DNA of 64,000 nt from Pseudomonas syringae (GTDB taxonomy: Bacteria > Pseudomonadota > Gammaproteobacteria > Pseudomonadales > Pseudomonadaceae), in contig NZ_CP066265.1 in NCBI RefSeq assembly GCF_023278085.1, positions 2,324,501 to 2,388,500 of the forward strand, written 5' to 3'. The translations under genes and the position numbers were made by a program. Numbering within the stretch: position 1 is the stretch's first letter; the number at the start of each line of letters is the position of its first letter. The notes under the pieces were generated by a model. It searched no databases and was not told the DNA's origin. It was given only the letters and a program-made list of their open reading frames with translations. Shown here piece by piece: positions 1-64,000 of the stretch.

Positions 1-687
1 TTCATGATCGCTGGTCTGTCGCTGCCCGCCATGGGCTTTGGCGGGTTGATCGCCGGGCTGGCGGTGGCGTTGCTGTCCGGTCTGGTCAGTCGCCTGACGT
101 CATTGCGCGAAGACGCCAGTTTCGCCAGTTTTTACCTGACCTCGCTGGCTGCCGGGGTGCTGATCGTGTCGCTGCACGGCTCCAGTGTCGACCTCCTGCA
201 TGTGCTGTTCGGCACCATTCTGGCCATCGATGACGCGTCGATCTACATGGTCGGCAGCATCGCCTCGTTCACGCTGGTGTTGCTGGCGGTGATCTACCGC
301 CCGCTGGTGCTGGAGTGCTTCGATCCGGGTTTCCTGCGTGCGGTGGGCGGGCGCGGATCGCTGTATCACGTGTTGTTCCTGCTGTTGGTGGTGCTCAATC
401 TGGTTGCAGGTTTTCAGGCTCTGGGCACGTTGATGGCGGTCGGCATGATGATGCTGCCTGCGACGGCTGCGCGTTTCTGGAGCAATTCGCTGAGTGGCCT
501 GATGTTGATTTCCACGCTGATCGCCACCTTATCCGGTCTGATCGGCCTGATCGTTTCCTATCACCTTGGCGTCGCTTCGGGTCCTGCCATCGTATTGACC
601 GCCAGTGCGTTCTACGCGTTTTCCCTGTTGTTCGGACGCACGGGCATCGTGCGTCGACTGTTTCCCAAACCTCACCTGGCTCATTGA
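1..687 (+). CDS. Metal-ion ABC transporter permease (ZnuB/MntB family), 5' truncated
   Basis: The reading frame is open to the window edge, so the N-terminus is missing; about 228 residues are visible against roughly 280-300 for the ABC-3 family. The visible part is almost entirely hydrophobic helices, with the family's Gly/Ala-rich segment and the LGTLMAVGMMMLPAT stretch near residue 140 that is typical of zinc/manganese permeases. It would form the inner-membrane channel for Zn2+, Mn2+ or Fe2+ supplied by the binding protein encoded 11 bp downstream. The metal cannot be decided from sequence. The ATPase gene is presumably upstream, outside the window. Confidence 0.85.
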   Translation, partial: FMIAGLSLPAMGFGGLIAGLAVALLSGLVSRLTSLREDASFASFYLTSLAAGVLIVSLHGSSVDLLHVLFGTILAIDDASIYMVGSIASFTLVLLAVIYRPLVLECFDPGFLRAVGGRGSLYHVLFLLLVVLNLVAGFQALGTLMAVGMMMLPATAARFWSNSLSGLMLISTLIATLSGLIGLIVSYHLGVASGPAIVLTASAFYAFSLLFGRTGIVRRLFPKPHLAH

Positions 688-698
688 AAGGGTATGTC

Positions 699-1595
699 AT
701 GAAACGATTGATGCTGTTGAGTTCGATGGCTGCACTGGCGTTGTCCGCGTTCGCCAGCCTGGCCCAGGCCAAACCGCTTGAAGCGGTGGCATCGTTTACC
801 GTCATCGCCGACATGGTCAGTACGGTTGGCGGCGAGCGTGTTCACGTCAAATCGCTGATCGGCCCGAATGGCGACCCGCATGTCTACGAGCCGACGCCGA
901 GCGATGCCCAGGCGCTGAAAAACGCGGACCTGGCCTTTGTCAGTGGCCTGCATCTGGAAGGCTGGATGGATCGGCTGATCAAGGCTTCAGGCTATAAAGG
1001 CCAACCGGTGGTGCTGTCACAAGGCATCAAGACCCGCAGCATGGATGAGGACGGCAAGCGCATTGTCGATCCACATGCGTGGAACAGCGCTGCCAACGGG
1101 GTCATTTATGTGCGCAATATTATGGCCGCGCTGAAAAAAGCTGACCCGGAAGGTGCCAGCGAATACCAGGCCAATGGCGACCGCTACATTGCCGAGTTGC
1201 AGCAGCTGGATCAGTACGCCCGTGATCAGATTCGTTCGGTCCCGGCAGCCAGTCGCAAGATTCTGACCTCCCACGATGCATTCGGTTATTTCGGCGATGC
1301 CTACGGCGTGACGTTCCTGTCGCCGCTGGGCCTGTCCACTGAATCCGAGGCGTCAGCAGCGGATGTCTCGAAACTGATCCGTCAGATCAAGGCCGAGCAC
1401 GTCAGCGCGTACTTCTTCGAGAACTCCAGTGATCCGCGTCTGGTCAAGCAGATTGCCCAGGCCAGTGGTGCCCAGCCTGGCGGTGAGCTGTACGTCGAGT
1501 CGTTGTCGCCAGCCGATGGCCCTGCGCCGACGTACGCGAAGATGTTTCGCTACAACGTCGACACGCTGACGGCCGCGATGAAACGCAATCAGTAA
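699..1595 (+). CDS. Metal ABC transporter substrate-binding protein (ZnuA/TroA family)
   Basis: 298 residues with a classical signal peptide ending near AQA, then a cluster A-I periplasmic metal-binding fold. Candidate metal ligands are the His in NGDPHVYEPTPSD, the His in DPHAWNSA, the His in LTSHDAFGYFG and an acidic residue near ENSSDPR, matching the usual three-His plus Glu/Asp scheme. The long His/Asp-rich loop of true ZnuA is absent, so Mn2+ or Fe2+ is as plausible as Zn2+. I chose the ATG at 699 because the signal peptide starts there and the permease stops 11 bp upstream; an upstream in-frame extension from 315 runs through permease coding sequence and is not believable. Confidence 0.88.
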   Translation: MKRLMLLSSMAALALSAFASLAQAKPLEAVASFTVIADMVSTVGGERVHVKSLIGPNGDPHVYEPTPSDAQALKNADLAFVSGLHLEGWMDRLIKASGYKGQPVVLSQGIKTRSMDEDGKRIVDPHAWNSAANGVIYVRNIMAALKKADPEGASEYQANGDRYIAELQQLDQYARDQIRSVPAASRKILTSHDAFGYFGDAYGVTFLSPLGLSTESEASAADVSKLIRQIKAEHVSAYFFENSSDPRLVKQIAQASGAQPGGELYVESLSPADGPAPTYAKMFRYNVDTLTAAMKRNQ

Positions 1596-1604
1596 AACGC
1601 AAGG

Positions 1605-1635
1605 CGCGCAGCCCTTGGCGGGCAAGGGCTGCGCG
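1605..1635. terminator. Bidirectional terminator-like hairpin between convergent genes
   Basis: A perfect 13-bp stem (CGCGCAGCCCTTG pairing with CAAGGGCTGCGCG) with a 5-base loop lies between the metal-binding protein and galM, which converge here. There is no T-tract on either side, so Rho-independent efficiency is uncertain. Confidence 0.7.
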
Positions 1636-1645
1636 ATTCTACGCC

Positions 1646-2794
1646 TCAGTTGTTGAGGAACTTGAACACAGTGGTCTGGGTGTAAGCCTTGCCAGGGTCC
1701 AGTCGAGTGCTCGGGAATTTCGGCTGGTTGGGTGCATCAGGGTAATGCTGGGTTTCCAGCGTGAACGCGCCCCAATGCGGGTAGACCTTGCCGCCCTTGC
1801 CATGGATGCTGCCATCCAGGAAGTTGCCGGTGTACAGCTGCACACCAGGTTCCGTGGTGAACAGCTGCAGTGTGCGGCCTGACTGCGGGTCGCTGACCTC
1901 GGCGGCCAGTTTCTTCACGTCCCCTTTGCTGTCCAGCACCCAGTTGAAGTCAAAGCCGCCTTGCTTGGGTTCGGCGTACTTGAGCTGCTGGTTGTCATCC
2001 TTGATGTGCTTGCCGAAGGCGGTGGGCTTGAGGAAGTCCATCGGCGTGCCAGCCACGGCGGGCAGTTCGCCGGTCGGGATCAGCTTGTCGTTGACCGGGG
2101 TGTAATGCGAAGCGTGCAGGGTAGCAACCTGTTTGAGCACGTCGCCGCTGCCTGCGCCCGCCAGATTGAAGTAGCTGTGGTTGGTCAGGTTCAGCACCGT
2201 AGGTTTGTCGGTGGTGGCACGGTAATCGATTTTCAGCTCGTTCTTGTCGTTCAGGCTGTAGGTGACTTCGGTCTGCAGCGTTCCCGGGAAACCCATCTCG
2301 CCGTCTGGCGACACGTAAGTCAACTTCACGCCGACCGAATCACCGGTCTTGGTTTCCTGCGCCTTCCACAGGCGTTTGTCGAAACCTTTGTCGCCACCGT
2401 GCAGCGCGTTGGTCTTGTCGTTGAGCGGGACCTGATAGGTTTTGCCATCAAGTGTGAATTTACCGCCCGCCAGACGGTTGCCGAAACGGCCGATGGTTGC
2501 GCCGAAATAAACCGTACCGTTGTTCTGATAGCCCTGCACGTCATCGAAGCCCAGCACGATGTCTTCCACCTTGCCGGCCTTGTCGGGCACCAGCAGTGAT
2601 TGCAGGGTCGCGCCGTACGTGATGATGCTGGCCTGCACACCATGGCTGTTGCGCAGGGTGTATTTCTCGACGGCGGTGCCGTCCGGCAGTTGGCCAAAGG
2701 TGCTGTGTTCGCTGGAGAGTGCTGCGGCCTGTGCGGTCAAGGTGCTGATCATCAAAGACAGTCCAAAGGTGCTGAGAAGAGCATGCTTTTTCAT
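1646..2794 (-). CDS. galM: Aldose 1-epimerase (mutarotase), exported
   Basis: 382 residues. It interconverts alpha and beta anomers of aldoses such as galactose or arabinose. The GalM fold is recognised from GRFGNRLAGGKF, the catalytic His in NLTNHSYFNLAG and the catalytic Glu in FTLETQHYPD. Unlike cytoplasmic GalM it begins with an N-terminal signal peptide cleaved near AQA, so it should act in the periplasm, ahead of sugar uptake. It is divergent from the lactonase/araFGH block and shares a repeated operator-like motif with it (2821-2839, 2895-2911, 4057-4075), which suggests co-regulation with arabinose-type sugar use. Confidence 0.92.
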   Translation of the reverse strand: MKKHALLSTFGLSLMISTLTAQAAALSSEHSTFGQLPDGTAVEKYTLRNSHGVQASIITYGATLQSLLVPDKAGKVEDIVLGFDDVQGYQNNGTVYFGATIGRFGNRLAGGKFTLDGKTYQVPLNDKTNALHGGDKGFDKRLWKAQETKTGDSVGVKLTYVSPDGEMGFPGTLQTEVTYSLNDKNELKIDYRATTDKPTVLNLTNHSYFNLAGAGSGDVLKQVATLHASHYTPVNDKLIPTGELPAVAGTPMDFLKPTAFGKHIKDDNQQLKYAEPKQGGFDFNWVLDSKGDVKKLAAEVSDPQSGRTLQLFTTEPGVQLYTGNFLDGSIHGKGGKVYPHWGAFTLETQHYPDAPNQPKFPSTRLDPGKAYTQTTVFKFLNN

Positions 2795-2820
2795 CTGATC
2801 TACCCACTTTTATTGTTATT

Positions 2821-2839
2821 GGTAAGACTATTTGATCGG
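2821..2839 (+). promoter_or_regulatory. Candidate GntR/FadR-type operator, copy 1 (galM promoter)
   Basis: GGTAAGACTATTTGATCGG lies 27 bp upstream of the galM start. With the preceding T its core TGGTAAGACTA fits the FadR-subfamily consensus TNGTNNNACNA. It matches 17 of 19 positions with the site at 4057, upstream of araF. The regulator gene is not in the window. Confidence 0.5.
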
Positions 2840-2894
2840 ATTTCTTCCGATGCATGGATTTATAGCCGATAAAATGCCGCTTGAAAAATTAATT

Positions 2895-2911
2895 GTAATA
2901 CTATTTAGTAG
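2895..2911 (+). promoter_or_regulatory. Candidate GntR/FadR-type operator, copy 2
   Basis: GTAATACTATTTAGTAG, in the galM/lactonase intergenic region. The core TTGTAATACTA again fits TNGTNNNACNA and shares ACTATTT with the other two copies. It is the least similar of the three. The whole 2795-3093 gap is AT-rich and would hold both divergent promoters. Confidence 0.4.
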
Positions 2912-3093
2912 CGCAAGCGTCACTCAAGGCTGATTAGCCACCTTAGCCGATCTGACGACTTTTTTGCCGGCCAGACCGAATTCAGGAGAAACGGGTTGGC
3001 TGAAGGCACAGGCTGGCAACGCCTGTGATGTGAACATCCAGACGCAACACACGTTAAAAAGTGCCTTTACAACAATAACAAAGGACATTTTTC

Positions 3094-3966
3094 ATGAACT
3101 GGCTGCCCGTTTCCGAGCACTGTTTCAAGCTGGCCGAGGGCTCCTTCTGGGATGCCGATGATCAGGCCCTGTACTGGGTCGACATCGCCGGCTTTCTGGC
3201 CTGTCGGCTGATCGCCGGGCAGTACCGCCAATGGCGCATGCCCGAACCGGTTTCTGCGTTCATCCCGACCACCCAGGGCGATGCTCTGGTGACATTGGCC
3301 AGCGGCGTTTATCGCCTCGACCTTGCCTCCGAAAAAACCTCATTATCGTTGTTTTGCGTAGCAGACCCGACCCCTGGCAACCGCGCCAATGAAGCCCGTT
3401 GCGACGCGAGCGGCCGCCTGTGGCTGGGCAGCATGCAAAACAATATTGACGCCGAAGGCGGTGATGTCCCTCTGGTTCGTCGTTCCGGCGGGCTGTTCCG
3501 GGTCGAGGCCGATGCACGCGTGACACGGCTGCTGGACGGGCAAGGGATCGTCAACACCTTGCTCTGGAATGCTGACAGCAGCGTGTTGTACAGCGCCGAT
3601 ACCCTCGACGAGGTTATCTACCAGTACCCGGTGCTGGAAGACGGTGCGCTGGGGCCACGTCGGATATGGGCTGCCGAGCAAAGCCGGGGTTCGCCCGACG
3701 GCTCGGCCATGGATGCCGAAGGCTATATATGGAACGCACGCTGGGGCGGCAGTTGCCTGATCCGCTTTGCGCCTGATGGCAGCGTCGACCGGGTTGTCGA
3801 GTTGCCTGTCAGCCATCCCACCAGTTGCGTGTTCGCAGGCCCTGCGCTGGAGACGCTGTATGTCACCAGCGCAGCGCCCGGTGATGCGCACGGGCAATTC
3901 GACGGCGCGGTATTGGCGGCGCAGGTCGGCGTAGAAGGGAAGGCATGTCAGCGTTTTGCGGGTTGA
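3094..3966 (+). CDS. SMP-30/gluconolactonase family sugar lactonase (likely L-arabinolactonase)
   Basis: 290 residues, cytoplasmic, no signal peptide. It should hydrolyse a sugar-acid lactone, the second step of non-phosphorylative pentose oxidation. The six-bladed propeller is recognised from the metal-ligand Glu in AEGSFWD, NRANEARCDASGRLWLGSM, YSADTLDEVIYQY and SPDGSAMDAEGYIWNARWGG, which carries the catalytic Asp. The usual SNGLAWS segment reads VNTLLWN here, a mild divergence next to a metal ligand. A good Shine-Dalgarno (AAAGGAC) precedes the ATG. Position directly before araF suggests L-arabinono-lactone as substrate; this is inference, since the family covers several lactones. Confidence 0.8.
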   Translation: MNWLPVSEHCFKLAEGSFWDADDQALYWVDIAGFLACRLIAGQYRQWRMPEPVSAFIPTTQGDALVTLASGVYRLDLASEKTSLSLFCVADPTPGNRANEARCDASGRLWLGSMQNNIDAEGGDVPLVRRSGGLFRVEADARVTRLLDGQGIVNTLLWNADSSVLYSADTLDEVIYQYPVLEDGALGPRRIWAAEQSRGSPDGSAMDAEGYIWNARWGGSCLIRFAPDGSVDRVVELPVSHPTSCVFAGPALETLYVTSAAPGDAHGQFDGAVLAAQVGVEGKACQRFAG

Positions 3967-4056
3967 AAAAGTGTTTGTTGCCTGCGTCTCTGGCAGTTAG
4001 GAGACAGCGACATGGACAGAGGTGACATTCGGTTACAGAGCGGTCAATCATTATAT

Positions 4057-4075
4057 GGTATGACTATTTAATCGG
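4057..4075 (+). promoter_or_regulatory. Candidate GntR/FadR-type operator, copy 3 (araF promoter)
   Basis: GGTATGACTATTTAATCGG lies 77 bp upstream of the araF start in the 185-bp gap after the lactonase. The core TGGTATGACTA fits TNGTNNNACNA and the extended motif matches the galM copy at 17 of 19 positions, in the same orientation on the plus strand. Confidence 0.5.
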
Positions 4076-4151
4076 TTTCGGACGCTTGAGCGTTCGCTGA
4101 CCGCCACCCTGCTGAACGTTGTAGCTATTCAATAAAAATAAGGAGTTAGCT

Positions 4152-5165
4152 ATGTTGAGTCGTCATGGGATTCGCTCCCTGTGCTGTGCCGCTGTTGCCA
4201 CTGCCATTCTGGGCATGAGTGGCGTCACCTCTGCTGCCGAAGAAGTCAAAATCGGCTTTCTGGTCAAGCAGGCTGAGGAGCCATGGTTCCAGACCGAGTG
4301 GCAATTTGCTGAAAAGGCCGGCAAGGAGCTGGGCTTTACTGTCATCAAGATTGCCGTGCCCGACGGCGAAAAAACCCTCTCAGCCATCGACAACCTGGCC
4401 GCTAACGGCGTTAAAGGTTTCGTGATCTGCCCGCCTGACGTTTCCCTCGGCCCTGCGATTGTTGCCAAGGCCAAGTCCTACGACATGAAAGTCATGGCGG
4501 TGGACGACCGCTTCGTCGACGCGAAAGGCAAGCCCATGGAGGACGTGCCCTATCTCGGTATGGCGGCCTTCGAAGTGGGCCAGAAACAGGGCGCCGCCAT
4601 GGCGACCGAGGCGAAGAATCGCAAGTGGGATGAGGGCGAGTGGAAGGGTACCTACGCGATCATCAATACCTACAGCGAACTCGACACCGGCAAGAAGCGC
4701 ACCGACGGCTCGGTGGATGCGTTGAAAAAAGCCGGTTTGCCTGCAGATCACATCCTGTTTTCTGCACAAAAAACGCTTGATGTACCAGGCGGCATGGACG
4801 CTACCAATTCGGCCCTGCCAAAACTGCCGGGCGATGCTAAAAACCTGATCATCGGCGGCATGAACGACAACACCGTACTGGGCGGCGTACGCGCTACCGC
4901 GAGTAACGGTTTCAGCGCCAAAAACGTGCTGGGGATCGGTATCAACGGCACCGACGCCATCGATGAACTGAAGAAGAAAGAGAGCGGATTCTTTGGCTCG
5001 ATGCTGCCAAGCCCGGACAAAGAAGGCTACAAGACGGCCGAGTACGTGTTCAATTGGGTCACCAAAGGCGTGGAACCGCCGAAGTACACTGCCATGGACG
5101 ACGTGACATTGATCACCCGCGCCAACTTCCAGGCTGAACTGACCAAAATCGGTTTGTGGAAGTGA
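4152..5165 (+). CDS. araF: L-arabinose ABC transporter, periplasmic binding protein
   Basis: 337 residues with a signal peptide (cleavage near TSAAEE), then a type-I periplasmic binding fold. The mature start (KIGFLVKQAEEPWFQTEW), the DGEKTLSAIDNLAANG segment and GGMNDNTVLGGVRA are characteristic of AraF. It captures L-arabinose (possibly also D-galactose) and hands it to AraGH. The ATG follows AAGGAGTTAGCT, a strong ribosome-binding site. It begins the araFGH operon and is followed by an intercistronic hairpin. Confidence 0.93.
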   Translation: MLSRHGIRSLCCAAVATAILGMSGVTSAAEEVKIGFLVKQAEEPWFQTEWQFAEKAGKELGFTVIKIAVPDGEKTLSAIDNLAANGVKGFVICPPDVSLGPAIVAKAKSYDMKVMAVDDRFVDAKGKPMEDVPYLGMAAFEVGQKQGAAMATEAKNRKWDEGEWKGTYAIINTYSELDTGKKRTDGSVDALKKAGLPADHILFSAQKTLDVPGGMDATNSALPKLPGDAKNLIIGGMNDNTVLGGVRATASNGFSAKNVLGIGINGTDAIDELKKKESGFFGSMLPSPDKEGYKTAEYVFNWVTKGVEPPKYTAMDDVTLITRANFQAELTKIGLWK

Positions 5166-5172
5166 GCTGAGC

Positions 5173-5196
5173 GAGGGGCCTGATTTCGGGCCCCTC
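5173..5196 (+). terminator. Intercistronic hairpin araF-araG
   Basis: GAGGGGCC and GGCCCCTC form an 8-bp GC-rich stem with an 8-base loop, just after the araF stop and before the araG ribosome-binding site, without a T-tract. Such hairpins often stabilise or partly terminate the binding-protein message so that it exceeds the ATPase/permease message. Confidence 0.55.
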
Positions 5197-5219
5197 AACT
5201 GCGCGAGGAGGTTGGTTTC

Positions 5220-6743
5220 ATGCAACAGGCTATCGAGCTTCAACCCATAGGCGGCGCCCTGCGCTTCAACGGCATCGGCAAGGTATTTCCTGGCGTCAAG
5301 GCGCTATCGGATATCACCTTCGAGGCCCGCCCTGGCAGTGTTCATGCGCTGATGGGCGAGAACGGCGCAGGCAAGTCGACGCTGCTGAAAATCCTCGGCG
5401 GGTCGTATCAGCCCAACAGCGGTAATCTGCAGATCGGTGATCAGACGCATCAGTTCAAATCCACCGCCGACAGCATCGCGGCGGGTGTGGCGGTGATTCA
5501 CCAGGAACTGCACCTGGTGCCGGAAATGACCGTCGCCGAGAATCTGCTGCTCGGGCATATGCCCAATCGTTTCGGCTTGATCAATCGTGGCGCGATGTAC
5601 CGTCGGGCCGCTTAGCTGCTCAAGGGGCTGGCCGACGAAATCGATCCACACACCCGGCTGGGCGATCTTTCGCTGGGCCAGCGGCAACTGGTGGAAATCG
5701 CCAAGGCCATGTCGCGTAATGCCCATGTCATTGCGTTCGATGAACCGACCAGCAGCCTGTCGGCGCGCGAGATTGACCGATTGATGGCAATCATCGTGCG
5801 GCTGCGCGACGAAGGGCGGGTGATTCTTTATGTGTCCCATCGAATGGAAGAAATCTTCCGTGTCTGCGATGCGGTGACGGTTTTCAAGGACGGACGTTTC
5901 GTCAAGACGTTCGAACAGATGGCCGATCTTGACCATGACCGGCTGGTGACCTGCATGGTCGGTCGCGATATTCAGAACATTTACAACTACCGACCGCGCC
6001 AGCATCAAGGTCCGAGCCTGCGCGTCACCGGGCTGTTGGGGCCAGGGCTGCATGAGCCGGTCACGTTTGCCGTGCAGAAGGGCGAGGTGCTGGGGTTTTT
6101 CGGACTGGTGGGCGCGGGGCGTACCGAGTTGTTTCGCATCTTGTCCGGGCTGACGCGCAGCACGGCAGGCAATCTGCAACTGGATGGCCAGCCGCTGACC
6201 CTGAAGTCACCGCGCGATGCCATCGAGGCCGGGATACTGCTGTGCCCCGAGGACCGCAAAAAAGAAGGCATCGTGCCGCTGTCGAGCGTCGCGGAGAACA
6301 TCAACATCGGTGCCCGGCCGCGGCATGTGAATCTTGGCTGCCTGATTCAGGGCGGTTGGGAACGCGAAAACGCGCGCGGTCAGATCAAGTCGATGAACGT
6401 CAAGACGCCGTCACCGGATCAACAGATCATGTTCCTGTCCGGTGGTAATCAACAGAAGGCGATTCTTGGCCGCTGGCTGTCGATGCCGATGAAAGTCCTG
6501 CTGTTGGACGAGCCGACTCGCGGTATCGACGTCGGTGCCAAATCTGAAATCTACGAAATCATTCACAACCTCGCCGCTGACGGTATTGCGGTGATTGTAG
6601 TGTCCAGCGATCTGATGGAGGTCATGGGCATTTCAGACCGCATTCTGGTGATGAGCGAAGGCGCAATCACCGGCGAACTCAACCGCGACGAGGCTGACGA
6701 GTCGCGACTTCTGCAATTGGCTCTGCCTCGCACGCGCGGCTGA
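5220..6743 (+). pseudogene. araG: L-arabinose ABC transporter ATP-binding protein, interrupted by an in-frame TAG
   Basis: The frame would encode about 507 residues, normal for AraG with two fused ATPase domains, but codon 132 is TAG (5613-5615). Sequence on both sides is in the same frame and fully conserved. Before it lie Walker A ([15 protein letters not shown]) and the Q-loop region ([19 protein letters not shown]). After it lie the first signature ([16 protein letters not shown]) and Walker B ([13 protein letters not shown]), then the second domain with [16 protein letters not shown] and [14 protein letters not shown] single C-to-T change from CAG (Gln) would explain it. Unless suppressed or a base error, no functional ATPase is made. 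The start follows GAGGAGG. Confidence 0.85.
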
Positions 6744-6783
6744 CAATCGGTCCTTGACCATGAACAATAAAAAAGAGGTGCGT

Positions 6784-7749
6784 ATGTCTACCGAATCCAG
6801 CCTGCAGGCTCCCCGTCAGGGCATGAACCTGCGTCGTTTTGTCGATGACTGGGTGATGCTCCTGGCAGCCGTGGGGATTTTCCTGCTCTGCGCCGTGTTC
6901 ATCGACAACTTCATGTCGCCACTGAACATGCGCGGTCTGGGCCTGGCCATTTCAACCGTCGGCATCGCGGCCTGCACCATGCTGTACTGCCTGGCGTCCG
7001 GGCATTTCGACCTGTCGATCGGTTCGGTGCTGGCTTGCTCAGGGGTGATCGCCAGTATTGTGATCCGCGACACCGACAGCGTGTTTCTGGGCGTTTCTGC
7101 AGCCTTGGCGCTGGGGCTGGTGGTCGGCCTCATCAACGGTATCGTGATCGCCAAATTGCGCATTAACGCCTTGATCGCGACGCTGGCGACCATGCAGATC
7201 GTGCGCGGCCTGGCTTACATCTTCTCCAACGGCAAGGCTGTAGGGGTGTCCAACGAAGACTTCTTCATCTTCGGTAATGGCCAGGTGTATGGCGTGCCGG
7301 TGCCGATCCTGATCACCATTGCCTGCTTCATCTTCTTCGGCTGGCTGCTCAACTACACCACCTACGGGCGCAACACCATGGCCATCGGCGGCAACCAGGA
7401 AGCTGCATTGCTTGCCGGGGTGCATGTCGATCGCACCAAGATCATCATCTTCGCCGTACATGGCCTGATTGGCGCACTGGCGGGTGTAGTGCTGGCCTCA
7501 CGCATGACCTCGGGCCAGCCAATGATCGGTCAGGGCTTTGAACTGACAGTCATTTCAGCCTGTGTACTGGGCGGGGTGTCGCTGAGCGGCGGTATCGGCA
7601 TGATTCGTCATGTCATCGCCGGGGTGCTGATTCTGGCTATCATCGAGAACGCGATGAACCTGAAGAACATCGATACGTTCTATCAGTACGTGATTCGCGG
7701 CACGATCCTGCTGCTGGCGGTGATCATTGACCGGATGAAGCGTCGCTGA
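6784..7749 (+). CDS. araH: L-arabinose ABC transporter permease
   Basis: 321 residues, about ten hydrophobic segments, with the branched-chain/sugar permease motif (YGRNTMAIGGNQEAALLAGVHV) that contacts the ATPase. It forms the inner-membrane channel for the AraF/AraG system. I chose the ATG at 6784, preceded by AGAGGTGCGT; an upstream TTG at 6754 would add ten residues without a ribosome-binding site. The gene itself is intact, although the araG upstream is broken, so the channel may be orphaned. Confidence 0.92.
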   Translation: MSTESSLQAPRQGMNLRRFVDDWVMLLAAVGIFLLCAVFIDNFMSPLNMRGLGLAISTVGIAACTMLYCLASGHFDLSIGSVLACSGVIASIVIRDTDSVFLGVSAALALGLVVGLINGIVIAKLRINALIATLATMQIVRGLAYIFSNGKAVGVSNEDFFIFGNGQVYGVPVPILITIACFIFFGWLLNYTTYGRNTMAIGGNQEAALLAGVHVDRTKIIIFAVHGLIGALAGVVLASRMTSGQPMIGQGFELTVISACVLGGVSLSGGIGMIRHVIAGVLILAIIENAMNLKNIDTFYQYVIRGTILLLAVIIDRMKRR

Positions 7750-7765
7750 CCGGGTAGCGCAGTTG

Positions 7766-7802
7766 AAAAGCCCTTGTCGATCTATCGGCAGGGGCTTTTT
7801 AT
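7766..7802 (+). terminator. Rho-independent terminator of the ara operon
   Basis: AAAAGCCCTTG and a complementary CAGGGGCTTTTT flank a short loop 17 bp after the araH stop, ending in a T-run. Confidence 0.85.
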
Positions 7803-7866
7803 TGGGGGCCGGACCTGCAGTCAATGCGTCTGCTGCCTTGCAAATCCGAAGGGCAGTGTGTGTGCA

Positions 7867-9170
7867 TCAAAGGGGCCGACCGCGGAAGTCGAGCCCTGCC
7901 CGGGTGCCCAGCGTCGGCATTGACTCCAGCGTCAGAGTCCACTGAAAACGTTCGCAGATACGGCGCACCAGAAACAGCCCGAGGCCTTTGCCACTGCCCG
8001 TCCTGATCGGGTTTCTCAGCAGTGACAGGTAATGCCGTGAAGCCTGCTCGGTGTCGAACCCTTCGCCCGAATCGGTCACGCTCAAGACATCATCCTTGAG
8101 CCGCACAGCGATGGTGCCGTCGTAGGTGTTATCCGCAGCGTTGCGCAACAGATTGCCGACGGCAATGCGCAGCATGGCTTCCGGCACGTGCAGGGTCAGC
8201 GTCTGGTGGATCTGTACCGAGAACTTCACGGGCTTGCCGTCGAGCAAATGCTCATGATCCTTGACCAGACCGGGCAGCAGGCGATCGAGCTCAATCGGGT
8301 CATCGCGGTTGGCGGTCAACGGCTCACGTGATAGATAAAGCAGCGCAACCATGATTTCCGTCAGGTTTTCCACGGTGGCCCGCATGCGTTGCAGTGGCGG
8401 CGCTGCACGCGGCGGCAGTTTTTGCCTGGCGAGGATATCCAGCGCACCGCTGATCACGGCGATGGGCGTGCGGAACTCGTGGCTGGCCTGATCCAGCAGC
8501 GCGCGCTCGCGGGCCATGAATTGTTCGACCCGTTCCAGATGCGCGTTGATGCCGCAGGCAATGTCCTTGAGCTCTTCCTGAGCGTAGTGCACCGGCAACC
8601 GCTGCGCAGGGCGCTCCGGGTCGAGTTGCTTCATGCCCAGTGCAAGCCCCTGAACCGGAAGATGCAGGCGCACGTACAACCAGGCGATCACAGCAATATC
8701 AGGATCAGATTGAGTACCAGAAACATCGCTCCGACCAGCGCGATGAAGTTCTGCTCCTGCTCCAGATCGCTGATGTCGATGGCGGCGATCAGGCGCTCTT
8801 TGCCAAGCGGGGTCACCAGCACCGCATAGTCGCGATCGCCGTTAACAGCGTCCTGACGGTCCAGATCGCCTTCACTGTAATAGCCAGGTGCGAGTGAAGC
8901 GAAAGGGGGCGGCATGCCAGCAGCCGGCGTGCTGCCTGACAGTTTCCAGACCTGGATCCTGGCGTCTTTCTGCGCCCCGGGCAGCACGTCGTCCTCAAGC
9001 GTGTTGGCGGTCGCGGTCTCAAGCAAATCCTTCCAGATCGGGTGATCAATGAGGTCCTGACTCATGAACCCGAGGGTGGTCAGACCGATCGTCATCAGCA
9101 GCCCGAAGCCGAGAATTATCGCGCTGACGAGGCGATGCAGGCTGCCCCGTCGGCCAGCAAGGTTAATCAT
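7867..9170 (-). pseudogene. Sensor histidine kinase, frameshifted in transmembrane helix 2
   Basis: The first part (9170 down to 8688, 160 residues) has an N-terminal membrane helix, a periplasmic sensor and most of a second helix, then meets TGA. A different frame (8691 down to 7867, 274 residues) continues at once with the rest of the helix, a HAMP-like linker, the phospho-acceptor box (LLDQASHEFRTPIAVI), the N box (VGNLLRNAADNTY), the G1 box (VTDSGEGF) and the G2 box (GSGKGLGLFLVRR). The frames touch at CTGTGATCGCC, so a one-base indel inside one helix is the simplest explanation. A GTG restart giving a soluble kinase fragment is possible. It overlaps the upstream response regulator by 8 bp (ATGATTAA), as an operon partner would. 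Confidence 0.8.
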
Positions 9171-9870
9171 GCGCGCACACGCACAGACGAAAACCGATGC
9201 CCTGTACGGTATGCAGCAGTTTTTGCCCGGCAGTGCGCTCGCCATCGATGGTTTTTCTGAGCAGGTGCATGTGCGAGCGCAACAGATCGCCATCGGGCAC
9301 GCTGTCACCCCAGATGAGTGATTCAAGTTGCGTGCGTGTGACCACGTGCGGTGAGTTGCGCATCAGCACCTCCAGCAGCGTCCGTCGGATCGGCGAGAAC
9401 GGTAACGGCATGCCGTCGCGCGTCACCAACTGCGTGCCGAGATCGAAGCGCAGGTCAGCGATTTCCAGTATTTGTCGCCTGTCTGCCCGCGTGTGGTTGC
9501 GCGCCGCCAGCACTCGCAGGCGAATCTCCAGTTCAGGCAAGGCCAGCGGTTTGACGATGTAGTCATCGGCACCCGACTCAAAGCCCTCCAGCTTGTCATC
9601 CAGCTGGTCCTTGGCCGTCAGCAACATGACCGGCACCGGGTTGTTCATTTCTTTGCGCAGATGACGTAGCAATGAGATCCCGTCCATGCGCGGCATCATC
9701 CAGTCCAGCACCATGACGTCGTAGCGGTTTTCCGCGAGCAGGCGCATGGCCGATTTGCCATCCGGCGCGGCGTCCGGCGTATGCCCGCAGGCCTCCAGGT
9801 AATCAAACATGTTGGCGGCCAGCGCCAGGTTATCTTCGACAATCAAGACGCTCAGTGATCGTTCGAGCAC
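9163..9870 (-). CDS. OmpR-family response regulator
   Basis: 235 residues. The receiver domain at about 5-120 has the acidic pocket (VEDN), the phospho-acceptor Asp in VMVLDWMMPRMDG, the Thr in LLTAKD and the Lys in DYIVKPLALPELE. A winged-helix DNA-binding domain follows (about 135-232; RRTLLEVLMRN, TRTQLESLIWG, GIGFRL). It would regulate transcription in response to the adjoining kinase. It is intact, while its kinase is frameshifted. The mipA-like gene downstream of the pair, 52 bp beyond the regulator's start, is a plausible target. Confidence 0.9.
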   Translation of the reverse strand: MLERSLSVLIVEDNLALAANMFDYLEACGHTPDAAPDGKSAMRLLAENRYDVMVLDWMMPRMDGISLLRHLRKEMNNPVPVMLLTAKDQLDDKLEGFESGADDYIVKPLALPELEIRLRVLAARNHTRADRRQILEIADLRFDLGTQLVTRDGMPLPFSPIRRTLLEVLMRNSPHVVTRTQLESLIWGDSVPDGDLLRSHMHLLRKTIDGERTAGQKLLHTVQGIGFRLCVCAHD

Positions 9871-9921
9871 GGCGGGCTCCCGGTGAGTGGGTTCGAGGCG
9901 GTACGAGGGTGGTCTTCAGCG

Positions 9922-10701
9922 TCAGAACTTTCGCGATATCCCGATGAACATCGACGTCGAGCTGTCTGTGTCGTGCTCCACCAGCGGGCTGTCGCTCAGT
10001 TCATCCGGCAGGGCGCTATAGCGCAGGTTACCCGAGACTTCCCACTGTTTACCGATTGGCTGAGAAAAGCCAATGCCGACATAGGACACTGTGGCGCTAC
10101 CGGGACGATACTCGGCAATGCCGCGTCGTTCTTCCTCGTTCAGGGTGCCGTAATAGTAATCCACACTATTGCCGGACAGGTGGGTGGCACCGATGTTGGG
10201 TTTGAAGCGGGTGTTGCCCCAAGTGAAGGGGTACGCGTATTCGAGGTTCAACGAATAACCCTCGCTGGCACCGCTGATATCGTTTTTGGCGACCAGTTCA
10301 AGCAGGCCGGCATCACCGCGCAGCTTTGCCGCCAATCCGGCGTCGATGCCATTGTCACGGTCTTCCAGCAGGTCGCGGTTGATGCCGTTTCGAGCCAGTT
10401 CGCGACGACCGAAGTCGTCACGATCAATACCGTCCATCTGCAGGGCAACAATGGCATCGAGGGCGAACGACTCGGTGTTGATCAGGTGGTAACCCGCCGT
10501 TACGCCGTTGACGTAAAAGCGTTCGCCTTCGTACTTGATCAGCGGGATCGGGTTGACCTGTGTGCCGACGCCTGCATAAGGGCTTTCGCTGATGGCAGCG
10601 CCCAGGCCCAGGCTGAAATCGCCCGGTTCGGCGTGGGCCAGCTGTAACGACAGGGCAGGCAATACGACAACAGTCAGTGCGGGAAGGAAAAGGCGTTTCA
10701 T
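9922..10701 (-). CDS. MipA/OmpV family outer-membrane protein
   Basis: 259 residues with a signal peptide (cleavage near AHA), alternating hydrophobic beta-strand pattern, and a C-terminal Phe after an aromatic strand (MFIGISRKF), as in outer-membrane barrels. The family scaffolds murein enzymes or serves as an envelope-stress porin-like protein. I chose the ATG at 10701 because the signal peptide starts there; a longer frame from 10737 adds a polar leader. It is often found next to two-component genes, as here. Confidence 0.85.
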   Translation of the reverse strand: MKRLFLPALTVVVLPALSLQLAHAEPGDFSLGLGAAISESPYAGVGTQVNPIPLIKYEGERFYVNGVTAGYHLINTESFALDAIVALQMDGIDRDDFGRRELARNGINRDLLEDRDNGIDAGLAAKLRGDAGLLELVAKNDISGASEGYSLNLEYAYPFTWGNTRFKPNIGATHLSGNSVDYYYGTLNEEERRGIAEYRPGSATVSYVGIGFSQPIGKQWEVSGNLRYSALPDELSDSPLVEHDTDSSTSMFIGISRKF

Positions 10702-10736
10702 GTCGAGGGCTCTCTGAGTGGTCTTTCTGGCGTGCA

Positions 10737-12356
10737 TCAGTGTGCGACTGCGCGTGTCGCCTGCATGTCGGCGTCATTGCCAGAAAGAGAGCCCGGTGTG
10801 CCGGACAGTGTGGTCAGGTAACGCTGGATGGCCGGTACGAAGTCGTCCGTGGCGGTCAGGCCGACATACCCGTCGGGACGTATCAGAAAGATGATGTTTT
10901 CCTGATGGCTTACGCCGTAGGCGTCACACGCCTGACCGGCTTCATCGACCAGGCCGTTGCGGTCATTGCTGACGTGCTCGGGGCGTAGCGCAAATGCCTG
11001 CAGGAATCGCTCGTCGGGGCTGCCGAAAGTTTCCAATTCAGCGATGGCCTGCGTACCAAACGCCAGTAAGGTGAAATGCCCGCCTCTGAATACATCGAAC
11101 AACCGCGTGCGTCCGCCGTGTTGCTGCGAGCAGGTGGCATCGGGTGCGCGATCGCCTGCCTGGACCTTGCCATCGACATTGTCGGCGCAGTTCACGGAAA
11201 GCGAACTGGCGCGGTAGTTGAGTAATAACTGCCGCTCCTTGTCGCCACGCCTGAATGTTGGCAAGCCGGTGCCAGTGGTGTTATTGAAGAGTTCGCTGGA
11301 CAACTCCAGCACCGCTGCAGCCACAGGCCTGCGTTCCTCTTCGTAAGTGTCGAGCAGTGTCTCGGGCGCGCCGCCCAGCACCGCTGCCAGTTTCCAGCCC
11401 AGATTCCATGCGTCCTGCACGCCCGTGTTGAGGCCTTGCGCGCCTGCAGGGGTATGCACGTGGGCGGCGTCGCCGGCGAGAAACACCCGCTCGACCCGAT
11501 AACGCTCGGCCAGCCGCACATTGGGGCGGAATACCGAAAGCCAGGTCGGGCTGTGCAAGTGAATCTTTCTGGAACCTGTGGCTGCCAGCCAGCGGGTCTG
11601 GATAACGTGCTCTGAGAGTTGCGGAACGGGTTCGTCGGCGTCCAGACGCATCATCAGCTGGAACAGGTTTGAATGCGGAAGCGGGCACAGGCCGATCATT
11701 CCGCCTCTGCGCGTCGGCCAGACGTGCCATGCATCCCGGGAAAGCCCGTCAACCTGCAGATCGCCAACGATCATCCGGCCCTCCTGAGAGGTGGAGCCCG
11801 TGAAGTTCACGCCCAGCTGCTTGCGCACGAAACTCTTGCCGCCGTCAGCGCCGACCAGATAGCGGGCATGCACGATACGGGTCTCTCCCTGGCAGGCAAC
11901 CTGAACAGAGACACCTTCGGCATCCTGTCTGATCTGCAGTGCTTCAGTGGCCCACTCAACCTGAGTGCCCAGTTCAGCCAGTCGATCACGCAACACCTGC
12001 TCGGTGCGCCATTGCGGTACGAGCCAGACGTTCGGGTATGGAATATCCGCTGTCTGTTTCTGGTACTTCATCATGTTCCATTTGATCTTCAGGAAAGAAA
12101 CATGAAACTTCATTGGTGGATAAAGCTGCCCGACGCGCAACAATGGCTGGGCGACGCCAAGGTTGTCGAAGACCTCAATCGTTCGTGGCTGTATGCCTTT
12201 GCCGCGAGAACCATTGAACGGTACAGCCGCTTTTTCAATGATTCTGACCTTGATCCCGCGCCGGGCCAGATCGCATGCCAGGGTCAGTCCGGTCGGTCCC
12301 GAGCCGATTATCAGGACGTCGCAAAGGTCCTGCACGCTATGCCGATGTGTATTCAT
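10737..12356 (-). CDS. FAD-dependent aromatic monooxygenase (PheA/TfdB, class A)
   Basis: 539 residues. It should hydroxylate an aromatic ring using NAD(P)H and O2. Visible signatures are the N-terminal dinucleotide fold (DVLIIGSGPTGLTLACDLA), the DG motif (YLVGADGGKSFVRKQLG) and the GD motif (RVFLAGDAAHVHTPAGAQG) followed by NTGVQDAWNLGWKLA. A C-terminal thioredoxin-like region is present, as in pentachlorophenol-monooxygenase relatives. The ATG at 12356 is preferred to the GTG at 12425. It is divergent from a TetR gene with a palindromic operator between them, so induction by an aromatic ligand is likely. The substrate is not predictable. Confidence 0.85.
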   Translation of the reverse strand: MNTHRHSVQDLCDVLIIGSGPTGLTLACDLARRGIKVRIIEKAAVPFNGSRGKGIQPRTIEVFDNLGVAQPLLRVGQLYPPMKFHVSFLKIKWNMMKYQKQTADIPYPNVWLVPQWRTEQVLRDRLAELGTQVEWATEALQIRQDAEGVSVQVACQGETRIVHARYLVGADGGKSFVRKQLGVNFTGSTSQEGRMIVGDLQVDGLSRDAWHVWPTRRGGMIGLCPLPHSNLFQLMMRLDADEPVPQLSEHVIQTRWLAATGSRKIHLHSPTWLSVFRPNVRLAERYRVERVFLAGDAAHVHTPAGAQGLNTGVQDAWNLGWKLAAVLGGAPETLLDTYEEERRPVAAAVLELSSELFNNTTGTGLPTFRRGDKERQLLLNYRASSLSVNCADNVDGKVQAGDRAPDATCSQQHGGRTRLFDVFRGGHFTLLAFGTQAIAELETFGSPDERFLQAFALRPEHVSNDRNGLVDEAGQACDAYGVSHQENIIFLIRPDGYVGLTATDDFVPAIQRYLTTLSGTPGSLSGNDADMQATRAVAH

Positions 12357-12457
12357 TTTGAAGGTGCCTGCCTGGAGAGAATATTGTCTGCTGACATGTC
12401 CGAACTGCGCTTTTGTGGGGGCCACTTCCAGCAGCGGGTCATTGCTTCTCCTATTTC

Positions 12458-12472
12458 GGATACGATGTATCC
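12458..12472. promoter_or_regulatory. Candidate TetR operator
   Basis: GGATACGATGTATCC is a perfect 6-bp inverted repeat around a 3-base centre. It sits 102 bp upstream of the monooxygenase start and 122 bp upstream of the TetR start in the divergent region. Size and symmetry fit a TetR dimer site. Confidence 0.6.
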
Positions 12473-12593
12473 ATAATGAGGTTCTGTCAACTGCTCAGGT
12501 GGTTCGCAAGGCAGCCGTGCAGACGAGCGGCGAGGCGGCGTTGGTCATCAGCGGGCTAGCGGTAAGCGGCTACGTTGGGCTTATAATCTGCAA

Positions 12594-13376
12594 ATGACTG
12601 AAGACCCGAATTGCCAAGCCGTTCCCGGAAGCCCTCGCTGGTGGATGACCCGCGCACCCCGTGCCGAGAAAAGCGCAGGTCGGGGTCGACCTTCCGTTTC
12701 GGTAGAACGGATCATTGCAACGGCCCTGGAGACGGTCGATGCGGTGGGGGCGCAGGCGTTCAACATGCGCATGCTTGCCGAGCGCCTTGAGTCCGGAACG
12801 GCGACGCTCTATCGGCACTTCGCCAGCAAGGACGAGATACTGATTTACGTGGTCGATAGCGTGCTGGGCGAAATGAGTGCCGATCAATCCGAGGTTGTTG
12901 AAGAAACACGGCAAGGGCAGGGCAGCGATGGGCATGCCTGGCAAACAGCCTGCGCATCAGGCGCCGAGCGCCTTTATCGCGTATTGCGCAAGCATCCGGG
13001 TATCTTGCCGCTGCTGGTGTCACAGATACCCATCGGACCCAACGGGCTCAAGCTTCGCGAGCAGGGCATTGTGCTGTTTCTGGCCAACGGGTTTCCTGCC
13101 GAACTGGCTGCCCGCGCCTATACGTCGGTCGCTCACTATGTGCTGGGCTTCGCCATACAGCAGCACTCTCACGGCGCAAGCGAGGCCACAAAAGGCGAGG
13201 ATCTGGTCGAATTTTTCTCCGCACTGGATGCGGATGAATACCCGGCAATTGCTGCTGCCGGACGCCACTTGCCTGGCATTTCGGTGGAGGATGAGTTCAG
13301 GTTTGGCTTGAAGCTCATCATCGACGGGCTGGACCTGGCGCTTGCCGAGCTCCGGCGAGGCGCCGGCAAGCGCTGA
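12594..13376 (+). CDS. TetR/AcrR-family transcriptional repressor
   Basis: Up to 260 residues. The helix-turn-helix (RIIATALETVDAVGAQAFNMRMLAERL, then TATLYRHFASKDEI) lies at about residues 38-85; the rest is a helical ligand-binding domain. The start is uncertain: a perfect TATAAT at 12582-12587 is only 6 bp upstream of this ATG, so the message is either leaderless or translation starts at the second ATG (12645), which still precedes the helix-turn-helix. It probably represses the divergent monooxygenase through the palindrome at 12458. Confidence 0.85.
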   Translation: MTEDPNCQAVPGSPRWWMTRAPRAEKSAGRGRPSVSVERIIATALETVDAVGAQAFNMRMLAERLESGTATLYRHFASKDEILIYVVDSVLGEMSADQSEVVEETRQGQGSDGHAWQTACASGAERLYRVLRKHPGILPLLVSQIPIGPNGLKLREQGIVLFLANGFPAELAARAYTSVAHYVLGFAIQQHSHGASEATKGEDLVEFFSALDADEYPAIAAAGRHLPGISVEDEFRFGLKLIIDGLDLALAELRRGAGKR

Positions 13377-13392
13377 AGCAATGGCTGCCTGT

Positions 13393-14721
13393 TCAGCGAG
13401 GATGCGAGGCCAGAGCCGAGCTGCCCAGTCGAGTCAGCCCATATAACACCGTTCCGACCACCAGCAGGATGCCTGCCCGTAGCCAGGTCTGCGCACCTTG
13501 CTGGGTGAGCAGCAGCACGCAGGAGAGAATGCCGAGCACCGGAATCACCCAGTGAACCTGAAAGTGTCCGGCTTCGACTTTGTCGCGTTTGAGCACCAGC
13601 ACCGCGACGTTGACGCTGAGAAACACGAAAAGCAGCAATAGCACGACGGTTTCGGCAAGGATGGTCAGCGTGCTGGTGAAGGAGAGGGCGATCGCGACCA
13701 GCGTTGTGCCGAGAATGGCGATCCCTGGGGTCTGACGGCGAGGCAGAACCGAGCCTAGCGCGGTCGGCAGCAAACCTTCACGCGCCATGCCGTAAGTCAG
13801 CCTGCTGGCCATGATCATGGTCAGCAGCGCGCCGTTGGCGACGGCGATCAGTGCGATCACCGCGAACCATGGTGCCGGAATTCCCAGCCCTGAGGCGCTG
13901 ACCACATCCAGCAAAGGCGCTTGCGAGCCCTTTAGTTGCTCGACCGGCAGCACCATCGCTGCGCCGACCCCGACCAGCATGTAAACGGCACCTGCGATCA
14001 GCAAGGCACCGAACAGCGCCCTGGGATACACCCTGCGCACGTCCTTGATCTCTTCCGCCAGATTGGCCGACGTTTCGAAGCCCACGAACGAATAAAATGC
14101 CAGCAACGATGCGCCCAGGATGGCGGTGGCGGGTGCGGCTGTGTCCAGCTCGAAAACCCGTTGTGGCTCTCCATGCCCTTGGCTGACGAACCAGACTGCA
14201 GCCGCAATCACCATCAGCAGGCCACTGAGTTCAATCACGGTCATCAGCAAATTGGCGGACAGGGATTCCTTGATACCTCGTGCATTGAGCAGGCCGACGA
14301 TCACCAGAAATCCTACGCATACCCATTGTGCGGGCCAGTCGACCAAGGCCTGCAGGTAGTCACCGGCAAACGCGACCGCCAGACCTGCAGCGCTGGTCAC
14401 GCCTGCTGCAACCATCGAAAAGCCGACCAGAAACGACAGCAACGGTTTGCCGAATGCTTTTTCCGCGTAAACCGCAGCGCCACCGGCACGCGGGTATTTG
14501 GTGACCAGTTCGGCGTAGGAAGCCGCAGTCAGCAGCGCAAAACACAAGGCGATCAGCAGTGGCGCCCAGATCGCGCCACCGACGCGACCGGCTATCGTTC
14601 CCGCCAGCGCGTAAACGCCTGCACCCAGAACATCACCGAGAATGAACAGCATCAGCATGGGCGCAGTGATTGCCCGGCGTAGCGATGAGGTGTCAGGCGA
14701 CATACTGTCTGAGGCGAGCAT
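13393..14721 (-). CDS. APC-superfamily amino-acid permease
   Basis: 442 residues with about twelve membrane helices. The first helix carries the substrate-binding glycine motif (LGDVLGAGVYALAG), and a later segment (LAFYSFVGFETSANLAEEIKDVRRVYPRA) is typical of the APC family. It should import an amino acid or related solute. The ATG at 14721 is preceded by AAAAGGA at good spacing; the longer frame to 14820 lacks a ribosome-binding site. Confidence 0.87.
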   Translation of the reverse strand: MLASDSMSPDTSSLRRAITAPMLMLFILGDVLGAGVYALAGTIAGRVGGAIWAPLLIALCFALLTAASYAELVTKYPRAGGAAVYAEKAFGKPLLSFLVGFSMVAAGVTSAAGLAVAFAGDYLQALVDWPAQWVCVGFLVIVGLLNARGIKESLSANLLMTVIELSGLLMVIAAAVWFVSQGHGEPQRVFELDTAAPATAILGASLLAFYSFVGFETSANLAEEIKDVRRVYPRALFGALLIAGAVYMLVGVGAAMVLPVEQLKGSQAPLLDVVSASGLGIPAPWFAVIALIAVANGALLTMIMASRLTYGMAREGLLPTALGSVLPRRQTPGIAILGTTLVAIALSFTSTLTILAETVVLLLLFVFLSVNVAVLVLKRDKVEAGHFQVHWVIPVLGILSCVLLLTQQGAQTWLRAGILLVVGTVLYGLTRLGSSALASHPR

Positions 14722-14922
14722 GCTGAAAATCCTTTTCTGAAAGACGCAAGGTGTTGAGTTCAGAGGGTTGCCTGAGGTGTTGGTTCTATCTTTCTCAGGA
14801 CGGCCCGATGTGACGGTCATAGACAGGTCCGTGCCCGGAAGGTCTGGAACCCTGCGGCCTTTTCAGGGTCTTATCGGGGCCTTGTCATTCAGGGCTGTCC
14901 ACCGTCCAGGAGCACGAGCCTC

Positions 14923-15786
14923 ATGCCTCAATCCCTCCGTCCGCTTGCGCGAGGCTGCTTGTGCCTCATTCCTTTGTTTACGGTGTTCGCCGGTCAGGTC
15001 CACGCGGGCGATGAGCGACGTCTGTTGCAGAATATCAATGATTATCGCGGGCAACCCGAGCGCTGCGACGCAGGTACGCCAAAGGCGTCCAGAGCGTTGA
15101 CGCTCAATTCCGCGCTGGCATTGCCCATCGTTTTTTCCGGCAATTCTCGCGAGGCGCTCAAGGCATCGGGTTATCAGGCCGCGACGGTGCGCACTATCAG
15201 GCTGGTCGGTGCGCAGAGCGCCAACGAAGCGTTCGGCATGCTCAAGAGTCGCTATTGCAGCGCCTTGCTCGATCCGCAGTACGCTGACATAGGCATTACT
15301 CAGGAGAGGGCCGAGTGGCGTGTCGTGCTGGCGAAGCCATTGATCGACAGCGAGAGGCTGGAAGATGCGCGCTCGGCTGGCCGATTGTTGCTGGCACAGG
15401 TGAATGCGGCACGCGCGAAGCCACGCATGTGTGGTAAACGGCCTTTTCCGTCGGCTCGACCGTTGAGCTGGAACGCTACGCTGGAAATGGCCGCGCAGGG
15501 GCACAGTCAATCGATGGCCAGTGAAAACTACTTCACCCATCGTGGTTTCGATAACGACTCACCAGCGGACCGTGCACGTGCGGCCGGTTACAGCGGACGG
15601 CAGATCGGTGAAAACATTGCAGCGGGGCAGAGCTCTGCAAGCAAGGCCATGGCCAGCTGGCTGGCCAGCCCCGGACATTGCGCCAACCTGATGAACCCGA
15701 TGTTCACGGAAGTCGGCGCGGCCTATGCGACGGGCACCCACACCGACTATGGCGTTTACTGGACAATGCTGTTCGGCGCGCCCTGA
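14923..15786 (+). CDS. Secreted protein with two tandem CAP (SCP/PR-1) domains, the first degenerate
   Basis: 287 residues with a signal peptide ending near VHA. The C-terminal half (about 150-287) is a standard bacterial CAP domain: GHSQSMASENYFTHRGFDND with the pocket histidines, GENIAAGQ, and SPGHCANLMNPMFTEVGAAY. The N-terminal half (about 30-140) repeats the layout (LLQNINDYR, then SRYCSALLDPQYADIGIT) but lacks the pocket histidines. CAP proteins act extracellularly; the bacterial function is poorly known. It converges on the HrpK-like gene across a hairpin. Confidence 0.8.
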   Translation: MPQSLRPLARGCLCLIPLFTVFAGQVHAGDERRLLQNINDYRGQPERCDAGTPKASRALTLNSALALPIVFSGNSREALKASGYQAATVRTIRLVGAQSANEAFGMLKSRYCSALLDPQYADIGITQERAEWRVVLAKPLIDSERLEDARSAGRLLLAQVNAARAKPRMCGKRPFPSARPLSWNATLEMAAQGHSQSMASENYFTHRGFDNDSPADRARAAGYSGRQIGENIAAGQSSASKAMASWLASPGHCANLMNPMFTEVGAAYATGTHTDYGVYWTMLFGAP

Positions 15787-15794
15787 GCAATAAC

Positions 15795-15825
15795 CGACAA
15801 GCCGCCCCTGTCAGGCGGCTTGTCG
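15795..15825. terminator. Bidirectional terminator-like hairpin
   Basis: A perfect 12-bp stem (CGACAAGCCGCC / GGCGGCTTGTCG) with a 7-base loop separates the CAP-protein gene from the converging HrpK-like gene. Confidence 0.75.
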
Positions 15826-15842
15826 AGCATCAGTGGGTTGGC

Positions 15843-18800
15843 TCAGATTTTCGGGCCAGTCCAGCGAGGCGCCTCTCGCAACTGGTCACGCTGCTCCTGG
15901 TCCGGTGTTTTATGCGTCTCACCGAATTCCACATGGAGCTCACCATCGAGCCGGTTGGTGGAAGAGCCGTCCTTCTGTGGTGTCTCGTCGAAGTGCTGCC
16001 ATTCGGCGCTCTGGAAGCGGAACAGGCTGTCGTCTGCCGGTGCTTCGCGCTCCTGGTAGTGATGGATCGAATAGTGCGCATATTCCACCTTGTCGCCCCA
16101 GTCGGCCTGCAACAGGCCGTCCGCTGCCAGGTCGCGATACCAGTCGTTCTCGTTTTCGGAGGCTTTCTGTTTTTTGTTGTGGTCGACAAAGTAGCCGATA
16201 ATCCCGCCGACCACGGCAATGGCCACCCCGACCAGAAAGAACGGCCCGGCCAGTGCGGTTGCCGCAGCGCCGCCTGCGCCGACCAGTGCTGCCGTTCCCA
16301 GCACCCCGGCTGACGCGCCGAAGGCGCCCCCGGCGATTTGCAGCCCGCCCGCAGCCTGAGCGAGTTTGTCTCCGGATTTGACGCCGTCCTTGATGGTGAA
16401 CGCACCCAGCACGATGTCGGCAAAGCCACCGGCCAGATCTGTCGCAGGCCCCAGTACCTTGACCACCGAACCGGCGATCTTGCTGGCGGTCGCAGAAGGA
16501 AGCTTGGCACCTGACGCCTGCACAGCGTCACTGAGCCTCTGGGTAATCCCTCCCATCGCCTGCCGCTCGGCTTCAGCGCCCCCGGCCATATCACCCAGCG
16601 TGGAACTGAGCCGATAGTCATCAGTCGCGTCCAGTGCCGTACGGATCTCACTCAGGTTACTTGCGGAAATGCCGCTGACCCTCACTTCCTTAGTCTTGCC
16701 GAAGTTCTCCTTGCCCCAAATCTCTGGCAACGTCTTGTCCAGCCCGAGCATGTCCACCAGACCGCCTTTGCCCATCAGGTCGCCGACCTGATCAGCCAGA
16801 CGCACAAAATGGCTGGCACCACCGGCAAAGCTCAGAAAATCCTTGGCAATGCCTAGGCGCTGAATGGGTGTTTCGCCCAGCTTGCCGCCGTTACCGACCA
16901 TTTGATAAATAGCCGAGAACAACGACACGCCCGCGGCCACCGAACCCATGACGCCCTTGCTGTTCAGGGTGTTGAAAATCTCGCCCAGCTTGCCGCGGTC
17001 CGCCACTGGAATGTAGGGCTTGGACAGGGCCGTCTTGATATCGTCTTCGCTGACTTTGCCGTTTTTCTGATAAGCATCGCCCACTTCCTTGAGCGCTTTG
17101 GCAATGTCGGCGGGCTTGGCATTGCCGACCACCCCCTCCTGAATGAATTTCTCGAAGGTCGGTTGCAGGAAGCGTGGCATGTCGACCAGAAAGCCCTTGA
17201 GCTCTGCCTTGAGCAGGCCGAACAGGTCTTTGGTGGCCAGCGCATTGTTCTCGTCGCTGATCTTTGAAGGGTCGGCCACCAGATCATTGAGGTCACTGGT
17301 CAGCCCATCGGCCTGAATGGACTGCGCCGCCTTGCTGGCTCCTTCCGGGTCGACCAGCGCCAGCGAAGACAGCGTGTCGCTCAGGTCTTTTTGCGCTTCC
17401 TGCCCAAGCCCCTGCTTTTTCAGGTCCTTGAGATAAAGCACATAGTCAGGATTGGCGGTCAGGTCGAGCAGCTTCTGCTTGATCTCGTCCTTGTTGGGCA
17501 CCTTGTCCAGCGCCTCGGTCATCTTGCTCTGGTAGTCCTGCTGCACCGTCGGGTCAGAGAACAGGGTGGTCAGTTGCTCCTGCAGTTTGCCGCCATCAAT
17601 GATGTCGTGCATATCGGCGGAACTGAGCTGGGTCTGTTTGCTGTCGAACTCGCGCCAGGTGCCGCCGAATGCACCTTGCGCTTCTTCATAGCCGGTCAGG
17701 CCGCGACCGTTGTCGTAGGCCGCCTGCGCTTCTATTGCGCGGACCAGTTTGGCGCGTGGGTCATCCTTGGCAATGTCGCCTTTCTTAACGCCTTCGCGGT
17801 ATTGATCGAGCAATTCCTTGGTCGCCAGTTCGCCAACGTTGAGCTCTTCGGACTTCTCGTCATCCTTGTCGGCTTTCACCCCGGTTTTCTGCCCCATCAG
17901 GTCCACATCGGCCACGGCAGGCAGGTTATAGCGGGTGCGGGTGTCACTGATATTGCCGGTGCCCAGCGCGTTCCATTTTTCCACCACGTCATCGTACAGT
18001 TGCGGGCTCGCGTCTTTGGATACGATGAATTTGCCATCACCGTTCTCGAAACGGATCAGGCCTGAGCCCAACTCGTCGGGTGAGCCGATGGTGATGTCCT
18101 GATTCTTCAGAAAGTCGTTGGGCTCGGCCAGCTTGTAGCCTTCTTCGCGGCTACTGTTGATCTTGTTCCAGGCGTCATGAAGGGTGGTGACTTTCTCGAA
18201 CAGGTCGGGTGTCAGCGCTTGCGTCACGACGACGGTTTCGCCTTGCTGGTTACGGTAGCTGATCTGGCTCTGTTCCTGACCGGGTATCCAGTGGAACTCG
18301 ACAATGTCGTTCAGGCCGGGGAGGGGGGTATTGCCATCGGCGAGAATCTGCCCTTCGTTGACGGCTTTTTCCATCGCCGACCTTTTCTCGGGGTCCGCGA
18401 CAACGCTCTGCAGGGCCTTCAGATAGTCGAACAACTTCGGATTGTCGTCCCGAGCGACCACCACCTTTTCGCCGTTGTGCTCGTAACGAAGGGTGCCGGG
18501 GCCAGCCTCGTTCAGTGGACCGACAGTGGTGCCGAATACCGGCGGCCAGACTTCGTTGTCACCGGCCCTGCGATAACCTTCCGTCTCGCTTTTGCTCAGG
18601 CCGGTCAGCGAATTGAAGGCGTCTTTTGCTGCGCCGTACAGCTGGGGATTATCGCTCTGCGACACCACGATTTTGTTGCCCTCGCGGTCGACATAACGCA
18701 TCAGGCCCGGCCCGGCCTCGTCAACCGGGCCGACCACCGCGAAGTCTCCCAGTTTTTCAGGCACTTTTTCATCTGCGCCCGCCAGGCGATAGCCTTCCTG

Positions 18801-19337
18801 CTGGCTGCTGTTGATGCCCGAAAGCGTTTTGAAATCCGAAGCGACCTGCTTGAACAGTTCCGGGTTCTGCTGTTCGGAAACAATGACTTTACTGCCGTCG
18901 GCGGCTTCGTAGCGAATCAGCCCAGGGCCCATTTCTTCCGGCGGCCCGATGCGCAGATATCCACCCGAGCCCGACGGCGCTTCGGCATCTGCTGCAGCCG
19001 GTTTATAGCCCGCCGCGACGCTGGTCTTGAAACCGGCCAGCGCGGGCTGGTCGTCAACGACCTGCTGATAGAGCTCCGGGCTGGTGGATTTGCTGACCAG
19101 TACGTGATCACCTTTCTCTGTCACATAACGCACTGTGTCCGCCGCGACGGTCCCCGGCTTTTCTATGGACGCATAGTCACTCAGCGCGGGTGCCTTTTCG
19201 TTCGCGCTGGCCGGCCGGTATGTGGCACCGTTGCGGTTGCTGGACTGCAACACCTGGTTGAATCGGGTATTTGCATTGTTTCCCGGTGCAGGGGTGGGAA
19301 CAGGACCGGGTGCGGGGCTGACCGTAGACGTCGACAT
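15843..19337 (-). CDS. HrpK-like type III translocator/effector with six ~72-aa repeats
   Basis: 1164 residues. After a Pro/Ser-rich disordered N-terminus of about 35 residues come six degenerate repeats (about 38-465; core GPxxEAGPGLxRYxxxxGxK then VVSxxxNPxLF). A long polar helical region follows, then a hydrophobic Gly/Ala-rich stretch near 1000-1080 that could insert in membranes, and a charged tail. The C-terminal third resembles the HrpK1/HrpF/NopX group and the second large protein of this locus (39463), so I infer a secreted translocator. The ATG at 19337 has AGGAG upstream and replaces a longer 1211-residue frame. It is divergent from the T3SS operon and shares its promoter region. 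Confidence 0.65.
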   Translation of the reverse strand: MSTSTVSPAPGPVPTPAPGNNANTRFNQVLQSSNRNGATYRPASANEKAPALSDYASIEKPGTVAADTVRYVTEKGDHVLVSKSTSPELYQQVVDDQPALAGFKTSVAAGYKPAAADAEAPSGSGGYLRIGPPEEMGPGLIRYEAADGSKVIVSEQQNPELFKQVASDFKTLSGINSSQQEGYRLAGADEKVPEKLGDFAVVGPVDEAGPGLMRYVDREGNKIVVSQSDNPQLYGAAKDAFNSLTGLSKSETEGYRRAGDNEVWPPVFGTTVGPLNEAGPGTLRYEHNGEKVVVARDDNPKLFDYLKALQSVVADPEKRSAMEKAVNEGQILADGNTPLPGLNDIVEFHWIPGQEQSQISYRNQQGETVVVTQALTPDLFEKVTTLHDAWNKINSSREEGYKLAEPNDFLKNQDITIGSPDELGSGLIRFENGDGKFIVSKDASPQLYDDVVEKWNALGTGNISDTRTRYNLPAVADVDLMGQKTGVKADKDDEKSEELNVGELATKELLDQYREGVKKGDIAKDDPRAKLVRAIEAQAAYDNGRGLTGYEEAQGAFGGTWREFDSKQTQLSSADMHDIIDGGKLQEQLTTLFSDPTVQQDYQSKMTEALDKVPNKDEIKQKLLDLTANPDYVLYLKDLKKQGLGQEAQKDLSDTLSSLALVDPEGASKAAQSIQADGLTSDLNDLVADPSKISDENNALATKDLFGLLKAELKGFLVDMPRFLQPTFEKFIQEGVVGNAKPADIAKALKEVGDAYQKNGKVSEDDIKTALSKPYIPVADRGKLGEIFNTLNSKGVMGSVAAGVSLFSAIYQMVGNGGKLGETPIQRLGIAKDFLSFAGGASHFVRLADQVGDLMGKGGLVDMLGLDKTLPEIWGKENFGKTKEVRVSGISASNLSEIRTALDATDDYRLSSTLGDMAGGAEAERQAMGGITQRLSDAVQASGAKLPSATASKIAGSVVKVLGPATDLAGGFADIVLGAFTIKDGVKSGDKLAQAAGGLQIAGGAFGASAGVLGTAALVGAGGAAATALAGPFFLVGVAIAVVGGIIGYFVDHNKKQKASENENDWYRDLAADGLLQADWGDKVEYAHYSIHHYQEREAPADDSLFRFQSAEWQHFDETPQKDGSSTNRLDGELHVEFGETHKTPDQEQRDQLREAPRWTGPKI
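17942..19226 (-). repeat. Six tandem protein repeats (~72 aa, ~215 bp each)
   Basis: Copies start at about residues 38, 110, 182, 254, 329 and 400 of the HrpK-like protein. Conserved positions are GY(R/K)LA, a GP..EAGPGL.RY block, a V.VS block and NP.L(F/Y). Copies 2, 3 and 4 are closest; 1 and 5 are most diverged. The units are much less alike in DNA than in protein, so the duplications are old. Confidence 0.75.
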
Positions 19338-19630
19338 GGCGGGTAACTCCTGTTGTGAGTGGTTAGCAGTGAGGACAGGGCGTGCAACCGGCCGCTCGCC
19401 AAACGTCCACGCCTGCGCAGGCGCCTTGCTGCTCAAATACTGCACGTTGACGAGTGTGCGGTTATCAGAGCAGTTCAAGTGATAGGGCTCAGTGGCGCAC
19501 TGGCAGATCAGTAGTTAATAAAGAGCGCATCAAAAGTTTGAACTGAGTCTCGTTTTGCAGGCGCTTTAACTAGTGCTTAATAGGCAGACACTAACATTCT
19601 GGTGGCGAGAAAGAAGACGGGGACTTCTGT

Positions 19631-19647
19631 TTTCACAACGTTTCACA
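19631..19647. promoter_or_regulatory. TTTCACA repeat pair, copy 1
   Basis: TTTCACAACGTTTCACA: two TTTCACA heptamers spaced 10 bp apart (one helical turn), in the divergent promoter. The same 17-bp arrangement, differing in one base, recurs at 19807-19823. Confidence 0.5.
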
Positions 19648-19791
19648 AAAACAATGGAATCAGGCAGCGTGCCTGAACAGCCCGAAATACGCCGCCTCCC
19701 GCACAGGCAGTACTTGAAAAATAATTCGAACAGAAATAAAGCGGAAATAAATATCACTTTGATATCATTGTAGCGTTAGTACTTTTAATGC

Positions 19792-19823
19792 GTTGTGAAA
19801 GGTCGATTTCACAACTTTTCACA
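19792..19823. promoter_or_regulatory. TTTCACA repeat pair with inverted arm, copy 2
   Basis: GTTGTGAAA (19792-19800) and TTTCACAAC (19807-19815) form a perfect 9-bp inverted repeat around GGTCGA. A further TTTCACA at 19817-19823 repeats the direct-repeat layout of the 19631 site. The half-sites resemble CRP halves, but the 10-bp gap between TGTGA and TCACA is wrong for CRP/Vfr. The regulator is unknown. Confidence 0.5.
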
Positions 19824-19985
19824 GCACCTGACAATGACGGCTGCGTAGTATTGATCCGGCAGAACAGTGGACATGTTGATTGCCGGGATCATCCAGTTAC
19901 TTATCCCTGAATCGCTGTTCTGTGATGGCATTTTGCTCTGCCTATTGGCAGTTGAAACTTCCCCCTCGAAGCAAGGAGAAACAAC

Positions 19986-20147
19986 ATGGCTGAGACTCCA
20001 CCCGTAAGCTCCGGCAATTCGGACGCAGCAATCGAAAAAATGTCTGCCACCTTTGATATGGCTATCGAGAAGTCGGCCAAGATCACCGAAATCTCCACTG
20101 CCAAGAAGGCAGAGCTGGACGCTACCAAGCAACGTCCTCAGAACTGA
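19986..20147 (+). CDS. 53-aa helical protein, candidate NopA-like T3SS pilin/needle subunit
   Basis: A short frame with a strong ribosome-binding site (AAGGAG, 7 bp before the ATG). The product starts MAETPPVSSGNSDAAIEKM and continues as one amphipathic, Ala/Lys/Glu-rich helix to the end (AKKAELDATKQRPQN). No cysteine, no signal peptide. It is the first gene of the T3SS operon, just before sctD. In rhizobia the pilin gene nopA directly precedes the sctD homologue y4yQ, so position, size and helicity make this the best candidate pilin subunit. It is shorter than usual SctF proteins (about 70-85 residues), and similarity alone would not identify it. A 122-bp gap follows. Confidence 0.5.
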   Translation: MAETPPVSSGNSDAAIEKMSATFDMAIEKSAKITEISTAKKAELDATKQRPQN

Positions 20148-20269
20148 TGTCGTGGTGTGGGCAGCGGCGCTGCTGCCCACACTCGCTCCCTGTGCAAAAT
20201 CTCTCGATCGACAGCTTTACCCGGCTCTGACGTGCCGTTTCCGGTAGATCACACGGTGGTGACTCGATC

Positions 20270-21217
20270 ATGACAGCCTTGATTTCATTGAGCGCGACGC
20301 CCGACGGTTCTGTGCAGGATGCTGCTTTGCAGAATAGCGGCGTGGCAATGCTCGAAATTCTCCACGGTTTGCATCAGGGCGTTGCCCTGACACTCGACAA
20401 GCCGGTGTATGTCATTGGCAGTGCTGCCTCGGCCGATCTGGTGCTGGGCGATGCCGGTATTGCCGCTCAGCATGCCCGCCTGCGCTTTTCTGATGACCGT
20501 GTTGCCATCGAAGCGATGGGCAACGATGTGACTGTGGTTGACGCTCTTGGTCAGCACCTGGTCATTAGCAAAGGGCATGGCCAGCGTCTTGGCCTGCCTG
20601 TGGAGTTGAAGCTCGGCCAGAGCCATGTGCGCCTGCGCAGTACTCGTCCTGCAACAGCTGCCTCTGCCGTACCCGGCGCACTGCGGGCGTTCAGGCTGCC
20701 CATGCTGGGTGCGCTGCTGTTGCTGGTGACGTGCGCAACTGCATTTGCCTTTCGCGCTCCGCCTGAGGCTGTTCACAACGCTGCCACCAATATGCCTCCA
20801 ATGGCTGTGCAGGTCGCTGCCCCTACCTTGGCCGAGGCCCGCAGCTGGCTCGATCAGGCGTTGCGAGATGCCCGGCTTGGCCAATTGCGCATCGAGGAGC
20901 AGGACGGCCAGCTCAGCGTGGCGGGCAGTTATCCGGCGGCACTTAAAAACAGCTGGTTACAGGTTCAGCGTGCATTCGACAGCCGTTTCGGCCAGCGCGT
21001 CGTGCTGACGCCCAACGTCCAGGTCAATGCCGCCGTTGCCACGCCGCGTGTGCGTTTGCAGGCCGTCTGGTTCGGGCGTAATCCTTATGTCATCGATGAG
21101 CATGGCAAGCGCGTTTATCCAGGGGCACTGCTGGCAGACGACTGGACGCTGGAACGCATCGAAGGCGATCAGGTGCACCTGGTGCGCGGTCAGGAACGGT
21201 TTGCCTTCACCTTATGA
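20270..21217 (+). CDS. sctD: T3SS inner-membrane ring protein SctD (YscD/HrpQ/Y4yQ type)
   Basis: 315 residues. A cytoplasmic FHA-like domain (about 25-115) precedes one membrane helix (about 142-163) and a periplasmic part with ring-building modules, ending in RGQERFAFTL. SctD forms the outer of the two inner-membrane rings, around SctJ. The order D-X-Y-V and overlap with the next frame (ATGA) support the assignment. A later ATG at 20336 is possible, but the upstream ATG gives the better FHA start. Confidence 0.8.
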   Translation: MTALISLSATPDGSVQDAALQNSGVAMLEILHGLHQGVALTLDKPVYVIGSAASADLVLGDAGIAAQHARLRFSDDRVAIEAMGNDVTVVDALGQHLVISKGHGQRLGLPVELKLGQSHVRLRSTRPATAASAVPGALRAFRLPMLGALLLLVTCATAFAFRAPPEAVHNAATNMPPMAVQVAAPTLAEARSWLDQALRDARLGQLRIEEQDGQLSVAGSYPAALKNSWLQVQRAFDSRFGQRVVLTPNVQVNAAVATPRVRLQAVWFGRNPYVIDEHGKRVYPGALLADDWTLERIEGDQVHLVRGQERFAFTL

Positions 21218-21573
21218 AAGTCGATCTGCGGCCCATCACCCCGACTTCCCCGGAGTCCTTGCCCGCCGTCGAACGCGTGGCGCCGACGCAGCCACGCCAA
21301 GGCCCGCGATTCGAAGCGCTGCTGGATCAGCGCGAGCGCAAGGTGCGCCGGTCGCTGCGAGGCGAACTTGAACAGACCGACCAGGCCGCTGGCGTTGGCG
21401 CGCAGCTGTTTGGTACGTCGCGCTCGCTACAGGTGTTGCGTTATCTGCTCGATGAAGTACTACCGGCGCTGGATGCCGAGCCCGAGATTCGCGCCCTTGC
21501 CGAAGACGTGATTCGCGAAGAAATCGACTTGCGTCTTTTACTGGAACAGCAGCGCGCCGAGGTGCAGCCATGA
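21214..21573 (+). CDS. sctX: SctX-like T3SS export protein (YscX type)
   Basis: 119 residues: a polar, Pro-rich N-terminal third, then a helical C-terminal half (SRSLQVLRYLLDEVLPALDAEPE and on). Overlaps sctD and sctY by 4 bp on each side. Assignment rests mainly on its place directly before a YscY-like TPR gene and sctV, the same X-Y-V order as yscX-yscY-lcrD in Yersinia, and on equal length (YscX is 122 residues). SctX is an early secreted protein that, with SctY, binds the SctV export gate. Direct sequence similarity is weak. Confidence 0.55.
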   Translation: MKVDLRPITPTSPESLPAVERVAPTQPRQGPRFEALLDQRERKVRRSLRGELEQTDQAAGVGAQLFGTSRSLQVLRYLLDEVLPALDAEPEIRALAEDVIREEIDLRLLLEQQRAEVQP

Positions 21574-21908
21574 GCGCACTTCAGGAACGCGAATGCGTCG
21601 AGCTGCTGACCGGGCTCGGCAACCTGTACCGGCGCAGCGGCCAGCCGCAGCGGGCGCTGGTGATGCTGCTGATTGCCATACAGCTGGCGCCGACCGACAC
21701 CACGCTGCTGCACAGCCTGGTGCTGGCGTTCACTGACAGCGGTGACGCAGACCGGGCGCTCGCGGCACTGGACCGGCTGGTGGAACAGCAGGGCGAGAGC
21801 GCGTCGTTGCTTCTGCTGCGCAGCCGCGCGCTGTGGAAGGCCAGCCGCAAGGACGAAGCGCGGCAGTGCTTCAGACGTTATCTGGACGCCCGGAGGGCCA
21901 CACAATGA
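21570..21908 (+). CDS. sctY: SctY-like TPR chaperone (YscY type)
   Basis: 112 residues made of about three TPR-like helix pairs (LGNLYRRSGQPQRALVMLLIAIQLAP, then LVLAFTDSGDADRALAALDRLV, then SRALWKASRKDEARQCFRRYL). Length and repeat phasing match YscY, the cytoplasmic chaperone of YscX. ATGA overlaps tie it to the genes before and after. It could also correspond to the small TPR protein (y4yS) encoded near rhcV in rhizobial clusters. Confidence 0.65.
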   Translation: MSALQERECVELLTGLGNLYRRSGQPQRALVMLLIAIQLAPTDTTLLHSLVLAFTDSGDADRALAALDRLVEQQGESASLLLLRSRALWKASRKDEARQCFRRYLDARRATQ

Positions 21909-24055
21909 CCCTCATGAATGCGCTGAACCGGCTGGCGGTGGTCGCCTCGAAGCGTACGGACGTGATCATCGTCGCGTTCATGCTCATGGCCATCGCGATG
22001 ATGATCATCCCGATGCCGACCTATCTGGTCGACGCGCTGATCGGGGTCAATATCGCCCTCAGCCTGCTGATCCTGATCGTTGCGTTCTACATCAACCATT
22101 CGGTCGAGTTTTCGGCGCTGCCCCCCCTGATTCTGCTCAGCACACTGTTTCGTCTGTCGCTGTCGATCACCACCACGCGCCTGATTCTGCTGGACGGAAA
22201 CGCCGGGCATATCGTCAAGGCGTTCGGTGACTTCGTGATTGCCGGTCAGGTGGTGGTCGGGCTGGTAGTGTTTCTGATCATCACCGTGGCGCAGTTCGTG
22301 GTCATCACTAAGGGTGCCGAACGGGTGGCCGAGGTGGCTGCTCGTTTCACGCTGGACGCCATGCCCGGCAAGCAGATGAGCATCGACAACGACCTGCGCA
22401 ACGGCGACATCGATCAGGCCGAAGCGCGCCGCCGTCGCTCGCGCCTGGAGCGTGAAAGCCAGATGTTCGGTGCCATGGACGGCGCCATGAAGTTCGTCAA
22501 GGGCGATGCAATTGCCGGGCTGGTGATTCTGTTCGTCAACCTGCTGGGCGGCATGATGATCGGCATGGTGCAGCGCGGCATGCCGTTTTCCGAGGCGGCG
22601 CATGTCTACTCGTTGCTGACGGTCGGCGACGGGCTGATCGCGCAGATCCCCGCGTTGTTGATTTCCGTGGCCGCAGGCACCGTGGTGACGCGCGTCAACA
22701 GTGATGGCGAAGAACGCGATCTGGGCACCGAGATTGTCAGGCAGTTGGGCGCCAGCCATCGAGCGCTCGGCCTGACTGCGCTGATTCTGCTCGGCGTGGG
22801 GCTGCTACCGGGTTTCCCGATGTTGGTGTTCGTTGTGTTGGCCGGGATATTGGGCAGCAGTGCGTTTTTCCTCTGGCGTCGTCAGCATCGGGCAAGCCAG
22901 TCAACCGCGCAGGCCGAACAGCCCGAGCAGCCACTCATTACAGAGCCCGAGCCGTCCGAGGCGCTGCTTGAGCGTGTCGAGCGCCCTCGCGATGCTCATG
23001 TGCTGTTGAGTATCGGGGTCGGGTTGGCCGAGGTCGCGCCCTTGCAGCCGCTGCGTCAGCGCATCGAAGCCATGTGTCATGACATCCGTATTGATCTGGG
23101 TGTCGAGGTGCCGTTGCCGGAAATTTATCTGGATCGCTCTCTGGCGGCAGATCGCTTCCAGGTCGAGCTGGAAGGCGTGCCGGTCAGCGAGGGTGAATTC
23201 AGCGCTCAGTCGCTGTTGCTGCAGGACGATCCGGTGCACGCCCAGCTTATTTCCGTCGAGCCCTTCGAAGCTCCGTCGCCGCTCAGTGCTCGTCCCGGGC
23301 GCTGGGTAGGCCGGGAACATTCGGGCCAGTTGCAGGAAGCCGGCATCGGCTTTCTGTTTGCCGATGAAGTCCTGCGCGCTGTGCTGGAACGCAGCTTGCG
23401 CCGCTATGCAGCGGACTTTCTGGGCATTCAGGAAACCCGCGTGATGCTGGAGCAGCTTGAGGGCAAGTACGGCGAACTGGTCAAGGAGGCATTGCGCATC
23501 CTGCCCCTGCAGCGTGTTGCAGAAGTATTGCGCTTGCTGGTGGCCGAAGGTGTCTCGATACGCAATCGCCGCGGGCTGCTGGAGTCGATGGTGGAGTGGG
23601 GCGGCCGTGAAGCCGACGCCGGGCGTCTGACTGAACACTTGCGGGCCGGGCTCGCACGCCAGATCAGCCATCAGTACGCCGACCGCAACCGGGTGATCAG
23701 CGCCTTCGTGCTGGCCCCTGCGCTTGAGGAACAACTGCGTACCGCCCTGGGCCGTCAGGAACGGAACCGTGATGCGCTGCCCGATGACCTCGGCCGGACT
23801 GTACTGGGGCAGTTGCGGCGTTTGTGCAATGTGCTGCCGGACGATGATTCGACGGTGCTGCTGGTCCACCCGGAACTGCGTCGCGGCCTGCGCCGCGTCA
23901 TCCTGCGCGGCGAGTTGCAACTGCCGGTTCTGTCCTATCGCGAGCTGGCCAGCGAATACAACCTTCAAGCGGTCGGCACTGTCAGCCTGACCGATATCAC
24001 TGCGCGCCCGGCCTCGAAAACCGGTGCGGTCACTTCTTTGGCGACTGCCTCATGA
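21905..24055 (+). CDS. sctV: T3SS export gate protein SctV (HrcV/RhcV)
   Basis: 716 residues. The N-terminal half has eight membrane helices with the conserved FHIPEP-family block (VAEVAARFTLDAMPGKQMSIDNDLRNG), followed by ARRRRSRLERESQMFGAMDGAMKFVKGD and LISVAAGTVVTRV. The C-terminal cytoplasmic half forms the nonameric ring that docks substrates and chaperones. The ATG at 21905 overlaps the sctY stop (ATGA); a longer frame from 21833 lies inside sctY. Confidence 0.97.
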   Translation: MTLMNALNRLAVVASKRTDVIIVAFMLMAIAMMIIPMPTYLVDALIGVNIALSLLILIVAFYINHSVEFSALPPLILLSTLFRLSLSITTTRLILLDGNAGHIVKAFGDFVIAGQVVVGLVVFLIITVAQFVVITKGAERVAEVAARFTLDAMPGKQMSIDNDLRNGDIDQAEARRRRSRLERESQMFGAMDGAMKFVKGDAIAGLVILFVNLLGGMMIGMVQRGMPFSEAAHVYSLLTVGDGLIAQIPALLISVAAGTVVTRVNSDGEERDLGTEIVRQLGASHRALGLTALILLGVGLLPGFPMLVFVVLAGILGSSAFFLWRRQHRASQSTAQAEQPEQPLITEPEPSEALLERVERPRDAHVLLSIGVGLAEVAPLQPLRQRIEAMCHDIRIDLGVEVPLPEIYLDRSLAADRFQVELEGVPVSEGEFSAQSLLLQDDPVHAQLISVEPFEAPSPLSARPGRWVGREHSGQLQEAGIGFLFADEVLRAVLERSLRRYAADFLGIQETRVMLEQLEGKYGELVKEALRILPLQRVAEVLRLLVAEGVSIRNRRGLLESMVEWGGREADAGRLTEHLRAGLARQISHQYADRNRVISAFVLAPALEEQLRTALGRQERNRDALPDDLGRTVLGQLRRLCNVLPDDDSTVLLVHPELRRGLRRVILRGELQLPVLSYRELASEYNLQAVGTVSLTDITARPASKTGAVTSLATAS

Positions 24056-25368
24056 CCTGTTCAGTTAACGTGATTCGTCTGATTTTCCTTGCGCTGGGCG
24101 CTTTACTCATCGGCAGCGGTGCGAGTGCCGAGCAGATCGCCAAAGGGGCCAAGGGCACTGTCGATCTGGCGATTGGCGAGGGCCGGGTGCTGCATTTTTC
24201 GGCACCTGTGGATTCGGTGATGGTGGCCGAACCGGGGATTGCCGATCTGCAGGTGGTGTCGCCCGGGGTGATCTACGTGTTCGGCAAGACTGCCGGACAG
24301 ACCAGCCTGATTGCACTGGACAGCGAGGGGCGCGAGACCGCCACTTTGAGCCTCGCAGTCAGCAGCGGCACCGCTGCGGTGACGCGCCCGCTCAAGGCGC
24401 TGCATCCGCAGAGCCAGGCAAAGATCAACGCCAGCGGCAGCCGGGTGATCGCCAGCGGTTCAGTGCAGGACGTCGGCGAAGCGACCGACCTGAATGCCTT
24501 GCTGAGCACCGAGGGCCAGAACTTCCAGTCGACGGTCAACAGCGCCACCTACGCAGGCTCGGCGCAGGTCAATATCCGCGTGCGCTTTGCCGAAGTGTCG
24601 CGTTCCGAGTTGCTGCGCTACGGCGTGAACTGGAACGCACTGTTCAACAACGGCACGTTTTCGTTCGGGTTGCTGACCGGGGGCGCTCTGGCCGCCGATG
24701 CTGCGGGCGGCGCGTCGAATGTGATCAGCGCCGGGCTGGCGTCGGGCAACGTCAACATCGACGCGATGCTGGAAGCGTTGCAGAGCAATGGTGTGCTTGA
24801 AGTGCTGGCCGAGCCGAACATCACGGCCATGACCGGGCAGACGGCGAGCTTTCTGGCGGGCGGCGAAGTGGCCGTGCCGGTGCCGGTCAACCGTGAAGTG
24901 GTCGGTATCGAATACAAACCCTATGGCGTATCGCTGCTGTTCAGCCCGACGCTGCTGCCCAACGGCAGAATCGCCCTGCAAGTACGTCCCGAAGTCAGCA
25001 GCTTGATGAGCACCACCACGCTGGACGTCAATGGCTATCAAGTGCCTTCGTTCCGCGTGCGCCGCGCCGACACGCGTGTGGAAGTCGGCAGCGGGCAGAC
25101 ATTCGCCATTGCCGGGCTGTTCCAGCGTGAAAGCAGTCAGGACATGGACAAGGTGCCGATGCTGGGCGACATGCCGATCCTCGGCAATCTGTTCCGTTCC
25201 AAGCGCTTTCAGCGCAATGAAACCGAGCTGGTGATTCTGATCACCCCGTATCTGGTCGAGCCGGTCAAAGAGCGGGTGGTGGCAACGCCACTGGACAAGC
25301 AGCGTGCAGCCAGCACCGCGTCGGCCGGCCCCCGCAGTGGCGGCGCATTCGGCTTCTACATGAACTGA
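24052..25368 (+). CDS. sctC2: Secretin C-terminal half SctC2 (RhcC2), Tad/RcpA-like
   Basis: 438 residues with a signal peptide. The N-terminal module (about 28-105; VDLAIGEGRVLHFSAPVDSV, then VAEPGIADLQVVSPGVIYV and FGKTAGQTSLIALD) is the domain seen at the start of Tad/Flp pilus secretins (CpaC/RcpA). A BON-like stretch follows, then the secretin core with VNIRVRFAEVSRSE, VLAEPNITAMTGQTASFLAGGE, GQTFAIAGLFQR and PMLGDMPILGNLFRSKRFQRNETELVILITPYLV. It would form the outer-membrane pore. The T3SS-specific N0/N1 region is encoded separately (SctC1, 26761). Overlaps sctV by 4 bp. Confidence 0.9.
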   Translation: MTCSVNVIRLIFLALGALLIGSGASAEQIAKGAKGTVDLAIGEGRVLHFSAPVDSVMVAEPGIADLQVVSPGVIYVFGKTAGQTSLIALDSEGRETATLSLAVSSGTAAVTRPLKALHPQSQAKINASGSRVIASGSVQDVGEATDLNALLSTEGQNFQSTVNSATYAGSAQVNIRVRFAEVSRSELLRYGVNWNALFNNGTFSFGLLTGGALAADAAGGASNVISAGLASGNVNIDAMLEALQSNGVLEVLAEPNITAMTGQTASFLAGGEVAVPVPVNREVVGIEYKPYGVSLLFSPTLLPNGRIALQVRPEVSSLMSTTTLDVNGYQVPSFRVRRADTRVEVGSGQTFAIAGLFQRESSQDMDKVPMLGDMPILGNLFRSKRFQRNETELVILITPYLVEPVKERVVATPLDKQRAASTASAGPRSGGAFGFYMN

Positions 25369-25380
25369 CAGGGAATGGCC

Positions 25381-25797
25381 ATGAACCTTATTTCAACGAT
25401 GCCACGCCTGCCGGTCCTGATGACATTATGTCTGCTGGCGGGCTGCAAAACCCACCTGGACCCGGTGAGTTATTCGCCGGATTACAGCGCCATCACACGC
25501 GCCGATGGCCGTGTGGAACTGGTGCCTCAGGCCTGCATACAGCCCGCTGCACAGGATGAGATTGGTGTAGGGGAAGATTTCCAGCCGCTGCTGCCACCGG
25601 GCTGTGCCAGCAACCTGATTCTGTTGCAGATGGTCGAACAGCGCGCTGACGTGATGCAGGGCCGCAGCACCGGGCCGGTCATGGCTGCGCCGGTCGGGCG
25701 CGCCGCGCAGGTCTATATCGATGGCTATGACCGCGAAGAGCTGCGTCGGCGTCAGGCCGAACAACAGGCCAACACCGATACCACGGAGGCGCGATGA
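25381..25797 (+). CDS. CpaD-like lipoprotein of the secretin module
   Basis: 138 residues with a lipoprotein signal ending in the lipobox LLAGC. The segment PPGCASNLILLQMVEQRADVMQGR, followed by a GP and a Tyr-rich tail, resembles the CpaD/RcpB lipoprotein family, which partners the secretin in Tad pili. It probably helps insert or stabilise SctC2 in the outer membrane, replacing the usual T3SS pilotin. I chose the second ATG, 6 bp after CAGGGA; the first (25375) is too close to it. It ends 2 bp before the stop of the converging TPR gene. Confidence 0.6.
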   Translation: MNLISTMPRLPVLMTLCLLAGCKTHLDPVSYSPDYSAITRADGRVELVPQACIQPAAQDEIGVGEDFQPLLPPGCASNLILLQMVEQRADVMQGRSTGPVMAAPVGRAAQVYIDGYDREELRRRQAEQQANTDTTEAR

Positions 25798-25799
25798 TC

Positions 25800-26585
25800 T
25801 CAGTGGCCGTCGATCAGCCCCAGTTCGCGAGCCTGTTCGGCACGGTCCGGAAGGGCTTTGACACGCCTTGCCTCGGCGATCAGCTTGCTGCGCTCGGCTT
25901 TGGGAATGTCATCGAAGGTCATGCCTTTGAGGTCTTTCTCTTTTCCGGCGAGCACCATGACCAACAACTGATTGCGTTGATGGCGGGGTTGCGCCAGCGG
26001 CGACTGGCTTACGCTGTCGATGGTCTCCAGTGCCTTTTTGTTGTCATCGCCCAGCGCATAGGCAAGGGCCAGATTACAGCGCGTGTCCAGATCGTTGGGC
26101 GCCAGGCGCAGGCTGGTTGTGAAGGCGCTCTGGGCCTGTTCGGCCTGGCCGCTGAGGATCTGCGCGATGCCCAGACGGTTCCAGGCCTGCGGTTGCTGCA
26201 GCGCCGTGGCGGCCTGGGTCAGTGCGATCACGGCGCGTTGCAGTTTGCCCTGTCGCAACTGCGCGGTGCCCAGCCCCAGCAGCGCTTCCGGATCATCAGC
26301 CTTGAGCTCCAGCGCTCGCTGATAGGCGCGCTCTGCACCGCGCGTGTCGTTGCTGGTGAGCAGCGCCGCGCCAAGTTTGCGCCACGACTCGACACCGGCT
26401 TCCGGTTGCTGCGTAGCGCGCTGGTAAAACGACGCAGCCGTGGTCGAATCGCCGCGTTTTTCCAGGTCGGCGGCCAGCTGCATGAAGCGTTCATAGCTGG
26501 CATCGGTCTTGGGCTGGGTCGCACACGCCGTCAAGGTCAGGCAGCCGAGCAACAACAACAACGTGGGGACGGAACGAGGTGGCAT
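25800..26585 (-). CDS. TadD-like TPR lipoprotein, opposite strand within the T3SS cluster
   Basis: 261 residues. A lipoprotein signal (LTACA) is followed by about six TPR motifs (AASFYQRATQQPEAGVESWRKLGAALL, then AERAYQRALELKADDPEALLGLG, AWNRLGIAQILSGQAEQAQSAF and LDTRCNLALAYALGDDNKKAL). This architecture matches TadD, the TPR lipoprotein of Tad/Flp pili. It is the only T3SS-cluster gene on the minus strand and splits the two secretin halves. A longer frame to 26762 is ignored because the lipoprotein signal starts at 26585. Probable role: secretin assembly or pilotin. Confidence 0.7.
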   Translation of the reverse strand: MPPRSVPTLLLLLGCLTLTACATQPKTDASYERFMQLAADLEKRGDSTTAASFYQRATQQPEAGVESWRKLGAALLTSNDTRGAERAYQRALELKADDPEALLGLGTAQLRQGKLQRAVIALTQAATALQQPQAWNRLGIAQILSGQAEQAQSAFTTSLRLAPNDLDTRCNLALAYALGDDNKKALETIDSVSQSPLAQPRHQRNQLLVMVLAGKEKDLKGMTFDDIPKAERSKLIAEARRVKALPDRAEQARELGLIDGH

Positions 26586-26760
26586 GGACAGGGCTCTTGT
26601 GAAAGGGGACGGAGCGAGGCGATTCAGCCGTCGACGGCCTTCGCAGGCGAGCGCCAGTTTATAGCCCCGGCGCTGAATTGCGACCGTTTTCTGAGTGCTG
26701 GCTTTGCAGGCATCGCAGGCCAGCGCTCGCTCCAGCGCAGCATCAGGCAAGGAGGGCGCC

Positions 26761-27372
26761 ATGACCTGCTTTAAAGCTGAGTGGCGAGTATCGCAGCTGC
26801 TGTTACTGATACTGCTGTGTTCGTTGTCCGGTGCACTGAATGCAGCACCAGAGCACGAACCCGACTGGTTCGCCGAGCCTTATGCCTATGTGCTGGTGGA
26901 CCAGGATATTCGCGGCGCGCTGACCGAATTCGCGCAGAACCTCGACCTGATTGTGGTGTTTTCCGAAAAGGTCCGCGGCAATGCCCGTGGCACGGTGCGC
27001 GGCGCAACGGCCGGAGAGTTTCTCGGCCGTCTGTGTGATGCCAATCAGTTGAGCTGGTACTTCGATGGCAACGTGCTGCACATCGCCGGCGCTGATGAAG
27101 TCGGCACCCGCACCTTCGATTTGCAAGGTCCGCGACTGGCAGAGTTGCAGGATTATCTGGCGCGCCTGGAGGTGTCCGGTCAGCCGATGTCCAGTCGCGT
27201 CAGCCCGGATAACGACAGCCTGTTCGTGTCCGGGCCGCCAGCGTACCTGGCGCAGATTCAGCAACACCTTGATCGTCAACCTGTCGCCGAGGCCGCACCC
27301 GTTGTGCGTGAACGCGGTGTGCGGGTGTTTCGTGGCGGTGTCGTCACTCAAGTCGCCACCGACCGTCAGTAA
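26761..27372 (+). CDS. sctC1: Secretin N-terminal half SctC1 (RhcC1/NolW)
   Basis: 203 residues with a signal peptide (cleavage near ALNA) and the N0/N1 domains found at the start of T3SS secretins (YVLVDQDIRGALTEFAQNLDLIVVFSEKV, then GTVRGATAGEFLGRLCDANQLSWYFDGNVLHI). There is no pore domain. It corresponds to rhizobial NolW/RhcC1 and pairs with SctC2. The start follows AAGGAGG at good spacing, downstream of a weaker in-frame ATG at 26695. It begins the second plus-strand block, after a 175-bp gap that must hold its promoter. Confidence 0.85.
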   Translation: MTCFKAEWRVSQLLLLILLCSLSGALNAAPEHEPDWFAEPYAYVLVDQDIRGALTEFAQNLDLIVVFSEKVRGNARGTVRGATAGEFLGRLCDANQLSWYFDGNVLHIAGADEVGTRTFDLQGPRLAELQDYLARLEVSGQPMSSRVSPDNDSLFVSGPPAYLAQIQQHLDRQPVAEAAPVVRERGVRVFRGGVVTQVATDRQ

Positions 27373-27393
27373 ACCCCAAAAGGAGCACTACCC

Positions 27394-27612
27394 ATGTCCG
27401 TAAACTCCGTAGATAGCAATGTCGACGTCAATGTTTCCAGTCAGGAATCGCGCTTCAACGCCGCCGTCGAGAACGCCGAACAGGCGTCCAGCGACAGTGA
27501 ATTCAACGATGCCCTGATCACTCAGGCGGTCACCATCGGCGGGCAGTTCATCATCATGCCGCGCGCTCAGGAAATGCTGAACGAAGCCCAGTCTGACGAC
27601 GACTCCGAATAG
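27394..27612 (+). CDS. 72-aa acidic protein between secretin and inner-rod genes; unknown
   Basis: 72 residues with strong ribosome-binding site AAAGGAG. Ser/Val/Asn-rich N-terminus (SVDSNVDVNVSSQES), a helical middle, a short hydrophobic stretch (VTIGGQFIIMP) and an acidic tail (SDDDSE). It occupies the place where Ysc-type clusters have the needle gene (upstream of sctI-sctJ) and has needle-like size, so it is an alternative SctF candidate to the 53-aa protein at 19986. The acidic C-terminus is unlike known needles. A small chaperone or secreted regulator is also possible. Confidence 0.6.
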   Translation: MSVNSVDSNVDVNVSSQESRFNAAVENAEQASSDSEFNDALITQAVTIGGQFIIMPRAQEMLNEAQSDDDSE

Positions 27613-27621
27613 GTTCCGACC

Positions 27622-28053
27622 ATGACCGTCAATCTAGCTGCGTCACCGGCGGCGGCAGCCTTGCCGACGCCGGGAGGAGGCGCGGGGCCGCAGGCTTCGC
27701 AGAACCTCTTCGAACACATGGCCGAGACGTCCAAAGGCATGCCGCAGGGGGCCAGCCCGCACCAGATCGGCAGCAACCTGATGGAACGTCTGGACGGCTT
27801 CATCGACCGCTCGCGGCAGTTTTCCGAGCGGGCCGACGCGCTGACCCAAGGCAACGCGCCGCAGGCGGCCAGTCAGGCACCGACACCTGCCACAACCGGT
27901 GGCCAGGCGACGAGCAAGGTCGGTGAGCCGCAGGTCGACCGTATCGTGCAGTCGTTGGGGCGGATGTTCGACTACTCCATCGAAACCCAGATGGTGGTGC
28001 GCGGGGCGACCCAGATATCCGGCTCTGCCAACACCCTTCTCAAAGGTCAATAA
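27622..28053 (+). CDS. sctI: T3SS inner-rod protein SctI (HrpB/NopB position)
   Basis: 143 residues. The Pro/Ala/Gly-rich N-terminus has no fold; the C-terminal helix (VQSLGRMFDYSIETQMVV then RGATQISGSANTLLKGQ) has the pattern shared by inner-rod proteins, which polymerise at the base of the needle. Position just before sctJ matches yscI-yscJ and nolB-nolT. Starts 9 bp after the 72-aa gene. Confidence 0.8.
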   Translation: MTVNLAASPAAAALPTPGGGAGPQASQNLFEHMAETSKGMPQGASPHQIGSNLMERLDGFIDRSRQFSERADALTQGNAPQAASQAPTPATTGGQATSKVGEPQVDRIVQSLGRMFDYSIETQMVVRGATQISGSANTLLKGQ

Positions 28054-28056
28054 ACC

Positions 28057-28836
28057 ATGTCCAAACGCTGCCGTGTTCTGCGCCTGTTGATCGTGGCGAC
28101 GCTTGCCAGTCTGTTGCAGGCCTGCGACATCGACCTCTACACCAACCTTGGCGAGCGTGAAGCCAATGCCATGCTGGCGGTGCTGCTGCGTGACGGCATA
28201 CCGGCGTCGCGCAAGGTGCAGGACAACGGCCAGCTCAAGGTGATGGTCGACGAAAAGCGCTTCGCCCAGGCCATGGCGGCGCTGGATGATGCCGGCTTGC
28301 CGGGGCAGAGCTTCTCCAACATGGGCGAAGTCTTCAAGGGCAATGGTCTGGTGTCGTCGCCGGTGCAGGAACGTGCGCAGATGGTCTATGCACTGAGCGA
28401 AGAACTGTCACATACGGTTTCGCAGATTGACGGCATTCTGTCGGCGCGGGTGCATGTGGTGCTGCCTGACAATGATCTGCTCAAGCGCGTTATCTCGCCG
28501 TCTTCGGCCTCGGTGCTGGTCCGTTACGATCCACGCACCGACATCAACGTGCTGATACCGCAGATCAAAACCCTGGTTGCCAACGGTATTTCCGGGCTGG
28601 GTTACGACGGTGTTTCGGTGACGGCCATCAAGGCGGTCATCCCCGACAAGGCCAGCGCCCAGCCGCAACTGGCGAGCTTTTTCGGGCTGTGGATGCTTGA
28701 GGAAGACGTGCCCGCCGCACGCTGGCTGTTCGGCACGCTGTTGCTGATCGCGCTGGTGCCGGCCGGGTTACTGGGCCGTCAGCTCTGGCAACGTCGCCGG
28801 GTCGAAGGCGCCTACGTCCTGAGTGATGCTCCGTGA
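28057..28836 (+). CDS. sctJ: T3SS inner-membrane ring lipoprotein SctJ (HrcJ/NolT)
   Basis: 259 residues. A lipoprotein signal with LLQAC is followed by two ring-building domains (DIDLYTNLGEREANAMLAVLLRDGI; then VYALSEELSHTVSQIDGILSARVHVVLP and ASVLVRYDP) and a C-terminal membrane helix near 225-245. It forms the lipid-anchored ring inside SctD. The next gene starts with GTG overlapping its stop. Confidence 0.96.
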   Translation: MSKRCRVLRLLIVATLASLLQACDIDLYTNLGEREANAMLAVLLRDGIPASRKVQDNGQLKVMVDEKRFAQAMAALDDAGLPGQSFSNMGEVFKGNGLVSSPVQERAQMVYALSEELSHTVSQIDGILSARVHVVLPDNDLLKRVISPSSASVLVRYDPRTDINVLIPQIKTLVANGISGLGYDGVSVTAIKAVIPDKASAQPQLASFFGLWMLEEDVPAARWLFGTLLLIALVPAGLLGRQLWQRRRVEGAYVLSDAP

Positions 28837-29453
28837 GCGCCGCGCTGACTGGCCAATGGCAGGCGCTGATCGAGCGTCCTCTGGCATTTGTTCGCGAGCA
28901 CTGGCTGGCCGAGTGCCTCAAACGCGATCTCGATGCCGCCACACTGGCCGCACTGCGCGATTCGTCACGCTTCAGCGCACGTGTCGAGCAACTGCTGACC
29001 GGGCATTTCAAGCTGCAACCTCTTGTGCAACTGGCCCGGCCTGCGCAGGAAGATCTGGCGGTTCTGCTGTTGGCCGATAACGATTTTTCGCGCTTGCCAC
29101 GCCTGTGCGGCGCAGTCTGGCATGCCGCCACGCTGAGTCGGGAAATCCGTGGCGATGTGGTCAGCGAATATCGCCAATTGCTGGGCGATGACGCGTTTTC
29201 GCTGGCGCTCGCGCAACGCCAGCTGGCCGGGGCCGCCAACCTGCTGCGCACGCCCGTCGAGCTGACGCAGGCTATCGACCGCGATGGCGCGGCCTGTTTG
29301 GCCGCCTGGCTGCATGCTCAGCCTGCGGAACTGCAAGCCTGGCTGCGCCTGCGCCTTGAGGTCGCAGAACCGCAGCAGGCGCACGATGAACGACAGGTAA
29401 ACGTGGTACGTACCGTCGCTCGTCTGCTGACAGGGAGCGACGACCATGAGTGA
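28833..29453 (+). CDS. sctK: T3SS sorting-platform protein SctK (HrpD/NolU)
   Basis: 206 residues, soluble, helical, Leu/Ala-rich. The GTG start overlaps the sctJ stop (GTGA) and its end overlaps sctL by 8 bp. Position J-K-L-N is diagnostic; sequence is poorly conserved in the family (HWLAECLKRDLDAATLAALR; ARPAQEDLAVLLL). It links the SctQ pods to the inner-membrane ring. Confidence 0.8.
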   Translation: MSAALTGQWQALIERPLAFVREHWLAECLKRDLDAATLAALRDSSRFSARVEQLLTGHFKLQPLVQLARPAQEDLAVLLLADNDFSRLPRLCGAVWHAATLSREIRGDVVSEYRQLLGDDAFSLALAQRQLAGAANLLRTPVELTQAIDRDGAACLAAWLHAQPAELQAWLRLRLEVAEPQQAHDERQVNVVRTVARLLTGSDDHE

Positions 29454-30042
29454 TCTGCCGACCCGACCTGCCTCACGCATACTGCGCGCTGCCGAGGCTG
29501 CTCAGTGGATCGACGGTTATGCCTTTGTCGAAGCCGCTCACCAGCAAGCCCGGTCGGTCCGCGAACACAGCGCGCAATGGCTCGAACAGGCCCGCGCCGA
29601 AGGTTTCGAACGCGCCCGCCAGGAGGGTGCCGAACAGGTGGCGACGCTGCTGGCGCAGACCCGCGCCGATGTTGATCGCTATCTGGCCGGGCTGGAAAGC
29701 TCGCTGGCTGAACTGGCGCTGGGGATTGCCCGTCAGGTACTCGGCGAGATGGATGATCGCGAGCGCCTGCTGCGCTGCACGGCAGAAGCACTTTCCGCGT
29801 TTCGTCAGGATCAGGCCCTGACGCTGTATGTGCCCCGCGCTGAAGTCGAAGGCCTGCGCCAGCATCTGGCGCAGGATGCGCCGCTGGCCCTGAAATCGTT
29901 GAGCATCGTAGGCGACGATCAGCTTGACGCCGGTCAGGCGCGGCTGGGCGGCCCGGCAGGCTCGGTTGAACTCGGGCTCGACGCGCAACTGGACAACCTG
30001 CGGCGTGCGCTGTTGCCACTGGCAGAAGGGGACACGCTTTGA
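29446..30042 (+). CDS. sctL: T3SS ATPase stator SctL (HrpE/NolV)
   Basis: 198 residues, homologous to FliH and to the peripheral stalk of F/V ATPases. The N-terminal helix is rich in Gln/Glu/Arg/Ala (QARSVREHSAQWLEQARAEG), followed by LALGIARQVLGEMDDRERLL and a C-terminal domain (DAGQARLGGPAGSVELGLDAQL). It connects SctN with SctQ and restrains the ATPase. It overlaps neighbours at both ends. Confidence 0.9.
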   Translation: MSDLPTRPASRILRAAEAAQWIDGYAFVEAAHQQARSVREHSAQWLEQARAEGFERARQEGAEQVATLLAQTRADVDRYLAGLESSLAELALGIARQVLGEMDDRERLLRCTAEALSAFRQDQALTLYVPRAEVEGLRQHLAQDAPLALKSLSIVGDDQLDAGQARLGGPAGSVELGLDAQLDNLRRALLPLAEGDTL

Positions 30043-31367
30043 ATGAAGCCCTGATGGCGCTGCTGCCTGATCTGCAACAACGCGTACAACTCGCCCAGCC
30101 AAGACCGATGCGCGGCACCTTGCGCAGTATTCGCGGCGTGCTGTTGCGTGCCAGCGTCGCCGGGGTGCGGATCGGCGAGCTGTGTGTGTTGCGCGATCCC
30201 GGGAACGGGCGAGAGCTGTCGGCCGAGGTGATCGGTTTTGATGAGGATGATGCAATCCTGTCACCCATTGGCTCGATGGAAGGGCTGTCGACCCGTACCC
30301 AGATCATCGCCACTGGCCAGGCGCTGGGTGTGCAGGTTGGCGATGCCTTGCTGGGCCGGGTGATCAGCCCGATGGGCGAGTTTCTCGACGGGCCTGCGCC
30401 GGTCGCGGCCATCGGCTTGCAGCGCTACCCGCTGCATGCCGAGCCGCCAGCGCCGTTCAGTCGCCAGCGCATCGTCAAGCCGCTGTCGCTGGGCGTGCGG
30501 GCGATCGACAGCCTGCTGACCCTGGCGCAGGGGCAGCGCATGGGTATTTTTGGCGAGCCGGGGGTGGGCAAGTCTTCTCTGCTGGCCAGTATTGTGCGCA
30601 ACAGCGACGCCGACGTGATCGTCATCGGGTTGATCGGCGAGCGTGGCCGGGAAGTGCGTGAGCTATTGGAAGGGCAACTGGATGCAATCGCGCGGGCGCG
30701 CACCGTTGCGGTGGTTGCCACCTCGGACCGGCCTGCCGCCGAACGCGTCAGGGCGGCGTATGTCGCGACTACGCTGGCCGAATACCATCGCGATCAGGGT
30801 CGCAATGTACTGCTTTTGATGGACAGCCTGACCCGCTTTGCCCGTGCCCAGCGCGAGATTGGCCTGGCAGTGGGTGAGCCGCCGACCCGACGGGGTTATC
30901 CGCCGTCGTTTTTCTCGGCCTTGCCGCGCCTGCTGGAGCGCGCCGGTCCGGGGCCTTCGGGCAGCATCACTGCGTTGTACACCGTGCTGACTGAAGGGGA
31001 CGCAAGCATGGACCCGGTGGCCGAAGAAACCCGCTCGATCCTCGACGGGCACATCGTGTTGAGCGCCGAGCTGGCGCAGCGTGATCACTTCCCGGCCATC
31101 GACGTGCTGCGCAGCCGAAGCCGTCTGATGGACCACATTGCCACGCCTGAACATCGCCAGCTGGCTTCGCGGATGCGTGAGTTGATCGCCCGGCGTCAGG
31201 AGATCGAGCTGTTGATTCAGGTGGGCGAATACGCCGCTGGCAGCGACCCGGTTGCCGATGAAGCGATTGCCCGTCATGCGGCGATAGAGGCATTTCTGCG
31301 TCAGCCCGCCGCCGAGCAAGACAGCCTGGAACAGACGCTGACGCACATGCGCAAGGTGCTGACATGA
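30039..31367 (+). CDS. sctN: T3SS ATPase SctN (HrcN)
   Basis: 442 residues, AAA/F1-beta-type ATPase that powers unfolding and chaperone release. Walker A (GEPGVGKSS) at about 172-180, ERGREVRELLEG near 201-212, Walker B (LLLMDSLTRFARAQREIG) near 258-275, and PPTRRGYPPSFFSALPRLLERAG after it. The listed start is TTG overlapping the sctL stop (TTGA); an ATG at 30054 is an alternative. Its stop overlaps a 28-residue frame. Confidence 0.97.
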   Translation: MNEALMALLPDLQQRVQLAQPRPMRGTLRSIRGVLLRASVAGVRIGELCVLRDPGNGRELSAEVIGFDEDDAILSPIGSMEGLSTRTQIIATGQALGVQVGDALLGRVISPMGEFLDGPAPVAAIGLQRYPLHAEPPAPFSRQRIVKPLSLGVRAIDSLLTLAQGQRMGIFGEPGVGKSSLLASIVRNSDADVIVIGLIGERGREVRELLEGQLDAIARARTVAVVATSDRPAAERVRAAYVATTLAEYHRDQGRNVLLLMDSLTRFARAQREIGLAVGEPPTRRGYPPSFFSALPRLLERAGPGPSGSITALYTVLTEGDASMDPVAEETRSILDGHIVLSAELAQRDHFPAIDVLRSRSRLMDHIATPEHRQLASRMRELIARRQEIELLIQVGEYAAGSDPVADEAIARHAAIEAFLRQPAAEQDSLEQTLTHMRKVLT

Positions 31368-31450
31368 GTGTGATTGTCAGTTCAGCGCGTGAACCCGGTC
31401 TCGATGCATTTACTGAGCGGATGCACTCCGCCATTGGAAAAGTCTTATGA
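31364..31450 (+). CDS. 28-aa micro-ORF exactly bridging sctN and sctO
   Basis: ATG at 31364 overlaps the sctN stop (ATGA) and its own TGA overlaps the sctO ATG (ATGA). The peptide begins MSVIVSSAREPGLDAFTER and ends with a short helix (MHSAIGKVL). Both junctions have the tight coupling used throughout this operon, and the frame fills the only gap in the sctN-sctQ stretch. It may be a real small protein, a leader whose translation delivers ribosomes to sctO (which lacks a strong Shine-Dalgarno), or the remnant of a larger gene. Confidence 0.45.
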   Translation: MSVIVSSAREPGLDAFTERMHSAIGKVL

Positions 31451-31941
31451 AAACGGCTGACTTGCACAGTCTGCAGGCCCTGCGGGTACTGCGCGAACAA
31501 CGCGCTGCGGCATGTCTTGCCGCTCAGCGCGAACGCTGTCGCGATGCCAATAGCGAGCTGGATCAGGCGCGTGAGGCGTTGCGTCTGCACCGTGAAAAAC
31601 TCGTTCAGGAAGCCGAGCAAGCTTACGGCCGGTTCAGCGAGGGGCTGTCGGTCAGCGCCTGGCGGGCCACTCAGGAGCGCTTGCAGCAACTGGATGACGA
31701 GCGTGCCGCGTTGCAGGCCAACGCCGAGGCAGTGGCGGTGACGCTGGAGACCGAAGAGCAGGCTCGGGAGCGGCTCCGGCAGGCCCATATCGAGCAGCAA
31801 CAGAAAACCAGAGCCTGGCAAAGCCTGGTAGAGCAGCGCGTGCGCAGCGATGCGCGCCTCGGCGAACAGCGCGATGAAGCCGATTTGCCAGCGTCTCCGC
31901 CCGGTGCGACTTCTTCGGCCGCATCCGGAAACGAGCCATGA
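31447..31941 (+). CDS. sctO: T3SS central stalk protein SctO (HrpO type)
   Basis: 164 residues, nearly all charged heptad-like helix: LRVLREQRAAACLAAQRERC, ELDQAREALRLHREKLVQEA and TEEQARERLRQAHIEQQQK. This is the two-helix coiled coil of SctO/FliJ, which sits in the SctN pore and contacts SctV. The position between sctN and sctQ is standard. The C-terminal 25 residues are Pro/Ser/Ala-rich. It overlaps sctQ by 4 bp. Confidence 0.88.
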   Translation: MKTADLHSLQALRVLREQRAAACLAAQRERCRDANSELDQAREALRLHREKLVQEAEQAYGRFSEGLSVSAWRATQERLQQLDDERAALQANAEAVAVTLETEEQARERLRQAHIEQQQKTRAWQSLVEQRVRSDARLGEQRDEADLPASPPGATSSAASGNEP

Positions 31942-32996
31942 CAGTGTTTGCCGGCCCCATCCCTGCGGGCGACTCCCGCACCGATGGCCTCAGCGCGCGA
32001 CTGGTGAAGTACGACGCCGACTCGCTGCCTCTGCATAACCGGCTGCACCGGCAGTTGGCGCCTTGGTCGATTGTGCTGGGCAAGCAGCCGGTGCAGGTGC
32101 TGTGGGCCAGCGGGGGCGGTGAGTGCCTGCAGCCGGTGCGTGTGGCAATCATGCTTGGCGCGAGTGAAATCGAGCTGGCGGTCCCGCTTCGACTGCTTGA
32201 ATTGTCTGGGCTGGGTTGGCAGCCTGGCGCTGCGATCGAGACCCAGGCCGACGCCTTGCTGCTCGAACAGGCCTGGCTGAGCTGGATAGAACCCTTGGAA
32301 ACGCTGCTGGGCGAATCGCTAATGGTGGTTCCGTGCTCGGCACGTGAGCTGCGCGGTGGCCTGAAAGTCGCGATTGAGGTGCGTCTCGTCGATTGCCCTG
32401 CGCAGGCGCTGGAAATGTACCTGCACGCTGACAGCGCCCGACGGGTAATCGAGCGGCTTGAGCAGCATGCTGTTGCGAAGCGCAACCCGCTGCAAGCGCT
32501 GCGTATCTCATTGAGTGTCGAAGCCGGTCAGGCCCCGTTGACCAGTGCCGAGCTGCGCAGCCTGCTGCCCGGCGACGTCGTGATGCTCGACACCCTGGCC
32601 GATGCGCACGTGCTGTTACGTCTGGGCCGTCACGGCCAGACCGTCGCCAGGCGTCAGGGTGACACCCTGATCTGGCAGGGAGCGTTACGCCCCGGCAGCC
32701 CCCAACTCCCTCCTTATACCTGCGACAGGAACGATCTGATGAGTGAAATGAGCACCGATGCCGATCTGGATGCCTCGCTGGACGAGTTGCCGCTGACCTT
32801 GGTCTGCCAGCTGGGCAGCGTGGAGCTGACGCTGGCGCAACTGCGCGAAATGGCCCCAGGCAGTCTGCTGCCGTTAACCAGCCTGGCGCATGACGAAGTG
32901 GACCTCATGGTCAACGGCCGCCGTATCGGTCGTGGCGAACTGGTGACCATCGGTGACGGTCTGGGCGTGCGTCTGCTCGGTTTCAGCGGCTCATGA
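31938..32996 (+). CDS. sctQ: T3SS C-ring/pod protein SctQ (HrcQ), unsplit
   Basis: 352 residues. A divergent N-terminal domain, a middle SpoA-like domain, and a C-terminal SpoA domain (about 270-350; PLTLVCQLGSVELTLAQLREMAPGS, then DLMVNGRRIGRGELVTIGDGLGVRLL). It builds the cytoplasmic sorting platform that receives substrates. In the main P. syringae Hrp system this gene is split into hrcQa and hrcQb; here it is one frame, but with a well-placed internal start (32739). Confidence 0.93.
   Translation: MTVFAGPIPAGDSRTDGLSARLVKYDADSLPLHNRLHRQLAPWSIVLGKQPVQVLWASGGGECLQPVRVAIMLGASEIELAVPLRLLELSGLGWQPGAAIETQADALLLEQAWLSWIEPLETLLGESLMVVPCSARELRGGLKVAIEVRLVDCPAQALEMYLHADSARRVIERLEQHAVAKRNPLQALRISLSVEAGQAPLTSAELRSLLPGDVVMLDTLADAHVLLRLGRHGQTVARRQGDTLIWQGALRPGSPQLPPYTCDRNDLMSEMSTDADLDASLDELPLTLVCQLGSVELTLAQLREMAPGSLLPLTSLAHDEVDLMVNGRRIGRGELVTIGDGLGVRLLGFSGS
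32739..32996 (+). other. Internal in-frame translation start giving a SctQ C-terminal fragment
   Basis: ATG at 32739 is codon 268 of sctQ and is preceded by GACAGGAACGATCTG, a Shine-Dalgarno-like AGGA at 8 bp. The 85-residue product would be exactly the last SpoA domain. Internal initiation producing a free C-terminal fragment is known for YscQ and SpaO, and HrcQb of the main P. syringae system is the equivalent separate gene. Confidence 0.6.
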
Positions 32997-33649
32997 ACGG
33001 TTACCAGCCGAATCTGATCGAAATAATTCTGGTCGTCGCCACCATTGGGCTGATCCCGCTGGCGGTGGTGACCCTGACCGGTTTCATGAAGATATCCGTG
33101 GTGCTGTTTCTGATCCGCAATGCGTTGGGCGTGCAGCAGACGCCCCCGAATCTGGTGCTTTACGGCATCGCGCTGATCCTTTCGGTCTACGTCACCACGC
33201 CTCTGATCGGCGACATGTACCGGCAGGTTGAGGGCCGCGATCTGAGCCTGCAGAATGTTCAGCAACTGGAGGAACTGGGCAGTGCCTTGCGACCGCCGCT
33301 GCAGGCGCACCTGTCGAAGTTCGCCAACGAGAGCGAGCGGGGCTTTTTCGTCCAGGCTACCGAAACCATCTGGTCACCCGAAGCGCGTGCCGACCTGCGT
33401 GATGATGATCTGGTGGTGCTGATCCCTGCGTTTGTCAGTTCCGAGCTGACCCGGGCCTTCGAGATCGGCTTTTTGTTGTACATCCCGTTTCTGGTCGTCG
33501 ATCTGCTGGTCTCCAACGTGCTGATGGCCATGGGCATGTCGATGGTCTCACCCACCTTGATTTCGATTCCGCTGAAGATTTTCCTGTTCGTGGCCCTCAG
33601 TGGCTGGTCACGCCTGATGCACGGCCTGATTCTAAGCTACGGGGGCTGA
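32993..33649 (+). CDS. sctR: T3SS export apparatus protein SctR (HrcR)
   Basis: 218 residues, FliP family, four membrane helices. Conserved blocks are LIPLAVVTLTGFMKISVVLFLIRNALGVQQ (residues about 18-47) and LIPAFVSSELTRAFEIGFLLYIPFLVVDLL with the following MGMSMVSPTLISIPLKIFLF. It forms the pentameric core of the export gate with SctS and SctT. The ATG overlaps the sctQ stop. Confidence 0.97.
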   Translation: MNGYQPNLIEIILVVATIGLIPLAVVTLTGFMKISVVLFLIRNALGVQQTPPNLVLYGIALILSVYVTTPLIGDMYRQVEGRDLSLQNVQQLEELGSALRPPLQAHLSKFANESERGFFVQATETIWSPEARADLRDDDLVVLIPAFVSSELTRAFEIGFLLYIPFLVVDLLVSNVLMAMGMSMVSPTLISIPLKIFLFVALSGWSRLMHGLILSYGG

Positions 33650-33652
33650 ATC

Positions 33653-33922
33653 ATGGGCCAGGACGTATTTCTCTCGTTGATGAATCAGGCGCTGATGACC
33701 GTGCTGCTGTTGTCTGCCCCGGCGCTGATCGTGGCGATTGTGGTGGGCTTGAGCGTGGGGCTGTTGCAGGCGCTGACCCAGATTCAGGACCAGACGCTGC
33801 CGCAGGTGGTCAAGCTGGTCGGCGTGCTGCTGGTGATCGTGTTCGTCGGCCCGTTGCTGGCGGGGCAGGTGGCCGAGCTGGGCAATCAGGTGTTGGACAA
33901 CTTTCCACTGTGGACCCGTTGA
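33653..33922 (+). CDS. sctS: T3SS export apparatus protein SctS (HrcS)
   Basis: 89 residues, FliQ family: two membrane helices around a charged loop (LLQALTQIQDQTLPQVVKLV). It completes the SctRST helical pore. Starts 3 bp after sctR. Confidence 0.96.
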   Translation: MGQDVFLSLMNQALMTVLLLSAPALIVAIVVGLSVGLLQALTQIQDQTLPQVVKLVGVLLVIVFVGPLLAGQVAELGNQVLDNFPLWTR

Positions 33923-33928
33923 GCTGTC

Positions 33929-34744
33929 ATGGGTGCTGACCTGACCAATGCGTTCATCGAAGTCGCCTATCCGGTGATCAGCTCCGCGTCGCTGGCAGCG
34001 TCACGGGCCATGGGCGTGGTGATCATTACACCGGCGTTCAACCGTCTGGGCCTGACCGGCATGATTCGCGGCTGCGTGGCGGTGGCGATCTCGGTGCCGA
34101 TGATCCTGCCGGTATTCTCCGCGTTCACGTCGATGCCCGAGCACAGCGGTTTTTCTCTTGCGGGGTTGATGATCAAGGAGCTGCTGATCGGCTTGCTGAT
34201 CGGGCTGTTGTTCGGTATCCCGTTCTGGGCCGCCGAAGTGGCAGGCGAACTGATCGACCTGCAACGCGGCTCGACCATGGAACAACTGGTCGACCCGTTG
34301 GGGCAGGGTGAGGCGAGCGTGATGGCGACATTGCTCACGGTCATGCTGATCACGCTGTTTTTCATGTCCGGCGGTTTCATCCTGATGGTCGACGGCTATT
34401 ACCACAGCTATCAGCTCTGGCCGGTGACCGAATTCACGCCGCTGTTCAGCAGTGCGGCCCTGATGTCCATTCTGGCGATTCTCGACCAGGTGATGCGCAT
34501 TGGCGTGCTGATGGTCGCACCACTGCTCATAGCGATGCTGATCACCGACCTGATGTTGGCGTACCTGTCACGCATGGCACCCAGCCTGCATATTTTCGAC
34601 TTGTCATTGCCGGTCAAGAACCTGTTCTTCTCGGTGTTGATGGTGGTCTACATCGGTTTTCTGATTCCGGTGATGATCGATCAGTTGGCACAGTTCCGCG
34701 GAACGGTCGAAGTACTCAAGGCCATGGCCAGCGAGGCACCCTGA
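33929..34744 (+). CDS. sctT: T3SS export apparatus protein SctT (HrcT)
   Basis: 271 residues, FliR family, about six to eight hydrophobic segments. Characteristic stretches are ASRAMGVVIITPAFNRLGL, GIPFWAAEVAGELIDLQRG with DPLGQGEASVMATLLT, and LSRMAPSLHIFDLSLPVKNLFF. It caps the SctRST pore and contacts SctU. The sctU ATG follows its stop directly. Confidence 0.96.
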   Translation: MGADLTNAFIEVAYPVISSASLAASRAMGVVIITPAFNRLGLTGMIRGCVAVAISVPMILPVFSAFTSMPEHSGFSLAGLMIKELLIGLLIGLLFGIPFWAAEVAGELIDLQRGSTMEQLVDPLGQGEASVMATLLTVMLITLFFMSGGFILMVDGYYHSYQLWPVTEFTPLFSSAALMSILAILDQVMRIGVLMVAPLLIAMLITDLMLAYLSRMAPSLHIFDLSLPVKNLFFSVLMVVYIGFLIPVMIDQLAQFRGTVEVLKAMASEAP

Positions 34745-35791
34745 ATGGGCGAATCCAGCGAGGAAAAAAGCCAGCCGGCCACGGACAAGAAGCTGCGTGA
34801 TGCGCGCAAGAAGGGCCAGGTCGCGAAAAGCCAGGACCTGGTTTCCGGCATGGTGATTCTGTTGTGTACGTTGTGCATTTCGGTCTTGTTGCCCAAGGCG
34901 CGGGCGCAGGTGGAGGCGTTGATCGACCTGGCGGCGCTGATCTACATCGAACCCTTCAACGAGGTCTGGCCACGGCTGCTGGATCACGCCGAGCAGATCG
35001 TCATCGGCATTACCTTGCCAGTGGTGGCCGTGACGGTCGGCGCGGTGATTCTGACCAATATCGTGACCATGCGCGGCGTCGTGTTTTCGGTCGAACCCAT
35101 TCAGCCGGACATCAAGCGGATCAATCCAGCCGAGGGTTTCAAGCGTATTTTTGCCATGCGGAACCTGATCGAGTTCCTCAAGGGGCTGGTCAAGGTGGTG
35201 CTGCTGGGGCTGGCGTTTTACGTTATCGGCCGCCAGGCCCTGCAAGCACTGATGGAGTCTTCGCGCTGTGGCGAAGGTTGCATCGAGTCGACGTTCTACC
35301 TGGTGCTCAAGCCACTGGTGTTTACCGTGCTGGCGGCGTTTCTGCTGGTTGGTGCTGTGGATGTGCTCATGCAGCGCTGGCTGTTTGGCCGGGAAATGAA
35401 AATGAGCCACAGCGAGCAGAAACGCGAACGCAAGGACGTCGATGGCGACCCGATGATCAAACGCGAACGTCAGCGCCAACGACGGGAAATGCAGGCACTG
35501 GCGACCAAGCTGGGCTTGGCGCGGGCGTCGTTGATGATCGGCGACGCTGGTGGCTGGGTCGTGGGGGTACGCTACGTTCGCGGCGAAACGCCAGTGCCGA
35601 TAGTCGTCTGCCGCGCCGCACCACAAGAGTCCGCAGCCTTACTGGCCGAGGCTGCACCACTGGGCATCGCCCTGTGGCCAGACGCAAGCCTCGCCGAGTC
35701 CATTGCCAAACGAAGCGTGGCAGGCGATCCTGTGCCGGAAAACACCTTCCAGGCGGTGGCCGATGCACTGGTGGCGCAGCGGCTGATCTGA
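34745..35791 (+). CDS. sctU: T3SS substrate-switch protein SctU (HrcU) lacking the NPTH motif
   Basis: 348 residues, FlhB family. N-terminal charged segment (KKLRDARKKGQVAKSQDL), four membrane helices, then the conserved cytoplasmic linker (KRERKDVDGDPMIKRERQRQRREMQ). Where the family has the self-cleaving NPTH motif, this protein reads DAGG (residues 267-270, bases 35543-35554), in unbroken alignment between LGLARASLMIG and WVVGVRYVRGETPVPIV. Asn is needed for cleavage, so this SctU is probably not processed and substrate switching must differ. Length is normal (about 350). It is the last gene of the plus-strand operon. Confidence 0.95.
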   Translation: MGESSEEKSQPATDKKLRDARKKGQVAKSQDLVSGMVILLCTLCISVLLPKARAQVEALIDLAALIYIEPFNEVWPRLLDHAEQIVIGITLPVVAVTVGAVILTNIVTMRGVVFSVEPIQPDIKRINPAEGFKRIFAMRNLIEFLKGLVKVVLLGLAFYVIGRQALQALMESSRCGEGCIESTFYLVLKPLVFTVLAAFLLVGAVDVLMQRWLFGREMKMSHSEQKRERKDVDGDPMIKRERQRQRREMQALATKLGLARASLMIGDAGGWVVGVRYVRGETPVPIVVCRAAPQESAALLAEAAPLGIALWPDASLAESIAKRSVAGDPVPENTFQAVADALVAQRLI

Positions 35792-35827
35792 TCTCAGCAC
35801 AGCCATTGGCATGAGAGTCAGTTGCCT

Positions 35828-38647
35828 TCAGTGCATCGCCGGGCTGTGGCGGGTCATGGGCGTGCCGGGCACGATTTTCAGGCGGTTGAGGTCGGCGTTG
35901 ACGCGCCACGCCCAGAAATGTGTGCCGTCCTCACGGGCTATATCCAGTGCCTGAGTCAGCATCTTGCGCACATCCTTCAGTGCATAGCTATGCGGCTGAT
36001 CAAGCATCAACTGTGCTTTGACCCGCATGATCTCCGGCAGATACCAGCGATCCTGATTCTCTACCGCGCCAAGGTGAAGCTCGTCGAGGATTTCCAGCGC
36101 CAGCGGTTCAAGCCTGAGCGCCGCCAGCCCGGACGCGTACTCGGTGTGCAGCATCGCATGCAACGGCGTTTCGACATGGTTGCGTAACTGCTGAAGCGCT
36201 TCTCCCAGCAGCGGCACACCGGTCGCGGCGTCGCCTTCGCGGATCGCCAGAATGCTTTCGTAACAGGACGTCAACTGACGCCAGATATGCAGTGGTTGTC
36301 GCTCGCTGCTTTGCTTGAGAAGGTTCAGAAAGTACCGCGTCTTGTGCAGCGTACCGGCAATCAGCGTTGCCGGGATCGCACTGATCGCCAGGGTGTACCA
36401 CAACGTCGCAGGATGACTCAGCGCAACCGCCTGTTTCACATTGATGTCCAGCGCCACCATCGCCTGCCCCGTGTTACCAATCAGCAACTGAACCTGAGCC
36501 CGCAGTGACTGCGCAGCAATCCGCTGATCGAAATGCATGTCGATAATGTGCGATGACGGCGAGCGTGGAGCGCCGAGCGCTTCTTCAATGGCCTGGCGGG
36601 CGGTCTTCATGTCGCCCATGTAAAACGCGCTGGTCGCGCGCATCCTTCGGCCCAGCAACTGACAGTCGGCGATCCGGTAATCCTTGCCCAGCGCAAGAAA
36701 CTGCGAGGCGACCTGCGTGCCTTGCACATGTTTGTTGCTGCAGGTGTGATCGTTCCATTGCCCCCACAAGGCCCGCAGACGGTATTCGGAGTCGTCGAGC
36801 GCCTCGGCATCTTCACTGACCTGCTGCCAGACCTCGCGCATTTTCTGTCCGGCGCCGTAGGTCAGCATCAGTATGCTGCCGGACATGGTCAGCAGACGCA
36901 TGCGCTGCCGACGGTCCATCTGCACCTCTTCCCGCTGCCGGGGCAAGCCCTGGTTGACCCAGTCCTGATATTCGCGCACCAGCGACAGCCTGAGCCATAA
37001 CGGCGAGCTGCACAGGGTCAGTTCCACTCCCAACTGGCGGTCGCCCTCGGCCGAAAAGGCCCAGGTCAGGGCTGCACGTACGGTGTCGATTTCCACACCG
37101 TAACGCTGAGTCCATAGCTCCTGGGGCAGTTGTTCGAGATCCAGCCTGGCCTGTTCAAGCAGTGCCATCGCCCATTGCGCGTGGGCGCTGCACAAACGTG
37201 GCACATCATCGAGCTGTACGAGCTTTTCATGGGCGTACAGGCGCGTGGTTTCCAGCAGTCGAAAGCGTTTGCCCTGGCTGTGATCGAAGGTGCCCAGCAG
37301 GGATTTGTCGAGCAGGCTTTCGAGCATCGGCAACGTCATTCGCACATCAGGCAGACCGATGTTGACGATCGCCATCACCCCGTCAATGGTAAACGAGCCG
37401 TTGAATATCGACAGCTGACGCAGCAAGGCTTGCTCGTGCGTGCTGAGCATGCCGTAGGTCCAGTCCAGCGTGGCACTCAGCGAGCGCTGGCGTGGCAGGG
37501 CGGTACGAAGCCCGGTCATTTGCAGGCGGAAGCTGCCGTCCAGCAGGCCGACCAGATCGTGAATGCCAAACGTTCTGGCGCGTGCGGCGGCCAGTTCGAT
37601 GGCCAACGGGTTGCCGTCCAGTTTGCGGCAGATGGCCGCGACTGTTTGGGCGTCGCTGTCGTTGAAGGAAAATTCGGGATCCTGCTCTCTGGCGCGGGTG
37701 ACGAAAAGCGCCACGCCGGAATAGGTCATTGCCTGCGCGGCAGTGAGCGCTTCGTGTTCGTCCGGCACTTGCAGAGGACCGAGTTCATGCACCCATTCGC
37801 CTTGCGCACGCAGCGGCTCCCGGCTGGTAACCACGATGCAGCACAGCGGCGCATTGGCCAGTAACGCTTCGACCGCAGCGGCGGTTTCATCCAGTACATG
37901 CTCGCAGTTATCGAGCACCAGCAATTGCGGGCGGCTGACCAGTGATGGCGGTATATCGTGCAGAGGCTGTTCGTTTTCGGCGCTCAGGCCCAGCGCGAAG
38001 GCGATTCTCCCCAGTATCGGTTGGGCGCTGTTGACCGGCGTCAGGTCGACAAAGGCGATGCTGAGGCTGGAATGTGCGGCCAGGCTGTCAGCCAGTGCCA
38101 GCGCTACGGTGGTTTTGCCAACGCCGCCCGGGCCGGTCAGGGTCAGCAAGCGTCGGGTGAGGGTCAGTTCCAGCAATTGCCGGATCAACTCGTCACGCCC
38201 GAGCACCTGACGATGGGTCGCTGGCACTGCATAACACGTATCCACTGCCATTGCCGGGGGCTCGTTGCGCAGCTCTGGTTGCACGCTGACCGGCGCAACA
38301 AACCGGTAACCACGACCGGGCACGGTAACGATATAATTTTCGTCGTTCTCCAGCGCTCTGCGTAAGGCCACGATCTGGGCGCGCAGGTTGCATTCCTCGA
38401 CCACCGCTCTGGGCCAGGCCAGCGCCAGCAGTTCCGATTTTTCCAGCAGCTCGCCGGGACGCGTGGCAAAAGCGACCAGCAACGCCATTGCGCGGCTACC
38501 CAGTGGCACCGGCTGTGAATCCTTGAGCAGCAAATATTCGCGTGGAAGCAGGGTGAACGAGCCGAAGTGGATGGCCTCAGGGCTGCGCGACGAATCACCT
38601 GTTCCAGGGTTGGCCATTGCATCCTGGCCGCTTGCTTCGAAATCCAT
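35828..38647 (-). CDS. Winged-helix / NB-ARC-type ATPase / TPR transcriptional regulator
   Basis: 939 residues. An OmpR/CadC-like winged helix (about 25-118; LLEKSELLALAWPRAVVEECNLRA region, then VPGRGYRF) is followed by a STAND ATPase with Walker A (TGPGGVGKTT, 171-180), Walker B (QLLVLDNCEHVLDE, about 241-254), CCIVVTSREPLR and LDGNPLAIELAAARA. About 450 helical residues of degenerate TPR type complete it. Such proteins switch on ligand or protein binding and ATP. It converges on sctU (36 bp apart) and is divergent from the second HrpK-like gene, so it is the best candidate regulator of this T3SS. The ATG at 38647 is preferred to the upstream start at 38758. Confidence 0.88.
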   Translation of the reverse strand: MDFEASGQDAMANPGTGDSSRSPEAIHFGSFTLLPREYLLLKDSQPVPLGSRAMALLVAFATRPGELLEKSELLALAWPRAVVEECNLRAQIVALRRALENDENYIVTVPGRGYRFVAPVSVQPELRNEPPAMAVDTCYAVPATHRQVLGRDELIRQLLELTLTRRLLTLTGPGGVGKTTVALALADSLAAHSSLSIAFVDLTPVNSAQPILGRIAFALGLSAENEQPLHDIPPSLVSRPQLLVLDNCEHVLDETAAAVEALLANAPLCCIVVTSREPLRAQGEWVHELGPLQVPDEHEALTAAQAMTYSGVALFVTRAREQDPEFSFNDSDAQTVAAICRKLDGNPLAIELAAARARTFGIHDLVGLLDGSFRLQMTGLRTALPRQRSLSATLDWTYGMLSTHEQALLRQLSIFNGSFTIDGVMAIVNIGLPDVRMTLPMLESLLDKSLLGTFDHSQGKRFRLLETTRLYAHEKLVQLDDVPRLCSAHAQWAMALLEQARLDLEQLPQELWTQRYGVEIDTVRAALTWAFSAEGDRQLGVELTLCSSPLWLRLSLVREYQDWVNQGLPRQREEVQMDRRQRMRLLTMSGSILMLTYGAGQKMREVWQQVSEDAEALDDSEYRLRALWGQWNDHTCSNKHVQGTQVASQFLALGKDYRIADCQLLGRRMRATSAFYMGDMKTARQAIEEALGAPRSPSSHIIDMHFDQRIAAQSLRAQVQLLIGNTGQAMVALDINVKQAVALSHPATLWYTLAISAIPATLIAGTLHKTRYFLNLLKQSSERQPLHIWRQLTSCYESILAIREGDAATGVPLLGEALQQLRNHVETPLHAMLHTEYASGLAALRLEPLALEILDELHLGAVENQDRWYLPEIMRVKAQLMLDQPHSYALKDVRKMLTQALDIAREDGTHFWAWRVNADLNRLKIVPGTPMTRHSPAMH

Positions 38648-39462
38648 GCTTAGACCTGTGTCAGAAGTAATAGCTGCGCCACCGCACCGTGCAGGAGCAT
38701 GAAGGTCCCGATCTGTGTCTGTGTGTTGATGCCTGTTCTGTGGATCTGCTGAAGCCAATGGACGTCCAATGGGTACGCTGCAACTAACCAGACGCCCCGA
38801 TTTATCGGGTGTGAGCAGATGATTGACCGCTGGCCTGGTTTAAAACGTCGACTTTCCGGCAAAGGGGAGAGTCTAGTGACACCAGATGACTGTTTAGAGA
38901 GCAATGCACAAATCGCGCCCATGTTAATTGACATCAACTGGCCGTCTGTTTGCGTACCGTTGGTCGGCTTACAGTGAATTTTTTACAAGCGTGGAGTTTG
39001 CAGGAACTGTTCTTTGCGCCAGTCGTTACAGAGCGCGCAGGTACCCTTTTTCAAAAGGGGGCATTTAGCGTTACCAGAAACTTAGTGCAGTTGATGAATG
39101 GTTAATCGAACTATCAATTATCGGCCTCTCTTCAAAGCATTGAGGGAAAGTGCCTGAATAATAATTAGTGTTACTGAATGTGTTTCCTTACCCGAGTGCG
39201 CACTTTATGAACAATCGCGTTGAGTGCCTATTCAATACTCCGGCTATCCGTTATTCAGCAACTCTTCCGGTGATGTCATCCCTTCTTAATGCAAAGCCGT
39301 TTTAATCAATCCCGATAGCGGACGCCTGACAGTTATCCAGGCTCCGCGCCTCTGCCTGCAAAGGCCCGGCTCGCACCCGTTCAATCCATGACAGCGCCGC
39401 TTTAGCTGTGCAGGCAGCGCTGTAGCGATGGAAGTTTCGGGTGACCAATGGAAGGAAAAACA
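38648..39462. other. 815-bp divergent intergenic region, AT-rich
   Basis: No believable gene. It must contain promoters for the NB-ARC regulator and the HrpK-like gene. The part 38940-39300 is AT-rich like 19500-19830, consistent with both belonging to the acquired T3SS locus. A palindrome CCCTTTTTCAAAAGGG lies at 39044-39059. I found no HrpL box and no TTTCACA pair. Confidence 0.5.
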
Positions 39463-42400
39463 ATGACGACTGTTAATAAGATCACCACTGAAAAACCCAC
39501 TAATCCAGCGGACGCCAAAGCCTGGGAACAGGCTGTACAGCAGTCCAGAGAGGTCGGTATCCAGTGGCAATTGCCTGACGACGACAAACGCTCTGCACAG
39601 CAAATCATCGACGACAGCCCATTGCTGAAAAATCTGGGCGGGCGCGGCGACAAGGGAGAGGCCAAGGAAAACCTGATTGCTCAGGTTGGCGACTACACCA
39701 AAGACTCCAACGCTGCGTTTCGTGCCGTGCAACTGCTCGAACACATTGAAACCTTCGATGCCAACGGCGACCGTCTGGCGGGCAAGGACATCGGTAACAA
39801 TCGCATTGACGGCTACACCAGCAGCAGCGATGCCAGACACGGCACAGAGGCCGGTCGTCTGAAGGATTTCGGCAAGGACGGATTTTCGAGCCTCAAAGGC
39901 AAACTGCATGAAACAAGATCCGCCGCCAACGACTCTGCCACCCGCGAGCAGGCCGAGAAACTGGGCATCCATTGGGAGCGTCCGGCAGGTGATGAAAGGG
40001 ACGCCAGGAGCATTGTCGAAGGCGATCCCTTGCTCCGGAATCTGGGTAATCAGAGTGACGTCAGGGACATGCTGAAAGAGCAGGTCGGCGATTTCGATAA
40101 CGACGCTGACGCCGCCTATCGTGCCACTCAGGTGCTGGCGCATATCGAACAGTTCGACGGCAACGGTGCGCGGATTGTCGGCGGTGACGTCGCCAACGGC
40201 AGCATCAATGGCTTCACCAAAAGCGGCGAGGCCCGCAACGGCACTGAAGCCGGCCGGTTGCAGGATTTCGGCAAGGACGGCTTTTCCAGTCTCAAGGGCG
40301 AAATGGCCAATGTGTCAGTCGCCGGTGACAACACGCAGACTCGCGAGCAGGCCGAAAAGCTCGGCTTTATGTGGGAGCTGCCCAAGGATGACCAGCGCTC
40401 GGCTCAGGACATCATCGACGCCAATCCGCTGCTCAAGAATCTCGGTAACCAGAGCGGCGTCAAGGACATGCTCAAAGAGCGGGTCGGTGATTTCGAAAAG
40501 GATGCCAACGCTGCGTTTCGCGCCGCTCAGGTGCTCGACCGGGTGACGATGTACAACGAGAAGGGCGAGATCCAGTCAGGCGGTGATGTGTTCAACAGCC
40601 GCGTCGATGGTTTCACCAAAGGCGCCGAGGCCAGACATGGCACCGAGGCTGGCCGCTTGCAGGACTTCGGCAAACTGGGCTTCGATGCGTTGCCCGAACT
40701 GAAGAAAAGCGAAGACATCAGCAGCTACAAGGATTTTCTCAAGGCCAACCCCGACGCAGATGACGCCTCGAAGCAGATCGCCCGGTACGCCGCGATCCTC
40801 GACGAAAACCATGACGCGATCAAGGGCAAGACCGGCTCGAAGAACATGAACGCCGAAGCGCTGGCGGCCTATAAGGACAAGAACCCGCAGCTCGACAAAG
40901 AGGTCAAGGAGGCGCTGGATTTCTGGTCGCAACCCGGTGCCTTTGCGTTGCTGGATAACGCCAAAAGCCCGCTTGAGCAAGGCGCCGATGGCAAGGCCAG
41001 TCGTGCTGATATTCAGGCTTTCATCAAGACTGCCTCCCCGAAAGACGTCGGTGCGGTCGGCACGCTGCTGGAAGTCGTCGCCGAAGGCAACCTGCTCAAC
41101 AAGGTCAATACCGACGCGCTCAACAAGGACGTGTTCGATAATCCGCAAAACTACACCGCCGAACAGAAGGCTGCCGTTCTGCAGGAACTCAAGGCTGCAC
41201 AAAGCCTGATCGTCAAGGGCAGTGGCACTGGCATGTGGAAGGATGACAAGTCCCAGGTGCAGATTGCCAACAATGTGCGCAGCCATCCTGACGCGCAGAA
41301 GCTGCTCGATGACGTCAACGAGCACATCGCGACGCTCGAAAAAGACCCTGCAGTGGTCAAGTTCTACAACGAGAACGCGACCAGTGAATTGAGCAAGGTG
41401 CTGGAGGGCAGCGAGGGCCTGAAAAACGCACTGCAAAGCACCTACGACAACGACATCAAGACCGGCAAGGCACTCGACACGCTGTGGGACGCCAATACCA
41501 AGGACGGCAAGACTGATCAGCAGACCGCACTGGCGCAATTCTACAGTTCGGCGCAAAGCGTTCAGGAATCACTGGGCGTGAGCAACCCGAGCGAAATTCA
41601 GGCAGCCGTGCAGAAGTCCACCCACAACAAGGATTTCGAATCGTTCTATGAAAAATCCCTGGTCTCGGGTGAGCGTCTGAAAGAGCTGCTCAAGACCGAA
41701 AGCTTCGAGGTGGCAACCAGCCAGTTCAGCATGGAAGTGGCGATGTACAACGCTGCGCTGAACCCGGAGTTCACCAATAAGTTCGATGACGCCGCCACCA
41801 AAAACTACACCGATATCGCGCAGGATAACGTCTTCAAGGATGCCAGTTTCGATGACCTGAAGACGGCTTTCGGCGTTGATGGCGGCGATACGCTGGACGA
41901 GGCGAAGGTCAGGTCACTGATCGATCAGGTTGCCGAGAGCAATCCCGAATTGTTAATGAATGCCGACGGCAAGCCTGCCACCTCCGACCAGATTTTGGGG
42001 GTGTTCAGAGGCAATTGGGATCTGCTGCGCCAGGGCACCAAGTCGATTTCCGAGTTGGGCCTGTTCAGCAAGGATTCTTCGATCAAGGCGGCGTCCAATG
42101 CGGGTGTCCTGCATGGTGTCAGCGGCCTGTTCATGGCCGGTATCACCATCGCCAAGGGGGCCAGCGGCGCGGGTGCTTTGACTGATCGGCAGGTCGTCGA
42201 CATCACTACCGGCTCGGTGCAAAGCGCCACCTTGCTGGTTGAAGGCGGCGTCAAGCATTTCACCGACAAGTTCAAAGCCGTTAAAGACACCGCCAACCCG
42301 TCCGCCTATGCCTACATCACCAGCAATCTGTCGAAACTGGAAAACGCCGCCAAAGGCCTTGGCGGACTGGCCGGTGTGGCTGCCGGGGCTTATGGCATCT

Positions 42401-42783
42401 TCGATGGCGTGAAGTCGATCCGTAAAGGTGAGCTGGTGGCTGGCGGCATGAGCATCACTGCGGGCTCACTGGGTGCAATGGCTGGCCTGGCGTCAGCAGC
42501 CGAAGGCGCGGCCGGCGTCTTCCAGCTGACAGGCAGCGTAGTTCGCGCCTTGCCACTGCTGGCGGGCAGCCTGGGGATTGCGGCCGCCGGAATAGGCGCG
42601 CTGGCCATGTTGATTCCAGGTTTGATCGAGGAGGGCAAGCAGGAGACCCGCGTCGACCGTTTCTCCGATCATCTCAGGGACTACCTGACCCAGTACGAGA
42701 TCGATGGCGTCAAGGACGGCACCATCATGGACATACCTGACAGCGAGTGGCCGGGGCCGGAGGAAACCACCATCGCCTCTTGA
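39463..42783 (+). CDS. HrpK/HrpF/NopX-like type III translocator with three ~131-aa repeats
   Basis: 1106 residues. Three N-terminal repeats (about 29-148, 161-280, 293-410) each contain REQAEKLG.xW, a D..R.A..I....PLL.NLG block, QVGDF and an FD.NG...GGD....I.GFT loop ending HGTEAGRLQDFGK. A long polar helical region follows, then a hydrophobic Gly/Ala C-terminus (about 950-1065; LAGVAAGAYGIFDGVKSIRKG) resembling the HrpK-like protein at 15843. No signal peptide, as for T3SS cargo. Imperfect N-terminal repeats plus C-terminal hydrophobic segments are also seen in Xanthomonas HrpF and rhizobial NopX translocators. I chose the ATG at 39463, 6 bp after GGAAGGA; the ATG at 39448 overlaps that site. 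Confidence 0.7.
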   Translation: MTTVNKITTEKPTNPADAKAWEQAVQQSREVGIQWQLPDDDKRSAQQIIDDSPLLKNLGGRGDKGEAKENLIAQVGDYTKDSNAAFRAVQLLEHIETFDANGDRLAGKDIGNNRIDGYTSSSDARHGTEAGRLKDFGKDGFSSLKGKLHETRSAANDSATREQAEKLGIHWERPAGDERDARSIVEGDPLLRNLGNQSDVRDMLKEQVGDFDNDADAAYRATQVLAHIEQFDGNGARIVGGDVANGSINGFTKSGEARNGTEAGRLQDFGKDGFSSLKGEMANVSVAGDNTQTREQAEKLGFMWELPKDDQRSAQDIIDANPLLKNLGNQSGVKDMLKERVGDFEKDANAAFRAAQVLDRVTMYNEKGEIQSGGDVFNSRVDGFTKGAEARHGTEAGRLQDFGKLGFDALPELKKSEDISSYKDFLKANPDADDASKQIARYAAILDENHDAIKGKTGSKNMNAEALAAYKDKNPQLDKEVKEALDFWSQPGAFALLDNAKSPLEQGADGKASRADIQAFIKTASPKDVGAVGTLLEVVAEGNLLNKVNTDALNKDVFDNPQNYTAEQKAAVLQELKAAQSLIVKGSGTGMWKDDKSQVQIANNVRSHPDAQKLLDDVNEHIATLEKDPAVVKFYNENATSELSKVLEGSEGLKNALQSTYDNDIKTGKALDTLWDANTKDGKTDQQTALAQFYSSAQSVQESLGVSNPSEIQAAVQKSTHNKDFESFYEKSLVSGERLKELLKTESFEVATSQFSMEVAMYNAALNPEFTNKFDDAATKNYTDIAQDNVFKDASFDDLKTAFGVDGGDTLDEAKVRSLIDQVAESNPELLMNADGKPATSDQILGVFRGNWDLLRQGTKSISELGLFSKDSSIKAASNAGVLHGVSGLFMAGITIAKGASGAGALTDRQVVDITTGSVQSATLLVEGGVKHFTDKFKAVKDTANPSAYAYITSNLSKLENAAKGLGGLAGVAAGAYGIFDGVKSIRKGELVAGGMSITAGSLGAMAGLASAAEGAAGVFQLTGSVVRALPLLAGSLGIAAAGIGALAMLIPGLIEEGKQETRVDRFSDHLRDYLTQYEIDGVKDGTIMDIPDSEWPGPEETTIAS
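39547..40693 (+). repeat. Three tandem protein repeats (~131 aa, ~395 bp each)
   Basis: Repeat blocks of the HrpK-like protein. Copies 2 and 3 are closest. DNA is still clearly alike at the block ends (for example CAGGATTTCGGCAAGGACGG in copy 2 and near-copies in 1 and 3), so these repeats are younger than those in the 15843 protein. Confidence 0.8.
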
Positions 42784-42788
42784 TTGAA

Positions 42789-42814
42789 TCAGGCCGGGAC
42801 CAACCCCGGCCTGA
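42789..42814 (+). terminator. Terminator hairpin after the HrpK-like gene
   Basis: TCAGGCCGGG and CCCGGCCTGA form a perfect 10-bp stem with a 6-base loop, 5 bp after the stop, followed by CTTTCG. Confidence 0.7.
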
Positions 42815-42948
42815 CTTTCGCGCCCCGCCTGGCTTGTATCACCAGTCCTGCTTTCAATCAGTTTTCCATTATTGCCTGACACATTTCAAACATCTGGATC
42901 GTGATGATGGCCATCGTTCGCCGTTTGCAAAAAAACTCTGCGCCTTGA

Positions 42949-43323
42949 TCACACGTGAAGCAGATCGCTCAGAGCCCGGCTCAACTGATCTGCACTGAAA
43001 GGCTTGGCAACACATTGGCGGTCCACCCATGTATCAGGAATACCCAGTCGCCCGTACCCCGAGCAAAACATGAAGGGTATGCCCCTATCGGCTATGGCGG
43101 CTGCTATCGGAAACGAGGTGCCACCGATAATGTTGATATCCAGTATGGCCAGGTCGTACTCGCCGTTGCGGGCGTATTCAACACCGTCGTTCAGCGTGCT
43201 TGCATGGTAGGCGGTCGCGAAACCCAGGTCCTCGAGCATCATTTCCATCAGCATCGCGAGCATGGTCTCGTCTTCGACCAGCAACACTCTGGGGAGCGAA
43301 GTTTCATTTGATTCGACACTCAT
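42949..43323 (-). CDS. Single-domain response regulator of the phytochrome operon
   Basis: 124 residues, a receiver only: acidic pocket (LLVEDETMLA), phospho-acceptor Asp in LAILDINIIGG, Ser in FCSGYG and Lys in VAKPFSADQL. No output domain. The ATG overlaps the kinase stop (ATGA), so it is the cognate receiver of the bacteriophytochrome. A longer frame to 43500 lies inside the kinase gene. Single-domain receivers of this kind are usual downstream of HWE-kinase phytochromes and probably relay phosphate to another protein. Confidence 0.88.
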   Translation of the reverse strand: MSVESNETSLPRVLLVEDETMLAMLMEMMLEDLGFATAYHASTLNDGVEYARNGEYDLAILDINIIGGTSFPIAAAIADRGIPFMFCSGYGRLGIPDTWVDRQCVAKPFSADQLSRALSDLLHV

Positions 43324-46316
43324 AGCCTGCTTTCCGGTTTGTCTGGCCAAGGGATCAGCATTGAACAACCGATACCGGTACTGGCGAACTGAATGTCGAC
43401 CTGACCTTTGAGCTCCCGCTCGATACTGCGGCGTATCAAGCGAAAGCCGAAGCCTTTCACCTTGCTGGGGGTGATCGACGGGCCGTCTGTTTCCAGCCAT
43501 TCGATAGTCAGCGTGGGTGGATTATGTTGGTTATTCAAGGTGGAAATCACGGTCACCTGGCCTGTCGATGAAGAGAGCGAACCGTGTTGCACTGCGTTGG
43601 TCATCAACTCATGGAGCACCATTGAAAGCGTCAGTGAAGCCCGCGGCTCCAGCGTGACCGGATCACCTTTGAAGGTAATCCTGTGCTGGCCGCCGTCCAC
43701 CTCCTGCAGTTGCTCTATCAGATCGACCAGTTCGGTGGAAATCCATTCTGCGCGTGCCAGGGTGTCGTGAGCCTGGCTCAGTGCAAACAGACGCGCATCG
43801 AAACTCTTGCGAAAGGAATCAAGAGAGGCGGAGCTGTTGACCGTGAGAGAGGCAATGGCCTGAACGGTTGCCAGGGTATTTTTAACCCGGTGATTCAGCT
43901 CGTTCAGCAGCCCTGCACGGGTCAGGCGGTCTTCCAGTTGCTGACGCTCCAGTTTGCTGGAGATCGACTGGGCCAGGCGGTGAGTGGTGCCGCTCTGTTT
44001 CAGAAAAGTCGTCTCGCCAACGGTGTCCAGCCCCTGATGGGTGGGAAGCGTGAAAGAAAACACGCTGCCTGAGTCGAGCGAGCTTTCTGCCCATAAACGG
44101 CCGTCGTGGGCGGTGACGATGCCTTGGCAGATATAGAGCCCCAGGCCATTGCCACGCGGGTTGCCTTCCTTGACCGACCAGTAGCGCTGAAAAATGTACG
44201 GCAGGTGTTCTGCCGGGATGCCGATCCCGTCATCACTGACCCTGAACAGCACCTCGTTGTCATGGGCGACCGCTTCAATATTGATCCGGCCTCCCTTCGG
44301 GGTGAACTTGATGGCGTTACCGACCAGATTGGACAGCACCTGGAAGATCCGTTCCGGGTCTGCGTCGATCACCAGACCCTGCGCAGCGCTGCAGTTGAGC
44401 TCGATATTCTTCTCGGTCGTGAGCATGACCAGCAGGCTGCATGCTTCTTCCAGCAGGCTGGTGACGCTCAGCGCCAGGCGCGACAGCTGATAACGACCGG
44501 CTTCGATCTGGGCGGTATCGAGCAGGTCCTCCAGCAGGCTGTTCATGCGGGTTGTGGCTTTTTCGATGGTGCTCAGTGCGCGGCGGATATTGCGATTTTC
44601 AAAGTTCGAATCGCCGACCGTCCAGCGCTGCATCATGCCGCACTGCATGATGATGATGGACATCGGGTTGCGCAGGTCATGGGAGACCACTGCGACCAGC
44701 TCGTCACGCAGGCGCACCGCTTCCTGCTCACGCTGCACCTGGCGCTCAAGATCGATTTCCAGAGCGGAGCGGCGCAGGTCTTCAGCGCCATAAAGATCGC
44801 CTTGGGACCATGGTCTGGCGATGCCGGTAACCTCTTGCTTCCAGACTTCGAAAGATTGCCTCGGTCGCAGGCGATGGCTCGCGGAGCCTACGGAACTGAC
44901 GCTGACATGGTGGGCCGGGTCGCCGCTCCAGTCCATGGTAGAGGTGAGCTGGGCACGAAACCATATGACCGCGTTATCGACCGGCTTGGGCAACGTGAAC
45001 GCTATGATCCCGCTGGCCACCGCTCGATAGGCGGCGCTTTGCGGGTGGAGTTTTTGCATCGAGTCCGTATGAAAAACGCCCAGCCCCTGCAAACCTTTCG
45101 CTTGCTGGGTGATCCGTTGAGTGGGCAGTCCCGTGTCGCGTATCCAGAGGTACAGAGCGCGCACTTCATCGGTGGTCGGGCAGTTACCGAACAGATGAAT
45201 GCGATCACCTATCAGAACCGCAGCACCGTCCGCCAGTGTCAGCGACTGCAGCAGCTCCGGCCGGCTCATCAGACCGTCCAGAATGTCATGATCGGCGCGG
45301 CTCATGGCGTCGGCGAGTTGCCGCAGCAGGACGACTTTTTCTTCCCGCTCACGCTGGATCTGCGTCGCGACGATTGCAGAAATTTTCACCGACAGCAGCT
45401 GCCCTATCATTGCACAGGCGTCGCGCAATTCCCGGGGCACCAACAGCGGCTCGGGATGGCCGCAGGCGATGAGGCCCCACAGTTCGCCACCCTCCAGCAG
45501 CGAGATACTCATCGATGAGCGTACGCCCATGTTCTTGAGGTACTCGCAATGCACCGGGGACACGCTTCTCAGCGTCGAAAAGCCCAGGTCGAGCGGTTGC
45601 CCGCCGACAGGGCGCAGGATCGGTACAAGAGGGACAGGTACATAGGCTGCGTCGGGAATGACCCGAATCCAGTTCAGGCGATACAACTCGCGCGCCTGGG
45701 CGGGAATGTCCGAGCCAGGGAAGTTCAAGCCGCTGTAGCTGGGCAGCGGTCCGGTCAATGCCTGCGCAACCACCTTGCCATGGCCTTCGGGCTCGAAGCG
45801 GTAAATCATCACCCGGTCGTAACCGGTAAGCGCCTGAATTTCGTGAACTCCGATATCGAAAAGGGTTTCCAGAGTGGTGGCTGCCTGCAAGTTGCGCAAC
45901 ACGCGGGTAATGATTCTGGACTGTTCGTGAGCCGTTTCGACATAAGGCTCCAGCTCGATAATCAACACCTCTCCGGCACGATGCAGTGAAGCGCTGTATT
46001 CGACAGCCCCCACCGTCAGCCTTATCGGATCACTGTTGGGGACGGCGGGGTGGTTATACGCCTGATCGATAAGCGCCGAATGTTCTGGCGACAGCAGCAC
46101 GCAAAGCGGATTACCCAGCAGCGCTTCGCTGTCCAGCCCCCACGTTTTTAAGCAATTGGCGCTGACCTGTTCGATACAAAGAGGCTGGCCCGCGACGCTG
46201 AGCAATACACCGTGGGGCTGAATTGCGCCAGGAACACGGATCGGTTCACGTGCACATTCGGCAAGCGCGGCTTCGAGAGCGGCATCGGGGCTTGCTTCGA
46301 GTGTCTGCTCGATCAT
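43320..46316 (-). CDS. bphP: Bacteriophytochrome with two successive histidine-kinase modules
   Basis: 998 residues. PAS-GAF-PHY photosensory core: biliverdin-binding Cys21 in ECAREPIRVPGAIQPHG, FPGSDIPAQARELY (199-212) and the PHY tongue motif PRQSF (485-489). Then a HisKA/HATPase module with phospho-acceptor His546 (VVSHDLRNPMS), N box LVGNAIKFTP and G box GNGLGLYIC. Then a second, HWE/HisKA2-type module with His809 (LLNELNHRVKNTLATVQAIA) and its own ATPase domain (LHELMTNAVQHG; GFGFRLIRRSIE). It should sense red/far-red light and signal to the receiver encoded just downstream. No heme oxygenase gene lies nearby in this window. Confidence 0.93.
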   Translation of the reverse strand: MIEQTLEASPDAALEAALAECAREPIRVPGAIQPHGVLLSVAGQPLCIEQVSANCLKTWGLDSEALLGNPLCVLLSPEHSALIDQAYNHPAVPNSDPIRLTVGAVEYSASLHRAGEVLIIELEPYVETAHEQSRIITRVLRNLQAATTLETLFDIGVHEIQALTGYDRVMIYRFEPEGHGKVVAQALTGPLPSYSGLNFPGSDIPAQARELYRLNWIRVIPDAAYVPVPLVPILRPVGGQPLDLGFSTLRSVSPVHCEYLKNMGVRSSMSISLLEGGELWGLIACGHPEPLLVPRELRDACAMIGQLLSVKISAIVATQIQREREEKVVLLRQLADAMSRADHDILDGLMSRPELLQSLTLADGAAVLIGDRIHLFGNCPTTDEVRALYLWIRDTGLPTQRITQQAKGLQGLGVFHTDSMQKLHPQSAAYRAVASGIIAFTLPKPVDNAVIWFRAQLTSTMDWSGDPAHHVSVSSVGSASHRLRPRQSFEVWKQEVTGIARPWSQGDLYGAEDLRRSALEIDLERQVQREQEAVRLRDELVAVVSHDLRNPMSIIIMQCGMMQRWTVGDSNFENRNIRRALSTIEKATTRMNSLLEDLLDTAQIEAGRYQLSRLALSVTSLLEEACSLLVMLTTEKNIELNCSAAQGLVIDADPERIFQVLSNLVGNAIKFTPKGGRINIEAVAHDNEVLFRVSDDGIGIPAEHLPYIFQRYWSVKEGNPRGNGLGLYICQGIVTAHDGRLWAESSLDSGSVFSFTLPTHQGLDTVGETTFLKQSGTTHRLAQSISSKLERQQLEDRLTRAGLLNELNHRVKNTLATVQAIASLTVNSSASLDSFRKSFDARLFALSQAHDTLARAEWISTELVDLIEQLQEVDGGQHRITFKGDPVTLEPRASLTLSMVLHELMTNAVQHGSLSSSTGQVTVISTLNNQHNPPTLTIEWLETDGPSITPSKVKGFGFRLIRRSIERELKGQVDIQFASTGIGCSMLIPWPDKPESRL

Positions 46317-46664
46317 TTACGTGAACTCCATTGGGTGTTTCAGCCAGGAACAGTCAGTCGCTGCTCTGGTGCGGCGGGCAGTCGTAACAATTCGGACAGG
46401 TTTCTTCAGCCGCAACAATGCTTCGGGCGGCCGGTGGCCCAGATGGACAGCGCAAGAAATGCGAGGTTGCCGCGAAGGTGCGGCGCGGAGACTTGGGTCA
46501 TGCAGCTCTGCTGGCGTCAGCCAGAGATGGAAGGAAGCGGGTCACCATAACAGGTGCCACGAGGATGCGTAGCTTTAACTGTTTTTGCGGCTGATTCTGT
46601 CGCGAGCATTAAAAAGCCCCGCCAGACGAGGTCTGGCGGGGCTTCGCTTCAAGCTGTGAGAGCC
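46317..46664. other. Intergenic region upstream of bphP and downstream of mqo
   Basis: 348 bp holding the phytochrome promoter on one side and the mqo terminator (46614-46644) on the other. No gene or further structure seen. Confidence 0.5.
46611..46644 (-). terminator. Rho-independent terminator of mqo
   Basis: AAGCCCCGCCAGAC and GTCTGGCGGGGCTT form a perfect 14-bp stem with a 4-base loop. Read on the minus strand it ends in a T-run (TTTTTAATG) just past the mqo stop. Confidence 0.92.
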
Positions 46665-48308
46665 TTAAAGAGCCATGTCACTGGCTGGATTGCTTTTCGC
46701 TGGCTGGGCAGCAGGTGCAGGTGTTGGAGCATTACCTGTCTTGTTCACCGGCGGTGGCGGGGTCAGCTGCAGAACTTCGGCAGTGTAAGCCCATTCCTCG
46801 GCAACACGGTCCGGGTTGTTGTTCAGCTTGGTGCCGTAGCTAGGCACGATCTGGCGCAGTTTTGCCTGCCATTCCGGAGTCGCTACCTTGTCCTTGAAGA
46901 CTTTCTCAAGCACGCCCAGCATGATTGGCGCTGCGGTCGATGCACCTGGCGATGCGCCCAGCAGACCGGCAATGGAGCCATCCTTGGAAGCAACGATTTC
47001 GGTACCCAGCTTCAGAACGCCGCCTTTCTCTTCGTCACGCTTGATGATCTGTACGCGCTGACCGGCTTGCATCAGGCGCCAGTCTTCTTTCTTGGCGTTC
47101 GGGAAGTATTCTTTCAGGGCAGCAAAGCGATCGTCGTCAGACATCATCACCTGACCTGCCAGGTATTCGATCAGCGGGTACTGTTCGATACCAACGCGGG
47201 TCATCGGCCATACGTTGTGAGTGGTGGTGCTGGTCAGCAGATCGAAGTACGAACCGTTTTTCAGGAACTTCGTCGAGAAGGTCGCGAACGGGCCAAACAG
47301 GATCACGCGCTTGCCGTCCAGGACACGGGTGTCCAGGTGAGGAACCGACATGGGTGGCGCACCGGTCGAAGCAATGCCGTAGGCCTTGCCCATGTGTTGC
47401 ATGGCCAGGGTCTGGTTGTCAGTGACAAGCCACGAACCGCCAACCGGGAAGCCGCCGTATTCCTTGGCTTCAGGAATACCCGACTCTTGCAGCAGGTGCA
47501 GAGCCGCACCGCCGGCGCCGATGAACAGGAACTTGGTGTCGGTTTCGGTGACGGTACCGTCTTTCAGGTTCTTGTACTTGACGCGCCAGGTGCCGTCGTC
47601 GTTGTGATTGATGTCTTCGACTTCGCTCGACAACTGCAGGTTGAAATTCTGCTTGGCTTTCAGATTGGCGACGAACTGACGAGTGATCTCGCCGAAGTTG
47701 ACGTCGGTGCCGATCGGGCTCCAGGTCACGGCCAGCTTCTGCGCCGGGTCACGACCTTCCATCATCAGCGGAACCCACTTCTTGATCTGCTCGTGGTCCT
47801 CGGAGTACTGCATGCCGCTGAACAGCGGGCTGGCTTGCAATGCTGCGTAACGCTTGCGCAGGAACTGGATGTTGTTGTCGCCCCACACGAAGCTCATGTG
47901 CGGCGTGGAGTTGATGAACGAGCGCGGGTCTTTCAGGACGCCGGTCTTGACCTGCCAGGACCAGAACTGACGGGAGATCTGGAACGCTTCGTTGATCTCG
48001 ATCGCCTTGGAGATGTCGACGTTGCCGTTCTTGTCTTCGGGGGTGTAGTTCAGTTCGGCCAGCGCCGAGTGACCTGTGCCGGCGTTGTTCCAGCCGTTGG
48101 AGCTTTCTTCGGCGACGCCGTCGAGACGCTCGACCATTTCCATCGACCAGCTCGGCTCCAGCTCATTGAGCCAGACAGCGAGGGTTGCACTCATGATGCC
48201 GCCGCCAACGAGCAGCACGTCGACTTTTTTGGTTTCAGCTGCATGCACGGGCATGATGCCCATGGAGATGGCCATACCCAGCAGGGCCGTATTCACTTTC
48301 TTAAACAT
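46665..48308 (-). CDS. mqo: Malate:quinone oxidoreductase
   Basis: 547 residues. Membrane-associated flavoprotein that oxidises malate to oxaloacetate and reduces the quinone pool. FAD-binding N-terminus ([24 protein letters not shown]), the Mqo blocks [20 protein letters not shown] and [15 protein letters not shown], and [20 protein letters not shown]. It is preceded by a signal-like N-terminus and ends with a Pro/Ala-rich tail, both longer than in E. coli Mqo. I chose the ATG at 48308; the frame runs on to 48455 with no ribosome-binding site. Confidence 0.96.
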
Positions 48309-49202
48309 TACTGTCATCCATCTGATAAACGCCATCCGCCGACTGCTCCTGAGGGGCTGGCCTGTCACACGCTTCGACGCGTGCGACAAACTCTCGCACC
48401 CACAGGGACTAGAGGTGGACATACAAGGCCAATATAATACCGCTCGAGACCTCAATTTATGTCCTGCTGCGCTGGCTTCTTATCATCGTTGGATTCAGCG
48501 TCATGAGTGACATTTTTGCTCTGTCGGTATGCTGCGGTGTCCGAAGCCTGTCCGGTTACACCCAAGCGAAGCACACCTGGTCAGCCTGTTCACGGAGTCT
48601 GAGACGCCGCGTTGGGGCATGGAGACACGCCTGAAGCGTATTTTTATACGCCGGCTGCGCAAAACCATGGTGCCATTCGGCGAAGACACGGCATTTTCGC
48701 ATAATCCGGGCCTCCGTTGCGAGGTGCCATCATCCTTTCGGGCATCAATGCCCCGATTTAGACGCCTCTAGACCTTCCTGAACTTATATATCGTCATTTC
48801 CGGACGAGTCTTGAGCTGCCCGCTACCCGTCGCACAGATCTGTGCATCCCTGTTCGCGCCTTCGCTTCGCCTGCTGGCGCGAGCGTTTCGCCCTTTTGCC
48901 GTCTATTCATGAGTAATTTTCATGACCGCTAGCCGATCTGGCTGGCTAATCAGGGCTTCCAGCAGCTGTTAGGGTCAACAGGCCTTCGTGTGCTGTTCCC
49001 GCAACCTCCGGAAACAGACGCCGGTCAATGCGTTGGAACTTTAGCGGCGCAGACCAGTTAAACACTTATGCCGGTGATAGCGTTTTGGCTCTCATGACTG
49101 ATGAAAAAATAACAGGTCAACGAGCAGAAGCACGCCCCGGTCGCTGACCTAAAACAACGCCCGTCGCTTGATAGCAGCGTCGGCTATTACCGAGTGATCC
49201 TG
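48309..49202. other. 894-bp intergenic region between mqo and paoA
   Basis: No convincing gene. Short frames (for example 48529-48771) lack ribosome-binding sites and family resemblance. It contains the perfect palindrome GCGTATTTTTATACGC at 48636-48651 and must hold the mqo and pao promoters. Confidence 0.5.
48636..48651. repeat. Perfect palindrome in the mqo-paoA gap
   Basis: GCGTAT and ATACGC flank TTTT. It could be an operator or a small hairpin; nothing nearby decides which. Confidence 0.5.
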
Positions 49203-49883
49203 ATGACTGAACCTAAAAAGCACAAGGAACCTGCTGTCGACAGCAGTGCTGTGCAGCCTTCGCGCCGCAACTTTCTGAAGTTCGGCGCGTCGGGCATCGC
49301 CGCCGCCACACTGTCCACCTGGATACCCTCCGACGGCATGCTGCAAGCGGCGCCGGCGGCAGCGGTCGCGCCGGTGATTGAAGACAGTGATGCGCCTGCG
49401 GCTGGTGAACACCGTATCCAGCTCAAGGTCAACGGCCAGGTGCATACCCTGAACGTGCCCGCCAATGCCGTGCTACTTGACGTGTTGCGTGACCGTCTGC
49501 AACTGACCGGCACCAAGAAAGGCTGCGACCATGGTCAGTGCGGCGCGTGCACGTTGCTGGTCAACGGTGTGGCGATCAATTCCTGTCTGTCCATCGCGGT
49601 GCAGCATCAGGGCGACAGCATCACCACCATCGAAGGTCTGGCCGAGAACGGCAAGCTGCATCCGGTTCAGGAAGCCTTCTGGGAGCACGACGCCTATCAG
49701 TGCGGTTATTGCACCTCGGGGCAGATCATGAGCGCCGTCGCGATTCTCAAGGACCCGAACATTCCGTCCGATGACGCCAGCGTGCGAGAAGCCATGAGCG
49801 GCAACATCTGCCGCTGTGGTGCCTACAAGAACATTCTCTCGGCCGTGCAGTCGGCGCGTTCGAAAATGGGGGGAGCCGTCTGA
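49203..49883 (+). CDS. paoA: Periplasmic aldehyde oxidoreductase, 2Fe-2S subunit (PaoA-like)
   Basis: 226 residues. A twin-arginine signal (SRRNFLKFGASG) exports the assembled complex. Two 2Fe-2S clusters are bound by Cys in GCDHGQCGACTLLVNGVAINSC and in CGYCTSGQIMSA plus GNICRCGAYKN. It carries electrons from the molybdenum centre in PaoC to the FAD in PaoB. I chose the ATG at 49203 over a GTG at 49194. It is the first gene of a four-gene operon; the paoB ATG overlaps its stop (TGATG). Confidence 0.93.
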   Translation: MTEPKKHKEPAVDSSAVQPSRRNFLKFGASGIAAATLSTWIPSDGMLQAAPAAAVAPVIEDSDAPAAGEHRIQLKVNGQVHTLNVPANAVLLDVLRDRLQLTGTKKGCDHGQCGACTLLVNGVAINSCLSIAVQHQGDSITTIEGLAENGKLHPVQEAFWEHDAYQCGYCTSGQIMSAVAILKDPNIPSDDASVREAMSGNICRCGAYKNILSAVQSARSKMGGAV

Positions 49884-50866
49884 TGCGAACTTTCGATTAC
49901 GCACGGGCTGCTTCGCCCGCACAGGCGGTCACGTCGGCGTCGGGTCAGGGCCAGCGTTTTTACCTGGCAGGTGGTACCACGTTGCTCGATCTGGTCAAAC
50001 TCGATGTGATGCAGCCCGAGCAGTTGGTGGACATCAACCACCTGGCGCTGAAACAGGTCGAGTCCCTGCCTGACGGGCGTCTGCGCATTGGCGCATTGGT
50101 CAGCAACACCGACCTGGCCAGCCATCCGCTGGTGCAGCAGCGTTACCCGGTATTGTCCGAAGCGCTGCTGGCCGGAGCGTCTACCCAGCTGCGCAACAAG
50201 GCCACCACGGCCGGTAACCTCATGCAGCGCGTGCGCTGCCCGTATTTTCGCGACAACGTGTCAGCGTGCAACAAGCGTCAGCCAGGTTCGGGCTGCGCGG
50301 CGATCGGTGGGCTGAATCGCAGCGTGCATGCCGTGCTCGGCACCAGCGATCATTGCATTGCAACGCACCCGTCGGACATGTGCGTCGGCATGGCAGCGAT
50401 CGGTGCGCAGGTCACGGTTCAGAGTGCCAGCGGCACAAGGGATATTCCATTTGCCGATTTTCATCTGCTGCCCGGTGACACGCCGCAGCGCGAACATGCG
50501 CTCGCACCTCACGAACTGATCACCCACGTAACTCTGGATGCACCGCTGTCAGGCGGCCGGTCGTCGTACCTGAAACTGCGTGACCGCACCTCGTACCAGT
50601 TCGCCCTGGCGTCCAGCGCGGTCATTCTGGTCATGGATGGCAAGCGCATCACTGATGCGCGTATTGCGCTGGGCGGCGTGGGCACCAAGCCGTGGCGCGC
50701 CCTCGAGGCCGAGCGGGCGCTGATCGGTCAGCGTGCCGACATGAACACCTTCGCCAGGGTCGCAGAGCTGGCGATGAAAGGCTCGCGCGCCTACGAACAC
50801 AACGCCTTCAAGATCCCGCTGGGTCAGCAGGTCATCGTCCGCAATCTTCGTGACCTCACGGCCTAG
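49883..50866 (+). CDS. paoB: Aldehyde oxidoreductase FAD subunit (PaoB-like)
   Basis: 327 residues. FAD-binding fold of the CO-dehydrogenase medium-chain type (FYLAGGTTLLDLVKLDVMQPEQLVDI, then AGASTQLRNKATTAGNLMQR). It also has the extra Cys set (CPYFRDNVSACNKRQPGSGCAA) that in E. coli PaoB binds a 4Fe-4S cluster. It passes electrons to the final acceptor. Confidence 0.92.
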   Translation: MRTFDYARAASPAQAVTSASGQGQRFYLAGGTTLLDLVKLDVMQPEQLVDINHLALKQVESLPDGRLRIGALVSNTDLASHPLVQQRYPVLSEALLAGASTQLRNKATTAGNLMQRVRCPYFRDNVSACNKRQPGSGCAAIGGLNRSVHAVLGTSDHCIATHPSDMCVGMAAIGAQVTVQSASGTRDIPFADFHLLPGDTPQREHALAPHELITHVTLDAPLSGGRSSYLKLRDRTSYQFALASSAVILVMDGKRITDARIALGGVGTKPWRALEAERALIGQRADMNTFARVAELAMKGSRAYEHNAFKIPLGQQVIVRNLRDLTA

Positions 50867-50875
50867 GAATTTCTC

Positions 50876-53092
50876 ATGAGCGAAAACATTATCGGCACGC
50901 CGCAGCGTCGTATCGACGGCGGCAAGAAAGTCAGTGGCGAAGCGCGCTACGCCGCAGACCATCCCATGGACAAGATGCTCTATGCCTATGGCGTTTACAG
51001 CACCATTGGCAACGGCCGCGTGGCGGCCATCAACGACCAGCAGGCGAAAGCCATGCCTGGCGTGGTCGAGGTCTTTCATCATGGCAACTTCCCCACGCTG
51101 CACCGCACCCCCAATACCAAGCTGAGCTTTGCCAAGATGCTCTCGGCGAGCAAAGCCGACGAGCACCGACTGCCGTTTGAGGATGACCGGGTTTACTACC
51201 CCGGTCAGTTCGTCGCGCTGGTGGTCGCCGAAAGTTTCGAGCAGGCGAGGGCGGCGGCTCATCGCGTGACGGTCGATTACGAACAGCGCCCGGCGGTCAA
51301 GGACCTGCGGGAAGGCATGCGCGTCAATGGCGTGCGTGACGGCGGTGCGGGCCATAACCGTGGCAACCCGGACAGCGCGTTTCAAAGCGCCAAGACGCAG
51401 ATCGACCAGACTTACACCACGCCGGTTGAAGTGCATAACCCGATGGAAATGCACGCCAGTACCGCGTGGTGGCAGGACGGCAAGCTGTTCGTCTACGAAA
51501 GCACGCAAGGCGTGGTCAATCACCGCAACCTGCTGGCCAACGTATTCGACCTGTCGCCTGACCGCGTGGAAGTGCGAGCGCCGTTCATTGGCTCTGGTTT
51601 TGGCGGCAAGCTCTGGCCGTGGCCGCACTCCGTGGCGGCCTGCGCTGCGGCTCAAGTCACAGGCCGGCCGGTGCAACTGGTGCTGCCGCGTGCGCAGATG
51701 TTCACCACTGTGGGTCACCGTCCGGAAACCCGCCAGCGCCTGCGCCTGGCCACCGATGCCAGTGGCAAACTGGTGTCGATCCGGCACGAGTCGCTCAACA
51801 ACACCTCGATGCTCGATGACTACACCGAGAACTGCGGTGGCGTGACTAAAAGTCTGTATTCCTGCGATAACGTCCTGGTCAGCCACAAGATCAGCCCGAT
51901 CAACCGCGGTACGCCCACATCAATGCGCGCACCGGGTGCGGCACCGGGCCTGTTTGCGCTGGAGTCGGCCATCGACGAAATGGCCTTGGCCAGTGGCATG
52001 GACCCGCTGGCGTTCCGCAAGCTGAACCTGTCTGATATGGATCAGAGCATGGGCTTGCCGTGGTCGAGCAACCACTTGCCGGAAGCGATCGACAAGGCCG
52101 CCGAGCGTTTCGGCTGGCATGCGCGCAAGGCTGAAGTCGGTTCGATGCGTGAAGGCGATGAAATCATCGGCTACGGCATGGGGGCGTGCAATTGGGAGGC
52201 CTATCAGGTGCCAACCGATGCGCGGGTCATTCTGCGTTCCGACGGCACTGCACTGGCTCAATGTGGCTTGCAGGACATCGGCACCGGGACCTACACCATC
52301 GTTGCGCAGACGGTCAGCCAGTTGACCGGCATCCCGATCGAGCGTGTCGAAGTGGAACTGGGCAGTTCGTCCTTTCCGGCAGGCCCCGTTTCCGGTGGTT
52401 CGTGGGTCACCGCCAGCGTCATGCCGGCGATTGCCGGTGCCACGCGTGAAGCGCTGCAGAAGCTGCGCCAATACGCGGTCAGCAAAGACGCGGTATTCGC
52501 CGGGCAGGACGCCGAGTCGATCAAGGTCGACAACGGACAACTGGTGATGGGCGAGCAACGCGCCAGTTTTGTCGACGTGCTGAAGGGGCAGCGCCTGTCG
52601 CGTGCCGAGGGCAACTTCCAGAGCGGCATGCCTGAAGCCGGCAAGTACTCATTCCGGTCGTTCGGCGTGCATTTTGTCGAGGTGCGCTGGGATCCGGGCA
52701 TTTCCAGCCTGCGGGTTTCGCGGGTGGTCAGCGCCATTGACGTGGGCAAGGTGGTCAACCCGCTGGCAGCGCGCAATCAGGTAGAAGGCGCGATTGTCAT
52801 GGGCATTGGCATGGCGCTGTTCGAAGCCGCCGAGTACGACCCGCGCAGTGGCATGCCGGTCAATAACAACTACGCCGAGTATGTAGTGCCGGTGCATGCC
52901 GATCAGCCGGACATCGATGTCCTGTTGCTCGATTACCCGGATTACAACCTGGGCGAGTTCGGTGTGCGCGGGATTGGCGAGATCGGTGTGACCGGGCTGG
53001 CCGCGGCGGTGGCCAATGCGGTCTATCACGCAACCGGCAAACGAGTGCGCAGCTTGCCGATCACCAAGGAAAAACTGATGGCAGGGTTGTAA
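50876..53092 (+). CDS. paoC: Aldehyde oxidoreductase molybdenum subunit (PaoC-like)
   Basis: 738 residues, xanthine-oxidase-family large subunit. Visible blocks are RIDGGKKVSGEARYAADHP, APFIGSGFGGKLWPWPH, TSMRAPGAAPGLFALESAID and the C-terminal GVRGIGEIGVTGLAAAVANA, which holds the catalytic Glu next to the molybdenum. It oxidises aromatic and other aldehydes to acids in the periplasm, a detoxification role in E. coli. It is exported with PaoA. Confidence 0.93.
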   Translation: MSENIIGTPQRRIDGGKKVSGEARYAADHPMDKMLYAYGVYSTIGNGRVAAINDQQAKAMPGVVEVFHHGNFPTLHRTPNTKLSFAKMLSASKADEHRLPFEDDRVYYPGQFVALVVAESFEQARAAAHRVTVDYEQRPAVKDLREGMRVNGVRDGGAGHNRGNPDSAFQSAKTQIDQTYTTPVEVHNPMEMHASTAWWQDGKLFVYESTQGVVNHRNLLANVFDLSPDRVEVRAPFIGSGFGGKLWPWPHSVAACAAAQVTGRPVQLVLPRAQMFTTVGHRPETRQRLRLATDASGKLVSIRHESLNNTSMLDDYTENCGGVTKSLYSCDNVLVSHKISPINRGTPTSMRAPGAAPGLFALESAIDEMALASGMDPLAFRKLNLSDMDQSMGLPWSSNHLPEAIDKAAERFGWHARKAEVGSMREGDEIIGYGMGACNWEAYQVPTDARVILRSDGTALAQCGLQDIGTGTYTIVAQTVSQLTGIPIERVEVELGSSSFPAGPVSGGSWVTASVMPAIAGATREALQKLRQYAVSKDAVFAGQDAESIKVDNGQLVMGEQRASFVDVLKGQRLSRAEGNFQSGMPEAGKYSFRSFGVHFVEVRWDPGISSLRVSRVVSAIDVGKVVNPLAARNQVEGAIVMGIGMALFEAAEYDPRSGMPVNNNYAEYVVPVHADQPDIDVLLLDYPDYNLGEFGVRGIGEIGVTGLAAAVANAVYHATGKRVRSLPITKEKLMAGL

Positions 53093-53094
53093 TA

Positions 53095-54084
53095 ATGAAA
53101 CAACTCGACTTGCAGGTGGTACAGCAGGCGCGTGACTGGCTGGCAAGTGGCAAGCCGGTCTGGCTGTGTACGGTGCTCTCGACTTTTGGCTCGGCCCCGC
53201 GCGGGCCGGGGGCAATGCTGGTGGCGCTGAACAGTGGCGAGCATCGCGGCTCGCTGTCTGGCGGCTGCGTGGAAGAGGATTTTCTCGAACGCGTCGCTGC
53301 CGGACAGTTTCAGCCAGTCAATCAGGTGGTTCGTTACGGTGATGGCGGACTTGCGCCAACGCGGGCGTTGCCCTGCGGTGGCGTGCTGGATGTGTTGATT
53401 GAGTTCATTGCGCCGAGCGCTGAAGCGGATGCGCATCTGGCGGCCATCGAACACGCGCTGGCCGGACGCCAACTGGTCAGTAGAGAGGTGCAACTGGGCG
53501 GCGTGCAGAGAGACGTCGGGCCTGCCGCTTTGGGTGAGGCGCGGGTGCAGATCAACGGCGAACGCATCAGTGTGCGCATGGGCGCGGTCTACCGCGTGCT
53601 GCTTGCCGGACTCTCGCCCGTCGCCGAATTCTGCGCCAGTTTTGCCGTGGCCATGGGTTACGAAGTGATCATCTGTGACCCGCGTACCGAAGTCACTGCG
53701 GGGTTCTCGATGCCGGGCGTCGAGGTGCGCGGGGTCTTGCCGGCCGTATTCATTGCCGAAGGCGGCTGTCATAGCTCCACGGCGGTGCTGGCGTTGACTC
53801 ACGATCCGAAACTGGATGACTTGAGCATGCTCGAAGCCGTGCGCACCGAGGCGTTTTATATCGGTGCAATGGGCTCGATGCGCACCAGCAGCAAACGTCT
53901 CGAGCGCCTGGCGCGGATTGGCGGGCTGGATGCCGAAGCGCTGGAGCGCATTCACGCGCCCATCGGTTTGAACCTGGGCAGCAAGACACCTGCGGAAATT
54001 GCGATTGCAGTGATGGCCGATATCCTGCGGGTTGCCAACGGTGTCAGTCGCAGCGATCTGCAAGGTGTTGCCGGCAGGCCATAG
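53095..54084 (+). CDS. XdhC/CoxI-family molybdenum cofactor maturation protein (PaoD-like)
   Basis: 329 residues. N-terminal XdhC domain (VWLCTVLSTFGSAPRGPGAML, then SLSGGCVEEDFLE) and C-terminal Rossmann domain (AEFCASFAVAMGYEVIICDPRTE; FYIGAMGSMRTSSKRLERLA). It binds, sulfurates and inserts the cofactor into the large subunit. It starts 2 bp after paoC. Its 3' end overlaps the converging MocA-like gene by 41 bp. Confidence 0.9.
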   Translation: MKQLDLQVVQQARDWLASGKPVWLCTVLSTFGSAPRGPGAMLVALNSGEHRGSLSGGCVEEDFLERVAAGQFQPVNQVVRYGDGGLAPTRALPCGGVLDVLIEFIAPSAEADAHLAAIEHALAGRQLVSREVQLGGVQRDVGPAALGEARVQINGERISVRMGAVYRVLLAGLSPVAEFCASFAVAMGYEVIICDPRTEVTAGFSMPGVEVRGVLPAVFIAEGGCHSSTAVLALTHDPKLDDLSMLEAVRTEAFYIGAMGSMRTSSKRLERLARIGGLDAEALERIHAPIGLNLGSKTPAEIAIAVMADILRVANGVSRSDLQGVAGRP

Positions 54085-54667
54085 CAAGTGCCGAACGTGT
54101 GTCTGCATCGCGCAGGATGCCTGGGTCGTCGCAGTCCATTACATCGCACAGCTCGGGGTTGTGGGTGATCAGTGCCTTGGCGCCCTGATCGCCTTCGAGT
54201 TTCAGCAGTTCCGGCCAGAACCGGCGCCCGATGATCACGGGATGGCCGCGCTGGCCTTCATGCATGGGCAGGGCAATACGCTGCGGGTCAGCCAGCGTGG
54301 CCAGCTTGCGCAAGGTTTGCGGCTGTATCCATGGCATGTCTGCGAGCAATATGGCCACTGCATCGGCTGACGAGTTCATCACCGCAGCTATCCCGCTGGC
54401 CAGACTGTGGCCCATGCCCAGGCCGGCGTATTCGCTACGGATGATCGTTATCTCGGCGGGAATACCGAGTGCTTTGCTGTCATCGTCCTTACGCAGTATC
54501 ACGGCTACATGAGCGAATGCTTTTCTGGCGTTGTCGAGACTGGCCGTCAGCAAGGTACGACCGCAGGGCAACAGCGCCTGGCGTTTATCGCCCTCAAAAC
54601 GTGTGCTGCTGCCTGCCGCGAGGATCAAGGCGAACACTTTGCAGTTGTGGCTGTCTATGCTGCTCAA
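54044..54667 (-). CDS. MocA/MobA-like molybdenum cofactor nucleotidyltransferase
   Basis: 207 residues. Nucleotide-binding N-terminus (FALILAAGSSTRFEGDKRQAL), metal-binding AILLADMPWIQPQTL and the GHP motif (QRGHPVIIGRRFWPEL). Because PaoABC enzymes use the cytosine dinucleotide form of the cofactor, cytidylyl transfer (MocA) is the likely reaction. The start is uncertain: I prefer the TTG at 54667 with AAGG upstream; a GTG at 54733 would add 22 residues. No ATG lies in the usable range. Convergent with, and overlapping, the maturation gene. Confidence 0.82.
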   Translation of the reverse strand: MSSIDSHNCKVFALILAAGSSTRFEGDKRQALLPCGRTLLTASLDNARKAFAHVAVILRKDDDSKALGIPAEITIIRSEYAGLGMGHSLASGIAAVMNSSADAVAILLADMPWIQPQTLRKLATLADPQRIALPMHEGQRGHPVIIGRRFWPELLKLEGDQGAKALITHNPELCDVMDCDDPGILRDADTRSALAMACRQHLADRCD

Positions 54668-54794
54668 TCCGATGCCTTGCGAGTCGGTGAAAGGATGCTT
54701 GAAGCCGCGCGATTCACTGCGACTGGCGCACACAGCATGCCTTATTTCGCGGCTCTGCCGGTAGCGGTACGAATCATGTTTCCGAGGGTTTCAA

Positions 54795-55379
54795 GTGGAC
54801 AATCACATTCGTCCGGTCGAGCTGGAAAAAGCCTACCGCTTGCTTAACCACGGGCCGACCGTGCTGGTGTCATCCAGCCACGAGGGCACGCATAACGTCA
54901 TGGCTGCGGCCTGGGCCTGTGCGCTGGACTTCTCGCCGCCCAAAGTAACGCTGGTGATCGACAAGATGACCAAGACCCGCGGGCTGGTCGAGAAGAGCGG
55001 ATACTTTGCGCTGCAGGTGCCCAATCTGGACCAATTGCAGATGACCTTCGACGTCGGCACCCAGAGCAAGGTCTTCACCCCGGACAAGCTGGACAAGGCC
55101 AACGTTGACCTGTTCCGCATCGACGGTCACGACTCGCCGCTGGTGGTCGGATGCTCGGCGTGGCTGATCTGCAAGGTCATTCCCGAGCCGCACAATCAAC
55201 AGACTTACGACCTGTTCATTGGCGAAGTGGTGGGGGCCTGGGCCGATACGCGTGTCTTCAACGACGGGCACTGGGAGTTCGAAAAAGCCGATCCGAAATG
55301 GCGCAGCCTGCACTATGTTGCTGGCGGGCACTTCTACACCATTGGTGAGCCTGCGGTCGTAGAAACCGGCGACGACTGA
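54795..55379 (+). CDS. Flavin-reductase-like FMN-binding protein
   Basis: 194 residues, split-barrel flavin reductase domain (VLVSSSHEGTHNVMAAAWACALDF, then KVTLVIDKMTKTRGLVEKSGYFALQVPN). It would bind FMN and reduce flavin or a small substrate. The GTG start has GAGGG upstream. No partner oxygenase is adjacent. Alone on its strand between the MocA-like gene and sad. Confidence 0.83.
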   Translation: MDNHIRPVELEKAYRLLNHGPTVLVSSSHEGTHNVMAAAWACALDFSPPKVTLVIDKMTKTRGLVEKSGYFALQVPNLDQLQMTFDVGTQSKVFTPDKLDKANVDLFRIDGHDSPLVVGCSAWLICKVIPEPHNQQTYDLFIGEVVGAWADTRVFNDGHWEFEKADPKWRSLHYVAGGHFYTIGEPAVVETGDD

Positions 55380-55404
55380 TCGCGTCGCGCAAGGTATGAA
55401 AAAC

Positions 55405-55497
55405 GGACGCTGAGCGTCCAGAACGGCGTGCCCACGCGGAGCATGGGCACGATAGCGTACTTTCGGGCACCTCTCGTTCCTCACGCATGGGCACGAT
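55405..55497. repeat. P. syringae-type intergenic palindromic repeat
   Basis: A small hairpin GGACGC-TGA-GCGTCC (55405-55419) is followed by GTGCCCA and TGGGCAC arms (55428-55450) and a second partial copy, CACGCATGGGCACGATAA, at 55482-55499. Closely related sequences are widespread between genes in P. syringae genomes. It lies between converging genes and may act as a terminator. Confidence 0.65.
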
Positions 55498-55518
55498 AAG
55501 TGTTGTCCCTCGGATACT

Positions 55519-56910
55519 TCAGTGACGATCCCGCCACACGGTCTGCGCATTGCAGAACTCGCGTACGCCAAAGTGTGAAAGCTCGCGGCCAAAACCGCTT
55601 TTCTTCACGCCGCCGAAGCTCACGCGAGGGTCTGAGGCGCTGTAGCCGTTGATGAACACGCCGCCGGTCTCCAGTTCTTCGCTCATTCGCTCTGCCAGCG
55701 CCAGATCGCGGGTATACACCGTCGCGGTCAGGCCGAATTCGCTGTCGTTGGCCAGTTGCAGGGCGTGCTGCGCATCGCGGGCGGTGATGATCGAGGCTAC
55801 AGGGCCGAACAGTTCCTGGCGGAATGAAGTCATCTGGTCGGTGACGTCGCCCAGCACGGTTGGCTGGTAGTAATTGCCTTGGCCATCCGTCTTGTTGCCG
55901 CCCAATAACAGCGTTGCGCCTTCAGCCAGCGTTTCCTGGACCTGGGCATCAAGCTCGTCGCGCAGATCAAAGCGCGCCATCGGCCCGATGTAGGTCTCGA
56001 CGGACAGGGGATCACCCACCACCAGCTGGCGCGTCTGCTCGACGAACCGACGGGTAAATTCTTCCACCACGCCTTGCTCGATGATCAAACGCTTGGCCGC
56101 CGCACACACCTGCCCTGTGTTCTGAAACCGGCCAATCACCGCAGCTTTTACGGCTTGATCAAGGTCGGCGTCATTGAGCACGATAAACGGGTCGGAGCCG
56201 CCCAGTTCCAACACGCATTTCTTCAGTGCCGCCCCGGCCTGAGCACCGATCGCCTGACCGGCACGCACGCTGCCGGTCAGCGTAACGGCCGCAATGCGCG
56301 GGTCAGCGATGGCGCTTGAAACGCCTTCGGGTAGCACATTGAGCACTTCGAACACGCCTTGCGGAAAACCCGCTCGCTGTAACGCATCACGCATCAGATA
56401 AGCACAGCCCATCACGTTGGGCGCATGCTTAAGCACATAGGTGTTGCCAGCCAGCAAGGTCGGAATCGCACCACGCAGCACCTGCCAGATTGGGAAGTTC
56501 CACGGCATCACCGCAAGAATAGGGCCAAGCGGACGGTACTCGATGCGCGCCTTGTCATGCTCGACCTGAGTAGCTTCGGCCACCAGCATCGCCGGGCCGT
56601 GCGCCGCGTACCAGTCGCACAGCTGCGCGCATTTCTCGACCTCGCCCTTTGCCTGAGCCATTGGCTTGCCCATTTCCTGGCTGATCATTCGGGCAATGTT
56701 GTCAGCGTCGTCGCGCAGGGCTTTGCCCATAGCAACGATCAACTGCACACGTTCCTGCACAGGTTTGCGCTTCCAGGCCGCAAAACCGCTGGCCGCACGC
56801 GAAAGGGTGCTGTCCTGCACCGCTTCTGATTCAAACGGATAGTGGCCGATCTGTTCGCCGGTCGCCGGGTTGATCGAGATTGCGTGGGTGTTGCTGTTGA
56901 CAGTGGTCAT
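55519..56910 (-). CDS. sad: NAD(P)+-dependent succinate-semialdehyde dehydrogenase (Sad type)
   Basis: 463 residues, aldehyde dehydrogenase superfamily. Catalytic Cys in NTGQVCAAAKRLII, general base Glu in VLELGGSDPFIV, cofactor site VTLTGSVRAGQAIGAQAG. Stretches such as CDWYAAHGPAML, LLKHAPNVMGCA-like and SFGGVKKSGFGRELSHFG match E. coli Sad (YneI) closely. It oxidises succinate semialdehyde to succinate in GABA or putrescine use. Divergent from a LysR gene, as sad is from ptrR in E. coli. Confidence 0.92.
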   Translation of the reverse strand: MTTVNSNTHAISINPATGEQIGHYPFESEAVQDSTLSRAASGFAAWKRKPVQERVQLIVAMGKALRDDADNIARMISQEMGKPMAQAKGEVEKCAQLCDWYAAHGPAMLVAEATQVEHDKARIEYRPLGPILAVMPWNFPIWQVLRGAIPTLLAGNTYVLKHAPNVMGCAYLMRDALQRAGFPQGVFEVLNVLPEGVSSAIADPRIAAVTLTGSVRAGQAIGAQAGAALKKCVLELGGSDPFIVLNDADLDQAVKAAVIGRFQNTGQVCAAAKRLIIEQGVVEEFTRRFVEQTRQLVVGDPLSVETYIGPMARFDLRDELDAQVQETLAEGATLLLGGNKTDGQGNYYQPTVLGDVTDQMTSFRQELFGPVASIITARDAQHALQLANDSEFGLTATVYTRDLALAERMSEELETGGVFINGYSASDPRVSFGGVKKSGFGRELSHFGVREFCNAQTVWRDRH

Positions 56911-57012
56911 TGCGCCATCCTGTTGAGGTGGAGAGTGGGACCAGCATATCGGCGTGCTATGCTTTCGAAAACTGAATAATAATGATCGTATTGTTCACGT
57001 ATGGAGAAAAAT

Positions 57013-57891
57013 ATGGATCTGGTCCAGCTGGAGATTTTCAAGGCCGTTGCCGAGCACGGCAGCATCAGTGCCGCTGCGCAGCAGATTCATCGCGTGCCCT
57101 CGAACCTGACCACGCGGATCAAGCAGCTTGAACAAGACCTCGGCGTTGACCTGTTCATTCGCGAAAAGCATCGCTTGCGCCTGTCGCCCGCCGGCTGGAA
57201 TTTTCTCGATTACACCCGGCGGATTCTGGATCTGGTCCAGGAGGCGCGCTCGGCTGTGTCCGGGGAAGAGCCGCAAGGGCCTTTCTCGCTGGGCTCACTG
57301 GAAAGCACCGCCGCCGTGCGTATTCCTGCATTGCTGGCGGCCTATAACCAGCAAAACGCCAAAGTCGAACTGGACCTCTCGACCGGACCGTCCGGCACCA
57401 TGATCGACGGAGTTCTGGCCGGGCGACTGGTTGCGGCGTTCGTTGACGGACCGGTGCTGCACCCGTCGCTGGAGGGGGTGCCGGTGTTTGAAGAGGAGAT
57501 GGTGATTATTGCGCCGCTCAAGCACACCCCGGTCAAGCGTGGACGTGATGTCAGTGGTGAAAGTATCTATGCGTTTCGTGCCAACTGCTCGTACCGGCAC
57601 CACTTTGAGCGCTGGTTCACCGACGACGCCGCAGTACCGGGCAAGATCCATGAGATGGAGTCTTACCACGGCATGCTGGCCTGCGTCAGCGCCGGTGCCG
57701 GGCTGGCGCTGATGCCGCGCAGCATGCTCGAAAGCATGCCTGGCTGCGCCACGGTCAGTGTCTGGCCGCTGTCCGAGCAGTTTCGCTACCTGCACACCTG
57801 GCTGATCTGGCGCCGGGGTACGGTGTCGCGCAGCCTGACCCGCTTCGTGGAGTTGCTGGAACAGCGGGGCACGCCGCCGAAGGTCGAGTGA
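57013..57891 (+). CDS. LysR-family regulator divergent from sad (PtrR-like)
   Basis: 292 residues. N-terminal winged helix-turn-helix ([20 protein letters not shown], then [21 protein letters not shown]) and a substrate-binding-like effector domain. The ATG at 57013 has GGAGAA at 6 bp; the ATG at 57001 has none. The arrangement with sad matches ptrR (yneJ)-sad of E. coli, so it probably controls sad. Confidence 0.9.
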
Positions 57892-57896
57892 ACCGC

Positions 57897-58991
57897 CTAA
57901 CGGGCTGCGCCAAGCCGTTCGGCGATCGCTGCCCCCACTTGCTGAGTCGAAAGCGTGCCGCCCAGATCCGGCGTGACCTCGCCACTGGCGATCACCTGTT
58001 CGATAGCGGTGATGATGTCGTCATGCGCCGTCGTGAAACGCTCATCGCCTTGCCCCAGGAATTCCAGCATCAGTGCGCCTGACCAGATCATCGCGATCGG
58101 GTTGGCGATGTTCTGGCCGAAGATGTCCGGAGCCGAGCCATGCACCGGTTCGAACAGGGACGGGAAATTACGCTCCGGGTTAAGGTTGGCTGACGGTGCA
58201 ATGCCGATGGTGCCGGCGCACGCCGGGCCGAGGTCGCTGAGGATGTCGCCAAACAGATTGGACGCCACCACCACGTCGAAGCGCTCGGGTTGCAGCACGA
58301 AGCGTGCGCAGAGAATGTCGATGTGCTGTTTGTCCCAACGGATGTCCGGGTACTGGCTGGCCATCGCCTCGGTGCGTTTGTCCCAGTAGGGCATGCTGAT
58401 GGCCATGCCGTTGGATTTGGTCGCCGAGGTGACATGCTTGCGCTCGCGTTTGCTGGCCATTTCAAAAGCGAATTTGAGAATGCGGTCGACGCCGCGACGG
58501 GTGAACACCGACTCCTGCAAGACGAACTCGTTTTCGGTATTTTCGAACATGATTCCGCCCAGCGACGAGTATTCACCTTCGGTATTTTCCCGCACCACGA
58601 TGAAGTCGATATCGCCCGGTTTGCGATTGGCGAGCGGGCAGGGTACGCCGGGGAACAGTCGCACCGGGCGGATGTTGGCGTACTGATCGAACTCGCGACG
58701 AAACTTGAGCAACGAGCCCCACAGGGAAATGTGGTCGGGCACTTTGTCCGGCCAGCCCACGGCACCGAAGAAAATCGAATCGAAACCTTTCAACTGCTCA
58801 AACCAGTCGTCGGGCATCATTTTGCCGTGCGCCAGGTAGTAATCGCAGCTGGCCCATTCGAAGTACTCGAATTCCAGCTCGATCCCGTGTTTCGCGGCAA
58901 CCGCCTGGACCACCTTGACGCCTTCAGGCAGGACTTCAAGGCCGATGCCGTCTCCGGCAATCGCAGCAATGCGCAGTTTCTTGTTGTTCAT
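57897..58991 (-). CDS. dmlA: D-malate/tartrate dehydrogenase (decarboxylating)
   Basis: 364 residues, isocitrate/isopropylmalate dehydrogenase fold. AGDGIGLEVLPEG at the N-terminus, WGSLLKFRREFDQYANIRPVRL with substrate-binding Arg residues, VVRENTEGEYSSLGG, and metal-binding ASNLFGDILSDLGP. Closely resembles E. coli DmlA and Agrobacterium TtuC, which decarboxylate D-malate (or oxidise tartrate) to pyruvate (or other products) with NAD+. I chose the ATG at 58991 after GGAG; the upstream extension to 59117 is untranslated leader. Divergent from a LysR gene. Confidence 0.92.
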   Translation of the reverse strand: MNNKKLRIAAIAGDGIGLEVLPEGVKVVQAVAAKHGIELEFEYFEWASCDYYLAHGKMMPDDWFEQLKGFDSIFFGAVGWPDKVPDHISLWGSLLKFRREFDQYANIRPVRLFPGVPCPLANRKPGDIDFIVVRENTEGEYSSLGGIMFENTENEFVLQESVFTRRGVDRILKFAFEMASKRERKHVTSATKSNGMAISMPYWDKRTEAMASQYPDIRWDKQHIDILCARFVLQPERFDVVVASNLFGDILSDLGPACAGTIGIAPSANLNPERNFPSLFEPVHGSAPDIFGQNIANPIAMIWSGALMLEFLGQGDERFTTAHDDIITAIEQVIASGEVTPDLGGTLSTQQVGAAIAERLGAAR

Positions 58992-59104
58992 GGTCAGCAC
59001 TCCAGGCGAATGATTTGCGATGAATGTGTTATGCAGGTCACTCATGTTATAAGCGCACACTACAAAGATAATCAGTCGAATAATGGATTGAGAAAACACG
59101 AACC

Positions 59105-60010
59105 GTGAATTATCCAAACCTTGATGACCTGAATGTGTTCATTCATGTTGCGCGGCGTTCCAGCTTCGTGGGGGCTGCCAATGAGCTGGGCATGTCTGCC
59201 GCGTATGTCAGCAAGCGCGTCAAGCTGCTGGAGCAGAACATGGGCGTGGCGCTGCTGCATCGCTCCACCCGGCAAGTGTCGATCACCGAAGACGGCGAGC
59301 GCGTCTACGAATGGGCCAAGGGCATTCTGGAATCCGTGCAGCAGATGGGCGATGAAGTCGCGGCCTTGCACGGCGAGCCCAGCGGCCTGTTGCGGGTGGT
59401 CAGCAGTCAGGGTTTCGGCCGCCGCTTTGTGGCGCCTGCCTTGTCGGAGCTGGCGGCGCGCTACCCGAAGCTGGACATACGGCTGGATATTCAGGATCGG
59501 CTGGTGGACCTGATCGAGGAGGGCGTGGATCTGGATATTCGTGTTGGCAACGAAATCGCACCGCATTTGCGTGCCCGGCATCTGGCGCGCAACTGGCGGG
59601 TACTGTGTGCGAGCCCGGATTATCTGCAGCAGCACGGCACGCCCATCAGCCTTGGCGAATTGGCCAATCACGATTGCCTGGTCATCAAGGAGCGCGACCG
59701 GCCGTTTGGCATCTGGCATCTGCACGGGCCGCAGGGTGCGGAAACCGTGAAGGTCACCGGCAGCCTGTCGACTAACCACGGCGAAATCGCCCGCCAGTGG
59801 TGCCTGGACGGGAGAGGGCTGTTATTGCGTTCGCTGTGGGATGTACGCAGCGAGCTGGCTGAAGGTCGGCTGATTCAGGTCATGCCCGAGTATCGGCAAG
59901 ATGCCGATATCTGGGCCGTGCACACATCACCGCTGATGAGCTCGGCGAAGATTCGCGTCACCGTGGAATTCCTGCGCGATTACTTCGCCTTGCACCATGC
60001 GCCTGTCTGA
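59105..60010 (+). CDS. LysR-family regulator divergent from dmlA (DmlR/TtuA type)
   Basis: 301 residues starting with GTG. Helix-turn-helix NVFIHVARRSSFVGAANELGMSAAYVSKRVKLLEQ, then an effector domain (GLLRVVSSQGFGRRFVAPAL). The pairing with dmlA mirrors E. coli dmlR-dmlA, so it is likely the activator of dmlA in response to malate or tartrate. It converges on the ABC ATPase 6 bp away. Confidence 0.9.
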   Translation: MNYPNLDDLNVFIHVARRSSFVGAANELGMSAAYVSKRVKLLEQNMGVALLHRSTRQVSITEDGERVYEWAKGILESVQQMGDEVAALHGEPSGLLRVVSSQGFGRRFVAPALSELAARYPKLDIRLDIQDRLVDLIEEGVDLDIRVGNEIAPHLRARHLARNWRVLCASPDYLQQHGTPISLGELANHDCLVIKERDRPFGIWHLHGPQGAETVKVTGSLSTNHGEIARQWCLDGRGLLLRSLWDVRSELAEGRLIQVMPEYRQDADIWAVHTSPLMSSAKIRVTVEFLRDYFALHHAPV

Positions 60011-60016
60011 TCATTG

Positions 60017-61171
60017 TCAGTGCGCGCCTGCTGCCTTGTTCAGGTCGCTGTCTCTCCATTCGGTGTAGATACAGGCATCGGCGGCGGCCCAGCGTACACG
60101 CACCGGATCACCGGCCTGGAGCGGCATGCCGGTGGCCGATAGCGCTTTGACGGTCATTGCCGTGCCACCCGTGGTCACCACCGAGCAGGTCTGGCTTTCC
60201 CCCAGAAACAGCACCTCGGTGACGTTCGCGCTGACTTCATTCCAGCCGGCTTCGAGCGGTGTGGCAGCCGCCTGAGAAACACTCAACGCCTGAGCCTTTT
60301 CCGGACGCACCATCAGCAGCACGTCCTGATCGGTCGTCAGCCCCGCAGTCAGGCGAATCGCCAGTGAGTTGCCTTCGAACGTGGCAACGGCATTGCCCTG
60401 CGCCTTGAGCCTGAGGAAATTCGAGTTGCCGAGAAACGAGGCGACAAAGGCATTCGGCGGGTTCTGATACAAATCGTATCCGCTGCCCAGACCGACAATC
60501 TTGCCGTGGCTGAAAATCGCAATGCGCTGTGACAGGCGCATGGCTTCTTCCTGATCATGGGTCACGTAGACGATGGTAATGCCCAGCCGACGGTGCAGCT
60601 GACGCAGTTCGTCCTGCAAATCTTCACGCAGTTTTTTGTCCAGCGCGCCGAGGGGCTCGTCCATCAGAAGGATGCGCGGCTCGTAGACCAGCGCTCTGGC
60701 AATGGCGACCCGTTGTTGCTGGCCGCCGGACAGTTGCGAAGGGCGGCGGTGAGCAAATTCTTCCAGTTGCACCAGCTTGAGCATCGCATCGACTTTCTTT
60801 TCGCGCTCGGCCGCGGGCAGCTTGCGGATGGCCAGTGGGAACGCGATGTTGTCGCGCACCGACAGGTGCGGGAACAGCGAATAGCGCTGAAAGACCATAC
60901 CGATATCACGCTTGTGCGGCGGTACATTCACCAGCGATTTGCCGCCCACCAGAATCTCGCCTGAACTGGGTGTTTCGAACCCGGCCAGCATCGACAGCGT
61001 GGTGCTTTTGCCCGAGCCACTGGAGCCCAGAAAGGTCAGGAACTCGCCGTCCTGGATATCCAGGGAAATGTCGTCGACGGCAGCGAAATTGCCGTAATGC
61101 TTGTTCAGGTTGCACAGCGCGACCAGCGGTTTTTGCTGCGGGGTGGAAGGGTCTTGGATCACTGCACTCAT
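60017..61171 (-). CDS. Polyamine-type ABC transporter ATP-binding protein (PotA family)
   Basis: 384 residues. Walker A (GSSGSGKSTTLSMLAG), Q-loop (MVFQRYSLFPHLSV), signature (LSGGQQQRVAIARAL), Walker B (ILLMDEPLGALD) and H-loop (VYVTHDQEEAM), followed by a C-terminal TOBE-like regulatory domain. It energises the importer encoded upstream; its ATG overlaps the permease stop. The last gene of the operon. Confidence 0.93.
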   Translation of the reverse strand: MSAVIQDPSTPQQKPLVALCNLNKHYGNFAAVDDISLDIQDGEFLTFLGSSGSGKSTTLSMLAGFETPSSGEILVGGKSLVNVPPHKRDIGMVFQRYSLFPHLSVRDNIAFPLAIRKLPAAEREKKVDAMLKLVQLEEFAHRRPSQLSGGQQQRVAIARALVYEPRILLMDEPLGALDKKLREDLQDELRQLHRRLGITIVYVTHDQEEAMRLSQRIAIFSHGKIVGLGSGYDLYQNPPNAFVASFLGNSNFLRLKAQGNAVATFEGNSLAIRLTAGLTTDQDVLLMVRPEKAQALSVSQAAATPLEAGWNEVSANVTEVLFLGESQTCSVVTTGGTAMTVKALSATGMPLQAGDPVRVRWAAADACIYTEWRDSDLNKAAGAH

Positions 61172-61983
61172 GAAATACTCCTGGCTTCGTTACGACGACG
61201 CAGGGTCGCAGCGATGAACATGATCACCACCGACAGCGCAATCAGCAGCGTTGAGGCGACCGCGATGACGGGCGTCAGGTCCTGACGCAGCGTGGTCCAC
61301 ATTTTCACGGGAAGGGTTTGCAGGGTCGGGCTGGCCATCATTACGCTCAGCACCACTTCGTCCCACGAGACCAGAAACGCAAACAACGCGCCGGCCATCA
61401 TGCCTGGCCGGATGCCGGGGAAGGTCACCTTGCAGATCGCCTGCAAACGCGATGCGCCACAGATCACCGCAGCGTCTTCGATGGACTGATCGAACAGCTT
61501 CAGCGAATTGATGATCGAGATGATGGTGAACGGCAGGGCGACAATCACATGGCTGACGACGAAGGAAAACAGCGTGCCGGTATAGCCGAGCTTGAGGAAC
61601 AGCGCGTACACCGCCACCGCGATGATCACCAAGGGCACGATCATCGGCAACGTAAACACGCCATACAGAATGTCGCGTCCCGGAAACCGCCCGCGTACCA
61701 GCGCAAAAGCGGTCGGCAGGCCCAGCGCTACCGAGGCAATGGTCGTCAGGACTGCAACCTTGAGGCTGGACATCGCTGCCGCCATCCAGTCCGGGTTGGA
61801 GAAGAACTGCTGATACCACTTCAACGTCCAGCCGGGTGGTGGAAACACCAGCCATTGCGATGAACCGAAGGACAGCAGGATGATGAACAGGATCGGCAGC
61901 AACAGAAACAGCGCGATCAGCGCGGTGGTCAGGTACAGACCCGTGCGCAGACCGGGGCTCATGGCATTGGGTGTCAGGAGCAT
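61168..61983 (-). CDS. ABC transporter permease (PotC type)
   Basis: 271 residues, six membrane helices, with the binding-protein-dependent permease EAA motif region (EDAAVICGASRLQAICKVTFPGIRPGM). Forms half of the channel with the neighbouring permease. Confidence 0.92.
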   Translation of the reverse strand: MLLTPNAMSPGLRTGLYLTTALIALFLLLPILFIILLSFGSSQWLVFPPPGWTLKWYQQFFSNPDWMAAAMSSLKVAVLTTIASVALGLPTAFALVRGRFPGRDILYGVFTLPMIVPLVIIAVAVYALFLKLGYTGTLFSFVVSHVIVALPFTIISIINSLKLFDQSIEDAAVICGASRLQAICKVTFPGIRPGMMAGALFAFLVSWDEVVLSVMMASPTLQTLPVKMWTTLRQDLTPVIAVASTLLIALSVVIMFIAATLRRRNEARSIS

Positions 61984-61989
61984 GGCGGT

Positions 61990-62928
61990 TTACCTCGCGT
62001 TACTGGCGCCGACCGGAGATTCCGGCTGGAGCTTCAGGTAGAAGTAGAACAACACCAGCGTGATCAGGACCAGCAACGCAGCGGCGGCACTGGCCAGCCC
62101 CCAGTTGAGGAACGACTGCACCTGCTGGACGATGAATTCGGGCAGCATCATGTTCTGTGCGCCACCCAGCAACGCGGGTGTGACGTAATAGCCGAGCGAC
62201 ATGACAAACACCATCAAGCCACCGGAAAACAGCCCTGGACGGCACAGCGGCAAAAATACCCGGAAGAAATTAGTCCATGGGCTGGCACCGCAGATCGAAC
62301 CGGCCTGCAACACCATGGGGTCGATGGCCTGCATGGTGGCCTGCAACGGCAGAACGATGAACGGAATCATGATGTAGCTCATGCCGATCACCACACCGGT
62401 CAGGTTATGCACCATCTCCAGCGGCTGATCGATGATGCCCATGCCCATCAGCGCCTTGTTGATGACGCCCGAAGCCTGCAGTAAAACCAGCCACGAATAG
62501 GTGCGGGCCAGCAGGCTGGTCCACATCGACAGCAGCACGATGTTGAGAATCCAGCGCCCCCAGCCGCGTGGCACCAGAGTAATGACCCAGGCCAGCGGGA
62601 AGCCCAGCAGCAGGCTGAACAGCGTGACCAGCCCGGCGACCGAGAAGGTGTTCAGCAACACCCTGGAATAGGCCGAGTTGGCGAACAGTTGCTCGTAGTT
62701 ACCCAGACCGGGCACCGGTTCAAGTACGCCGCGCAGCAGCAGGCCGATCAATGGTGCGAAGAAAAACAGACCCAGGAACAACAGCGCCGGAAGCAGGTTA
62801 CGGCTGCCACGCCAGCGCTGCGCGAGGGAAGAGGGTGGCTGCATGCTCGTCGCCTTGTTACAGGCCGCACCGGCGGTGCTGGACGCACCACCGGCCGGGT
62901 TGGATTGACCAGAGACGACAGCCGTCAT
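61990..62928 (-). CDS. ABC transporter permease (PotB type)
   Basis: 312 residues, six membrane helices after a polar 50-residue N-terminus. EAA-type loop MVLQAGSICGASPWTNFFRVFLPLCRPG. The ATG at 62928 comes just after the binding-protein stop; frames starting at 62955 or 62946 would overlap it. The second channel subunit. Confidence 0.88.
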   Translation of the reverse strand: MTAVVSGQSNPAGGASSTAGAACNKATSMQPPSSLAQRWRGSRNLLPALLFLGLFFFAPLIGLLLRGVLEPVPGLGNYEQLFANSAYSRVLLNTFSVAGLVTLFSLLLGFPLAWVITLVPRGWGRWILNIVLLSMWTSLLARTYSWLVLLQASGVINKALMGMGIIDQPLEMVHNLTGVVIGMSYIMIPFIVLPLQATMQAIDPMVLQAGSICGASPWTNFFRVFLPLCRPGLFSGGLMVFVMSLGYYVTPALLGGAQNMMLPEFIVQQVQSFLNWGLASAAAALLVLITLVLFYFYLKLQPESPVGASNAR

Positions 62929-62930
62929 TT

Positions 62931-63956
62931 TTACTTGACCAGCCATTCGTTCCACCGTGTCGCAATGTCGGCACCATTTTTGGCCCAGTAGGCGAAGTCG
63001 AGCGTGATCTGGTCGGCGACGTGCGCGGTCGGCAGGTTAGGCGCCAGTGTAGAGTCCAGTCGCGCAATGCTTTGGGTGTTCACCGGCGCGTAGGCACTGA
63101 GGTTGGAGAAGTCGGCCTGACCTTTGGCGCTGGTCGCATTGGCGATGAACTTCATCGCAGCGTCCTTGTTTTTGGCGCCTTTGGGCACGACCAGAAAATC
63201 AGCCATGACCAGGTTCTGCTTCCAGCTCACACCCACTGGCGCGCCATCCTGTTGCAGGGCGTAGACCCGGCCGTTCCACATCTGGCCCATCGACACTTCG
63301 CCGGAGGCAAGCAGCTGCTGCGATTGCGCACCGCCGCCCCACCAGACGATGTCTTTTTTGATGGTATCGAGTTTCTTGAAGGCGCGATCAAGGTCCAGCG
63401 GATAGAGCTTGTCGGGTGCTACGCCGTCGGCCAGCAGCGCCAGTTCGAGTACGCCGGGGCTTGGCCATTTGTACAGGGCGCGCTTGCCAGGCCAGGTCTT
63501 GGTGTCGAACATGGCGGACCAGTCCGCAGGCGGTTTGGCGCCTACCTTGCTCTCGTTGAAACCGAGCACAAAGGAGAAGAAGAATGAGCCTGCGCCATGA
63601 TCGGTGACAAAGCGCTTGTCGATCTCGTCGCGTTTGATGGTGTTGAAGTCCAGTGGCTCCAGCAGGCCCTCGCTGGCGGCGCGCAGAGCGAAATCGGCTT
63701 CGACGTCGACCACGTCCCACTGCACGTTGCCGCTTTCGACCATGGCTTTGAGTTTGCCGTAGTCGGTTGGGCCGTCCTGCACCACTGTAATGCCGCTGGC
63801 CTTGCTGAACGGCGCTGCCCAGGCTTGTTTCTGGAAGTCCTGGGTTGAGCCGCCCCAACTCACGAAATTGACGCTGTCGGCGGCGCTGGCGGCGGCACTC
63901 GATAAAGCCAGCACGCCAGCCGCCAGAACGGCCATTGCACGTTTGTTCAACACCAT
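62931..63956 (-). CDS. Polyamine-type ABC transporter substrate-binding protein
   Basis: 341 residues with a signal peptide (cleavage near ASAAD). Family-1 solute-binding fold: VNFVSWGGSTQDFQKQAW at the mature start and WDVVDVEADFALRAASEGLLEPLD. It is the first gene of the operon and delivers a polyamine, opine or similar cation; the ligand cannot be read from sequence. I chose the ATG at 63956, which has GAGG upstream; a GTG at 63962 would add two residues. Confidence 0.9.
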   Translation of the reverse strand: MVLNKRAMAVLAAGVLALSSAAASAADSVNFVSWGGSTQDFQKQAWAAPFSKASGITVVQDGPTDYGKLKAMVESGNVQWDVVDVEADFALRAASEGLLEPLDFNTIKRDEIDKRFVTDHGAGSFFFSFVLGFNESKVGAKPPADWSAMFDTKTWPGKRALYKWPSPGVLELALLADGVAPDKLYPLDLDRAFKKLDTIKKDIVWWGGGAQSQQLLASGEVSMGQMWNGRVYALQQDGAPVGVSWKQNLVMADFLVVPKGAKNKDAAMKFIANATSAKGQADFSNLSAYAPVNTQSIARLDSTLAPNLPTAHVADQITLDFAYWAKNGADIATRWNEWLVK

Positions 63957-64000
63957 GTTCACGCCCTCATTTGTTGTGTTTTTGAGCGGGCTTTTGTCGC

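What the first reader, a model, noticed from the sequence alone, without database searches (positions are those of the whole stretch)
35543..35554. SctU lacks the universal NPTH self-cleavage motif (DAGG instead)
Flanking sequence aligns without gaps to the FlhB/SctU family, so the change is a true substitution, not a frameshift. Asn-Pro cleavage drives the switch from early to late substrates in studied systems. An uncleavable SctU, in a locus with no recognised SctP ruler, suggests a different switching mechanism or none.
Basis: partly seen in the sequence, partly recalled or inferred. Interest (0 to 1): 0.72.

Follow-up and report, generated by a model that had tools for sequence, protein, structure and literature searches.

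The report
Switchless SctU of rhizobial-type secretion systems
A protein that normally cuts itself to tell a bacterial injection machine to change its cargo has lost the cutting site across a whole family of such machines, including a kind known to work, so these machines probably run without the textbook switch.

Summary
Bases 35543-35554 encode DAGG at residues 267-270 of an intact SctU (34745-35791 +), where relatives have NPTH. The gene belongs to the Pseudomonas syringae T3SS-2, a rhizobial-type (Rhc-II) system. None of the 120 listed close homologues has NPTH; the four residues vary between conserved flanks. The loss covers the Rhc family: 0 of 275 distinct full-length Rhc-clade proteins have Asn at that site, among them NGR234 RhcU of Rhc-I, the subgroup reported functional. 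All 34 listed proteins at least 40% identical to R. etli RhcU (Rhc-III) end before the site. Outside the clade 130 of 131 proteins keep Asn-Pro, including this genome's own FlhB and Hrc1-type HrcU. Rhc proteins have also lost the tyrosine of the neighbouring LARxLY helix (0 of 276, against 84 of 130), a position where a change frees other systems from the ruler SctP. No SctP is recognised in Rhc clusters. My reading: one ancestral event dismantled the SctP-SctU switch, and Rhc SctU stays uncleaved in a late-permissive state. Loss of the site is shown; the permissive state is inferred. I found no report of this in the papers searched.

The parts
35543..35554 (+). Codons 267-270 (Asp-Ala-Gly-Gly) in the place of the NPTH self-cleavage motif
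   Evidence: Asn-Pro here in 130 of 131 rows outside the Rhc clade, Asn in 0 of 275 full-length rows inside it
34745..35791 (+). sctU (hrcIIU/rhcU type), 348 aa, intact
   Evidence: PF01312 E 8.9e-73; TIGR01404 267 bits, under cut-off; dN/dS 0.166 over 34 distinct Pseudomonas sequences
35690..35707 (+). Codons 316-321, Leu-Ala-Glu-Ser-Ile-Ala, in the place of the LARxLY helix beside the cleavage loop
   Evidence: Column counts
35531..35572 (+). Codons 263-276: predicted strands 263-266 and 272-276 flanking the altered loop
   Evidence: AlphaFold2 model, mean pLDDT 85.2, block 261-270 at 93; Foldseek to YscU/EscU C-domains
33929..34744 (+). sctT
   Evidence: TIGR01401 211 bits, over cut-off
33653..33922 (+). 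sctS
   Evidence: TIGR01403 76.7 bits, just over its cut-off of 76.5; TIGR01402 (fliQ) 77.4, under its own
32993..33649 (+). sctR
   Evidence: TIGR01102 265 bits, over cut-off
31938..32996 (+). sctQ
   Evidence: TIGR02551 115 bits, over cut-off
31447..31941 (+). sctO-like by position; overlaps sctQ, so no gene lies in the usual sctP place
   Evidence: Weak FliJ/YscO matches under cut-off, none in NCBIfam; coordinates
30039..31367 (+). sctN ATPase
   Evidence: TIGR02546 591 bits, under its cut-off of 605; TIGR01026 over cut-off
29446..30042 (+). sctL
   Evidence: TIGR02499 69 bits, under its cut-off of 78.7
28833..29453 (+). NolU/SctK-like gene by position
   Evidence: Position only; no T3SS family match
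28057..28836 (+). sctJ
   Evidence: PF01514 E 5.8e-25
27622..28053 (+). nolB-like
   Evidence: PF17398 E 0.04, under cut-off, plus position
26761..27372 (+). Split secretin, N-terminal part (hrcIIC1/nolW type)
   Evidence: TIGR02516 profile positions 2-134, 78 bits, under cut-off
24052..25368 (+). Split secretin, C-terminal part (hrcIIC2 type)
   Evidence: TIGR02516 profile positions 233-462, 80 bits, under cut-off
21833..24055 (+). sctV (start codon not settled)
   Evidence: TIGR01399 764 bits, over cut-off
20270..21217 (+). sctD with the rhizobial Y4yQ C-terminal domain
   Evidence: PF23893 E 5.5e-16, PF16697 E 2e-14
39448..42783 (+). HrpK1/HrpF-like putative translocator
   Evidence: PF16937 E 3.2e-20

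Best explanation
This is the SctU of a rhizobial-type (Rhc-II, T3SS-2) injectisome. At the base of the Rhc family the SctP-SctU substrate switch was taken apart: the Asn-Pro cleavage loop, the LARxLY tyrosine beside it and a recognisable SctP ruler are all missing. SctU remains one chain whose C-terminal domain still folds as in YscU/EscU, but the loop is now a short variable turn. I propose that this C-domain sits permanently in a state that admits late substrates without a ruler, much as single changes at the LARxLY tyrosine do in YscU, FlhB and HrcU. Early and late substrates would then share the export gate without a committed switch, ordered if at all by expression and chaperones. In Rhc-III the CC half has gone altogether. 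Shown here: loss of the site and its breadth, loss of the tyrosine, the Rhc-III truncation, purifying selection. From papers: absence of SctP in Rhc clusters and function of Rhc-I. Inferred: no cleavage in the cell, and the late-permissive state.
For: NPxH was found in 0 of 120 listed hits of this SctU, in 11 of 112 hits of NGR234 RhcU (the 11 lowest-scoring, 22-32% identity) and in 82 of 119 new hits of R. etli RhcU, where 34 of the rest end before the site and 3 are divergent. Of 398 Pseudomonas genomes, 39 hold a match of 55% identity or more; 33 of the 39 were read and none has Asn-Pro. 312 of 313 rows without Asn-Pro form one clade (FastTree); 35 Rhc rows form a clade at 100/100 in the careful tree. 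The loop is near-neutral, dN/dS 0.67 over four codons against 0.17 for the gene. Tyr at 321: 84 of 130 Asn-Pro rows (Tyr, Phe or His 121), against 0 of 276 rows without (Phe or His 7). PF02120 rings three times in this genome, near flhB, near the Hrc1-type hrcU and at 3361425, never in the T3SS-2 cluster; it does not ring on both NGR234 plasmids, the E. adhaerens and the Phyllobacterium plasmid; in P. alliivorans and P. fluorescens H24 it rings on other contigs than the Rhc-type sctU. Tyr-to-Asp at this place restores late secretion without the ruler, and in HrcU lowers cleavage (PMC3040844 passages). SctP not identified in any rhizobial species (PMC3973906 passage); no hrpP/yscP-like gene in any Rhc subgroup (PMC3574062 passage). 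Rhc-I clusters shown functional (PMC3973906 passage).
Against: I found no biochemical data on any Rhc SctU. In Xanthomonas, HrcU cleavage contributes to late secretion, and deleting residues 265-357 stops early and late secretion alike (PMC3040844 passages), so the Rhc-III form could mean a dead or very different system. The Rhc residues at the LARxLY tyrosine are mostly Ala, Ile, Leu or Met, not the Asp tested elsewhere, and 9 of 130 Asn-Pro rows also lack an aromatic or His there. The ruler search is weak: the presumed HrpP of this genome scores under the Pfam cut-off, and in P. alliivorans PF02120 gives no hit on the contig that holds a second, 28%-identical SctU, so a missed ruler is quite possible. 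Only Rhc-I has been shown functional; the role of T3SS-2 in P. syringae is unknown. The loss is one event (or two), so the co-loss cannot be tested statistically.
Confidence: 0.55

Rival explanations
1. The switch is kept but works differently: uncleaved Rhc SctU changes conformation on binding an unrecognised, Rhc-specific regulator (for example one of the small unknown proteins beside sctV, a TPR protein, or a diverged ruler).
For: Residues 271-348 of Pseudomonas Rhc-II SctU are under purifying selection (dN/dS 0.21), and G274, Y277 and P285 are kept in nearly every Rhc row, so the domain does something. PMC3973906 (passage) names a rhizobial-specific analogue of SctP as one possibility. A 119-aa gene of unknown role (21214) and a TPR gene (21570) sit beside sctV. 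The ruler search is insensitive.
Against: All 34 listed proteins at least 40% identical to R. etli RhcU lack the CC half, and the LARxLY tyrosine is gone.
Confidence: 0.28
2. SctU is still cut in the cell, by another protease or at another bond, so the two-chain state is reached another way.
For: The loop is variable and Gly-rich in this group, as a tolerated cut site might be; nothing here excludes cutting in trans.
Against: No conserved pattern stands at the loop (entropy ranks 3, 161, 11 and 30 of 348 for positions 267-270; Asn at 267 in 0 of 275). Asn-Pro elsewhere in the C-domain occurs in 66 of 275 rows, mostly at 235 in the linker (56) or 328 (17), never at the loop and never family-wide.
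Confidence: 0.1
3. The change reflects decay: T3SS-2 is non-functional in P. syringae and the motif drifted.
For: Gazi et al. report split hrcIIN and hrcIIV genes in some pathovars (PMC3574062 section 28).
Against: The core genes tested here are open over their length; pN/pS against P. cerasi is 0.019; the same loss is found in Rhc-I, which is reported functional.
Confidence: 0.04
4. Local mutation or sequencing error in this strain.
For: None found.
Against: 0 of 120 listed homologues have NPTH; other genomes agree.
Confidence: 0.01

Closest known systems
P. syringae T3SS-2 / Rhc-II (HrcII) system of Gazi et al. 2012, PMC3574062
   Same: Same gene content, split secretin, Y4yQ-type SctD, no hrpP-like gene between sctO and sctQ; this window holds a member.
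   Different: The paper places SctU in the Rhc clade; the words 'cleavage' and 'switch' occur 0 times in its main text, so the site is not discussed.
RhcU of Sinorhizobium NGR234 T3SS-1 (Rhc-I)
   Same: SctU of the subgroup reported functional, also without NPTH and without the LARxLY tyrosine.
   Different: 35-37% identical; loop region one residue shorter.
RhcU of Rhizobium etli type (Rhc-III)
   Same: Same clade, no cleavage site.
   Different: 219-279 aa in the 34 listed proteins (the 219-aa one may be a partial gene), ending before the CC half; no CC remnant in 2 of 3 loci, one 19-residue match at E 0.88 in the third, with under 1 kb downstream searched.
YscU / EscU / HrcU (Hrc1, Hrc2) / FlhB
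   Same: PF01312, four long membrane helices, C-domain fold.
   Different: Asn-Pro in 130 of 131 rows outside the Rhc clade; they work with a SctP/FliK ruler (papers).
Ruler-independent mutants YscU Y317D, FlhB Y323D, HrcU Y318D (PMC3040844 passages)
   Same: The same tyrosine position is changed; the ruler is not needed.
   Different: Laboratory Asp changes in cleavable proteins; Rhc has mostly Ala, Ile, Leu or Met and no NPTH.

Membership tests
FlhB/SctU (Bac_export_2) | PF01312 profile match over the whole length | tested here: met
   E 8.9e-73, residues 6-342
FlhB/SctU (Bac_export_2) | Membrane helices plus C-terminal domain of the YscU/EscU fold | tested here: met
   Long helices 30-67, 71-109, 138-175, 178-217 and the C-domain in the model; Foldseek to YscU/EscU, best E 4.8e-6
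NCBIfam SctU model TIGR01404 | Score over the curated cut-off | tested here: not met
   267 against 358 bits
FlhB/SctU self-cleaving switch | Asn-Pro-Thr-His self-cleavage motif | tested here: not met
   DAGG at 267-270; family-wide
FlhB/SctU self-cleaving switch | LARxLY helix beside the loop | tested here: not met
   LAESIA in the query; Tyr at 321 in 0 of 276 rows without Asn-Pro
FlhB/SctU self-cleaving switch | Partner T3S4 ruler (SctP/FliK) | tested here: inconclusive
   No PF02120 hit in the T3SS-2 cluster, but the search is weak for HrpP-like rulers
FlhB/SctU self-cleaving switch | Cleaved fragment in cells | not testable with these tools
   Needs a western blot
Rhc-T3SS subgroup II | SctU inside the Rhc clade, with the NGR234b T3SS-2 group | tested here: met
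   98/98 for 27 Rhc-II rows, 100/100 for 35 Rhc rows
Rhc-T3SS subgroup II | Secretin split in two genes | tested here: met
   26761-27372 and 24052-25368 match different parts of TIGR02516
Rhc-T3SS subgroup II | No hrpP/yscP-like gene between sctO and sctQ | tested here: met
   The sctO-like gene 31447-31941 overlaps sctQ at 31938
Rhc-T3SS subgroup II | Secretes substrates | not testable with these tools
   Role of this system still uncharacterised (PMC8780523 passage)

The most novel reading that the evidence does not exclude
Rhc injectisomes are naturally switchless machines. The hierarchy of early and late substrates, thought basic to type III secretion, was abandoned once, at the root of the Rhc family. 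The SctU C-domain there is a fixed, late-permissive part in Rhc-I and Rhc-II and has been discarded in Rhc-III.
Probability: 0.42. Interest if true: 0.85.

Novelty: new variant of a known kind. Interest (0 to 1): 0.68.

Why it matters
NPTH is called 'strictly conserved' (PMC2615192 abstract) and its cleavage part of the change to late substrates (PMC3040844). A family with a subgroup reported functional lacks it, so cleavage at this site cannot be a general requirement of type III secretion. The review PMC3973906 left open whether rhizobia have an unknown SctP or need no such control (passage). Loss of the SctU side of the same switch is direct sequence evidence on that question and makes NGR234 RhcU a natural test case. 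It also warns that models built on cleavable SctU under-score the Rhc proteins.

Tried and rejected
Pseudogene, frameshift or local mutation: rejected by intact length, purifying selection and 0 of 120 listed homologues with NPTH. Alternative Asn chemistry at the loop: Asn at 267 in 0 of 275; Asn-Pro elsewhere in the C-domain in 66 of 275 rows, at positions 235 (56), 328 (17), 313 (4), 332 (1) and 252 (1), never at the loop. SctT-SctU fusion suggested by long open frames in G037, G044 and G043: rejected, SctT lies in another frame. Two separate losses (Rhc and Leisingera): not established, the AU test does not reject a single clade (p 0.182). The loop is not the only variable part: the four-codon window at 267 ranks 12th of 345 for non-synonymous change, behind windows at 295-314. 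Gatekeeper SctW: one PF07201 hit in this genome, at 3989877 near the Hrc1-type genes; none on four rhizobial plasmids, but no control rang in that search, so absence there is not shown. Papers: of 231 papers with RhcU or NPTH none holds both, judging by the ordering (papers with more terms come first; 40 listed). Seven papers hold NPTH and 'rhizobi'; six were opened at passages and the nematode paper PMC2640417 was not; none of the passages seen speaks of a rhizobial SctU without the motif. Many subscription papers and all bioRxiv preprints are outside the library, so an earlier report elsewhere is possible. One search opened an unrelated paper through a mistyped id.

Full report
What was checked. 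Bases 35543-35554 read GAC GCT GGT GGC, residues 267-270 of the ORF 34745-35791 on the + strand. The ORF is SctU: PF01312 E 8.9e-73 and TIGR01404 267 bits, below that model's curated cut-off of 358. It aligns with FlhB and SctU through the loop without a gap.

Where it is. The window lies in a chromosome of the P. syringae complex: SctU is 98% identical to P. cerasi and 97% to P. tremae. The genes at 20.3-35.8 kb encode sctD with a Y4yQ-type C-terminus, sctV, a split secretin, nolB-like, sctJ, sctL, sctN, sctO-like, sctQ, sctR, sctS, sctT and sctU. This is the T3SS-2 or Rhc-II cluster of Gazi et al. 2012 (PMC3574062; passages, outline and sections 14 and 28 seen). The same genome holds two paralogues, both with NPTH: one groups with FlhB in the tree, the other I take as the Hrc1 HrcU from its place beside HrpJ and a T3S4 hit.

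Not a local mutation. Of the 120 listed homologues (best 120 of 1068, 75-97% identical) none has NPTH. At the four positions the commonest sets are IGGN (61 of 121 with the query), TGGG (5) and SAGG (5); DAGG occurs in 2. Of 398 Pseudomonas genomes, 39 hold a match of 55% identity or more; 33 of these 39 were read and none has Asn-Pro. Among 34 distinct Pseudomonas coding sequences dN/dS is 0.166 for the gene, 0.109 for residues 217-266, 0.210 for 271-348 and 0.666 for the four loop codons. The protein is maintained while the former cleavage loop drifts. The loop is not the only such place, since residues 295-314 vary as much, and the loop figure rests on four codons and non-independent pairs.

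Family-wide loss. A search with NGR234 RhcU (Rhc-I) gave 112 proteins: 101 without Asn-Pro and 11 with NPxH, these being the lowest-scoring hits at 22-32% identity. A search with R. etli RhcU (Rhc-III) listed 120 of 144 hits, 119 of them new: the 34 at 40-94% identity all end before the site (219-279 aa; the shortest may be partial), 82 carry NPxH, 3 are divergent without it. In 398 genomes across the phylum, 28 places scored E <= 1e-60: the query, 12 Rhc-like loci and the divergent L095 lack Asn-Pro, the other 14 have it. In 443 distinct rows (L011 and L055 left out), 276 lack Asn-Pro, 37 are truncated and 130 have it (118 NPTH, 12 variants); 312 of the 313 without it form one clade (FastTree). 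Inside that clade 0 of 275 full-length rows have Asn at 267; outside it 130 of 131 have Asn-Pro, the exception being Leisingera. In a careful 59-row tree built without the loop columns, 35 Rhc rows form a clade at 100/100; Leisingera, a long branch, falls outside, but a single clade is not rejected (p 0.182). One ancestral loss therefore suffices.

Co-loss of the neighbouring helix. Structures place a LARxLY helix next to the NPTH loop (PMC2615192 and PMC3040844, passages). In rows with Asn-Pro, Tyr stands at 321 in 84 of 130 (Tyr, Phe or His in 121) and Arg at 318 in 126. In rows without it Tyr stands at 321 in 0 of 276 (7 Phe or His) and Arg at 318 in 67. In the Pseudomonas Rhc-II rows the residue is Ala in 127 of 128, duplicates included. 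Tyr-to-Asp there in HrcU (Y318D), YscU (Y317D) and FlhB (Y323D) makes up for the missing ruler; in HrcU it also lowers cleavage and abolishes binding of the ruler HpaC (PMC3040844 passages).

Co-absence of the ruler. [quoted passage not shown] Here the sctO-like gene overlaps sctQ, leaving no room at the usual place. PF02120 rings three times in this genome: 4.7 kb upstream of flhB, 2.9 kb upstream of the Hrc1-type hrcU (under the cut-off), and at 3361425; never in the T3SS-2 cluster. It does not ring on four rhizobial T3SS plasmids or the Leisingera plasmid, where sctO also abuts sctQ. In P. alliivorans and P. fluorescens H24 (two hits each), and in G043 (two) and G570 (one), the hits lie on other contigs than the sctU without NPTH. 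Against this evidence: the profile is weak for HrpP-like rulers. In P. alliivorans it gives no hit on the contig with a second, 28%-identical SctU, so a diverged Rhc ruler could be missed too.

Fold. The AlphaFold2 model (112 rows, mean pLDDT 85.2) keeps the C-domain, with strands 263-266 and 272-276 flanking the loop. Foldseek finds YscU and EscU C-domains, best E 4.8e-6. The top matches are mostly uncleaved mutants, as one would expect for a single chain, so this says nothing of function.

How it most likely works. The authors of PMC3040844 suggest that the switch depends on a conformation of SctU rather than on the cut itself (passage). I infer that Rhc SctU is fixed in a late-permissive conformation and needs neither cut nor ruler. 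Against this stands that Xanthomonas HrcU without residues 265-357 secretes neither early nor late substrates (PMC3040844 passages), which makes the Rhc-III form either dead or strongly adapted. Three Rhc-III genes compared show pN/pS 0.32-0.39, so they are not free-drifting. Only Rhc-I is reported functional (PMC3973906 passage).

Novelty. In the library searched I found no statement that rhizobial SctU lacks NPTH or the LARxLY tyrosine. The absence of SctP was known. I rate it a new variant of a known kind.

Noticed in passing
15843-19478 (- strand): A 1211-aa open frame beside the T3SS-2 cluster with no Pfam or NCBIfam match.
   Followed up: partly
39448-42783 (+): 1111-aa protein with a HrpK1/HrpF translocator domain, perhaps the T3SS-2 translocator.
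   Followed up: partly
19986-20147 and 27394-27612 (+): Two small ORFs (53 and 72 aa) without Pfam matches, upstream of sctD and of the nolB-like gene; candidates for unidentified pilin, needle or rod subunits.
   Followed up: no
35828-38758 and 43320-46316 (- strand): A 976-aa winged-helix/AAA regulator directly after sctU and a phytochrome-type kinase further on.
   Followed up: no
L074: A Bradyrhizobium japonicum plasmid carries a quite different SctU with NPTH, outside the Rhc clade.
   Followed up: no
L077, L111: Leisingera plasmid T3SS: SctU without NPTH, no PF02120 hit on the plasmid, sctO abutting sctQ; a divergent Rhc relative or a second loss.
   Followed up: partly
L011 12001-13031: Halomonas sp. 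PA16-9 megaplasmid has a 55%-identical SctU in two frames; its C-terminal part also lacks NPTH.
   Followed up: no
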